Source: a virus | Reading direction: 5' to 3' (one strand) | IMG/VR virus record: IMGVR_UViG_3300012178_000006 | Span: 1-40,523 of that record | Length of the DNA stretch: 40,523 bases | In this document: one piece after another, positions 1-40,523 of the stretch | Position numbering within the stretch: the stretch's first letter is position 1 | Layout: every line of letters starts with the position of its first letter | Position numbers and translations under genes: made by a program | The notes under the pieces: generated by a model | Database searches by the model: none | Told to the model about the DNA's origin: nothing | The model's input: only the letters and a program-made list of their open reading frames with translations

Positions 1-2
1 GT

Positions 3-2321
3 TCTCGTTTTGCACAAACTCAAAATAAACTATCCGACATTGTAAAGAATGTAGGTGCCAGAGGAATGATGCCTTATGTAGATGAGGAAGTTTCCAGCCT
101 AACCAATGACCTCGCATATCACAAAAAAGCCAGTAACATTAAAGCAGAAGCTCTTGAGATTCTTGATGAATCTTCAGCCCCTTCAGCTATCCGTAATTAT
201 GTATTACGTAATGGAATTGGAATCAACTACGACGAAGAAACTGGAAAAGCAGCAGGAGTTAAAGGAGGATTTTCACAAAACGAATTATCTGTAGCACGAA
301 ACTGGGAAGATTTCAGTGACTACTTGAATAAATTTTCAACCAAACGAGAGGGCAATAGCCAAGAAACAACGTTTGGTCAGAGTGCGTATAGTGAAACCAT
401 GCCTAACGGAGATGTAATTAACTATCGTGAACAACTCTCAGGTATTGGATTTGATGAAGCTCATATGCAGAATATGAGAGCATTGCTTTCAGACCCTAAA
501 ATGAGGGAACAACTTTCTTTATATGCTAATGCTATTATAAGTGCAGATAATCCTGATGTACGTGTAACTGAAGGTGGAAAGATTGAACGTGACTTTTATG
601 TCAGACAGACAGATAAGACCACAGGTAAATATTTAACCTCTGAAGGAGAACTTACAGAAGATGCAGGCAAAGCCAAGGTAGTTAAAGAACCCAAAGAGTT
701 TGCCTCTAAAGCAGCCATGGCTGCAAGTATGATAGCTGAGCCTTATTCTATGAGGGATTCTGGAATCAAAACAAAATATTTAACCACTAAATCTATCAAC
801 AGAGAAGGTGGAAGTGGTAGTAGCTTAGGAAATGATCCTTTATTTACCACTTCCCAATCTGTTAAAGTTCCTGAAATGGATTCTGCTAAATATTTGTCTG
901 GGCTATATGATCAAAAACAACAGATTGTAGACAGAGAAAAAGAAATTCTTGACTCTCTTTATGATATTGGTGGTGAAATTTTTGGAACCAGAGGACAACC
1001 TGTTAATGATTTTCAGGTAAATACAGTTAACGGTAAAATTCAAATCAGTTACAACGAAGATGAATCTTCAACCCAACGGACTACATTAAACGGTGTAGAC
1101 GAAATCACTGAATTTTTCACAAACAGACAAGAAGCTCTGCCTGAAAATTCCCCTGAGAGATTGCGTATAGGGCAAAACAAAAATTCTGTACTTCAAAAAG
1201 TAGGGGCTACACAAGAAATATTAAACCGAAGACGTGTTTTAAGTGAACAATTATATGATGCTCAAACATACACACATAACGAATTAGCTAAACGCGTCAA
1301 TGATGATGTGTTATCACTTGTACAGTTTAATCCTAATGGGGCCATTGGGATAAATGAGCAACAATTATTAAATAAAATCAACGAAAATCCTGATAAGTAC
1401 GAAAAAGGAAAACTTCCTGGAGGGGCATTTGTTGATAATAGTGACGATATGAGTGTAGGAGAAATGAGAGTTGTACAAGCTTATGATATCCTTGCTGGTA
1501 GTAAATCTTTAATGATAGGAGCAACAGACACTAAATATGATGTTTTTCAAAAACTTTCTTCCATTATAAGTAAAGAAGGAATAGACAACGGTCTTGTTAT
1601 TCGAAAAACAACCTACGGTTTTGAGTATTATAAAGCAGGTAGTATGATTAAAAATGTATTACCTCAGGCTAAAGACATCCAACAAAAAATGGTGGATGAT
1701 CTTAGAGATGCTGGTGAGTTTAAAGAATACATTGGAGTTAAGTTAATTCCTGGTCTCAAAGAGCATGAATATGTTATTGGAGCTATTGAGCAAAATAAAG
1801 GTTTAACAGATGAAGGCTCTTCCATGGACTTTGTGAAATCAAATGGAGAAGGGCTCACAGATGATGAACAGGAAGTTATAAGAAAGTCGAAATTCAGACC
1901 ACACTCTATTGTTCTTATGGATGGAGAACCAAAAATCATTGGTAGTTTTATCAATAAAACTGATGATATAGCTGTGGAAGGTCTTGAACGAGTTTTTGCA
2001 GGAGGAGAAGAAGCTAGTAGTATGGCTCAATACCTATACGGAGAAAAATATCAACTTGGTTTAGGTGTAGCGTCTATTAATAGTCTCCTCCCTGAACTTA
2101 TGTCAGGCAACTCTTCCATAGAGCTTACCCCAGCTATGCAACGCTCTATTGCAGGGGGCTATGACTCTGGGCAAACATTACGTATAGAACACAAAGTAAC
2201 CCGTAACAGATATGGAGAAAATTCTCGATTTGTTATTAGAGATAGTAACGGGAGGTTTGTGGAAGACGCTCCAGATGCGTATACTATACAAGGTATTTTG
2301 TTGTCCTTAGTTACTGAATAA
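3..2321 (+). CDS. Large virion-associated protein, 5'-truncated (probable cargo or polymerase-cluster protein)
   Basis: The reading frame is open from the left edge, through an ATG pair at 66, to a TAA at 2319-2321. The true start therefore lies outside the window and at least 772 residues are visible. The protein is hydrophilic, mixed-charge and mostly helical in character, with no signal peptide, clear membrane segment or catalytic motif that I recognise. Only 7 bases separate it from the giant polymerase gene downstream, so the two are surely co-transcribed. In crAss-like phages the virion RNA polymerase gene sits in a cluster of very large genes whose products are packaged in the capsid as cargo. 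Membership of that cluster is inferred from position and size only. A start at 66 is possible but unlikely, because the upstream codons are also open and protein-like. Confidence 0.75.
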   Translation, partial: SRFAQTQNKLSDIVKNVGARGMMPYVDEEVSSLTNDLAYHKKASNIKAEALEILDESSAPSAIRNYVLRNGIGINYDEETGKAAGVKGGFSQNELSVARNWEDFSDYLNKFSTKREGNSQETTFGQSAYSETMPNGDVINYREQLSGIGFDEAHMQNMRALLSDPKMREQLSLYANAIISADNPDVRVTEGGKIERDFYVRQTDKTTGKYLTSEGELTEDAGKAKVVKEPKEFASKAAMAASMIAEPYSMRDSGIKTKYLTTKSINREGGSGSSLGNDPLFTTSQSVKVPEMDSAKYLSGLYDQKQQIVDREKEILDSLYDIGGEIFGTRGQPVNDFQVNTVNGKIQISYNEDESSTQRTTLNGVDEITEFFTNRQEALPENSPERLRIGQNKNSVLQKVGATQEILNRRRVLSEQLYDAQTYTHNELAKRVNDDVLSLVQFNPNGAIGINEQQLLNKINENPDKYEKGKLPGGAFVDNSDDMSVGEMRVVQAYDILAGSKSLMIGATDTKYDVFQKLSSIISKEGIDNGLVIRKTTYGFEYYKAGSMIKNVLPQAKDIQQKMVDDLRDAGEFKEYIGVKLIPGLKEHEYVIGAIEQNKGLTDEGSSMDFVKSNGEGLTDDEQEVIRKSKFRPHSIVLMDGEPKIIGSFINKTDDIAVEGLERVFAGGEEASSMAQYLYGEKYQLGLGVASINSLLPELMSGNSSIELTPAMQRSIAGGYDSGQTLRIEHKVTRNRYGENSRFVIRDSNGRFVEDAPDAYTIQGILLSLVTE

Positions 2322-2328
2322 ATAAGAT

Positions 2329-5300
2329 ATGTCTGAACTCGATCCACTTACAAATTTACCCAAAAACGATCCAGAACCAACTCCTGCTAAAATAGGTACT
2401 CCAAAAGGCAAAAGTTCTTTGGATGAACTACGTCGTTCTCACAGAGCATTAGGCTCTCTCAGAGGAGGAGAAGGAAGAACAGTTCAAGGAACGTTTGGGG
2501 ATTATGCTCCAGGTGCTAACATTGTTAGTAATAAAAACTTCAACCAAATAAGAGCCCAAGGTCAATCAGGCTTAGAATTATTTGGCAAATCTCTTGCTCA
2601 GGCAGGGGGTACTGTTGTAGGTATGGGGCTTGAAGCTGTTGGTTTTCTTGGAGATATACCTCAAGCCATTACTCATATGGCTACAGGAAGTGAAATGGAA
2701 TTTGAGAGAAATTTTATTTCCCAAATGGGAAACGATATTGAAGAATGGACTCAAGACCAATTTCAGGTATATACAACAGATGAAGTAAATAATGGAGAAT
2801 TCGGGCGTTTCTTTGATGCTACCTATTGGGCTTCCCTCGCTCCAAGTATTGCAAGTACGTTATCTCTTATGCTTCCTGCAGGTGTTATTGGACGTGGAGC
2901 TGCTTATGCAGCAAGAGCTTTTAGAGCAGGTAAATTGGGAACACAAGTAGCTGAAACTGTAGGGGCTGCAGTTAGTTCTCGTCATATGGAAGGTATGTTA
3001 GAAGCTTATGAGTCTTACGAGCAGAATTATGACAAAGCTATTAATGAAGGACGTTCAGAACTTGAAGCTAATACAATTGCCTCCCAAGAAGCAGCAGGAA
3101 CTTATAGAAGAGGATATATTAACTTAGTTACGGATCTGCTTCAATGGGGAGCACTATCAAGAGGATTAAATTTCTCTAACCGAGCTATGAAATCAAGTAT
3201 CATCGATATCAGTGAGAAGTCAGGTGATGATCTTGTTAAAGCAGTAGGTAATGTTTTAAAACGAAATCCTTCTCTTACATACAAACAAGCTGTACAAAAA
3301 GCAGGATTTGATTGGAAAGACTGGGCAAGACAATCAGTCTTAGAGGGGTATGAGGAATTTAATCAGGAGTTTATTAAACGGATTGCTTCACATAATGCAG
3401 ACGTTTCTCTTGGATTAACAGATGGCAAAGCCATGGGCTTTGGAGAAGCTATAGGCTCAAGCTTAATGGCAGAACATGTACAAGATCCTAAAACATGGGA
3501 TGCAGCCCTTATGGGATTCATAGGTGGTGCTGTATTTCAAGGTGCTGGTGGAGCCTATGCTTCTTACCAAAACAGAGGTCTTGAAGCAGATATGGCTATG
3601 AATATGAAAGCAGAGCAAGAGAAGCTCGGTTATATTCAGGAGACTGTAAAAAACATCAATGCGGCGATTCAAACCGGAGATACACAAAAAGCAGAAATTG
3701 AACGACAAACTCTTGTGTTCTCTCTGGCTATTAATGGAATGAATACAAAAGATGTAACCTTTGGTGGTGCAGCTATTGAAGGACGTATGGGTAATACCAT
3801 AGAAATGTTCGAAGCCATTAAGAACATGACAGAAGAAGAAAGAGCTAACTTTGGATTAGGTGAAGAATCTGTAGAACTTGCAGATAAAGTCATAAAAGAC
3901 TTACAAAGTATTGGAGATAATCTGAATAAGTTCTTTAATGAAACCAATGTATCTAAAGAATTGGATGGTCCATTGGCTATTATGAAAGCCGAACAAACCT
4001 ATCGTATCGACAAAGCTATTGAGATGGAGTCTGATATTGATGGTAAAATATCAGAGATATTAAGTGATGGCACCACAGGAAAGATTTATGAGAGTCTGGA
4101 TACAAACCAGCAATCCCTCTTTCAGGAAATCATCGAACTCGAAAGTCTGCGAAAGACTAAAAAGTTCCTTGAAGAAGCTCCTGAAGATGCTTACGGTGCT
4201 CCTGAGTACCGTATTTCCATGTTTAAAAAAGGAAAAGCAAAAGCTGTAGCTCGTATTGATGAGCGTATCAAAGAGATTTCAGAAGCTATTAATGGGAAGG
4301 TAAAACGAGGCAAAGCCAGTAAACTGGTTAATGAAGCAGATGTTACCCCTATTGCTGATCAAGATGTCAGTGGTATTATGAGCAATGAAGATGTTCAGGG
4401 AGTTCAGGATATTCTGAAGAATATGGAAGACAATGAACTCCATAGACTGTATGAAGCAAGAGCTGAAAACATGACAGCTCTTGAAATGAGTAAGGTTAAT
4501 CTTCAGGAACTCAATATGAAAGGCGTACATGAGTCTATTCTTGACGCCATGGAAAAAACCTCTGAACAATTACAGCGTGAATACACAGAACGTGTGATTG
4601 AAAACAAATACAGAGGCGGTGAAATGCTTTTATTTGAACGTGAGGATAAAGAAGGAGAAACCAAAATTGACTTTGGGCGTATTTTTTATCCAGAGGAGGG
4701 AGTGGTTGCAATTTTACCTGTGGACCGTGAAGGAAAAACCATAGGAGACATTGCTCGTGTTGATAAACTAAAAAGATTAAAGCGTATAGCTAAAGCCTCT
4801 GCTGTAGATTATGATCAGATGATGTCTACAGAAGCTTTTGAAATTTTTCAAAAAGAATTCCGTAAAAATTTAAAGAACGGAAACTTCGAACAAGCCTTTG
4901 CGTTTATTTCGGATAGACTGGCTGAGAGCAATTACAGTGATAAAATGCAGGGATTGAAGCAAGAGCTTCTTGATGGTTTTGGTGAGTATATCAATGATAT
5001 TGATAGTGCTGGTGAACTAATCAGCATATATAATAGCTTCTTAGATTTCATGCCTCCTACACAGCTTGCAGAAGCGCGAGATATTTTACAAACCAGAGTA
5101 GAAGAACTCCAAGATCAGATAAACGATGAGATCGAATCCATTTCAAAGAGTATCACGAGAAAAGTCAAAGACTTTAGGAAACTTCAGGAAAAGGTTACGG
5201 AGGCTGAAGAGACAACAGAACAATTTAAACAAGATGCATCAGCAAGGATTAATGAGATCTTCGATGAGTTGGTTGAACAGGAAGCAAAAGAAGAGCTCAT

Positions 5301-8300
5301 TAATTTAGATCGTCGAACAAAGCCTGCTAAAGCTATTGAAGCTCTCGAACGAGAGATGAAAGAAGCAGAGAAAGACTTGAAGAACGTCAAGAAAACGATT
5401 GAACGTGAACAAGCTCAGATCCTGAAAGACATTAAAACACTTCAGAAGCTTGCAGACAAAGTAGTAGATGATAAAATGTCTGCAGATATGATTCTTGACA
5501 AGGAGATGAAAGAGATCTTCTCTGAGATGGAGTATATCAAATCACGTCTCTTGCTTAATAGTAACATGACCATTGAAACTCTTGATGGTCTATCTTCTGA
5601 TTATGAAGAACTTTCAGCATCTGTAGAGCGTGCTATTACAGCTATTGAAAAGTTCAGGGAATACACTCAGGAAATTAACGATGCTTCTGGTGTTATCCGA
5701 AAAGCTACACGAAAAGCATATAACGAACTGCTTGAAGAAGGCTTACTTAGCCAAACAAGTAGTGTATTTGGTGATGTAGGCAAACAAATATTTGAAGCCT
5801 TTCGTATCAAGTTTAACAAGAACCTTACATCAGAGTTACAAAACTTAAATCCTGAAAGCTATGGAAACCGTTTTGAAGGTGTACGTAGACTTATAAATGA
5901 GACGCGAATAACGAGTAATAATTTCCCAGGTGACGTTAATTATTGGGCTGCATTTGATATTGATTATCCTATATTTAGTGAGCTATTCCAGTCTTCTGAA
6001 ATGGCAGAACTACTTAATGCTCGTAATGACATTCAACGCTTTATAGATCTTCGTAGTAAATACGAAACCTATCAGGGAGTACTTAAACGATATCAGCATA
6101 TTCTTCGTAATAGAGCTGTAGCTGTTAAAGGACGTACGGTTAAAGGAAAGAAATCTACTAAAGAGGACACAGATACAGTAGAGGATTTTAAACCTCAGCG
6201 TACTATATTTACAGCATTTAAACGATTGGCAGGAAACTCAGGTACTAATGACAAGCCAAATCCTGATGCCTCTCAACGACGCTTATACCGTTATATCACA
6301 AATACCAGCTTCAAGGATAATCCTCATTTTGTTGAGCTTATGCTTGCTCCTGATAATTATGATGTTCCAGAGTATTATGAACGTGATGAAGTTATTTTAG
6401 CTGCTGTTACAGATGAGAATGGAAATTACCTGAAAGAAGATGGTACTACTACAGAAACATTTTCTCTGGAAGAAAACCTGTATAGTACAATTACAGAGCC
6501 TTCATATACAATTCCTGGTAGTAAATATGATCGTACGTTCAAACCTACACCTGACTATTTGAAGAACCATTTTGCAGGCAAAAACTACAAAGAACGTAAA
6601 GCCAATTACGAGAAAGAAAAAGAACGTATCAAACAGGCATATGCTAAGCGACGTAATAAGTGGTTAGCAGACCTTCGAGATGGTAAAGAGATCAAGTTGG
6701 GTATCAATGGTAAATCAATGGGAATTGATTACATAGACCTTGATAATCCTCAGCCTCTGGAGACCATGTTTGATGTAGAGCAAGTCGATCTTCGTGTACA
6801 GACGAGAGAAGTGTTCGAATACAAAGGCGACGTAGTTCATTTTAAGCGGGGACATGTGGTTATCCTTGATAATGAGCGTGGTAATGCTCACGAAGGACAT
6901 ACACGTAATCTCAATGCCAAAGAGAAGAACACTATTATCGCTGCTTTACGTCAGTATGCAAACCAGTCTGAGTTCAAAGGAAAGAAAGCAAATTATAATA
7001 AGGAACTCAGAGAAAGAGCAGGAAGACTACAGGATGCTGAAGGTAATGTATTATCTAAACCAGCCTTTGAAGTTGTCAAAGATTTGATTTATAGCTTTGA
7101 AGATAACGCCTACCTGGAATTGATGGGTAATGAAATGCGGGTTGGCGATCAGATTATTCCTATCTACGCTGAAAATGCTGATGGGGAGTTCATCAATAAA
7201 CTCAATCCTGAACTTGAAAATGCTTTAGTAGAAGTTCTTGATGGTACCCACATACAGGTACAAAGTGCTCCTCTTAAAAATTCTGATGAAACTTATTATC
7301 AAATTATTTATGAAGATGGGCAGTTTAAAGAAACAGAGTATCCAAGTTACAAACAGTACCTGTTAGACAATAAGGTTGTTCAAACGTATCTGCAGAAACC
7401 TCCTAAGCCTGAAAATGGTGAAGAAGGGTTCCGTAGCTATAATCAGTCATTGGTTATCAGTGATAAGGCTCTTGATTTAGGACAATCAGAATTTACACTT
7501 GATGATGCAGATTCCACACCACCTCCTACAGAAGAAGACTCCGGTCCTACAGAAGTAGATCTTGCTGTTGAAGGTGAGATTATCTCTGATATTTCTCAGA
7601 TTAATAACAAGGAAGTTATTGTTGAATACACAGGAGCTGCTATTCCTTTGCGTGTGAAGGTAACTAACATTGATGGAAACATTGATACAGAGATACTTTC
7701 CTATGACCTTGAGAATGCTACAGACCCTATTAAAAAGACCTTTGATGTCATTACCAAGAATGCTGAGAAACGCAATAAACTGTTTACCAGTTGGTTAAAT
7801 GATGGAGACAAGTTTAAGCTTATAGAAGATCTTCAAACATTTGAAATTCAAAAGGAAGAAACCACTGAGGTTCCTGAACCTGAAGAAAGTACTATAGCTG
7901 ATCCTGAAGTTGTAGATGCTTATCAAATTGAAACCCCTGGTAAAGAAGAGTCTGAGTATTATGATAAGATAGAAAAGAAATCTGATAAGAAAGACGATGC
8001 TACTTTTGACTGGTTCAAGGGAACAGCCTCAGGAAGAGTTCTTACTAACAGAGAGTTTGATATCATAACAGGTAATCTTACTTCTGCCACAGGAGTTCCT
8101 GTTGTAGTTAAGTCCAAAGTAGAAGGATTGGAGTTCTTACAAGAGCATTCAGATGAAAAATTTACTCTGGAAAACCTTCCTAAAGGCGCTTACCACAGAG
8201 GAATAGCCTATGTATTTACAGATGGTGAGATAAACTCAGAGACGGTATTTCATGAAGTAGGTCACGCTATTGTCGATCAAATCATGGACCAAAACCCTGA

Positions 8301-11300
8301 ACTTGCAAGAGAACTATACAACAGTATTGCTTCTACTGCTCAGGGAAGACGTATCATCGAACAAGTTGAAGCTGGCTATGGAGATGCGTTTCCTAATAAC
8401 GTTGCTGATCCTGCTGTTGTAGGAGAAATCATTACAACTGTACTTGGTAAGGAAGCTTCCAATCAGTATCAGGATAAAGGAACCCTTCAAAAGATTTGGG
8501 ATGCTATCAGAAACTTCTTCCAAGAGATTTTTGGAGAGTCTATACGAGTGAATGAACTAAATGCGACCACATCTATCAAAGATTTAGCTAAAATCTTGTC
8601 AGAAGGTCGTGATATTCAATTAACTCCTACGCTCATTAACCGTAATACCCTAAGACTACAGAAAGCAGATGACCTTGTTCTAAATGATTCTGTGAAATTT
8701 ACAAGTGATACTATGGACATGATGAACTATCTGTTCTTTGACAACTTGTTCAACGTGTTCCCTGATAAGTTGAACATCTTGTTTATATCAGATGACAGTA
8801 AAGAGTACTATAACGAAGTGTTAAAGGCTGTGAAAGCTGATGTACTTGTGCGAAGAAATACTGCCGTTAAACAGCTAAAAGAACGTAAAGCTAAAGGCAA
8901 GCCTATTTCTAAAGAGCATACAAACTTTATTGATAACTTAGACTTTGTTCGTAATAATTGGGATAAAGTTATTTCCCTGCATCAACGTAACCTAAAAAGA
9001 TATAACATAGAGGTTATTACTGAGGATACTATTGGAGATTCTGTAACCAAAGACAGTAACAAGTATTATCAAGACGCCTCAATCAATTTTTCAGCGAAAC
9101 AAAATGCCACGTCTGCTGTTCGGTTCTTAGTAGGAAGTCTGAGTTCTCATAAAGCGAACTCTTCATTTCCTGGAATTAAGAAGAATGTTGATTTTGGCAA
9201 GGTATTCAATGTACTGGCTAATCATATGGCAGGCACAACTACATTGGCTGAAAAGAGAGATGTCATCACACAGAAGATTCGTCATCAGGAAGGAATGACA
9301 GACCTTTTAAATCGTACCTTCATGAAATCTGGCTTTACTAAAGCAGATATTAACCTGATGCTACAGTTTAATGAGGCGTTCTCTAAGCACAATAACAGTT
9401 ACAAGATTGCTATCAGTGATGAAGGAGACAGTTTTAAACTGATTGATGCAACGATTAATACCAGTAAAAACAGACTTGTAAAAGAATGGTTCTCTAACAG
9501 TATTCGTCAAAACGTATATACGTTGAAGAACAACCAGCTGGTCTACAAACCTTCTTTGGTTAATAGTCTGAAACAAAAGGACCTCTTACTGACGTTCCTT
9601 AATAAAGACTATCAGGAACGTTTAACTAAGAGAGCTCCTAATGAGGAAGCTCAGTACAAATCATATTACAAACGTCTGCAATTCCTTGAGAAGTTAGGTA
9701 TCCACGTTACAGCTTATGATTCTCTTCCTTCTGAAGAGTTTAATAACTCTGTTGATCATATGTATAATCTGATCAAAAAAGGAAAAGGGATTAATGCTTT
9801 CCTTCGTGATGGAGATATGGAAGGAGATTTAAACGCTGTTGTTCAGCACGAAATTGACAATTCTGTCGATTGGGTAGAGAATCAGCATTTGAATCTTGAA
9901 AATGAAACCGTGTATAATGTTACACTGAATCATTATATCTCTTTGATTGAAGATAAGATCAATCGAGCAGCTAATTTGAACACGTTGTTGGATGAAAATC
10001 CTCATCTAAAATCTGATTACAGCAAACGGTCTATTCTACTGAACAGGAAAGGAACCTCTACACCTCGACATACCAAGCTATTTAATAAAGATGGAGAACG
10101 GACTGGTAAACTGACCATTAATATCACAGAAGGAATTAAAGGAAACCGTAAAGCCACACCTTTTGGCAAGTTAGACCATTCTGATAAAATACGTGTACAC
10201 ATAAACTCTGTGCTTAGTGGACAATATCCATTATTCCGAGCAGGAGATAAGAAGCTTGAACGTTTCATAGAACTTGGAGAGATATTCTCTAAGAAAGAGA
10301 TACGTGAAAACACGTACGTTAAGCAGTTTACAGAATACTTGATGGACGAGTTGGACTACATTCGTAAAAACAGAGACCTTTTAAGCCAGTATGCTGGAGC
10401 TCAGAATCTTGTAGAGAATCCTATTGAGAACTCCATTATGCCTAAGATGGTAAGTGGTAATAAGAAGCTGAAGACAGCCATGGAGAAATACATTGATGGT
10501 AACCTCTCAGCTATGACTCAAACTATGTTCTCTACAGCAGAACATCAGATTAAGAAGCATTTTGAAGACATGATTCCAGAGACTATTGACTATCTGGAAG
10601 AGTTTATGGTGGTTGAGAAGCAAGGAGACTCCTATAAAAACAATGGGTTACTTGGACTCGTTGATAACGACATGGTAAAATATAATCAAGAACAACTTGA
10701 GAATATTATAAAGACTGTTGTAATCAGTGAAGCAGCTGCTAACATTGAGCAAACCAAAGTATTTACTGGTCACCCTGCTTTTTATAAGAAGTCTGATAAC
10801 TTCTTCCACAGAATGAGTGGTGCTCTTGGTACTAAAAAGATATCTTCTGTAGGTAATGGTGTAAACAACCTGTTAAACCAATTCTTCCCTTCTAATCAAC
10901 GGCTGTATGCATATACAGATAGTAAAGGAAGACTACAAACTACAGACAAATACGAGAAAGGCTATCGTCCTATTATTCGTACAGCTGTATTCTCTGATGT
11001 CATTACTCGTTCTACGGAACTTGAAGAAATCAAGAAGACGCTGAAAAATGCAGATGCTTACGAGACTATGGAAGAAGCAGATGCTATAGGTATGGTATCT
11101 CTGGAAACCTATCGAGATATGAAACTTCGAGGTGCAGAATGGACAGAAGCCCTTGAACGACTATATCAGTGGGAGAAACGACCAGAAGGAGCTACTTCTA
11201 TACAATTTGAGAACTGGACCACAGGAGAAACAGAAAAAGTAACTGCCAGAGACCTTGTTAATACAGATGGTAAGCGTACCACGTTTAACATGCTCAAGCC

Positions 11301-14300
11301 TCAGTATTTTGGACCTCTTGCAGAGGAAGAATTTATTCCAGGGATGTATAAGACAGCTTTATTACCTGTTCTTCGTGAGTACAATACGCCAGCTTTCACT
11401 ACGCTCAAAGAATACATGAGCAAAAGTAAAACTGGAATCGTTACTTTTGAGTCTGCTAATAAGGTAGGAACCAAAAATCCTGGACAAGAGCTCTATAAAG
11501 ATGGAGTTCCTGACTTTTCTGAAGTAACTACCCAAGACAGTTACTTTGAGTATTGGGGATTACAACTACAGACAGGAAACTCTGTTAAAGACCGCGTTAT
11601 CCTTGGTAGCCAGTTCATGAAGCAAATACTTTCAGGAATTTATGAGAATGGAGAAGTACGCTCAGATAAAGCAGCTGAGCTTGGTGATCTTGCCAGTGAA
11701 ATGACACGTACACATTCAGATCTTATTCAACTGGGTATCGATGAATTGATTGAGGAACTTGGTCTTACCATGGTTGAAGGTCGCTATACCATAGATAGTA
11801 TGGAAAGCCTCATCGATTTTCTTGTAGATGAAGCTGAGCAACGTGATGCTAACAACAACCTTATTCAGGGGTTAAGCAACCTCAAGAAACTCATGGAAGC
11901 TGGATTAGGTTTAGACGTATTGCCTAACCGAGACAAGGTTGAAAACATCCTTGCAAGTATCGCAGACAGTCGTGTTATTAGTCAGAAGGTTCATGGTGGA
12001 GCTAAAGTACAGGCATCAAGCACGTTCTTTGAGAAAAATCCTCGTGTGAAAGTTGGAGACAAATACCTGTCTAATGAGCTACAATTCTACCCTGAAGAGG
12101 GAGAGGGTAAAGGATACATGGAAGTGTATATGCCACATTACTTCAAAGAACTATTTGGAGACAACCCTGAAGACGTAGCCAATGAACTTCTTGAAGCTGT
12201 TGGATTCCGTATTCCTACTTCTGGACTTAACGTTATTGAGCGTATTAAAATCAAAGGGTTCTTACCACAATCTGCAGGAGAAACAATTGTACTGCCGACT
12301 GAAATTGTAGCTAAAGCAGGTAGTGACTTTGACGTTGATAAGCTGAATGTTCTCCTTCCTAATTACCGTATGGTAAAAGGAAAGCCTGAGTACATTGAGT
12401 TCTTTGAAAACGGTGATCAAGCATTAAAGGTTATTGATAAGATGTACAAAGAGCTTGAAACAGATGATGTTGCTGTTATACGAAAACAACTGAAGAAGCG
12501 AGGCTATGGTAAATTAGCTGATATGCTTATAGATAAAACAGTGAAAACTGGAAAACGCATTAAGAATGCCTCTAAACAATCACTGAATACTAAGCAGGCA
12601 TATCAAAACCGCCTCATCAGCATTTCCAGCCAGATACTTAGCCACAAAACAAACCGTGAAGCACTGCTGACTCCGATTGGTATTGATGTTCTTGATAATC
12701 TGAAACAGGAAATCGATGATATCAGGAAAGAAACTTACGAGAGTGACTATGCAACCATGACCACCAACTTCAAATACCTCACCCGTATTACACAGCGTAA
12801 TATCGAGAGTATTGCAGGTACTGGACTTTCTGCACTTCATGTAAGTGATCATGTACACTCTACACGTTACAACTACTACATGCTGAAAAACTTTGATCTG
12901 GAGATTCCTCACAATCAAACAGAGTCTGGAAGAGTAAGTCTTGCAGGAGCTAAGGCTTATAAGACAAGTGAAAAAGTTGAAGACATACACAAGAACGAAG
13001 AGATTGGAGATACTCTTAATCAGATTACTAACATGTTTATTGATGGGGTAAAGAACCCTATCAGTTATTCACTGAACCTGAATCTTACAACAGCTAAAAC
13101 CGCTTTATACCTCATACGTGCAGGAACTCCTGTTAGAAAAGTAATGTACTTGCTTAATCAACCTATTGTACGAGAGTATACGAAGCTGAAATCTATTCAG
13201 GAGTCTATTGCCAATGAGCCTAAGTGGACAGATAAAAAGTTTGAGCAATTACTGACAGACCAAAAGATTGATAAGATCATTCGCGATAAATACGGAAAAG
13301 GGTTTTCTCCTGTCGATTACTCTGATACTGAGATGAAAGATCAGTTATTCTCTCCTACCAACGGAGAGCAACGTTCTTATCTGCAAGAATATCTGAAAGC
13401 AGAAACAGGAGCTACTGAATTGAATAAATACATTCAGTCTACACGTATTGATACGCAGGCAATGGGTAAAAATACATCCCAATTAGAGTTAATGCTCGGA
13501 GACCTTGAGTTTATTAACGAGAAATCCTCGGTAGTTCGAAACTCTGATCGTGTAGTGGCTAACACTATGGATAAAGATACTCCAGGATTCTTACAGCCTC
13601 ATTATACTGCTTTGAAAGAGTTTAAGAAGCTATTTGTACCTTTCTTTTCTCATTATTCTAACCCAGACAGCAATCATGTATACGAAAACATGGTGTCCTT
13701 TGTATCTTCTCTTGATGGACTTGTGGAAGACAAAGTAAAATTGCTGGATAAGGTAAAGGCTGACTTGTTAACCTATAAGTTAATGACATCTCCTGTTATG
13801 ATAAATGACTCTCAATATGGTCCTATAGGGGGATCTGTTGATAAGCTGATGGTAGATGAGAATTCAGTGCCTGAACGTGTAATGAAGAAACGAGAAACGT
13901 CTGACAACCTCTTCCTTGAATATCTGCTCCCCATTCTGTCTCAGGAAAATATTGAAGGCAAGGGCTATAACAGCTTGAAGCTTGTAGACCAGCGTTTAGA
14001 TATTGTTGAGCAGAACAACCTTATTAATGAGTTTAGAAATCTGTTTGTCACTGACCCCCAGTTAGCTGCAGATATCACACGTTTTGTTATCCTGCAAAGT
14101 GGATTACAACTGAGTCCTATCACATTTACTAAGTTTATTCCTCAAGAATACTACTCAGAAATGTTGGGTTCCGTTGCAAATGCGCCTCTTAATAAACAAC
14201 AATTTATTCAACGGTTTATTCAGAATAACACCAATGACAACCTTCTGTTGCCTATTCAGTGGAAAAGAGGTAAACCTGACAAAGCTAAGTTATGGAAACG

Positions 14301-15033
14301 ACTTAAACGTACAGGAGCTACTAAAGAAGAACTTTCTCAAGGGTTCCCTAAGTACAAAACGAAGCCAGAAATTGTCATTCCTGCTAAAGGATTAGAGATT
14401 GGAGAGCTTAAAGTATATCCAAAGCGTAACTCAGACTATCTTATTAATCCTGCAGGATTCAGAGACTTCAAGAATGATAGAAGTCTGCAAGCTTATACTT
14501 TAGTATCAGGCACCACACCAATTATTCCTGAAGCTTCTCAAACCGTAGAAACTATAAAACGGTATGATAATAAAATGGTTCAAGCTAATCCTGACAAGAT
14601 TTATATCTTTGGTGATAACTTGATGAATGTAGGAAAAGGAGGTCAAGCTATCATTAGAGATAATGAAAATGCATTTGGTATTCCTACTAAAAAGAAACCA
14701 GCAAATTCTGAGAGTAGTTTCTTTACAGACACTGAGCTTAAAGAGAATATTTTAGCTATAGATAAAGCCATTGAAGATATTCAAAAAGATGGAAGACCTA
14801 TTGTATTTCCTTCTGATGGATTAGGAACAGGATTAGCAAATCTTGAAGAACGGGCTCCTGAAACATTTGCGTATCTTAACAATCGATTAGATGAAGTATT
14901 TGGTTTTGATAATATCACAGGAGTTGTAACTTCTGGTAAAGCAGAAAACAAAGCGCTTAAGAAATTAAAAGAAAATCCAGACGTTGACCCCAAAGAGGCA
15001 ACGAAGAAAACTACGAAATGTCGAGGTAACTAA
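2329..15033 (+). CDS. Giant crAss-like virion RNA polymerase polyprotein with metalloprotease and macro-like domains
   Basis: This 4234-residue protein carries the catalytic signature GSDFDVDKLN, with metal-binding Asp3333, Asp3335 and Asp3337. It is the DxDxD loop of the double-psi beta-barrel RNA polymerases found in crAss-like phage virions, which are related to eukaryotic RNAi polymerases. A second conserved-looking patch, SQKVHGGAKVQ, is at 3218-3228. Upstream of the core are hydrophobic, glycine- and alanine-rich stretches near residues 90-108, 165-196 and 392-413, which could contact a membrane during ejection. A charged coiled-coil region spans about 920-1050. A zincin motif HEVGH lies at 1975-1979, with Glu2033 in VVGEII as a plausible third zinc ligand. 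The C-terminus (about 4085-4205) holds a macro-like module with FGDN and GLGTGLANL. The stop overlaps the next start as TAATG. Polymerase identity is firm; protease and macro functions are predictions. Crassviral polymerases are often about 2000-2500 residues, so this one looks fused or expanded. Confidence 0.9.
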   Translation: MSELDPLTNLPKNDPEPTPAKIGTPKGKSSLDELRRSHRALGSLRGGEGRTVQGTFGDYAPGANIVSNKNFNQIRAQGQSGLELFGKSLAQAGGTVVGMGLEAVGFLGDIPQAITHMATGSEMEFERNFISQMGNDIEEWTQDQFQVYTTDEVNNGEFGRFFDATYWASLAPSIASTLSLMLPAGVIGRGAAYAARAFRAGKLGTQVAETVGAAVSSRHMEGMLEAYESYEQNYDKAINEGRSELEANTIASQEAAGTYRRGYINLVTDLLQWGALSRGLNFSNRAMKSSIIDISEKSGDDLVKAVGNVLKRNPSLTYKQAVQKAGFDWKDWARQSVLEGYEEFNQEFIKRIASHNADVSLGLTDGKAMGFGEAIGSSLMAEHVQDPKTWDAALMGFIGGAVFQGAGGAYASYQNRGLEADMAMNMKAEQEKLGYIQETVKNINAAIQTGDTQKAEIERQTLVFSLAINGMNTKDVTFGGAAIEGRMGNTIEMFEAIKNMTEEERANFGLGEESVELADKVIKDLQSIGDNLNKFFNETNVSKELDGPLAIMKAEQTYRIDKAIEMESDIDGKISEILSDGTTGKIYESLDTNQQSLFQEIIELESLRKTKKFLEEAPEDAYGAPEYRISMFKKGKAKAVARIDERIKEISEAINGKVKRGKASKLVNEADVTPIADQDVSGIMSNEDVQGVQDILKNMEDNELHRLYEARAENMTALEMSKVNLQELNMKGVHESILDAMEKTSEQLQREYTERVIENKYRGGEMLLFEREDKEGETKIDFGRIFYPEEGVVAILPVDREGKTIGDIARVDKLKRLKRIAKASAVDYDQMMSTEAFEIFQKEFRKNLKNGNFEQAFAFISDRLAESNYSDKMQGLKQELLDGFGEYINDIDSAGELISIYNSFLDFMPPTQLAEARDILQTRVEELQDQINDEIESISKSITRKVKDFRKLQEKVTEAEETTEQFKQDASARINEIFDELVEQEAKEELINLDRRTKPAKAIEALEREMKEAEKDLKNVKKTIEREQAQILKDIKTLQKLADKVVDDKMSADMILDKEMKEIFSEMEYIKSRLLLNSNMTIETLDGLSSDYEELSASVERAITAIEKFREYTQEINDASGVIRKATRKAYNELLEEGLLSQTSSVFGDVGKQIFEAFRIKFNKNLTSELQNLNPESYGNRFEGVRRLINETRITSNNFPGDVNYWAAFDIDYPIFSELFQSSEMAELLNARNDIQRFIDLRSKYETYQGVLKRYQHILRNRAVAVKGRTVKGKKSTKEDTDTVEDFKPQRTIFTAFKRLAGNSGTNDKPNPDASQRRLYRYITNTSFKDNPHFVELMLAPDNYDVPEYYERDEVILAAVTDENGNYLKEDGTTTETFSLEENLYSTITEPSYTIPGSKYDRTFKPTPDYLKNHFAGKNYKERKANYEKEKERIKQAYAKRRNKWLADLRDGKEIKLGINGKSMGIDYIDLDNPQPLETMFDVEQVDLRVQTREVFEYKGDVVHFKRGHVVILDNERGNAHEGHTRNLNAKEKNTIIAALRQYANQSEFKGKKANYNKELRERAGRLQDAEGNVLSKPAFEVVKDLIYSFEDNAYLELMGNEMRVGDQIIPIYAENADGEFINKLNPELENALVEVLDGTHIQVQSAPLKNSDETYYQIIYEDGQFKETEYPSYKQYLLDNKVVQTYLQKPPKPENGEEGFRSYNQSLVISDKALDLGQSEFTLDDADSTPPPTEEDSGPTEVDLAVEGEIISDISQINNKEVIVEYTGAAIPLRVKVTNIDGNIDTEILSYDLENATDPIKKTFDVITKNAEKRNKLFTSWLNDGDKFKLIEDLQTFEIQKEETTEVPEPEESTIADPEVVDAYQIETPGKEESEYYDKIEKKSDKKDDATFDWFKGTASGRVLTNREFDIITGNLTSATGVPVVVKSKVEGLEFLQEHSDEKFTLENLPKGAYHRGIAYVFTDGEINSETVFHEVGHAIVDQIMDQNPELARELYNSIASTAQGRRIIEQVEAGYGDAFPNNVADPAVVGEIITTVLGKEASNQYQDKGTLQKIWDAIRNFFQEIFGESIRVNELNATTSIKDLAKILSEGRDIQLTPTLINRNTLRLQKADDLVLNDSVKFTSDTMDMMNYLFFDNLFNVFPDKLNILFISDDSKEYYNEVLKAVKADVLVRRNTAVKQLKERKAKGKPISKEHTNFIDNLDFVRNNWDKVISLHQRNLKRYNIEVITEDTIGDSVTKDSNKYYQDASINFSAKQNATSAVRFLVGSLSSHKANSSFPGIKKNVDFGKVFNVLANHMAGTTTLAEKRDVITQKIRHQEGMTDLLNRTFMKSGFTKADINLMLQFNEAFSKHNNSYKIAISDEGDSFKLIDATINTSKNRLVKEWFSNSIRQNVYTLKNNQLVYKPSLVNSLKQKDLLLTFLNKDYQERLTKRAPNEEAQYKSYYKRLQFLEKLGIHVTAYDSLPSEEFNNSVDHMYNLIKKGKGINAFLRDGDMEGDLNAVVQHEIDNSVDWVENQHLNLENETVYNVTLNHYISLIEDKINRAANLNTLLDENPHLKSDYSKRSILLNRKGTSTPRHTKLFNKDGERTGKLTINITEGIKGNRKATPFGKLDHSDKIRVHINSVLSGQYPLFRAGDKKLERFIELGEIFSKKEIRENTYVKQFTEYLMDELDYIRKNRDLLSQYAGAQNLVENPIENSIMPKMVSGNKKLKTAMEKYIDGNLSAMTQTMFSTAEHQIKKHFEDMIPETIDYLEEFMVVEKQGDSYKNNGLLGLVDNDMVKYNQEQLENIIKTVVISEAAANIEQTKVFTGHPAFYKKSDNFFHRMSGALGTKKISSVGNGVNNLLNQFFPSNQRLYAYTDSKGRLQTTDKYEKGYRPIIRTAVFSDVITRSTELEEIKKTLKNADAYETMEEADAIGMVSLETYRDMKLRGAEWTEALERLYQWEKRPEGATSIQFENWTTGETEKVTARDLVNTDGKRTTFNMLKPQYFGPLAEEEFIPGMYKTALLPVLREYNTPAFTTLKEYMSKSKTGIVTFESANKVGTKNPGQELYKDGVPDFSEVTTQDSYFEYWGLQLQTGNSVKDRVILGSQFMKQILSGIYENGEVRSDKAAELGDLASEMTRTHSDLIQLGIDELIEELGLTMVEGRYTIDSMESLIDFLVDEAEQRDANNNLIQGLSNLKKLMEAGLGLDVLPNRDKVENILASIADSRVISQKVHGGAKVQASSTFFEKNPRVKVGDKYLSNELQFYPEEGEGKGYMEVYMPHYFKELFGDNPEDVANELLEAVGFRIPTSGLNVIERIKIKGFLPQSAGETIVLPTEIVAKAGSDFDVDKLNVLLPNYRMVKGKPEYIEFFENGDQALKVIDKMYKELETDDVAVIRKQLKKRGYGKLADMLIDKTVKTGKRIKNASKQSLNTKQAYQNRLISISSQILSHKTNREALLTPIGIDVLDNLKQEIDDIRKETYESDYATMTTNFKYLTRITQRNIESIAGTGLSALHVSDHVHSTRYNYYMLKNFDLEIPHNQTESGRVSLAGAKAYKTSEKVEDIHKNEEIGDTLNQITNMFIDGVKNPISYSLNLNLTTAKTALYLIRAGTPVRKVMYLLNQPIVREYTKLKSIQESIANEPKWTDKKFEQLLTDQKIDKIIRDKYGKGFSPVDYSDTEMKDQLFSPTNGEQRSYLQEYLKAETGATELNKYIQSTRIDTQAMGKNTSQLELMLGDLEFINEKSSVVRNSDRVVANTMDKDTPGFLQPHYTALKEFKKLFVPFFSHYSNPDSNHVYENMVSFVSSLDGLVEDKVKLLDKVKADLLTYKLMTSPVMINDSQYGPIGGSVDKLMVDENSVPERVMKKRETSDNLFLEYLLPILSQENIEGKGYNSLKLVDQRLDIVEQNNLINEFRNLFVTDPQLAADITRFVILQSGLQLSPITFTKFIPQEYYSEMLGSVANAPLNKQQFIQRFIQNNTNDNLLLPIQWKRGKPDKAKLWKRLKRTGATKEELSQGFPKYKTKPEIVIPAKGLEIGELKVYPKRNSDYLINPAGFRDFKNDRSLQAYTLVSGTTPIIPEASQTVETIKRYDNKMVQANPDKIYIFGDNLMNVGKGGQAIIRDNENAFGIPTKKKPANSESSFFTDTELKENILAIDKAIEDIQKDGRPIVFPSDGLGTGLANLEERAPETFAYLNNRLDEVFGFDNITGVVTSGKAENKALKKLKENPDVDPKEATKKTTKCRGN

Positions 15034-18000
15034 TGAGTTTAGTCTGTCCAAATTACAACAGTGAATCATACATCCAGCTGGAAAGAGCATTGGGTCCGTT
15101 TAAAACTCATAACATTTTCTACCGTATGGATAATGAATTACCACCTATTGAAGAGGTGCCTGAAATTATTGCGTATGAACTGTCTGCTGAACGTACAGAA
15201 AGTGAGTTAAACAAAGCTCCTATCTACGAGGATATTGTAAACAAACTGGATAACCCTGATGTAGAAAAACTACCTAATCAGGAAGGATATCTGAATAAGA
15301 AGACAGGCAAAAGGGTTAGCCATCGTGTCAGTGAGCTTATTGAACGTCACTTGAAAGCTATTGGAAAGAACTATAAAGGAGAAGACAGACCATTTTTTGC
15401 AAGAAAAGGTACTGTAATACATAGTTATCTGGAACACATTGGTAAAGCTATTGCGAACAAAGAGTCTATAAGTCAATCAGATATTCGCGATGAAGTTGCT
15501 AAACTCTTAGAGCTTGATGAATTCAGTGAGTATGGACCAGAGTTTGTAAACATGCACGTTAATCAATTTAAACAGTTGACATCAGGTATGAGAGCGCTTA
15601 TCAGCGAAATACGCGAAATACAGAAAGAGATAAACCCAGATGTTGAGCCTAAGTTTTACTTTGAGCTTCCTATTATGGACAGTCTTTCTGACTTAGCAGG
15701 AACCATTGATCTTGCAGTCCTCTTTTCTGATGGAACTGCCGCTGTATACGATTACAAGTCATTCTCTCGTCCAGGAGAAGAAGCCCCAGGAGCTTTAAAG
15801 CAGAACAAATGGAGTATGCAGTTAGCTCGTTACAAAAACATGTTGAAAGAGAACTATGGTATCAAGAGTTTTCGACGTGCTCGTATTATTCCTATTCGTG
15901 CAACGTATTCTGAGTACTCAGGAAACGAATGGATTAAAGAAATTGAAGATGGCTTCAAAACTATAGCCATGCAAGACGCAAATAATCGTCAGGATACGCA
16001 GTATCTCAACGCCATTCCTGTCGAAGAGCTAACAGGCGACCCTGTAGTCGATAGGTTGATTAAGAAGCTCTTAGAAGAGAAATCTCAGACTCAATCTTTA
16101 TTGAATCGAGCAAAAGCTGGAGAAAAGACCAGACTAATCAATAAGATCTCTCGAATCAATAACGCTTTAAAGAATGTACAGCTTAACAGAGATGTTACAG
16201 GAATGGTTAACGATGTAATAGAACTGTTTAATCAATATAAAGATCGATTAAATCTTCCTGCTACTGATGAACGCTTTATGGATTACAGCGAAGTTACAGA
16301 TGCTATTGGAGAAATGGAGATATATGCTAATCTGGCTTCTGATTTCAGTAACCAGTTAGATAATATGAAGAAAGAAGACCGTAAACGTCTTGGACAAGCA
16401 GTATCTAAAGCAGAAAGTACGGCAAGACTTCTTCAAAATAGAATGTTGGATGAATTAGAAGAGCGTATTGGACATCATCATCTGAAAGCAGGTGAGATTC
16501 CTTCTGCCTTTGCACGCCAGTTTCAGGGAATTCAAGACTGGAATATGCCTGTGTTTCAACGACTCAACGAACTTATTCGTGAAGCAGATGAAATTACACG
16601 ACGTAAAACCCTTGATGAATTTGAAACCATAGAGAAGATTGATAAAGAGTTTTCTGATTGGGCAGCTGCTAATGGGTATGGTAAGATGGAGAAATTTGAT
16701 CTTCTATACGATGAAAATACAGGAAGACTTGTCAGTGAATACACGAAAGAGTTCTGGAAAAAGCGTGACGATATACAAGAACGAGCTCGTAATAAAGGCA
16801 AGGTTACAAAGGAGGAAAAAGACTGGCTGAAAACCTACTTTACATTGGATGAACAACGTTATGAATCTCGCAAGGAGAAAGTATTCAAACAGATTGAACA
16901 CGATCTTGCTGTTACCCCCATGACTAAAGAAGAAGCAAAATCCGCTAAAAAACGTTGGTTAGACAACAATTCTATTAAAAGCGATGGAAGCAACCTGTAC
17001 TCTTCCTACTACTTAAAGCCTCGTGAAGATAAAGCATCAGATTATCATTCAGAGAAGTGGAAATTCATTGAGTCTAACGAACCTGTTAAGAACTACTATG
17101 ATATGTATATCAAGTATAACCTACAGTGGACAGAAACCTTTGGCTCTCAAACCATAGGGAGACGCTTTGTAGCTAATGTTCGTAAAGGGCTTTGGGATAA
17201 CATAGTAGAATTTGGTCCGGGAGGTCTTGGAGATTTAACCAGTATCTACCAAAATTCACTTCAGATTCATCAGGAAGATGAGCTTCTTGGTGCTGTAGAT
17301 TCCAATGGTAATAGTCTGGCAACGATCCCGCTTCTGTATACAGACCCTGTGTATAACAAACCTTCTAATAAAGAACAACAACGTATAGAAGAAGAGTTAG
17401 CAAAGAAATACACACCAGATACTCCAGAGTTTGAGGAGGCTGTTCAAAAAGCTCTCTATGAAAGAGGGAAAGAGCTTGGACTGAAAACCAAGAGCAAAGA
17501 CCTTACTAAATCCCTTATGGCTATGGTGTATTCAGCAAATACTCACCTCTCCAAGTCTGCTATTGAGGGAGAAGTCAAAGCCCTGAGAACCCTTATCGAA
17601 AAAGAACGGGTAGAAAGTATCCAGTTAGATAATTTTGAAGAGAACATTATCCGAGAGGTTGAAGGAGATCTCGTAAAAAAAATCGGACTCGATCCCCAAC
17701 TGAAAGAGTACTTTGACAGCTTCGTTGATATGCTTTTGTACGGCAAACAACTTAAAACTGATACGAAACTGGGTGATTATTCCCTGGCAAAAGTCATGAA
17801 TAGTATGATGCAGTATATGTCTATACGCTCATTAGGGTTTAACCACACTATTCAGATAGCTGATTATATTCAGGGTAAAACAGCCATGGGTATGATAGCA
17901 AGAGAAGGTAGATACTTTACAAAACAATCATGGGGAGAAACACTTACAAGTTGGTCTCGACGTGATGATCAGTTTAAAAAAGTAGCTGAATACTGGCAAC

Positions 18001-19151
18001 CTGAATCACGAAGTATTCCTTCTGAAAAAATAGAATTAGCAGGAGCTACTACTTTTTCTCGTCGTTTTAGAAGCCGTACCTTATTTATAGGGTATGTCTG
18101 GTCTGATGATAATATTTCAAAAGGGGTTCTCTCTGCTATGGCAAAGCATTACGTAGTGGACTCTGACAACAAAATAAAGAATCCTAAATTTGACAAGATT
18201 CTTGATAAAGATGCTCCTTCTGTCTATGACTCTGTACAAGAAAAAGATGGACAGTTATACATTGAAGGATTAGATGTCAAAGAGTTCGCTAAGTTCAGAG
18301 ACAAAGTTCAAAAGATGTTATATCAGATACGTGGTACACAAAATGAACGTCAGAAAGGGTTAATTTCACGTACAGTTCTTGGACAATCTTTAATGCATTT
18401 CAGAAGCTGGATTCCTGGCTTAGCTCAAGCACGATTTGGTAAACTACGCTATGATTCTACGATGGAAACCATTGAGATAGGACGATTTAATGCTGCTATG
18501 GGAGAGGTATTAGGAAACGGAATGCTTCCTGCAGTTAAGGAGGTGCTTAAAATTATTTCAGAAGTAGTGGCTATGGGCTTGTATAAAAAGACGCCCAACA
18601 AAGCAGCTATCCAGCGTAAATTTGATAAGTTTATACAGCAACACCCCCAATACCGAGATATTTGGGATGTGGAAGATGGACAGGTACCTGATGCATTCAT
18701 ACAACTATATAGAGATAAGCTTCATGGATTAGTTGCAGAACTAAGAATCTATCTGGCATTCTTTGTTACTGTTCAGCTTCTTGGAGGGCTTGAATGGGAT
18801 GATGAAGAAGAAGGAAACCTCTTTACATGGAATGCACACCAACTCGCAAGACGTGCTCTGCTTGAATCTTCTTTCTTCTGGAATCCAAGTTCCGTAGATG
18901 AGATCATCAAATCTCCTATTGCTTTATGGGGACAGGCAACAGAAGTTAAAAAAATGATAGCGAATGGGATTATTGAAACATCCTATGTAGTAAAAGGTGA
19001 GAGAGACCCACGAGATAAAACTCCGTTTGGGTATTACGGATTGAAAAACACACCTGTTATTAATCAGGTGTTAGATATATTTGACCATTTCAACCGTTAT
19101 AACCCTCCTAAGAGTGTGGTTGAAAAAGTAATGGAAGACCCTGATAATTAA
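15033..19151 (+). CDS. Giant virion-cluster protein with RecB-like PD-(D/E)XK nuclease domain
   Basis: This 1372-residue protein is translationally coupled to the polymerase gene by a TAATG overlap. Residues about 110-280 match the RecB/AddB branch of PD-(D/E)XK nucleases. GTVIHSYLEH gives His130, AGTIDLA gives Asp226, VYDYKS gives Asp240 and Lys242, and MQLARYK gives Gln263 and Tyr267. All catalytic positions are present, so DNA cleavage activity is plausible. The remaining ~1100 residues are helical and mixed-charge; I recognise no further domain. One hydrophobic stretch (YLAFFVTVQLLGGL) lies near residue 1245. Its place directly after the virion polymerase suggests it is packaged too, perhaps acting on host or entering DNA; that role is inference. 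The gene ends with TAA at 19149-19151, sharing TTAA with the convergent gene. Confidence 0.78.
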   Translation: MSLVCPNYNSESYIQLERALGPFKTHNIFYRMDNELPPIEEVPEIIAYELSAERTESELNKAPIYEDIVNKLDNPDVEKLPNQEGYLNKKTGKRVSHRVSELIERHLKAIGKNYKGEDRPFFARKGTVIHSYLEHIGKAIANKESISQSDIRDEVAKLLELDEFSEYGPEFVNMHVNQFKQLTSGMRALISEIREIQKEINPDVEPKFYFELPIMDSLSDLAGTIDLAVLFSDGTAAVYDYKSFSRPGEEAPGALKQNKWSMQLARYKNMLKENYGIKSFRRARIIPIRATYSEYSGNEWIKEIEDGFKTIAMQDANNRQDTQYLNAIPVEELTGDPVVDRLIKKLLEEKSQTQSLLNRAKAGEKTRLINKISRINNALKNVQLNRDVTGMVNDVIELFNQYKDRLNLPATDERFMDYSEVTDAIGEMEIYANLASDFSNQLDNMKKEDRKRLGQAVSKAESTARLLQNRMLDELEERIGHHHLKAGEIPSAFARQFQGIQDWNMPVFQRLNELIREADEITRRKTLDEFETIEKIDKEFSDWAAANGYGKMEKFDLLYDENTGRLVSEYTKEFWKKRDDIQERARNKGKVTKEEKDWLKTYFTLDEQRYESRKEKVFKQIEHDLAVTPMTKEEAKSAKKRWLDNNSIKSDGSNLYSSYYLKPREDKASDYHSEKWKFIESNEPVKNYYDMYIKYNLQWTETFGSQTIGRRFVANVRKGLWDNIVEFGPGGLGDLTSIYQNSLQIHQEDELLGAVDSNGNSLATIPLLYTDPVYNKPSNKEQQRIEEELAKKYTPDTPEFEEAVQKALYERGKELGLKTKSKDLTKSLMAMVYSANTHLSKSAIEGEVKALRTLIEKERVESIQLDNFEENIIREVEGDLVKKIGLDPQLKEYFDSFVDMLLYGKQLKTDTKLGDYSLAKVMNSMMQYMSIRSLGFNHTIQIADYIQGKTAMGMIAREGRYFTKQSWGETLTSWSRRDDQFKKVAEYWQPESRSIPSEKIELAGATTFSRRFRSRTLFIGYVWSDDNISKGVLSAMAKHYVVDSDNKIKNPKFDKILDKDAPSVYDSVQEKDGQLYIEGLDVKEFAKFRDKVQKMLYQIRGTQNERQKGLISRTVLGQSLMHFRSWIPGLAQARFGKLRYDSTMETIEIGRFNAAMGEVLGNGMLPAVKEVLKIISEVVAMGLYKKTPNKAAIQRKFDKFIQQHPQYRDIWDVEDGQVPDAFIQLYRDKLHGLVAELRIYLAFFVTVQLLGGLEWDDEEEGNLFTWNAHQLARRALLESSFFWNPSSVDEIIKSPIALWGQATEVKKMIANGIIETSYVVKGERDPRDKTPFGYYGLKNTPVINQVLDIFDHFNRYNPPKSVVEKVMEDPDN

Positions 19152-19600
19152 GGACATATCTTACCTGGATGAACACCCTTATCTGTGTGAAAGCAGGTAG
19201 GGGTTTCTTCTATCTTCCCAAGAAGATAATCATAATACTGAGGAAAAATACGAGCAGAAGAATACATAATACTTCGTGCATCAGGTGGTATGTTATTTTC
19301 CCAGTTAGTAATAATATTTTTAGAAAGTCCTAAAAGGTCAGCTATGTCCTTTCTTCCCATGTGAGGTTTATTCAAAGAAATGAATCTAAACATAAAATAA
19401 CCCATCTTTTCTGTCTGTAAATCAAGTCCGATTAAATTGGAAATTCCTATACAGAAAAAGCAAAAGTTCTTTCTATCCATACTTTTGCTTAGCTTAGACC
19501 TATAAAGTTTTGCAACTTCTGCGTCAGAAGATGGAACCCCTTCATATTTAGGGCTTAATGAGTGTGTGGGAACTTCCAGAAGATCGGGAATAGAACTCAT
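19148..19600 (-). CDS. HTH-like DNA-binding protein (last gene of the minus-strand block)
   Basis: A 150-residue product. Residues about 95-120 (GRKDIADLLGLSKNIITNWE) resemble a Cro/C1 (XRE) helix-turn-helix, with the usual pattern of a small residue in the first helix and a Trp-Glu in the recognition helix. I chose the ATG at 19600-19598 because it forms an ATGA overlap with the preceding stop and has a purine-rich stretch upstream; an ATG 24 bases further up is possible. The stop TAA overlaps the stop of the convergent giant gene. A regulatory role is inferred from the HTH alone. The N-terminal half is unrecognised. Confidence 0.6.
   Translation of the reverse strand: MSSIPDLLEVPTHSLSPKYEGVPSSDAEVAKLYRSKLSKSMDRKNFCFFCIGISNLIGLDLQTEKMGYFMFRFISLNKPHMGRKDIADLLGLSKNIITNWENNIPPDARSIMYSSARIFPQYYDYLLGKIEETPTCFHTDKGVHPGKICP
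19175..19212 (+). terminator. Rho-independent terminator ending the plus-strand giant-gene operon
   Basis: A 12-bp stem pairs 19175-19186 (ACCCTTATCTGT) with 19193-19204 (GCAGGTAGGGGT) around the loop GTGAAA, and is followed by the pyrimidine run TTCTTCT. Three of the pairs are G-U wobbles that form only in the plus-strand RNA; in the minus-strand transcript they become A-C mismatches. The hairpin therefore appears to stop late transcription selectively. It lies inside the 3' coding part of the convergent gene, 24 bases past the late stop codon. Confidence 0.65.
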
Positions 19601-19785
19601 AATAAATCTTCTTCTATTGCCCAACTGTCAAATTGTTCTTCATGTTCTTTAAGATCTGACTCTGCATCAAGAAAATTAAACGTAGCATCTGGGTGTTCAC
19701 GTTGTAAATCAATAAGCATATTGCGTAATTGAGAGAACATGGTGCTTACAGTCATGGCATCTCCCTTTAATTGTTGATCGCTCAT
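19597..19785 (-). CDS. Small acidic hypothetical protein
   Basis: A 62-residue acidic, soluble protein with a central helical stretch (MFSQLRNMLIDLQREH) and an acidic C-terminus. It ends in TGA overlapping the next start as ATGA, so it is translationally coupled to the HTH-like gene. No family is recognised. It opens with the same MSxxxLK-type hydrophilic start seen in other short genes here. Its place in a tight run of short genes supports it being real. Confidence 0.55.
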   Translation of the reverse strand: MSDQQLKGDAMTVSTMFSQLRNMLIDLQREHPDATFNFLDAESDLKEHEEQFDSWAIEEDLL

Positions 19786-19841
19786 AAAAAAATATAGTTA
19801 AATGTTAATATTTCTGAAAATGATTAATTATTCCTTAAAGG

Positions 19842-20153
19842 TCAAGTGCAAGATTCTTCTTGTTTTATACAAGTAATAAGTTCTTGTTCTAACCATTCAG
19901 GAATATGGGGATTAAATAAGTCTCTACTATCTGTCTCAAAGTCAAAAAAATCCCAATGTTCTGCTATTTCGCCAACGGTGCGATCAGGAGATTCGTAATA
20001 GTAGTCGAATTCCAACTCTATAGACTCTGAATTGATAAGACGACCGAGTTCAGCATATTTTAAGGCAGACTGCCAGTCAAATGGAATCAACTTATGTTGG
20101 TATGCCCAATTAACAGCATCTTCATTATCAAGGTGTAGTGTGTAACTAGGCAT
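19842..20153 (-). CDS. Acidic hypothetical protein
   Basis: A 103-residue, strongly acidic, aromatic-rich protein (WAYQHK, DFDYYYES-like stretches, WDFFDF). No motif identifies a function. It could be a DNA mimic or an inhibitor of a host protein given its charge, but that is speculation. Its ATG at 20153 lies inside the last codons of the preceding 28-residue membrane peptide gene (8-base overlap), which suggests coupled translation. A 56-base gap follows before the next gene. Confidence 0.6.
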   Translation of the reverse strand: MPSYTLHLDNEDAVNWAYQHKLIPFDWQSALKYAELGRLINSESIELEFDYYYESPDRTVGEIAEHWDFFDFETDSRDLFNPHIPEWLEQELITCIKQEESCT

Positions 20154-20232
20154 AAATAATTAAGAAAATAAATAGTAAAATTGAGAAGAAGAGTATAAAA
20201 AATACAACTTCCCCTTGTCTTCTGCTTTTCAT
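20146..20232 (-). CDS. 28-residue single-pass membrane microprotein
   Basis: A short frame with ATG at 20232 and TAG at 20148-20146. The product starts MKSRRQGEVV and continues as an unbroken hydrophobic run of about 20 residues rich in Phe, Ile and Leu. The basic N-terminus followed by the hydrophobic run is typical of a single transmembrane helix with the N-terminus in the cytoplasm. The start makes an ATGA overlap with the preceding gene's stop, and its end overlaps the next start by 8 bases, so it fits the operon's coupling pattern exactly. Function unknown; a holin-like, inner-membrane regulator or exclusion role is possible. Confidence 0.55.
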   Translation of the reverse strand: MKSRRQGEVVFFILFFSILLFIFLIIYA

Positions 20233-20546
20233 AAAGTAACCTCAATTTTTTCAGGCTCTTCATCAAGCAAAGTTGGTTTTATGGTGTTATACCACTCCTC
20301 CGTTACATTGTCTAACATATCATCTATCGATTCTAACGCTTCTTTAAGCTTCTGCCTTTCCTGTTTAGAAAAGACTTTACAGTTAATCCCTTTGTCTTCA
20401 TACTCATCTTTGTCGAAGAATATATTAGGGTCTACTACTTCAAATCCTAAATTAGTTAATTGGTTGATGCAGTAATTATCAAATTCTTTATTGTAATCAC
20501 TTATACACCGAGCATAATAAACTTTCTTACATTTTGATTTGCTCAT
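20229..20546 (-). CDS. Hypothetical protein, possibly nucleoside deoxyribosyltransferase-like fold
   Basis: A 105-residue protein. Its first third (KKVYYARCISDY, then NLGFEVVDPN) resembles the start of small Rossmann-type proteins of the nucleoside 2-deoxyribosyltransferase or DUF4406-like group: a first strand ending in Tyr-Ala, then a helix, then a strand ending in Val-x-Pro/Asn. The usual downstream catalytic region is short or absent, so activity is doubtful. The start has one of the best ribosome binding sites in the window (AAGGAG, 4 bases before ATG). The gene overlaps the orphan P-loop peptide by 20 bases. Family placement is weak. Confidence 0.6.
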   Translation of the reverse strand: MSKSKCKKVYYARCISDYNKEFDNYCINQLTNLGFEVVDPNIFFDKDEYEDKGINCKVFSKQERQKLKEALESIDDMLDNVTEEWYNTIKPTLLDEEPEKIEVTL

Positions 20547-20673
20547 ATATCTCCTTTACTTTGATTAATAAATTGCCTAACTCATCTGCTTCAGGTTTAA
20601 CATCTAAATACTGTATCATTGTAGCTACAGTATCTTTACCAGATCCTATTTTACCGCTTATTGCTATTATCAT
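20527..20673 (-). CDS. 48-residue P-loop peptide, likely remnant of a deoxynucleoside monophosphate kinase
   Basis: The frame opens at ATG 20673 and ends with TAA at 20529-20527. It begins MIIAISGKIGSGKDTVATMI, a textbook first strand and Walker A loop (GKIGSGKDT, Lys13). The Lys-Asp-Thr ending is typical of phage dNMP kinases (T4 gene 1 type). Only about 28 residues follow the loop, where a full kinase needs roughly 150-240, so the lid and substrate-binding parts are missing. The start forms an ATGA overlap with the preceding stop. It is either a degraded gene kept in the operon or a peptide with a new role. Confidence 0.55.
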   Translation of the reverse strand: MIIAISGKIGSGKDTVATMIQYLDVKPEADELGNLLIKVKEIYEQIKM

Positions 20674-20843
20674 ATTATTACCACTAATTCTTTTTTAAGT
20701 GTGTTGTACTCTTCAATAATGAAGACCTCATCTTCATCTGTTTCAAATCCTTTTTCTTGCAAAAGCTCTACCACTTGTTTCTTAGTGGTAGCCCTTACAA
20801 TAGCAGTTTGAGAACTATTTACTTTTACTCCATAAAGTTTCAT
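20670..20843 (-). CDS. Small hypothetical protein
   Basis: A 57-residue protein starting MKLYGVKVNSSQTAIV, with a GGAG ribosome binding site 7 bases upstream of ATG 20843. It has a beta-alpha-beta feel (KLYGVKVN, then a helix TTKKQVVELLQEKGF, then EVFIIEEY). The stop TGA overlaps the P-loop peptide start as ATGA. The family is not recognised. Codon use and spacing match its neighbours, and only 3 bases separate it from the previous gene. Confidence 0.55.
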   Translation of the reverse strand: MKLYGVKVNSSQTAIVRATTKKQVVELLQEKGFETDEDEVFIIEEYNTLKKELVVII

Positions 20844-20846
20844 AGA

Positions 20847-21323
20847 TTACTCCGTAAAGTCTTCCATGATATGCTTTAGATTTTTAACAATCAGGTGTTG
20901 CTGTCTTTTTTGAAGCTCTAACAGCCTGTTTTTCTTACGTAAAGCTATAGCAAGATCATCAATCCAGCTTTCTAAGATGACTTCTGACATTGTTAATACA
21001 GCTTCTGGGCCAAATTTACCAGAGGTAGCAATATCAAAATCTGAAGTATCTGAATTGATAAGCCTTCCCATTACCAAAGAAACACCAACTTCTTCTTTAT
21101 ACCTGTCTTCAGGGCTACAAATAGCTACTTTTACTTTACCTGAAATTGTATTTACACCATCATCGTGTTCTTCATCGTTTAAACCTACTCCAAGAGTTAC
21201 TTTATACCCTTCTATATTTAAAGAGTACGTAGTGATTGATAAGGTATCTGTTACATGTATATGGTCAAGGAAAATCGCTTCTCTCCCTGTTGTCATCATT
21301 ATTACTTGTTTTTTACTTAGCAT
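20847..21323 (-). CDS. Hypothetical protein
   Basis: A 158-residue protein from ATG 21323; a GTG at 21350 would add 9 residues but overlap the preceding gene further. The N-terminal two thirds are beta-rich with regular short strands, and the last third is a charged helix (about residues 125-158, rich in Lys, Arg, Gln and Leu) that could form a coiled coil. No catalytic motif is seen. It lies 4 bases after the methyltransferase stop. Unknown function. Confidence 0.6.
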   Translation of the reverse strand: MLSKKQVIMMTTGREAIFLDHIHVTDTLSITTYSLNIEGYKVTLGVGLNDEEHDDGVNTISGKVKVAICSPEDRYKEEVGVSLVMGRLINSDTSDFDIATSGKFGPEAVLTMSEVILESWIDDLAIALRKKNRLLELQKRQQHLIVKNLKHIMEDFTE

Positions 21324-21327
21324 TATA

Positions 21328-21792
21328 TTAGTTATTTTGAATGATAGCACAGGAATCTACTACCTGTACTAAATTAAATTGTTTTATTGCTTGTTCTACT
21401 CCCTTACATCTCTGCCTGCTAAAATCATGTACAATAACAATAGGAATGTGGGAAGTAGTTTTAAGCGCTTTAAAGGTTGTAGTAAACGTCCCATCACAAT
21501 CAATGAATGACATATCTGCTTTGGGAATAACAACATTTTGAAATATATCTTTAATGTGCTTAATGTTACCAACATGCTCTGTATTCTTAAGAAATCGTCT
21601 ATAGGTTGAAGGGGCTTTAGGTTCTGGGTATCCCTTATGAGGGTCTATAGACAAAACGTCAAGAGCATTTTCAGCCAACTGTAAAGTCGAATATCCAAAT
21701 AAAGAACCAATCTCAATTACTTTTCTATCTTGTGAGATGGTTTTTAAAAGGTTCGTTTCTCGCTTGCTTAAACATGTAGGTATATCAGTCAT
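21328..21792 (-). CDS. SAM-dependent methyltransferase-like protein
   Basis: A 154-residue class I methyltransferase fold resembling the short Methyltransf_24 group. Motif I is VIEIGSLFGYS (Glu27, Gly29), the ribose-binding acid follows in LSIDPHKG (Asp50), and motif IV-like DMSFIDCDG (Asp98, Asp100) marks the active-site edge. The protein has little beyond the core fold, so the target (small molecule, sugar, protein or base) cannot be read. A DPPY or similar nucleic-acid methyltransferase motif is absent. The ATG at 21792 makes an ATGA overlap with the TGA that would end the TAG-interrupted frame upstream. Confidence 0.7.
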   Translation of the reverse strand: MTDIPTCLSKRETNLLKTISQDRKVIEIGSLFGYSTLQLAENALDVLSIDPHKGYPEPKAPSTYRRFLKNTEHVGNIKHIKDIFQNVVIPKADMSFIDCDGTFTTTFKALKTTSHIPIVIVHDFSRQRCKGVEQAIKQFNLVQVVDSCAIIQNN

Positions 21793-22028
21793 TTCTCTAC
21801 ACGAGAATCTGATTTGTTTTCATTAGCAAACATCTTGCGATACTGAATAAACCCACAAAAATTCCCGGACCATCCAAATTTAGGACTATCAAAAGGCTAT
21901 ACATTCAACCCTCTTATCCCTAATTCTTCAAAGCCAGATAGTTTTCCTTTAGCTGTTTCTATTTCTGTATCTAACCATCCTGTAGGCTCATAAGGTCCAT
22001 CAGGAGATTCAGTTATTGTTATCTTCAT
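21789..22028 (-). CDS. Small gene with an in-frame TAG (43-residue product, or 79 if read through)
   Basis: From ATG 22028 the frame encodes 43 residues (MKITITESPDGPYEPTGWL and on) and meets TAG at 21899-21897. The same frame then stays open for 35 more codons (PFDSPKFGWSGNFCGF and on) to TGA at 21791-21789. That TGA overlaps the methyltransferase ATG as ATGA, the junction used throughout this operon. The downstream half is rich in aromatic and Gly residues and looks protein-like. This suggests an originally 79-residue gene carrying a nonsense codon, or a TAG that is suppressed. The function is unknown. The start overlaps the zinc-ribbon gene by 20 bases. Confidence 0.5.
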
Positions 22029-22203
22029 TGTCTTCTATTTTTAAAAGATTACGTGTTTTACCAAAATCTCTTGGCTCTGTTACTTCTTTTACTTCACCAC
22101 ATAGTCCACACTCAAGTATGTTGACTGTAACTATGTGTCCTTCTGGAACTCTTGCTCCTCTTTTTTCTGCACAGTCAAAACATACCCAAGCTGGTTCTTT
22201 CAT
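22009..22203 (-). CDS. Small zinc-ribbon protein
   Basis: A 64-residue protein with two CxxC knuckles: Cys8-x2-Cys11 and Cys32-x2-Cys35. This is the spacing expected for a structural zinc ribbon. The acidic, Asn-rich C-terminus is probably disordered. The ATG at 22203 was chosen because it makes an ATGA overlap with the HAD phosphatase stop; a frame extension upstream adds only a basic stretch that duplicates the phosphatase's tail in another frame. The partner or nucleic-acid target is unknown. Confidence 0.65.
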   Translation of the reverse strand: MKEPAWVCFDCAEKRGARVPEGHIVTVNILECGLCGEVKEVTEPRDFGKTRNLLKIEDNEDNNN

Positions 22204-22670
22204 CAGAAGTCTCCTTCTGCGCAATGAAGACAAGTTAATCCTTCTTCTCTCCACATATTAACAACCTTATTACGATCATCAACCATAAAAAGAATTTGGT
22301 TCTTAGAGATTTTCTCTGTTTCAAGGAGTTCTTCTAACCATTGTTTCTTTAGGTCTTGGTCAGGAGTAAAGTCTCCATCTCTTCGCATGATAAAAATATC
22401 AGGAAGTACTATATAATGACGTCTGAACCATTTTTCAGTTGCATCTTTAGTAATATCAGAACGCCCGCTAAATATTACAGTCTTAAATCCTGACTGAAGA
22501 CGAAATACATGGTAGAGAGTTACAATACTTTCTACAGGAGAATCTAAGTTTATATTACGAGGATCAAAAAAGACTCCCCAATGGATCTCTCCGTTATCTT
22601 TTAATGCTTTCTTTCGGCGCAATTCTATATCTGCAAGAGTACCGTCTAAATCGAATATAACGTATTTCAT
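22203..22670 (-). CDS. HAD-family phosphatase, polynucleotide kinase 3'-phosphatase-like
   Basis: A 155-residue HAD hydrolase. Motif I is VIFDLDGTLAD (nucleophile Asp7, acid Asp9), motif II is IFSGRSD (Ser68), motif III Lys is in the 108-109 region, and motif IV is MVDDR (Asp131, Asp132). The SGRSD form and small cap-less size match the phosphatase domain of T4 Pnkp and free-standing phage relatives, which remove 3' phosphates from nucleic acid or dephosphorylate nucleotides. No kinase domain is present. Start ATG 22670 overlaps the previous stop as ATGA. The fold is clear; the substrate is inferred. Confidence 0.8.
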   Translation of the reverse strand: MKYVIFDLDGTLADIELRRKKALKDNGEIHWGVFFDPRNINLDSPVESIVTLYHVFRLQSGFKTVIFSGRSDITKDATEKWFRRHYIVLPDIFIMRRDGDFTPDQDLKKQWLEELLETEKISKNQILFMVDDRNKVVNMWREEGLTCLHCAEGDF

Positions 22671-22885
22671 ATATCTAAATCTTCTTTTATTTGTTCCCAA
22701 CGAGTATCCCAAGACAATAACATATTATCTAAGTCTCGCTCCATGGTGGTTAATCTTTCAGTTTCATTAGGATGCAATGCCTCAGTGTTATGAACCATGC
22801 CTCTTATATTATTTCTCAATCCTTTAACTCTGCCTTTAAATGAGTTACGTTGTTGGGAAATTACTTGTAGTTTTGATTTGCTCAT
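22667..22885 (-). CDS. Small helical hypothetical protein
   Basis: A 72-residue, highly charged, all-helical protein with a basic N-terminal half (MSKSKLQ, then NSFKGRVKGLRNNIRGM) and a more acidic C-terminal half. The pattern suits a small coiled-coil or nucleic-acid-associated protein, but no family is recognised. It starts with MSKSK, like the 105-residue gene at 20229-20546. It is coupled to the HAD phosphatase by an ATGA overlap. Confidence 0.6.
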   Translation of the reverse strand: MSKSKLQVISQQRNSFKGRVKGLRNNIRGMVHNTEALHPNETERLTTMERDLDNMLLSWDTRWEQIKEDLDI

Positions 22886-22895
22886 TGTAATAGGT

Positions 22896-23501
22896 TTAAA
22901 GGTTTAAAACAGTTCTAAGATCAAGTTTTCGTGCCAATTTTTTGTGTATTTCTACAAACTCATTGGCAACCTGATCTTCTTTCATATTTAACAGTTCACT
23001 AATACGAGCAAGCAAAGCGCCATCTTCATTATTATGATGAACAAGTTCTTTACTACTTCCTAACTTCTCTGGATCTTGCCCAGAAAAAAGAAACCATTCA
23101 ATTTTCATTGCAAGTAAATCATTATCTGCAACTTCTTGAGGAAGATCATTTAAACAGTGAGGAACTTGTAACTTGTTTTTAATAGCATCTGCACACTTAG
23201 CGTACAAAGAATTATAATCGGGAAGTAGTTTTCTTAAAGGGCTTGGAACATCTTTCATATACGCTTTAGCATTATCATGATGAAGGGCTGTATATTGAAA
23301 TTCTTCAGGTTCTTGATCTCTGAGTGTGAGAAATTGAACCAACAAAGCATGTTGTAAGATGCTCCAGTGGCTTCGAAGTGTATTGTTAAAGCGTTGTTCC
23401 CGGCTTAAAATTTGAGTGATGTCAGAAAACTTTATCATAGAATCGTTAGGATTCTTATAATAATAACGACTTCCTGAAGGCATATAAACATATGGATTCA
23501 T
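22896..23501 (-). CDS. HD-domain phosphohydrolase (YfbR-like nucleotidase)
   Basis: A 201-residue HD protein. His51 in SILQHALL is the first metal ligand, His75-Asp76 in ALHHDNAKAY form the HD pair, and KDVPSPLRKLLP matches the loop after the HD pair in YfbR-type 5'-deoxynucleotidases and phage dNTP hydrolases. Asp139 in EVADNDLLAM is the likely last ligand. These enzymes dephosphorylate deoxynucleotides, shifting the dNTP pool. It sits next to a MazG-like pyrophosphohydrolase and a HAD phosphatase, forming a nucleotide clean-up set. The TGATG junction joins it to the MazG-like gene. Substrate is not predictable. Confidence 0.75.
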   Translation of the reverse strand: MNPYVYMPSGSRYYYKNPNDSMIKFSDITQILSREQRFNNTLRSHWSILQHALLVQFLTLRDQEPEEFQYTALHHDNAKAYMKDVPSPLRKLLPDYNSLYAKCADAIKNKLQVPHCLNDLPQEVADNDLLAMKIEWFLFSGQDPEKLGSSKELVHHNNEDGALLARISELLNMKEDQVANEFVEIHKKLARKLDLRTVLNL

Positions 23502-24016
23502 CAGTATTTCTTACCTCCATGCATTCTTGAACGCTGATCATTGTATCTCATTTTCAGCTTGACATGTTCTTCAAGGTCTATATCGTTTTCTTTACAGAAT
23601 ACAATGATAGAACTCGCTGCTGATTTTAATTGATAACGTCCAAGCATTTTAGCAATAGAGAACATGCTTTCTGCAAACGTACCATCAAATTCGACATTAA
23701 CGACATTAAGTTGGAAAGCTTTTCCTTCTTTATAGTAGAAGTAGTCTAACAGACGAATAAACGCATCTGCAAGTTCATCTTCTACACTGTCTTTAATAGT
23801 AGCTTCGAATATTTGAGACTCTTCAATAGCACCTACAGCAACTTCCTGATAATACATATCAAGTTTTGCTCGTCTATCGTGTCTGTCTGCTTCTACTGCC
23901 TCTGCTATCTCTGTAAGTACCAGCATAAGAATTTCATCAGAAGGTCGGAAATGGTCCCACCATCCTTTTTCTTTGGCTGTTTGATAAATTTGGTATGCTA
24001 ATTTGGTGTAATTCAT
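23501..24016 (-). CDS. MazG-like nucleotide pyrophosphohydrolase
   Basis: A 171-residue all-alpha NTP pyrophosphohydrolase. Metal ligands fit the ExxE...ExxD pattern: Glu36 and Glu39 in LTEIAEAVE, and Glu82 and Asp85 in EDELADAFIR. Phage MazG-like enzymes hydrolyse dNTPs or alarmones, tuning the host nucleotide pool during replication. The C-terminal third (residues about 115-171) is an extra helical part. It heads the nucleotide-metabolism run and is 11 bases after the preceding frame. The start ATG 24016 lacks a strong Shine-Dalgarno, normal for Bacteroidota. Confidence 0.8.
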   Translation of the reverse strand: MNYTKLAYQIYQTAKEKGWWDHFRPSDEILMLVLTEIAEAVEADRHDRRAKLDMYYQEVAVGAIEESQIFEATIKDSVEDELADAFIRLLDYFYYKEGKAFQLNVVNVEFDGTFAESMFSIAKMLGRYQLKSAASSIIVFCKENDIDLEEHVKLKMRYNDQRSRMHGGKKY

Positions 24017-24027
24017 ATAATTTATAT

Positions 24028-24558
24028 TTAATAGTTGATGGAAAATTTACAAGAGGAAAAGAAATTATAGTTGATGGAACCTCTGGTACTTGTAATTTTT
24101 TCAATAGTTAAAACTTGAGAATAAGTAGGAATTTGATGAATAATATGAGATGAATAGTGAGTCAAAGGTGACTCTGCTATACTATACTTACATACTAATC
24201 CATAATGTCTTGAGGTCATACGTGTACTGAGGTTCTGTAATTCTTGAATAACCACTTCTATTTCTGGTGTTGTATCTGTACGTACAGAATAATGAAGAGA
24301 TATGTCATTATAGTATGCCTCAATAGCATCTGCTACTTCAGGATCTGCTGTAACCTTCGTATCTGTTAATAACTCATAAACTTCATCATCTTTTGTAGTT
24401 TCTACAAACTCTTCCCAGTTTTCTTCTGTAAAATGGACATTATCTAAAATCCCAATAGAAGATAAAGAAGAAGGGGGCGTATTGCCCCTTCTTTCTATCT
24501 TATAACTATTCGTAGATTTCGATGAGTCTTTCTCTTCGGTGTTCGTCAGTTTCAACAT
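24028..24558 (-). CDS. Hypothetical protein with unclear start, overlapping rIIB-like end and a terminator
   Basis: A long open frame between the rIIB-like gene and the MazG-like gene. The only early ATG (24558) lies inside the rIIB-like gene and would require translation through the terminator hairpin near 24468-24493. Downstream of the hairpin the frame looks coding (acidic, helical, ending SINYNFF and SINY) but has no ATG, GTG or TTG until well inside. Either the start is non-standard (ATT), the RNA is read through, or the 5' end is degraded. No family is recognised. A 13-base direct repeat at its 3' end creates the doubled SINY. Confidence 0.4.
   Translation of the reverse strand: MLKLTNTEEKDSSKSTNSYKIERRGNTPPSSLSSIGILDNVHFTEENWEEFVETTKDDEVYELLTDTKVTADPEVADAIEAYYNDISLHYSVRTDTTPEIEVVIQELQNLSTRMTSRHYGLVCKYSIAESPLTHYSSHIIHQIPTYSQVLTIEKITSTRGSINYNFFSSCKFSINY
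24031..24079. repeat. 13-base direct repeat
   Basis: The sequence ATAGTTGATGGAA occurs at 24031-24043 and again at 24067-24079, 36 bases apart. On the minus strand it lies at the 3' end of the unclear-start frame, just before the MazG-like gene. It encodes the duplicated SINY residues. It may be a local duplication or a regulator binding pair. Confidence 0.5.
24460..24495 (-). terminator. Rho-independent terminator after the rII-like genes
   Basis: A GC-rich hairpin pairs 24484-24493 with 24468-24478 (AAGAAGGGGC against its complement with one bulged base) around a 5-base loop. It is followed on the minus strand by the pyrimidine-rich run TTCTTTATCTTCT. It lies about 13 bases past the TAG stop of the rIIB-like gene. 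It separates the replication and rII block from the nucleotide-metabolism block. Confidence 0.65.
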
Positions 24559-25651
24559 CGTCTTTTGTGTATTTATTGGAAACTTTTAGGTTAGACAGGA
24601 TTTCTTCTATCTCTTCTTTCTCATAATTGAGGTAATCATCTTCAAAATAACTACTTTCAATTTCTTCCCAATGGTCTTTACCTTCAGCAATAACAACATA
24701 AGGATAATACTCACAGCAACGAATCTTAGAACGATCGTGCTTAGGAAGTGCAACAATATTCATTGGATTAACCAAGCACGCAAGTACTCGTTCTTCTCCG
24801 CCGAATCCAAACTCTTTTACATAGTCATGAGCTCCAACATGAAGTCCTGTAGAACAGGCATTCGATATATTAGGATCACACTTATCACGAGGCATGGTTA
24901 CAGGTTCTCCAAGACGAATCTTGTTTCCGTAATCTCCTTCTCTATAGTGAGGTTCGTAATACACATCTGATTCAGAAATGAGTATATCCAAACTATCATG
25001 GAGTGTTTGAAGATCTCCAATAGAGCCTTTTACTTCATCAGGAGCAGGAGTATCTTTTCCATAACAGTCTACTATATCATAGCCTTCTTCTGTCTCGACT
25101 ACAGCATACTTTTTAGGAGCCTTTTTCCATTTCTTAATCTTCATGTACTCTTTAGATATGAAATTAACCATATCGTCTGTAGTTGCTCTTTCTCTTTTCC
25201 TGCTTACAGATTTGTAAAGCAGCGCGTAACCGTTGTCTGTAATGGTTACACCAAACTTCTTAACATAATGAAAGAATCCTTGACGAGCTTTTGCGTTAGG
25301 GTTAGCTGCACACAGCTTCCAGAAATTAATAAATGCTTCCAATGGATAATCATTGTTTGCATAATCTATAATCATTTCTGCAAGTTCTGAAGGCATTGGA
25401 ATTCCTTCCATACCTTTGAGGTAAAATAATCCATTACCGTCTTCGACAATAAGATCATTATGCAATACAGTATTGATTTTAGCTATTGTGCTTTCAAGGG
25501 TCTTAAAATTCTCTTCTGTAGGATCTGCTTTATAGGTGATAGCAGCTTCGAATATTTCTTTAGCCCTCTCACTTTGAAACATGTAATGTTTGCCTCCTAT
25601 AATAATAGAAAGGTCTTCGTTATTTTTAAACGCTATTACTTTTTTCTTCAT
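24506..25651 (-). CDS. rIIB-like protein
   Basis: A 381-residue homologue of the T4 rIIB family. The recognisable core is near residues 265-325: GLHVGAHDYVKEFG, then a LACLVNPMNIVALP stretch, then RCCEYYPYVVI. These correspond to the conserved HVG...V.P.D.V..P...KCR.C.Y signature of rIIB-like proteins. The N-terminal half carries a winged-helix-like stretch (VTITDNGYALLYKS). It follows and overlaps the rIIA-like gene by 26 bases, the same order as in T4. rII proteins affect membrane integrity and exclusion by resident prophages; the role outside T4 is unsettled. The stop is TAG, rare in this window, followed two codons later by TAA. Confidence 0.8.
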   Translation of the reverse strand: MKKKVIAFKNNEDLSIIIGGKHYMFQSERAKEIFEAAITYKADPTEENFKTLESTIAKINTVLHNDLIVEDGNGLFYLKGMEGIPMPSELAEMIIDYANNDYPLEAFINFWKLCAANPNAKARQGFFHYVKKFGVTITDNGYALLYKSVSRKRERATTDDMVNFISKEYMKIKKWKKAPKKYAVVETEEGYDIVDCYGKDTPAPDEVKGSIGDLQTLHDSLDILISESDVYYEPHYREGDYGNKIRLGEPVTMPRDKCDPNISNACSTGLHVGAHDYVKEFGFGGEERVLACLVNPMNIVALPKHDRSKIRCCEYYPYVVIAEGKDHWEEIESSYFEDDYLNYEKEEIEEILSNLKVSNKYTKDDVETDEHRRERLIEIYE

Positions 25652-27830
25652 AGTTTTTTAGATATAGTTTAGTAATTAAAATTGGATTAAAATTGTGATA
25701 TTTGCAAGATTGTTTATACTCTTCAAGATATTCTTTAGGAACATCTGACACCCATTGTACATAGTTTTTCATAGGATACTTTAAAAACATGCCTATCTCT
25801 GCATATAAACCATCGATCTCTTCTTGGTCCGGTTCAATTGGTGTAACATATGAAGGTACTGTTTGATCGAACCCTGAAAGTTTCTCCATTAATTTAGAAT
25901 ATCCAGGAAGCTGTACAAATTTATGTTTTATCTCTTCGAAGTATTGATTGATATTATATTTATCGCCTATCCTACTAAACGGACGCTTATTACCTGCTTT
26001 TTTACAGTAAACTGCCGTATCAGGAAGTTCTTCCTTAATAACACGTTCGTTTTTCTTAGAGATTTGAATAACCTCTATCTTGAGATTTCTACGTCGATAT
26101 TCTCTACCTAAGATGCTTATCAGATCTCTTAATAACTTACGGTCATCGTGAAAACCATAAATTACCATTCTGGTTCCAAACCGTTCTTTAAGTTTAGAGC
26201 CTTGAGTTTTATCCCTAGTGAAGAACGTATTAGCATGAGCGTGCATGAAATTAAACTTCTCTTTCTGTCTCTGAAGTTTTTCTTCATGACGTTTATCCCA
26301 CTCTTCTTTAAACTCATCTGAAATGGTGATAGAGTCAAGCTTAGTCATGCCAATAGTACACTGGTCATAAAGATCTCTGTAGAGTTCTTTTGCTTTTGCT
26401 ATCATTTTTTGCCTTTTTTCTTTTGGCGTTTTAAAAGGGTAGTAATAAAAATCATAGCTTGCTGCTAACTCAAGAAGATATTTTCTGTTTCCTTTCCAAC
26501 TGTAATCACGTCGTTTAACAATAATACAACCATCAGGATATTCTTTTTTCAGATACGCGCTCATCAAAGAACTGACTTGAGCATTGGTATCTGCTATAAT
26601 CCATTTACAGTCTTTGGTATAATTATAAACAGCTCCCATTTGCCAGGAAGATGTTGAAAGGTAGCGTTCTCCTGAAGAAATAGTATAAAAAGTACGTAAC
26701 ACAATATCGATATAAGCTTTCTTAGATTCTACGTCAAGAGGCGTATATTTAGGATGTGTTACTTTCGTCTTCACAAAACGATTAATCTTGATTTTGTATT
26801 CCGTATCATCTGTTTTATGGATGACTATTTCATTATTTGAGGTTTGTTTCTTCTCATACAGATCTTTCAGAGATGAAATTGCATTCCATTGCTCATTTAT
26901 TTTATCCTGAAAATAATCCTTGACTTGGAAAAACCTATCTTGAATAGCTTTAACGGTCTTAGATGTATATTCCACCGATTCTCTGTTCCATACCACAGGA
27001 ATCTCTCCTATGTCAAAAAACAAACCTATACTACAGATTAGACTATGATCTATTTCAGGAAGAGCACTTACATTAAGAGGATAACTTACCTTTCCTAAAC
27101 AAAGGTCTATCTTACGATTTATCTCTGTAGGATGAGCTACACCATCTACAGGTTTATCAAAACGAATGATATACCCTTTACCTTTAATAATGGTGTAATC
27201 ATTACTAACATTGCAATTCGTATATGAAATGCCTTCGAAATAACGAAGACTTTTCTGAATCGATGAACGAAATGAATAAATATCCCCCTCCTTTATATTA
27301 ACACGAACCGTTGTACCATTTTGCCTGTCTGTAGGTTCTTCAGCTAATTTAGTAATACTTGGTCGCTTTTCTCCTTTATGAATAGCATAATGATAGCGCG
27401 TACCATCAACATATGTAATAAGTTCAAACATATTACTGTAACCTAAAGGAGATTTAGCCCCAAAACCAAAAGCACCTATCGAATCGTTAGTTTCTCGTTT
27501 TGTAGACTTACCAAATTTACTATAGATCTCTTTCATTATTTTAGGAGAAATGCCTGTACCAAAATCACGAACAATAAACATATCAGAAGTTCCTGTAAGG
27601 TCACTTCGTTCTGTGATTTCAATTTCAACATCTCCTTTATACCCTGCATCTACGTGGGCATCAAACGCATTAGAAACAATTTCCCTAACGATAGAATCAA
27701 TGGGATTTGCATAGTTAATAAAAGACTTAAATATTAACCAATCATCTTCTTTATCTATACTAAACTCCAGCGATTCTTCTTCGTCAAGAAGCGTTTCTAC
27801 CTTGTTGTCTTCAAATTTATCAAATTTCAT
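25626..27830 (-). CDS. rIIA-like GHKL ATPase
   Basis: A 734-residue protein with an N-terminal Bergerat (GHKL) ATP-binding fold. The N-box is REIVSNAFDAH (Glu50, Asn54, Asp57), G1 is VRDFGTGI (Asp89, Gly91, Gly93), and the lid/G2 is GAFGFGAKSPLGYS (119-132). The rest is a long helical C-terminal region, as in T4 rIIA. Pairing with the overlapping rIIB-like gene supports the name. Known T4 rIIA is membrane-associated and acts with rIIB in lysis inhibition and exclusion; in this phage the role is inferred only. It overlaps the uracil-DNA glycosylase gene by 11 bases. Confidence 0.85.
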   Translation of the reverse strand: MKFDKFEDNKVETLLDEEESLEFSIDKEDDWLIFKSFINYANPIDSIVREIVSNAFDAHVDAGYKGDVEIEITERSDLTGTSDMFIVRDFGTGISPKIMKEIYSKFGKSTKRETNDSIGAFGFGAKSPLGYSNMFELITYVDGTRYHYAIHKGEKRPSITKLAEEPTDRQNGTTVRVNIKEGDIYSFRSSIQKSLRYFEGISYTNCNVSNDYTIIKGKGYIIRFDKPVDGVAHPTEINRKIDLCLGKVSYPLNVSALPEIDHSLICSIGLFFDIGEIPVVWNRESVEYTSKTVKAIQDRFFQVKDYFQDKINEQWNAISSLKDLYEKKQTSNNEIVIHKTDDTEYKIKINRFVKTKVTHPKYTPLDVESKKAYIDIVLRTFYTISSGERYLSTSSWQMGAVYNYTKDCKWIIADTNAQVSSLMSAYLKKEYPDGCIIVKRRDYSWKGNRKYLLELAASYDFYYYPFKTPKEKRQKMIAKAKELYRDLYDQCTIGMTKLDSITISDEFKEEWDKRHEEKLQRQKEKFNFMHAHANTFFTRDKTQGSKLKERFGTRMVIYGFHDDRKLLRDLISILGREYRRRNLKIEVIQISKKNERVIKEELPDTAVYCKKAGNKRPFSRIGDKYNINQYFEEIKHKFVQLPGYSKLMEKLSGFDQTVPSYVTPIEPDQEEIDGLYAEIGMFLKYPMKNYVQWVSDVPKEYLEEYKQSCKYHNFNPILITKLYLKNYEEKSNSV

Positions 27831-28500
27831 TCTTTAACCAATCTATTTCGGGTTTATTTTCTTGTTTTAAATACTCGTTGCATCTACTAAAGCACTTACT
27901 ACCAAAGAATCCTGTATGAGCAGCGTAAGGACTTGGATGAGGAGCATGAATAACATAATGATGTTCAGGTATCAATACACTTTTGTATTGCGCCTGACGC
28001 CCCCAAAGTATAAATACTACAGGGTCTTTCTTGTTACATACGAGTTCAATAATTTTACTTATGAATATTTTCCATTCATATACACTATGGGAACCTGGTT
28101 GATTCTGTCTTACAGTGAGTGATGTGTTTAATAATAACACCCCTTGCTTTGCCCATCGTTCTAAATCAGGATTATGATAAGGTTGAAAGCCAATATCATC
28201 TTCTACCTCTTTAAAGATATTTTTGAGAGAAGCTGGAATAGACTCCATTTTCTCATCACAACTAAAAGCTAAACCGTTAGCTGCTTTATGAGGGTAGGGG
28301 TTTTGTCCTAATATCACTACCTTTACATCATCTAAAGGAGTTAATCTTAAAGCTCTGAATACCTGATAATTTGAAGGGAAAATAGTGTACTTTATACGTT
28401 CTGAACGTATATATGCATGGAGCTTTTTCATGTAATACTTACCGAACTCATAGCGAAGTGGTGTATTAAACCACTCCCCTAAGCGTTCTTTAAGTTTCAT
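27820..28500 (-). CDS. Family 1 uracil-DNA glycosylase with altered catalytic Asp (GQNPY)
   Basis: A 226-residue UDG fold. Motif 1 reads GQNPYPH (65-71), where family 1 enzymes have GQDPY; the water-activating Asp is Asn67 (codon AAC). Other key positions are kept: Tyr69, Phe79 in GLAFS, Asn125 in LLLNTSL, and His188 in HPSPYAAH. The DNA-intercalating Leu after HPSP is Tyr192. UDG is a common gene of crAss-like replication modules. With Asn67, excision should be strongly reduced if the family mechanism holds, so the protein may bind rather than cut uracil-DNA, or serve as a replication accessory. The start ATG overlaps the previous stop as ATGA. Confidence 0.9.
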   Translation of the reverse strand: MKLKERLGEWFNTPLRYEFGKYYMKKLHAYIRSERIKYTIFPSNYQVFRALRLTPLDDVKVVILGQNPYPHKAANGLAFSCDEKMESIPASLKNIFKEVEDDIGFQPYHNPDLERWAKQGVLLLNTSLTVRQNQPGSHSVYEWKIFISKIIELVCNKKDPVVFILWGRQAQYKSVLIPEHHYVIHAPHPSPYAAHTGFFGSKCFSRCNEYLKQENKPEIDWLKNEI

Positions 28501-29534
28501 AGTAGCGGATTTCGTCGTTTAAATTCTTCTATCTGAGAATCAAATTCTATAGGATGAAGTCCACTATTTGTATGTTCAGGTTTAGGTATATCCCATCCAT
28601 GATTATCATAAAAACGTATGGTTTTAGAAGCAGATAATAGCATATCCTCACCTAACTTTAATACTTGAATAGGAATCGGAATTAAATAAGCCTGATGATA
28701 AGGAACTGAACGTACCATTAAACAGCGCGTTTTAATAAGCCATTCTGCTTTTAACTCTTCTTCATCTATAATATTTTGAGTCACTAAATACCACATTAGA
28801 AGCTTTCTATAAAGGGCTTGCTGTCTGTGATACCTGTATTTATTAATATACGTGTAATTAAAAGACTCTATATTGTCTGAAGAAGATTTTAAATCAATGT
28901 TATAAATTATCTTGTTTTCAAAATCAACAGCTGCAAAATCAATCTCTCCTTTCCACTTAATATTATGCATAGGCATTCCAATTACTTGGAGATGCTTAAA
29001 TACTCGTAAATTATTGGGAGTATTGAAAAGTAATGTATTAATGACCTTTTTATTCATACATGATTTCTCGATGTACTTTAGCATTTCCCAGTCATTGTTA
29101 GAAACAATAATTTTATTTCCATGATTGGTTTTGAATTCAACCATATAACGCAGTTTTTCAGCCAAATCTTTAGCCTTATCAAGATCCCCTTTACTATAAC
29201 AGGAGTCATGAATTTTAAATAAAGTCTCATCTGGAATGTGCTCTATAGATCTGTCTTCCAGTAATAGTTTAGCTAAAAATTGTTGTTGGTTTGGTGATGA
29301 AGGGCTTTCAAACCCAGGGTCTTGTATATACTTCTTAAGGAATTTTGGTCTATCCAATAAAAAATAATCTATCATAGTACCTGTACGTTGCCACTTTGTA
29401 TCTTCTTGATCTGCTTGTCCCATTTTATTCATTTTGAATGAAATTGGGTCATGCAAATGTTTAAGGTCACTGTTAGCTATGGCAGGATGTGCTCTATATC
29501 CAAGGTTTTCGTTGGAGTTCGTTTCTGTTGTCAT
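28497..29534 (-). CDS. PD-(D/E)XK exonuclease (RecE/RecB-like)
   Basis: A 345-residue protein. The nuclease core is KGEIDFAAV (Asp199) then IDLKSS (Asp214, Lys216), followed by HRQQALYRKLL (Gln238/239, Tyr242), the motif order of RecB-like nucleases and phage RecE-type exonucleases. GTMIDYFLLD near residue 52 matches the early motif but with Asp where His is common. The start at ATG 29534 is preferred over 29576 because the longer form would overlap the resolvase-like gene further. Together with the Sak4-like ATPase and SSB-like gene it forms a plausible homologous-recombination set. Confidence 0.8.
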   Translation of the reverse strand: MTTETNSNENLGYRAHPAIANSDLKHLHDPISFKMNKMGQADQEDTKWQRTGTMIDYFLLDRPKFLKKYIQDPGFESPSSPNQQQFLAKLLLEDRSIEHIPDETLFKIHDSCYSKGDLDKAKDLAEKLRYMVEFKTNHGNKIIVSNNDWEMLKYIEKSCMNKKVINTLLFNTPNNLRVFKHLQVIGMPMHNIKWKGEIDFAAVDFENKIIYNIDLKSSSDNIESFNYTYINKYRYHRQQALYRKLLMWYLVTQNIIDEEELKAEWLIKTRCLMVRSVPYHQAYLIPIPIQVLKLGEDMLLSASKTIRFYDNHGWDIPKPEHTNSGLHPIEFDSQIEEFKRRNPLL

Positions 29535-30186
29535 AGTAAAATCTGAATATAAATTTTCTGTCATCCCAGCTATCAACAGGTATTATTTTAGGACTTGGAG
29601 CCCATGTAATAAATTTTATGTTGTCGTCTGGAATAAGCGGTTTTAGTTCTTTCCCTTTATAATAAATAGCATTAGAGTCACTTTTATCTGTAGTTTCATG
29701 TAGTGAATCTTCAAAGTATTTATAGTAGAAAAACAGGTTAAATAAATCCCAATGAGTCTTTTCTACCGTAGTGTACATATCCCATGTAACTCGGAGAGGA
29801 AACGTTGTAATAGGTCCATGCTTTAATACATGTTCTTGTACAAAAGGTCTGAAAAAGTCCTTTAATGATCTCGCAAGTTTTGCACGAGTATGGGGACTCC
29901 CATAACCTGATAATAAATTGTTTCCTGATAGTTTTTCATAGCGGGATTCTCCTGCTGTTCTTGGATTTGCCAGTATCTTCTCCCCATTTTCGTCCTTAAG
30001 GTATCCTTTAGCATCAAAACTGTAGATGCCATCTTTTACCTTTTTGGCGTATGTTTTAGGGAGGGAACGGGGATACATGCCTCCTCCGTTTTTCTTTTTG
30101 TAATACTTAGCTCGCCGTGAATCAGCGGTTTTAACCCTGGTAATAAACTGAGGAACCTCAATTTCTGCCAGTGGTTTGTTGCTCAT
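29494..30186 (-). CDS. RusA-like Holliday junction resolvase (predicted)
   Basis: A 230-residue protein. Its C-terminal half has the acidic layout of RusA resolvases: HWDLFNLFFYYKYFEDSL (Asp, Asn, Lys, Asp in the D..NL.K...D.L order), then LIPDDNIKFITW (the Asp-Asp pair), then a beta strand ending in FRFYYD. RusA enzymes cut four-way junctions made during recombination and replication. The basic N-terminal ~90 residues are an extension not expected in RusA. It sits between primase and exonuclease genes, which fits a role in DNA processing. It stops at TAG and overlaps the exonuclease start by 41 bases. Family call is by motif only. Confidence 0.55.
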   Translation of the reverse strand: MSNKPLAEIEVPQFITRVKTADSRRAKYYKKKNGGGMYPRSLPKTYAKKVKDGIYSFDAKGYLKDENGEKILANPRTAGESRYEKLSGNNLLSGYGSPHTRAKLARSLKDFFRPFVQEHVLKHGPITTFPLRVTWDMYTTVEKTHWDLFNLFFYYKYFEDSLHETTDKSDSNAIYYKGKELKPLIPDDNIKFITWAPSPKIIPVDSWDDRKFIFRFYYDNRNELQRKPWI

Positions 30187-30427
30187 AATTTAGTTCTTGT
30201 TTTAAATGTTTTTGTTGTGCTTTTAACAACACCATCTGAATAGGGTCTTTATCTAAGAATTTACCTACTTTTAATTTATTTTCTACAACAAACAATCGTT
30301 TATTATAGTCAATATCAGAAGGGTGGAATGTATTGTAAAAGTAATTCTTTAGCCTCCTGAATGCTGTTGGTCTTGATGTAATCGGAAATATCCTTGGCAC
30401 CGTAATCTCGCGTGTTATATTTTCCAT
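30158..30427 (-). CDS. Small basic hypothetical protein overlapping the primase end
   Basis: The frame runs 89 residues from ATG 30427, but the first 113 bases overlap the 3' end of the primase gene, which is unusually long for this operon. A TTG at 30295 would give a 45-residue protein starting just after the primase stop. The C-terminal part (KVGKFLDKDP, then a Lys/Gln-rich helix) looks genuinely coding and leads into the next gene with a 29-base overlap. Function unknown. I am fairly sure something is translated here but not where it starts. Confidence 0.45.
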   Translation of the reverse strand: MENITREITVPRIFPITSRPTAFRRLKNYFYNTFHPSDIDYNKRLFVVENKLKVGKFLDKDPIQMVLLKAQQKHLKQELNYEQQTTGRN

Positions 30428-31310
30428 TGGTTAAGAATAAATAAGGGATTGAGTGTTTATGTTTTAGTATATTAGCCAATCGTATTCCTGGTTCATCGAA
30501 ATCATAGAAGCTCCATATTATTCCAAAGCGTGCTTTCAGCTTTTCTATAATGGAAGGATAGGGTTCGGTTGTTTCATTTTGCATAGCTATCGCAGAATAT
30601 CCAAGAACGTCAAGGCACATCACATCTTTTAATGATTTTGTGATGATAAGATTATCACCTGTTTCTGGTATTTGAATCCAACCATTAATACGATTTGTAT
30701 TGGTTAGAAATCGATATTTACCTCTTCGTGTGAAGAAATATATCTTCCATCGTTCGTCTCCATTCTTTGCCTTACCGAAGTAATAAGCAAGAGCAGGATC
30801 AGATTTTTTGTAAGTATAGATCAACTTTCCGTTTAACCATACATGTGATGGTGGAAATACGTTGAACTTCTTGCATTGTTCGCTGGAAATACCATGTGAT
30901 TTAAGATAATCAATAAGCTCAGGTTTCCATGTCCCAAACTTGACTTGTATTTTAGACTTGTGTGATTTACGTGGTTGCAACTCCTCTTTATGTTTAATAC
31001 GAGGTTTAAGATTTTCAATGTTATCAATTAGTTCACGTTTAATAAGCTTAAGAGCTTCCATAAACGAAACGTTTCTAACTTCCTGTACAATATTAAAACA
31101 ATCTTTAGGTTTTGGTTCTGCCCAATCTCTAAACCAGAGTTTACCTCCATTCCACGCTAAATTGCATGTGGGACTTTTATCACTGCGTAAAGGAGAACAA
31201 AACATTTCACCAACTTCAACATTAATATGTAAGAAATGTTCAAAAATAGCGTGCTGTGATACATATTTAAGAATATATTCAGCGGTTAAATCAGGTTCTA
31301 TATTATACAT
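30315..31310 (-). CDS. DnaG-type primase with TOPRIM domain
   Basis: A 331-residue primase. Residues about 35-75 resemble a CHC2-like zinc finger (FCSPLRSDKSPTC, then WFRDW and DCFNIV), with Cys38 and Cys49 but not all usual ligands. The TOPRIM domain spans about 218-320: LIITKSLKDVM is the first strand, with Lys225 where most TOPRIM enzymes have catalytic Glu, and FYDFDEPG gives Asp270 and Asp272. It makes RNA primers for the DnaB-like helicase fork encoded upstream. It starts right after a terminator, so it may be the first gene of a separate transcript or depend on read-through. Confidence 0.8.
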   Translation of the reverse strand: MYNIEPDLTAEYILKYVSQHAIFEHFLHINVEVGEMFCSPLRSDKSPTCNLAWNGGKLWFRDWAEPKPKDCFNIVQEVRNVSFMEALKLIKRELIDNIENLKPRIKHKEELQPRKSHKSKIQVKFGTWKPELIDYLKSHGISSEQCKKFNVFPPSHVWLNGKLIYTYKKSDPALAYYFGKAKNGDERWKIYFFTRRGKYRFLTNTNRINGWIQIPETGDNLIITKSLKDVMCLDVLGYSAIAMQNETTEPYPSIIEKLKARFGIIWSFYDFDEPGIRLANILKHKHSIPYLFLTNGKYNTRDYGAKDISDYIKTNSIQEAKELLLQYIPPF

Positions 31311-31314
31311 ATAC

Positions 31315-31356
31315 CTATAATAAAAAAGCGAGAGAGCTTTAATTGCCCCCTCGCTT
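31315..31356 (-). terminator. Rho-independent terminator between SSB-like and primase genes
   Basis: A perfect-looking 12-bp stem pairs 31345-31356 (AAGCGAGGGGGC on the minus strand) with 31326-31337 (GCTCTCTCGCTT), loop 7 bases, followed by a T-rich run (TTTTATTATA). Two of the pairs are G-U wobbles in the minus-strand RNA. The stem begins 8 bases past the SSB-like stop, and its T-run ends just before the primase start codon. Confidence 0.8.
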
Positions 31357-31364
31357 AGAGTTAA

Positions 31365-32045
31365 TTACCAGTTTACATCTTCATTTAAGTCGACGCCTGG
31401 CGTTACAGCTTGTGGATCATCACTTTCTGTTTCTGCTTTAAGTTTTGTCACCCGATCATACGAGGTAATCTCAAGTTTAGACTTCTCTGAAGGCACCGCC
31501 ATAGACTCAACAAATGGAGGATATGTTGGAAGTTGAGAGTAGTCATTCTTATCAAGAGTGACTTTAAGTCTCAACAATGTACCTTGTATACGAGAATCTG
31601 TAAACGCAGCGGCATAGCGTTTTCCAAATTCTGCATAATTCTTAGGTGCATTTCCTTCAGAATCCAAAAGCGCTTTTTTGATGTCTTCAGCAGCCATTAC
31701 TTTAGTAGCAATGTGCTTTGCACGCTGATTAAACAATTCATAACGCTGTTTAATGGCATCTTCATGGGTAATCTTCTCACCCTTTACAAAACCATTAGCA
31801 ACATCATCACGCTTATGAACACGTTCAGTATCGTGGTACTCTCGAACCATGTCTTCGTTCACTTCCCAAAGTATCTCTCTGAGTTGTGAACTAAATTCAT
31901 CTTTAAATGTAACCTGAATAACAGGTTCTCCATCGTCTTTAAGAGGAGCAAATGTTACTCCTGCAATTTTAATGTTTTCCTGAATCCCTGCATTAATAGC
32001 AGGGGTTACATTTGATTCTTTTACATTTTCATCTATTCCGTACAT
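31365..32045 (-). CDS. SSB-like acidic-tailed DNA-binding protein (predicted)
   Basis: A 226-residue protein. The N-terminal and central parts alternate beta strands and helices, and the C-terminus is acidic and ends in Asp-Val-Asn-Trp (DLNEDVNW), like the acidic, aromatic-ended tails by which phage SSBs such as T7 gp2.5 bind partner enzymes. No sequence motif proves an OB fold. Its place between the Sak4-like ATPase and primase genes fits an SSB, because Sak4 recombinases work with a cognate SSB. It could instead be another replisome protein. A terminator follows directly. Confidence 0.5.
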   Translation of the reverse strand: MYGIDENVKESNVTPAINAGIQENIKIAGVTFAPLKDDGEPVIQVTFKDEFSSQLREILWEVNEDMVREYHDTERVHKRDDVANGFVKGEKITHEDAIKQRYELFNQRAKHIATKVMAAEDIKKALLDSEGNAPKNYAEFGKRYAAAFTDSRIQGTLLRLKVTLDKNDYSQLPTYPPFVESMAVPSEKSKLEITSYDRVTKLKAETESDDPQAVTPGVDLNEDVNW

Positions 32046-32102
32046 ACGTAATATTTATTTTTTTGAATTAATTAATTATGATTACTACCAGTTACCTTTA
32101 CT

Positions 32103-32573
32103 TTATTGCTCGTCAGCAACAGCGAAGTCTTCTGGATCTTGGTTAGGTTCTTCTCCCATATCGTTACTAAGAACGTCTTGCTCAGAGTCATATTCATCTT
32201 CGGTTTCCATTACATCACTTTCAAGAGTGATATACGTATTTCCATCTTTCTCTTCCACATTAAATGTGAATTCAACAGGCTCTTTGTCCAAGCTAAGCAT
32301 CGTTTTCAATGCATTAGCTGTAAAGGTTTTGCCTTTTTGATCAGCGTCTCCTCTTCCTGGATGAACATTAGCAGAGCCGTTTGGAACAAGTTGTAATACC
32401 GGAGTGTTTGTTGATTTATCTCGAAGAAGCATAAACCCATTGTCATTCATATTGTGCTTGACATAGGCGTCTTGTCCGAGGGTGAATTTACCAGTTTTCT
32501 CGCTATATCTCAAATCGTAATCAGCGCGAGCATTGATAGTATACACAGTTTCTAATTGATCTAAATTTAACAT
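32103..32573 (-). CDS. Acidic hypothetical replication-module protein
   Basis: A 156-residue protein with a beta-rich N-terminal domain (residues 1-115, including LRYSEKTGKFTLGQ and FTFNVEEKDGNTYI) and a very acidic, probably disordered tail from about residue 120. The tail resembles SSB-type interaction tails, so a second nucleic-acid-binding or DNA-mimic protein is possible. No known family recognised. It lies between the Sak4-like and SSB-like genes with short gaps (34 and 57 bases), so it is probably part of the recombination and replication group. Confidence 0.65.
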   Translation of the reverse strand: MLNLDQLETVYTINARADYDLRYSEKTGKFTLGQDAYVKHNMNDNGFMLLRDKSTNTPVLQLVPNGSANVHPGRGDADQKGKTFTANALKTMLSLDKEPVEFTFNVEEKDGNTYITLESDVMETEDEYDSEQDVLSNDMGEEPNQDPEDFAVADEQ

Positions 32574-32607
32574 AAGTATTTATTAATTAAACGTTTAAAT
32601 TAAGGAA

Positions 32608-33336
32608 TTAATCGATAAAGATTTTATCCCAATGTGTAATAATGTTACCTTTGTCATCTTGTTCTGAAATAACAAAGTCTTCGCCATCTAAATGACTACA
32701 GCGACTTCCTGCCGTTGTATCATCGTCAGCGAAAAAAGTGATACGTCTTTTTGTATTATCATCTGGATCGACGTATACATATCCAATAGCATCTACATCT
32801 GCAGCTGTAATAGATTTTAACTTTCCAGTAAGGTCAATATCCTTAACAGATACCTGATCGCCTTCTTTCTCAATCACACTATCTTTTACGTGACCGATGA
32901 AAATGATATGTTCAGATGTTCGTTTAAAGACATCCATCCATTGCTTAAATTCTGTCCGCAATAGCTGGTAACCCTTACCATAATCAAGTTCAAGTACAGT
33001 TTGACCAGTAAAGTTTCTGCCCATAGCATTCTGCTTATATTTAGCAGTAGCTGAGCGTTCACACCAATCTTCCAGCTTAGAAATCGTATCAAGTGTTGAA
33101 TACTTATACGGTTGTCCAGCCTTATAGATGGCTTTACAAGTTTCATTGAACTCAGTTAAATTATTAGCTTGCATTTTCAATGCTTCCACAAAGTTACTTC
33201 CCTGCTCAATATCAACTATCAGATTATCTTCTAATTGAGAAAGGATTGTTGTTTTCCCAAACTTGGGAGGACCATAAATTAACAGGCTTCGTGGGTTCCT
33301 GTTATTAGGCTTAATAGGTGTCTTAGGTAGTTCCAT
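32608..33336 (-). CDS. Sak4-like AAA ATPase (single-strand annealing/recombinase family)
   Basis: A 242-residue AAA_24-type ATPase. Walker A is IYGPPKFGKTT (Lys28), LDTISKLEDW is the Walker B-like strand, and HIIFIGHVKD follows as the sensor strand. Short RecA-like phage ATPases with this layout include Sak4, which anneals or pairs single-stranded DNA with help from a phage SSB. The ATG at 33336 was chosen; a TTG 21 bases earlier is possible but weaker. It overlaps the DnaB-like gene by 14 bases. It could also be a helicase-associated ATPase, but the family and neighbours favour recombination. Confidence 0.7.
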   Translation of the reverse strand: MELPKTPIKPNNRNPRSLLIYGPPKFGKTTILSQLEDNLIVDIEQGSNFVEALKMQANNLTEFNETCKAIYKAGQPYKYSTLDTISKLEDWCERSATAKYKQNAMGRNFTGQTVLELDYGKGYQLLRTEFKQWMDVFKRTSEHIIFIGHVKDSVIEKEGDQVSVKDIDLTGKLKSITAADVDAIGYVYVDPDDNTKRRITFFADDDTTAGSRCSHLDGEDFVISEQDDKGNIITHWDKIFID

Positions 33337-34513
33337 TATCGGCAGTGTAATTGACAATTAATTGTTCTCGTTTTGGATCTCGTAGAGAGGCATAAATAGC
33401 ATCGTTCATATCTTTTGGAGAAGGTAGCTCTTTGAAAAGACCATTTTCTCCAATGAATTGATACCCAAATATTTGGTTATCCGGACCATAACTGTTTTTA
33501 AGAAGATGAAAGCTTCTGAATCGGTTAATGTTGTGTTCACTGAGACATTTTTCTGGCTTGAAACCTACTACATCGCTTACTTTATACTTGTAAGGATTAA
33601 ATAGAATTCCTGCCATATCACAGTCATTATACATATTACTTGACCCTGAAAAATCTTTGTCTTCAGGAAGTAAATCTGTCTTAACTCTGCGAAAAGTATC
33701 AGCAATATTTCGATTCATCTGACTAACAATAACTTCACTCATACCAAACAGATCTCGAAGTATACGTGTATACTCTGACATCTTATCCAGATTCTTCTTA
33801 TCAGAAAAATTCTGCTCATTCTTCATTGCCTGTAGATGGTCTACGATTCCAATAACTATCTTATCTGGATCATCAGGTACATAAACAGGTTGATAATGAG
33901 TGGCTGAAGGGCATTCTGATTCGTGAGCTTTTACCTCACCTTTAGATGTTTCCTTTATGAAGATATATTCATCTTCTCCTTCTTGTTTTCTTAGTTTTTT
34001 ATAGTAGTACAGAGTACCTTGTTCAAGCATTCGTTTCGCGAAGTGTTTATAGATGCCTGTAGGATTTTCTATCCCATCTACAATCTCTACAACTTCTTCA
34101 AGACTTGTTGCCCAATCATAAGCTTCCATAATAAGCTCATACAATTCATCTGTAATTCTACTTTTCTTTGGTCCCCAGCCTATTAAGCTGGAAGTATCAA
34201 TAAGAATACCATACGTGCGATATAGATACATACATACCCATTTAGCTTTACGGCGTTCTTTATTACGTTCCAGAGAGCGAAGAATAATCTGTAATTTAAC
34301 TCCTTGCTCTTTACCATGGTCAAAGTACCATTTGGTTGGTCCTACGGCATAGTTTAAATCTATCCATGCTGATTTCCCTGAACCCCCTGCACCACCAATA
34401 AGATGATACAAGCCCTTTCCCATAAAGATATATCTGGAAAGTTTATTGTGTTCAAAAGGAATTGTTATTATGTCACCACTACGGGCTTTGTTTATTTCTT
34501 GAAGTAAATTCAT
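33323..34513 (-). CDS. dnaB: DnaB-like replicative helicase
   Basis: A 396-residue RecA-fold helicase. Walker A is GGAGGSGKS (Lys47), Walker B is VIGIVDHLQAM, and EVIVSQMNRN provides the motif H3-like Gln and Arg region. A NxxDMAGILFNPY stretch matches the late DnaB strand. The protein lacks the usual N-terminal primase-binding domain and starts nearly at the ATPase core, as in several phage DnaB-like proteins. A ~70-residue charged insertion sits before Walker B. It unwinds the fork with the separate primase. ATG 34513 overlaps the previous stop as ATGA. Confidence 0.85.
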   Translation of the reverse strand: MNLLQEINKARSGDIITIPFEHNKLSRYIFMGKGLYHLIGGAGGSGKSAWIDLNYAVGPTKWYFDHGKEQGVKLQIILRSLERNKERRKAKWVCMYLYRTYGILIDTSSLIGWGPKKSRITDELYELIMEAYDWATSLEEVVEIVDGIENPTGIYKHFAKRMLEQGTLYYYKKLRKQEGEDEYIFIKETSKGEVKAHESECPSATHYQPVYVPDDPDKIVIGIVDHLQAMKNEQNFSDKKNLDKMSEYTRILRDLFGMSEVIVSQMNRNIADTFRRVKTDLLPEDKDFSGSSNMYNDCDMAGILFNPYKYKVSDVVGFKPEKCLSEHNINRFRSFHLLKNSYGPDNQIFGYQFIGENGLFKELPSPKDMNDAIYASLRDPKREQLIVNYTADNGTT

Positions 34514-35112
34514 TCAGCAGCGTGCATATTACTTTGAATCGTGGTGGTTCCCCCATCTTTGATTTCTTGTAGCGTCCGCCACAATTCACCTCGGATAAAG
34601 TTATCAAAGTTAAAATTGATCTCATCATTCTCTTTAGCCCACTCGATTAAGCTCATAATATGCTTATGCTTAGTCTTGCTTTTAACTTTAGATAGATACA
34701 GTTTCTTCAATTCTCCTATTTTACAAACCTTAAGTTTTATCTTAGGTCCATTAGGATTATTGAAGTTGTCTATCAGGGTTGGGTAAGCTTCAAATAACTG
34801 ATCGAATGCATCAGCATGTATAAATACATGAGTCTTGAATTTATCTGTTACTTCAAGTAAATCAGGATTAGACGTTTGGTGGTCATTGGCATCTTTTAAA
34901 AGCCCTTTTTCCACTAAATCATTAATCTCTGTTTTCTTCCAGGGAACTGCCTGTGTTGCGTACTTCCACAAATTTGCAATAGGCTTAGTATTCTTATTAA
35001 ACGAACCGTTTTCTTTTTCATCTACATAAAGCAGATAACAAAGTAAGAACTGATTAGCATTTATCTTAAAATGTGTAAGTACAGCAATGTATTTAGAGAG
35101 GTTTATAAACAT
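34510..35112 (-). CDS. Hypothetical replication protein, possible helicase loader
   Basis: A 200-residue protein whose first ~80 residues look like a winged helix (FKINANQFLLCYLLY, then WKKTEINDLVEKGLL), and whose middle and C-terminal parts are lysine-rich helices. It precedes the DnaB-like gene with an ATGA overlap. In many phages the gene in that position encodes the helicase loader or replication initiator with a DnaD/DnaA-like winged helix. That role is inference from position and fold guess; no signature is visible. Confidence 0.6.
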   Translation of the reverse strand: MFINLSKYIAVLTHFKINANQFLLCYLLYVDEKENGSFNKNTKPIANLWKYATQAVPWKKTEINDLVEKGLLKDANDHQTSNPDLLEVTDKFKTHVFIHADAFDQLFEAYPTLIDNFNNPNGPKIKLKVCKIGELKKLYLSKVKSKTKHKHIMSLIEWAKENDEINFNFDNFIRGELWRTLQEIKDGGTTTIQSNMHAAE

Positions 35113-35138
35113 TTACTATTTCATATTTAGTTTTCCTT

Positions 35139-36509
35139 TTAGTTAATGTTAAATGTAATTTCATCAAGACTATCTACCCATTTAACGTTTGGTGTCTCTT
35201 TTTGAGACTTTTCTAACCAACGTTGAGATTGTGTGTCTTTAATGAACAAATTGATTTCAAGAGCCCGTTTATTTTTATTTTCATTTGAAATACGTGCAGT
35301 TCTACCTGTACGTTGAATGCTATCAATAATGGTACTGTTGAAACTTGTTTTAACGCTTGCATCGATATTTGGAATATCAACACCTTCGTTAAGTGCAGTT
35401 GCAGAGTGAATCAAATCTGTCTCTCCACTCTTAAACGCTTCTAATGCTTCTTCTTTTTGCTTGTCTCCGCTGACTCTGGTTAAAGATCCTTTGTATTGCT
35501 CCTTGATCTGTTTCCATGTGTAAGTTTCACTTGAATTCAGAGGGCTATACCGTGTTTTATTTTTCACCTTTACTGCCATTGCAACCAATTTACCATTGGA
35601 AGAATAGACTTTAGTAGGTAAAGATGTATGATACACATGAGAATCAGGAAAAGCTTCTCCTAATCTATCTGCCATAGAAGTTGCTTCACTAAATGTAATG
35701 ATTTTTCTACCCTTTAATGCATGGATAGCATCAACGGAAGCATCAAATACAATATCGTGGGTGTACAACCACTTTTTCCGTTGTTGCATAATCCTATTGG
35801 CATTTACAGCATGAATCTTAATCACTTGCTTATCCCAACGCATATCATCCGCTAATTGCTGACAATATTCATCATCCCTAAGAGCTAAAAACATCAGATT
35901 AAGTTTGAAATTGAAGGTACTAAAATATTTAATGAATTTATCATTCATTCCATCATAAATAGCCTTCTCTCTTGGAGGTAATTCCAATCCCCAGTTATAC
36001 ACTGAAAATGGAGCTACCCAATTGTTTTTCAAACATTCAGCTAAAGAAACACGAGCTACTACAGGAACAAATGTGTTCAAAACAGCCATATCTTCAGGTT
36101 TCTCACGTTCTCTTGCAGTTAATCCAAGACGACGATGACATTTTATCTTTTTGAAGATCGTATTAAATACGTCTCCTCCAGGATAATTATGCACTTCATC
36201 AAAGATAGCAAGGTCTGTTTGAATAATACCTGTATGATTTAACCATGAATGAACAGTATCTACCTGAACATTATCGATGTTATGCTTCTTCGCTTCTTCT
36301 CTCCACTGGTTACGTAGATAATCAGAAGGAACTACGACTGTTGTGGTAGCATTAGACCGTAACGTTTTTTTCATTTCTGTTACAGCTAATATGCCCATAA
36401 AAGTTTTACCAAAACCTGTAGCGGCTACAATAGTTCCTTCATAATTATTACGTCTCCAGCTAACAAGACAGTGTTTTTGTCGTTTTAGTTTACTTTTATC
36501 TATCTTCAT
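35139..36509 (-). CDS. SF2 DNA helicase (UvsW/SNF2-like)
   Basis: A 456-residue superfamily 2 helicase. Motif I is AATGFGKT (Lys35), Ia VVVPSDYLRNQW, II FDEVH (104-107), III LTA, V ATALNEGVDIP, and VI QRTGRTAR (399-406). The layout matches T4 UvsW-type helicases, and similar genes are called SNF2-type helicase in crAss-like genomes. Such enzymes remodel branched DNA and R-loops and rescue replication. An aromatic-basic linker separates the two RecA lobes. The ATG overlaps the preceding stop as ATGA. No nuclease or zinc domain is fused. Confidence 0.88.
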   Translation of the reverse strand: MKIDKSKLKRQKHCLVSWRRNNYEGTIVAATGFGKTFMGILAVTEMKKTLRSNATTTVVVPSDYLRNQWREEAKKHNIDNVQVDTVHSWLNHTGIIQTDLAIFDEVHNYPGGDVFNTIFKKIKCHRRLGLTAREREKPEDMAVLNTFVPVVARVSLAECLKNNWVAPFSVYNWGLELPPREKAIYDGMNDKFIKYFSTFNFKLNLMFLALRDDEYCQQLADDMRWDKQVIKIHAVNANRIMQQRKKWLYTHDIVFDASVDAIHALKGRKIITFSEATSMADRLGEAFPDSHVYHTSLPTKVYSSNGKLVAMAVKVKNKTRYSPLNSSETYTWKQIKEQYKGSLTRVSGDKQKEEALEAFKSGETDLIHSATALNEGVDIPNIDASVKTSFNSTIIDSIQRTGRTARISNENKNKRALEINLFIKDTQSQRWLEKSQKETPNVKWVDSLDEITFNIN

Positions 36510-36844
36510 ACTGTTATGACTAAATTGTCTACGAGTTCTTGTTCTTTTTCATCTATTAATTTTAATATAAAAGTACGAGCCTCTTCGTGTTCATATAAAG
36601 AACTCTTGGCGTTTCCATTTTTTTTCTTTTTTTCTATTGATGTGTTTAAATATTCTAAAATACTGATGTCTCTATAATTTAAATGCCACATTGCATATTG
36701 CACCAATACAAGGTATACATAATTTAATACACCGTACTTTGGATATTCTTCTTTAAAGTCTGATAAAGAAACACGCTGAAATTTTTTAAATTTTTCAGAA
36801 AGTTCATTAACTATTTTTATTCTTATCTTGTCTTCCATACTCAT
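36506..36844 (-). CDS. Small charged hypothetical protein
   Basis: A 112-residue protein that starts at ATG 36844, overlapping the polymerase stop as TAATG; a GTG 12 bases upstream is also open. It is helical with a basic patch (EKKKKNGNAK) and aromatic residues in the middle (YVYLVLVQYAMWHLNY). Unknown family. Being sandwiched between polymerase and helicase genes suggests a replication accessory, but nothing in the sequence shows this. Confidence 0.65.
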   Translation of the reverse strand: MSMEDKIRIKIVNELSEKFKKFQRVSLSDFKEEYPKYGVLNYVYLVLVQYAMWHLNYRDISILEYLNTSIEKKKKNGNAKSSLYEHEEARTFILKLIDEKEQELVDNLVITV

Positions 36845-38712
36845 TATTTTTGCCACATTTTTGTTACAGTTGAATCGACATCCATTTTTACATGGGTTAC
36901 GTATTTAATACCTACTTCAATCATGATACGTTCACAGTTTTCTTTAACAACGTCGATATAAGCGTCTTCTACTTCAAAATCTATCTGATCATGTACCTGA
37001 CAAATCATAAATACTTTTGTTTGCCAATATCCTTGTTCAATAAGCCATTCACGTATTTTTATCATAGCTTCTTTTACAATAATAGCACCACTTCCCTGAA
37101 TAGGGGTATTCATACTTGCTCGTCTGATAACACCCAGTTTCTTTTGAATTTCATTCCAACCCATATGAGGATTGCTCTGAACTTCTTTGTATTCTGGAAA
37201 CCATCGTCGACCTTTATGTACATCATTTAATACAATGTATCCATTGTTTTGTCCAAACTTTGCTTGCTGATCAAGCCATTTGTTAAGTTTAGGAAAAGCT
37301 TTAGCGTATTGTTTGAATTTTTCTTCTGCTTCTTCCAGAGGAATACCCAATCTATCTGATAACTTATAAGGACTCATACCATAAGGCTTACCAAAATTAA
37401 TAGTTTTAGTAGCTGTTCGTTTGACTTTATCTTCTTTAGTGATATTCTCACCTGTCATCTTGTTATACGCAAAACAATGAAGATCTTTTCCTTCGTTTAG
37501 AGCATCGATGAATTCTGTTTCTCCACTGAAATCTGCCATAAGGCGGAGTTCCTGTGAACTATAGTCAATACTCAGCCAACTAAATTCCTTACGAGGTTCA
37601 AAACAATTTCTATATTCATTACTGGCAGGGATATTCTGAACATTAGGAGCATTCTGACTCTTAGAGCCACTGCCTAATCTAAAGGTATTCTTCACTTGCC
37701 AGAAATTTGTGTGTACACGATCAGTAGACTCATTAATATAGCCTAAGAAACGCTTACCATAGGTAGATATCTTCTTATTAAGAGATCTGTGTTCTAAAAG
37801 ATAGCTAACAAACCTATTGTCTTTAAGTTTTGTAAGCGTAGGCTCATCTGTAGATGTTACATGTATATCAAGCTTTTTCAGAATTTGTTTCATCTGCATA
37901 GAAGAGCCATAGTTGATATCTATTACTCGTGTTTGAGTACCAAACAAGTCATTACCTAAATATTTAGGCTGTACAATATTCTTATCTACTAAATAACGGT
38001 CTATCTCATTCTCTAAAGCAAGAATTTCAGTCAGATTTCTATTGTAAAGTGTCATCCACCTCTTTTCATTGAGATACATGCCATTATATTCAATATCAGC
38101 AAGAGGGAGAGACACTTGATTCTCCACGTCAACTGCATACTGTAGGTCGTAACGACGTATATACCATTGTTGATACTTTGCTATGTCTTGGAGATATACA
38201 ACGTCTGTGCCTGCATATCTGATTTGTTTATCCATTAATGGATCACCGGCAAGAGATGTAAATGTACCACGGGTTTCTTTTTCCATCTCAACACCGAGAT
38301 ACTCTTTACACATAGCAGCAAGAGCCAGCTTTCTATCAGGAAAACCATTAAAAATAACAGCTTCTGCTAACATAGTGTCGTATACTTTAGTAAGTACAAT
38401 TCCTTTCTTCAGTAACATCTTATAATCAAACTTAGCGTTCTGAAGATACGCAAGTCTGTTTTCAATTAAATCTTTAAATAACAGTATATTAACAGAACGA
38501 ACATCTATCACAAATTGACGGTCTCTGTCACCTAACTGTAAGGTAATAATATCTTTGGTATGTGGATCAAGCCCATAGGTTTCAGTATCCACCTGTATCT
38601 CCTCTTTATCTTCGAAATAATCAAGGATATCTTTAGGAGAAACAGATGGGTAAGTACTGAAATTTCTGGATGGTCTACATAATGAAATATTCGGTTGGGG
38701 AATATCAGGCAT
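36844..38712 (-). CDS. polA: Family A DNA polymerase with 3'-5' exonuclease
   Basis: A 622-residue PolA. The exonuclease is complete: QVDTETYG (Asp42, Glu44), QNAKFDY (Asp96) and YAGTDVVY (Tyr166, Asp170). The polymerase has motif A SIDYSSQELR (Asp383), motif B RTATKTINFGKPYG (Arg432, Lys436, Tyr444) and motif C QVHDQIDFEV (Asp575). Motif C reads HDQ where family A enzymes normally have HDE, so the second acid is Gln576. No 5' nuclease domain is present, as usual in phage PolA. It is the replicative polymerase of this phage; no PolB gene is seen. Joined by TAATG junctions to both neighbours. Confidence 0.92.
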   Translation of the reverse strand: MPDIPQPNISLCRPSRNFSTYPSVSPKDILDYFEDKEEIQVDTETYGLDPHTKDIITLQLGDRDRQFVIDVRSVNILLFKDLIENRLAYLQNAKFDYKMLLKKGIVLTKVYDTMLAEAVIFNGFPDRKLALAAMCKEYLGVEMEKETRGTFTSLAGDPLMDKQIRYAGTDVVYLQDIAKYQQWYIRRYDLQYAVDVENQVSLPLADIEYNGMYLNEKRWMTLYNRNLTEILALENEIDRYLVDKNIVQPKYLGNDLFGTQTRVIDINYGSSMQMKQILKKLDIHVTSTDEPTLTKLKDNRFVSYLLEHRSLNKKISTYGKRFLGYINESTDRVHTNFWQVKNTFRLGSGSKSQNAPNVQNIPASNEYRNCFEPRKEFSWLSIDYSSQELRLMADFSGETEFIDALNEGKDLHCFAYNKMTGENITKEDKVKRTATKTINFGKPYGMSPYKLSDRLGIPLEEAEEKFKQYAKAFPKLNKWLDQQAKFGQNNGYIVLNDVHKGRRWFPEYKEVQSNPHMGWNEIQKKLGVIRRASMNTPIQGSGAIIVKEAMIKIREWLIEQGYWQTKVFMICQVHDQIDFEVEDAYIDVVKENCERIMIEVGIKYVTHVKMDVDSTVTKMWQK

Positions 38713-38960
38713 TATGTATCTGTTTTTAAAAGTGGAAGTTTAATAGTTCTGGGATTAAACATATTGATAGGATATAAATCAAGTGTTCCATACGGATGCT
38801 CTTCGAAATACACGAAATTACACTGTTCACCATCATACCTAAACTCGTATGAGTTCCCAGATATAACTCGTGTCTTTCGTACTTGTTCTCCTTCAATAGT
38901 CAATATCAAATACTCATCTTCATTAAAATGAGCTTTGACTTCAACATTTTCTGGAATCAT
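38712..38960 (-). CDS. Small hypothetical protein
   Basis: An 82-residue beta-rich protein (VKAHFNEDEYLILTIEG, RVISGNSYEFRYD) without recognised family. Its TAA overlaps the polymerase ATG as TAATG, and its own ATG overlaps the previous stop as ATGA, so it is embedded in the coupled operon. It might be a small polymerase accessory, which only position suggests. Confidence 0.6.
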   Translation of the reverse strand: MIPENVEVKAHFNEDEYLILTIEGEQVRKTRVISGNSYEFRYDGEQCNFVYFEEHPYGTLDLYPINMFNPRTIKLPLLKTDT

Positions 38961-39346
38961 AATTGTGTGATGTTTTGTTCTTCTTTTTTCTGTTCATTAA
39001 GAGCTCGTTTTAAAGAAGGATAATCATCAGGCAATTCAAATCCTAATTCCGAAGCTCTGTCTTCGAGTAGAAATAACTTTTCGCTGAATTTGGTCATTAC
39101 ACCCTCAGAAAAAGCCAACTTCTTTTCAAAACGTGCAAGGTCTTTATCTTCAGCTGCTTTATTGATTTGCCGTTTTGCATAATCAATTTGCTTTCTGTAG
39201 TAAAATATACGCTTCACACAATGAAGTGCTGCTTGAAGGATATCACTTTTGTTCATCTCGGTAATTTCTATCTCACGAGAGCCAAATTTCCATGTATCTG
39301 GATTTTCAGTAATATCTTTATCACGCTCTGCTCTACGATCACTCAC
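38957..39346 (-). CDS. Helical hypothetical protein with GTG start
   Basis: A 129-residue protein. The frame is open further upstream, but a GTG at 39346 has a strong GAGGAG ribosome binding site 7 bases before it and only an 8-base overlap with the preceding gene, so I prefer it over the longer ATG form (39457). The C-terminal 90 residues are charged amphipathic helices, probably a coiled coil (RQINKAAEDKDLARFEKK and on). No recognised family. It is ATGA-coupled to the next gene. Confidence 0.6.
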   Translation of the reverse strand: MSDRRAERDKDITENPDTWKFGSREIEITEMNKSDILQAALHCVKRIFYYRKQIDYAKRQINKAAEDKDLARFEKKLAFSEGVMTKFSEKLFLLEDRASELGFELPDDYPSLKRALNEQKKEEQNITQL

Positions 39347-39659
39347 TAAAGAGCTCCTCGTCAAGATTAGCAATATCGTTTTTAAACGATTGAATCTTTT
39401 CTGCTTGTTGGAGTTGAACGGATTTAGGTAGGTTTTCAAGACGTATAAGCTCTTCATTGAGCCTTTCGTATTTAGCTATTTTACGATTACGTTCATGATT
39501 TTCTTTACCTCTCCAGCCTCCAGCTTTATAACGATGATCTTTTCTGCCAGCAGTTAATTTTCTATTATTGCCGTTTCCAGTATTCATGCCGAGTGCAGAA
39601 GGGTTGAATAAAGCTCTTAAAAAGCCTTTACTTGGTACGTGGGTGGGAAGATTCTTCAT
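39339..39659 (-). CDS. Small basic hypothetical protein
   Basis: A 106-residue protein with a basic, Gly- and Asn-rich N-terminal half (RKLTAGRKDHRYKAGGWRGK) followed by a helical, coiled-coil-like C-terminal half (YERLNEELIRLENL). The basic part could bind nucleic acid. Unknown family. It starts six bases after the TAG stop of the preceding 33-residue frame, in the same frame, so suppression of that TAG would fuse the two. Confidence 0.6.
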   Translation of the reverse strand: MKNLPTHVPSKGFLRALFNPSALGMNTGNGNNRKLTAGRKDHRYKAGGWRGKENHERNRKIAKYERLNEELIRLENLPKSVQLQQAEKIQSFKNDIANLDEELFSE

Positions 39660-39665
39660 AGCTGT

Positions 39666-39767
39666 CTAATTTAAGGTTAAAAAATAAACGTCAATACGGT
39701 TAACGCGACGTCGTAAGTTAAAGAGTTCAACAAGGTCTGTTTTGTGGGTATCAATATATACTACCAT
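39666..39767 (-). CDS. 33-residue hypothetical peptide
   Basis: A short frame from ATG 39767 to TAG 39668-39666 encoding MVVYIDTHKTDLVELFNL and a basic, hydrophobic end. It lies between the zinc-ribbon stop and the next ATG with tight spacing (10 and 6 bases), fills the only gap there, and has a plausible beta-alpha-beta pattern. A longer version from 39905 would overlap the zinc-ribbon gene by 128 bases and is unlikely. Confidence 0.4.
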   Translation of the reverse strand: MVVYIDTHKTDLVELFNLRRRVNRIDVYFLTLN

Positions 39768-39777
39768 ATACGTGAGA

Positions 39778-40053
39778 TTATACTTTGAATCCGATTTCAG
39801 CTTCGTTGATTTTATTTCGATTAGTGGGTCCACGGCGTTTGTTTTTATAAATATGACGATTGTCCAATATGGTTTTCTTGTGTCCATCTTTCGTTTGTGT
39901 TTCATAACGAATTCCTACAGGCTCAAGATAACTATTTAAACCACAATTATGGCAATAAGCTATACTTACTCCTTTAGATGAAGGTTTACCATAGGCATAA
40001 CCTTGATGACCACAGTTTGTACAAATACTATATGTGCCTCCTATTAATTTCAT
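39778..40053 (-). CDS. Small zinc-ribbon protein
   Basis: A 91-residue protein with paired knuckles Cys11-x2-Cys14 and Cys34-x2-Cys37 (CTNCG and CHNCG). The C-terminal half is basic (KNKRRGPTNRNK), consistent with nucleic-acid contact. The start ATG 40053 has a clear GGAG site 6 bases upstream; an in-frame ATG at 40089 would place the start inside the upstream terminator. Function is unknown, though transcription-factor-like or host-takeover roles are common for such small phage zinc proteins. Confidence 0.65.
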   Translation of the reverse strand: MKLIGGTYSICTNCGHQGYAYGKPSSKGVSIAYCHNCGLNSYLEPVGIRYETQTKDGHKKTILDNRHIYKNKRRGPTNRNKINEAEIGFKV

Positions 40054-40061
40054 TACTACTC

Positions 40062-40107
40062 CTATATTAAAAATAACCCCGGACACCATTACAGCATCAG
40101 AGGTTAT
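40062..40107 (-). terminator. Rho-independent terminator upstream of the zinc-ribbon gene
   Basis: An 8-bp stem pairs 40100-40107 (ATAACCTC on the minus strand) with 40073-40080 (GGGGTTAT), followed by TTTTTAAT. One pair is a G-U wobble in the minus-strand RNA. The loop is long (19 bases). It follows the gene ending at 40117 and precedes the zinc ribbon's ribosome binding site, so it may also act as an attenuator. Confidence 0.5.
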
Positions 40108-40116
40108 AAGTGATCA

Positions 40117-40494
40117 TTAATCTTTTAGCATTTTTTCAAGCTCTTCGACTGATTTATTGGCAAGCTCTTCGTCTTTCTTATCAGCAATAAGAATCTCAAT
40201 ACGTTGATTGTGCTTACGAGTTTTAGACATCTGCCCTTTACGCCATTTTATACCATCTTCAAAACCTTCGTTGTATTCAGTCGTGCAAGTGCCATAATAG
40301 GGTAATGTGTCTATATAGGCTTTTACTTCTTCATCGTTCGGCAACGATTTTACAACATCAGGTATAATGCAGTTATTTATTAACCAGTACCCAAAATCAA
40401 TGTCTGGTGCCATATTCTCAGTAAATGAATCCATCCTGTGAAATTCTAAATACCTTTGTTTTACATCGTTCCAGCTTAAAATATAGTTTTTCAT
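40117..40494 (-). CDS. Hypothetical protein
   Basis: A 125-residue soluble protein, N-terminal part aromatic (YLEFHRM, FGYWLINN), C-terminal part a charged helix (DKKDEELANKSVEELEKM). Family not recognised. The ATG at 40494 is preceded by an AT-rich stretch to the window edge without a recognisable promoter. A terminator-like hairpin follows the stop. Context is the upstream end of the replication block. Confidence 0.6.
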   Translation of the reverse strand: MKNYILSWNDVKQRYLEFHRMDSFTENMAPDIDFGYWLINNCIIPDVVKSLPNDEEVKAYIDTLPYYGTCTTEYNEGFEDGIKWRKGQMSKTRKHNQRIEILIADKKDEELANKSVEELEKMLKD

Positions 40495-40523
40495 TTTATA
40501 AAATTTAGTGTTTAAAATTCGTA

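Follow-up and report, generated by a model that had tools for sequence, protein, structure and literature searches.

A predicted crAss-like giant virion RNA polymerase with N-terminal, zincin-like and DUF7831 modules in a single 4,234-residue reading frame

The window analysed here is the whole of a 40.5-kb virus record (IMG/VR IMGVR_UViG_3300012178_000006; 40,523 nucleotides), and it contains an ORF on the plus strand with 4,234 codons for 4,234 amino acids, an ATG start and zero internal stops under translation table 11, whose product has a calculated mass of 479.8 kDa (Table 1). The single uninterrupted frame described in the first-pass annotation, made from the sequence alone, is therefore borne out. 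An independent contig (L006; IMG/VR 3300012270_000003, 49.3 kb) is identical to the window at 99.1% of nucleotides over 20.4 kb (176 mismatches) and keeps the frame intact at 4,235 aa with a single 1-aa indel, and a Bacteroidales MAG contig (L087) encodes a collinear homologue of 4,387 aa with ~48% identity over the core. Because the frame is intact in the former and has a collinear homologue in the latter, we regard it as real. The same annotation had raised the worry that close relatives with separate genes might betray an assembly artefact. Two genes are indeed present in some relatives, but the intact second copy, the distant collinear homologue and 29 other complete fused ORFs leave a negligible probability that separate genes were joined here by assembly or by chance; we consider this explanation ruled out, and the outcome favours a real fusion. 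Codons that differ between L006 and the window change the amino acid in 34 cases and are silent in 6 within the first 1,000 residues (window 2329-5328), against 25 and 21, respectively, in the remainder of the ORF, so that the N-terminus seems to be relaxed or under diversifying selection, as judged from small counts in two strains.

Table 1. Features of the giant ORF and of its neighbours in the window.
Feature	Residues	Position	Strand	Remarks
Upstream large ORF		3..2321	+	772+ aa, cut by window edge (842 aa in L006); crAss cargo protein position, by synteny
Giant virion RNA polymerase ORF (N-terminal part, zincin-like domain, two-barrel RNAP, DUF7831)		2329..15033	+	Intact in independent contig L006
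Conserved N-terminal domain with hydrophobic segments	68-411	2530..3561	+	Homologous to N-terminus of Carjivirus gp45 and phi14:2 gp67; invariant Q, E, E..EE columns
Probable coiled coil, heptad-periodic, Lys/Glu-rich, proline-free	~1030-1141	5416..5751	+	Periodicity >99.9% shuffle level
Zincin-like domain	1935-2135	8131..8733	+	H, E and H kept in all 28 rows of an alignment selected for the HExxH motif; PDB zinc-protease profile matches only marginal
HEVGH	1975-1979	8251-8265	+	Sole HExxH in the giant protein
RNA polymerase region, two-barrel phi14:2 gp66 type	2780-4059	10666..14505	+	6vr4 sequence match and model
Catalytic loop GSDFDVDK	Asp 3333/3335/3337	12319..12342	+	Three Asp invariant, 71 rows
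C-terminal DUF7831 domain	4077-4185	14557..14883	+	PF25176, E 5e-36; model pLDDT 92
Next gene of transcription block, PD-(D/E)XK domain		15033..19151	+	1,372 aa; cr108_1 gp52 homologue; position of phi14:2 gp65 'RNA polymerase associated protein'

The ORF occupies the place that is typical of a Crassvirales vRNAP, namely, in the transcription block after the tail tubular and cargo genes and beside a large partner, and the order tail tubular, ~1,450-aa gene, cargo-sized genes, vRNAP and PD-(D/E)XK partner is syntenic with that in Crassvirales. The ORF immediately upstream gave no sequence match, its assignment to the cargo position being by synteny. A replication block with a family A DNA polymerase, an SF2 helicase and a DnaB-like helicase lies on the opposite strand (36844-38712, 35139-36509 and 33323-34513, all minus), which is the usual layout of crAss-like phages, viruses of Bacteroidota-type bacteria.

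The first-pass annotation placed the active-site aspartates at 3333, 3335 and 3337, and counting along the sequence agrees exactly, with GSDFDVD beginning at residue 3331. Its assignment to the crAss-like virion polymerases also stands, as phi14:2 gp66 (PDB 6vr4) matches residues 2780-4059 with E 3e-30 in a sequence search of the PDB. The same search revealed no T7-like polymerase sequence of the kind found in N4-type vRNAPs, as neither N4 nor T7 RNAP chains were among the matches at E <= 1. For residues 2780-3640, an alignment of 71 rows gave an AlphaFold model (pLDDT 87.5, pTM 0.89) whose sole PDB match below 1e-3 is 6vr4 (E 2.3e-34, TM 0.72, for an alignment over the core as a whole and not barrel by barrel), which supports an RNAP fold for the region around residues 3200-3400, where the first-pass annotation called for a double-psi beta-barrel. 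D3333, D3335 and D3337 are invariant in 71/71 rows, as is an upstream RIP motif. The protein has the single-chain two-barrel RNAP core with a metal-binding DxDxD that is seen in Crassvirales vRNAPs. Single-sequence domain scans of the giant protein detect DUF7831 alone, the RNAP and the zincin being detectable only with relatives.

Hydrophobic segments, a coiled coil and a protease motif had been reported ahead of the active site, and candidates for all three could be located. The hydrophobic stretches (~89-114, 164-195 and 392-410) are moderate, with a best 19-residue Kyte-Doolittle mean of 1.51, which is weak for transmembrane helices. Heptad periodicity exceeds the 99.9% shuffle level at ~1030-1140 and ~491-580, as would be expected of a coiled coil, which is probable for the former stretch. 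The protease motif is HEVGH at residue 1975, the HExxH signature of the zincin-like metallopeptidases of polyvalent proteins. The domain at ~68-411 matches no Pfam or PDB family, and profile searches of PDB and Pfam with the N-terminal and zincin regions returned nothing firm; this domain also begins Carjivirus gp45, phi14:2 gp67 and many metagenomic loci. Altogether, the N-terminal ~2,700 residues correspond to a separate upstream gene in phi14:2 (gp67) and in Carjivirus (gp45, 'zincin'), the latter labelled 'RNAP associated protein fused to zincin protease'.

Comparison with known systems shows which parts of this architecture are shared. phi14:2 gp66 resembles the polymerase in sequence, fold and GSDFDxDK loop, and gp67 has the same type of N-terminal domain in the same genome place; however, phi14:2 uses two genes (1,797 and 2,180 aa) without HExxH and without DUF7831, and identity is only ~23%. 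Carjivirus communis (crAssphage) likewise pairs a giant catalytic protein (gp44, 4,070 aa) with a zincin-bearing one (gp45) that matches the present protein at the N-terminus, but its chain is split before the RNAP and gp44 owes its length to a C-terminal extension. Coliphage N4 vRNAP gp50 (~3,500 aa) is also one giant chain with a membrane-type N-terminus, a polymerase and an HExxH domain, and it is packaged and ejected (PMC12633501, PMC5512222), as the present chain would be; its polymerase, however, has the T7-like single-subunit fold, its HExxH follows the polymerase, and it has no sequence match to the giant protein. In Thermus phage P23-45, gp96 (5,002 aa) joins a two-barrel virion RNAP to an ejection-type giant protein (PMC10770324), but there the RNAP is N-terminal and fused to the tail tape measure of a long-tailed phage. 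The nearest named relative is cr108_1 (Pipoluvirus rarus, NC_055878), in which gp54 and gp53 contain the N-terminal domain, HExxH and RNAP in one reading unit next to the partner gene gp52; it differs in a shorter N-terminal half, the lack of DUF7831 and an intron in the catalytic motif. This group I intron (Rfam E 1.6e-20; L004:20348-20666, i.e., NC_055878 ~58374-58692) lies between the codons of GSD and FDxD, and it alone makes the vRNAP gene look split; the record annotates it as two hypothetical proteins. The enzyme thus looks broken but probably is not.

The first-pass annotation was right that an RNAP is joined to other modules, including a zincin-like domain, but not that the protein is an extreme form in length or module order. 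The loci that were fetched contain complete RNAP ORFs of two main classes: 30 distinct ORFs (3,526-5,721 aa) are fused, 17 of them longer than 4,234 aa, and the polymerase-only class measures ~2,090-3,150 aa from stop to stop; a few split-type RNAPs are giant too (4,212-4,744 aa) via a C-terminal extension, as in Carjivirus gp44. According to a review, crAss RNAPs reach up to ~6,000 aa (PMC10136315). Extreme length is therefore ruled out, and cr108_1 shares the module order; the 4,234-aa ORF is a typical, mid-sized member of a common kind of giant fusion. About 53 loci were scored as fused, that is, with the N-terminal domain (or the zincin) in the same ORF as the RNAP. In phi14:2, Carjivirus, Rudgehvirus and several metagenomic loci, an upstream ORF of its own encodes the N-terminal domain. 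The fused or split state changes ~5 times on a quick tree of 101 RNAP cores, from which direction was not inferred. Hence the giant-RNAP architecture is common across many crAss-like lineages and comes about through switching between a single fused gene and a pair of genes; the separate genes of the phages studied so far can accordingly be regarded as components of a single delivery machine.

Gene integrity, RNAP fold, active-site residues, module homologies and synteny are direct observations, and with them in hand the giant chain is very probably a crAss-like ejection-type head joined to a protease-like domain and a virion RNAP, which would be packed into the virion, enter the host as a thread with its N-terminus leading and transcribe early genes. 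In phi14:2 the vRNAP is carried in the virion and transcribes early genes (PMC7886860, PMC10136315), and in crAss001 the RNAP proteins travel as cargo in the capsid and have to unfold in part on their way through the tail (PMC10172136). By analogy, we infer the ejection order, membrane contact, refolding and early transcription as follows. As its phi14:2 and crAss001 homologues suggest, the giant RNAP would be a late product that enters the capsid together with the adjacent cargo proteins and the 1,372-aa partner; on leaving the virion, the chain would be partly unfolded and led by its N-terminus. The N-terminal domain, which is moderately hydrophobic, would then act at or in an envelope channel, a membrane role suggested by its position and by the N4 and crAss001 analogies (PMC12633501, PMC10172136). 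The two-barrel RNAP would refold inside and transcribe early genes as the DNA enters, independently of the host RNAP, as has been shown for phi14:2. The zincin-like domain may trim the chain at some stage or be purely structural, and DUF7831 might be an optional co-delivered accessory, perhaps one that binds a ligand or counters the host. With the modules fused, delivery would be 1:1 and the ejection part would always enter before the enzyme. Ejection and processing functions of the chain's own, as the first-pass annotation proposed, would be plausible; signalling, which it also proposed, lacks a supporting family, as no signalling domain was found in the giant protein in Pfam, PHROGs or NCBIfam.

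The zincin-like domain is fairly fixed in position: in most fused ORFs the HExxH sits ~1,300-1,400 aa before DxDxD (1,660 in L087). A candidate third zinc-ligand Glu (E in 'EExLAE') is conserved in at least 90% of the aligned rows; the giant protein has Pro2028 in this column and E2033 five residues further on, and since the expected third ligand is displaced, protease activity is doubtful here. In one clade of fused giant vRNAPs, HEAFE consistently replaces HExxH, so that a metal ligand is changed throughout (L012, L013, L014, L017-L020, L022, L023, L025, L028, L029, L034, L043, L044, L046 and L050). The canonical motif can thus be lost, and canonical proteolysis is apparently dispensable; conservation of HExxH elsewhere argues for some zincin activity.

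Proteolytic processing of the giant chain is possible. In the fullest form of this idea, the chain would be a self-processing precursor that corresponds to the separate genes seen in other phages, and the zincin, acting either ahead of packaging or once inside the host, would cut it to yield a gp67-like part, a gp66-like polymerase and perhaps DUF7831 as a free domain. The invariance of HExxH among the aligned fused relatives and the performance of the same job by separate genes in phi14:2 and Carjivirus speak for such cleavage, and there are precedents, in that autoprocessing by the MPTase of polyvalent proteins has been proposed by Iyer et al. and DdrB of P1 undergoes cleavage prior to packaging (PMC5512222). 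However, N4 vRNAP is packaged unprocessed in spite of its HExxH domain (PMC5512222), phi14:2 gp66 and gp67 are without HExxH, a fused crAss RNAP clade carries HEAFE instead, and the third ligand is displaced in the giant protein, so we find self-processing rather doubtful. It is a little easier to believe, though still short of probable, that the domain is a structural or packaging element, a pseudo-enzyme with no working protease here. The HEAFE clade and the displaced Glu fit this reading, and in N4 the MPTase region is needed for encapsidation though the vRNAP is packaged uncut (PMC5512222), and the HExxH-bearing C-terminal region autoinhibits the polymerase (PMC12633501). Strict retention of H, E and H in the other aligned fused relatives would be unusual for a dead enzyme, an objection weakened by the selection of the alignment for HExxH.

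The remaining module, DUF7831 at the C-terminus, was absent from the first-pass annotation and scores 123.5 bits against a curated cut-off of 27. When viral contigs were searched with the domain, DUF7831 matches shared an ORF with a crAss-type RNAP in dozens of cases, usually directly behind it, and the remaining ones lay in other giant proteins or were free proteins of ~130 aa. The nearest relative (L087) is without the domain, whose presence changes ~16 times on the RNAP tree, a count that mixes gains, losses and undetected divergence and includes some rows chosen by domain search. A search of the viral structure library BFVD with the DUF7831 model retrieved DUF7831 proteins of Tupanvirus, Yasminevirus and Hyperionvirus, those of Caulobacter and Rhizobium phages, and giant proteins of the gut crAss phages cr272_1, cr130_1 and cr131_1. 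Jumbo phages and giant viruses have the domain too, and its occurrence in tailed phages and amoebal giant viruses suggests a wide horizontal spread. A macro (ADP-ribose-binding) identity, suspected from the glycine-rich sequence, was not supported, as the model had no PDB match below E 0.4, and viral macro or ADP-ribose hydrolase proteins were reached only at E >= 0.33 and TM <= 0.46. The one link, a weak one, is with A1S_2505-type phage proteins (NF049995, best member E 0.0014), and no paper on DUF7831 turned up in a literature search. Its most likely use would be that of an accessory co-delivered with the polymerase. The more specific idea of an interchangeable effector or sensor, which would reach the host cytoplasm with the first transcripts on the injected crAss-like polymerase and which, as a free protein of jumbo phages and of amoebal giant viruses, would counter a conserved cellular response, nucleotide-based or other, strikes us as unlikely. 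As an uncharacterised domain repeatedly joined to packaged polymerases and common to giant viruses, DUF7831 is a testable candidate for a co-injected accessory. In Caulobacter phage phiCbK (NC_019405), a free DUF7831 gene (108898-109347) follows rIIA and rIIB; the window encodes a GHKL-ATPase protein that might be rIIA-like (25626-27830, minus strand). In another viral contig (L106, IMGVR_UViG_3300037191_001756), ~1,100 residues with DUF7831 interrupt the RNAP core before the catalytic motif.
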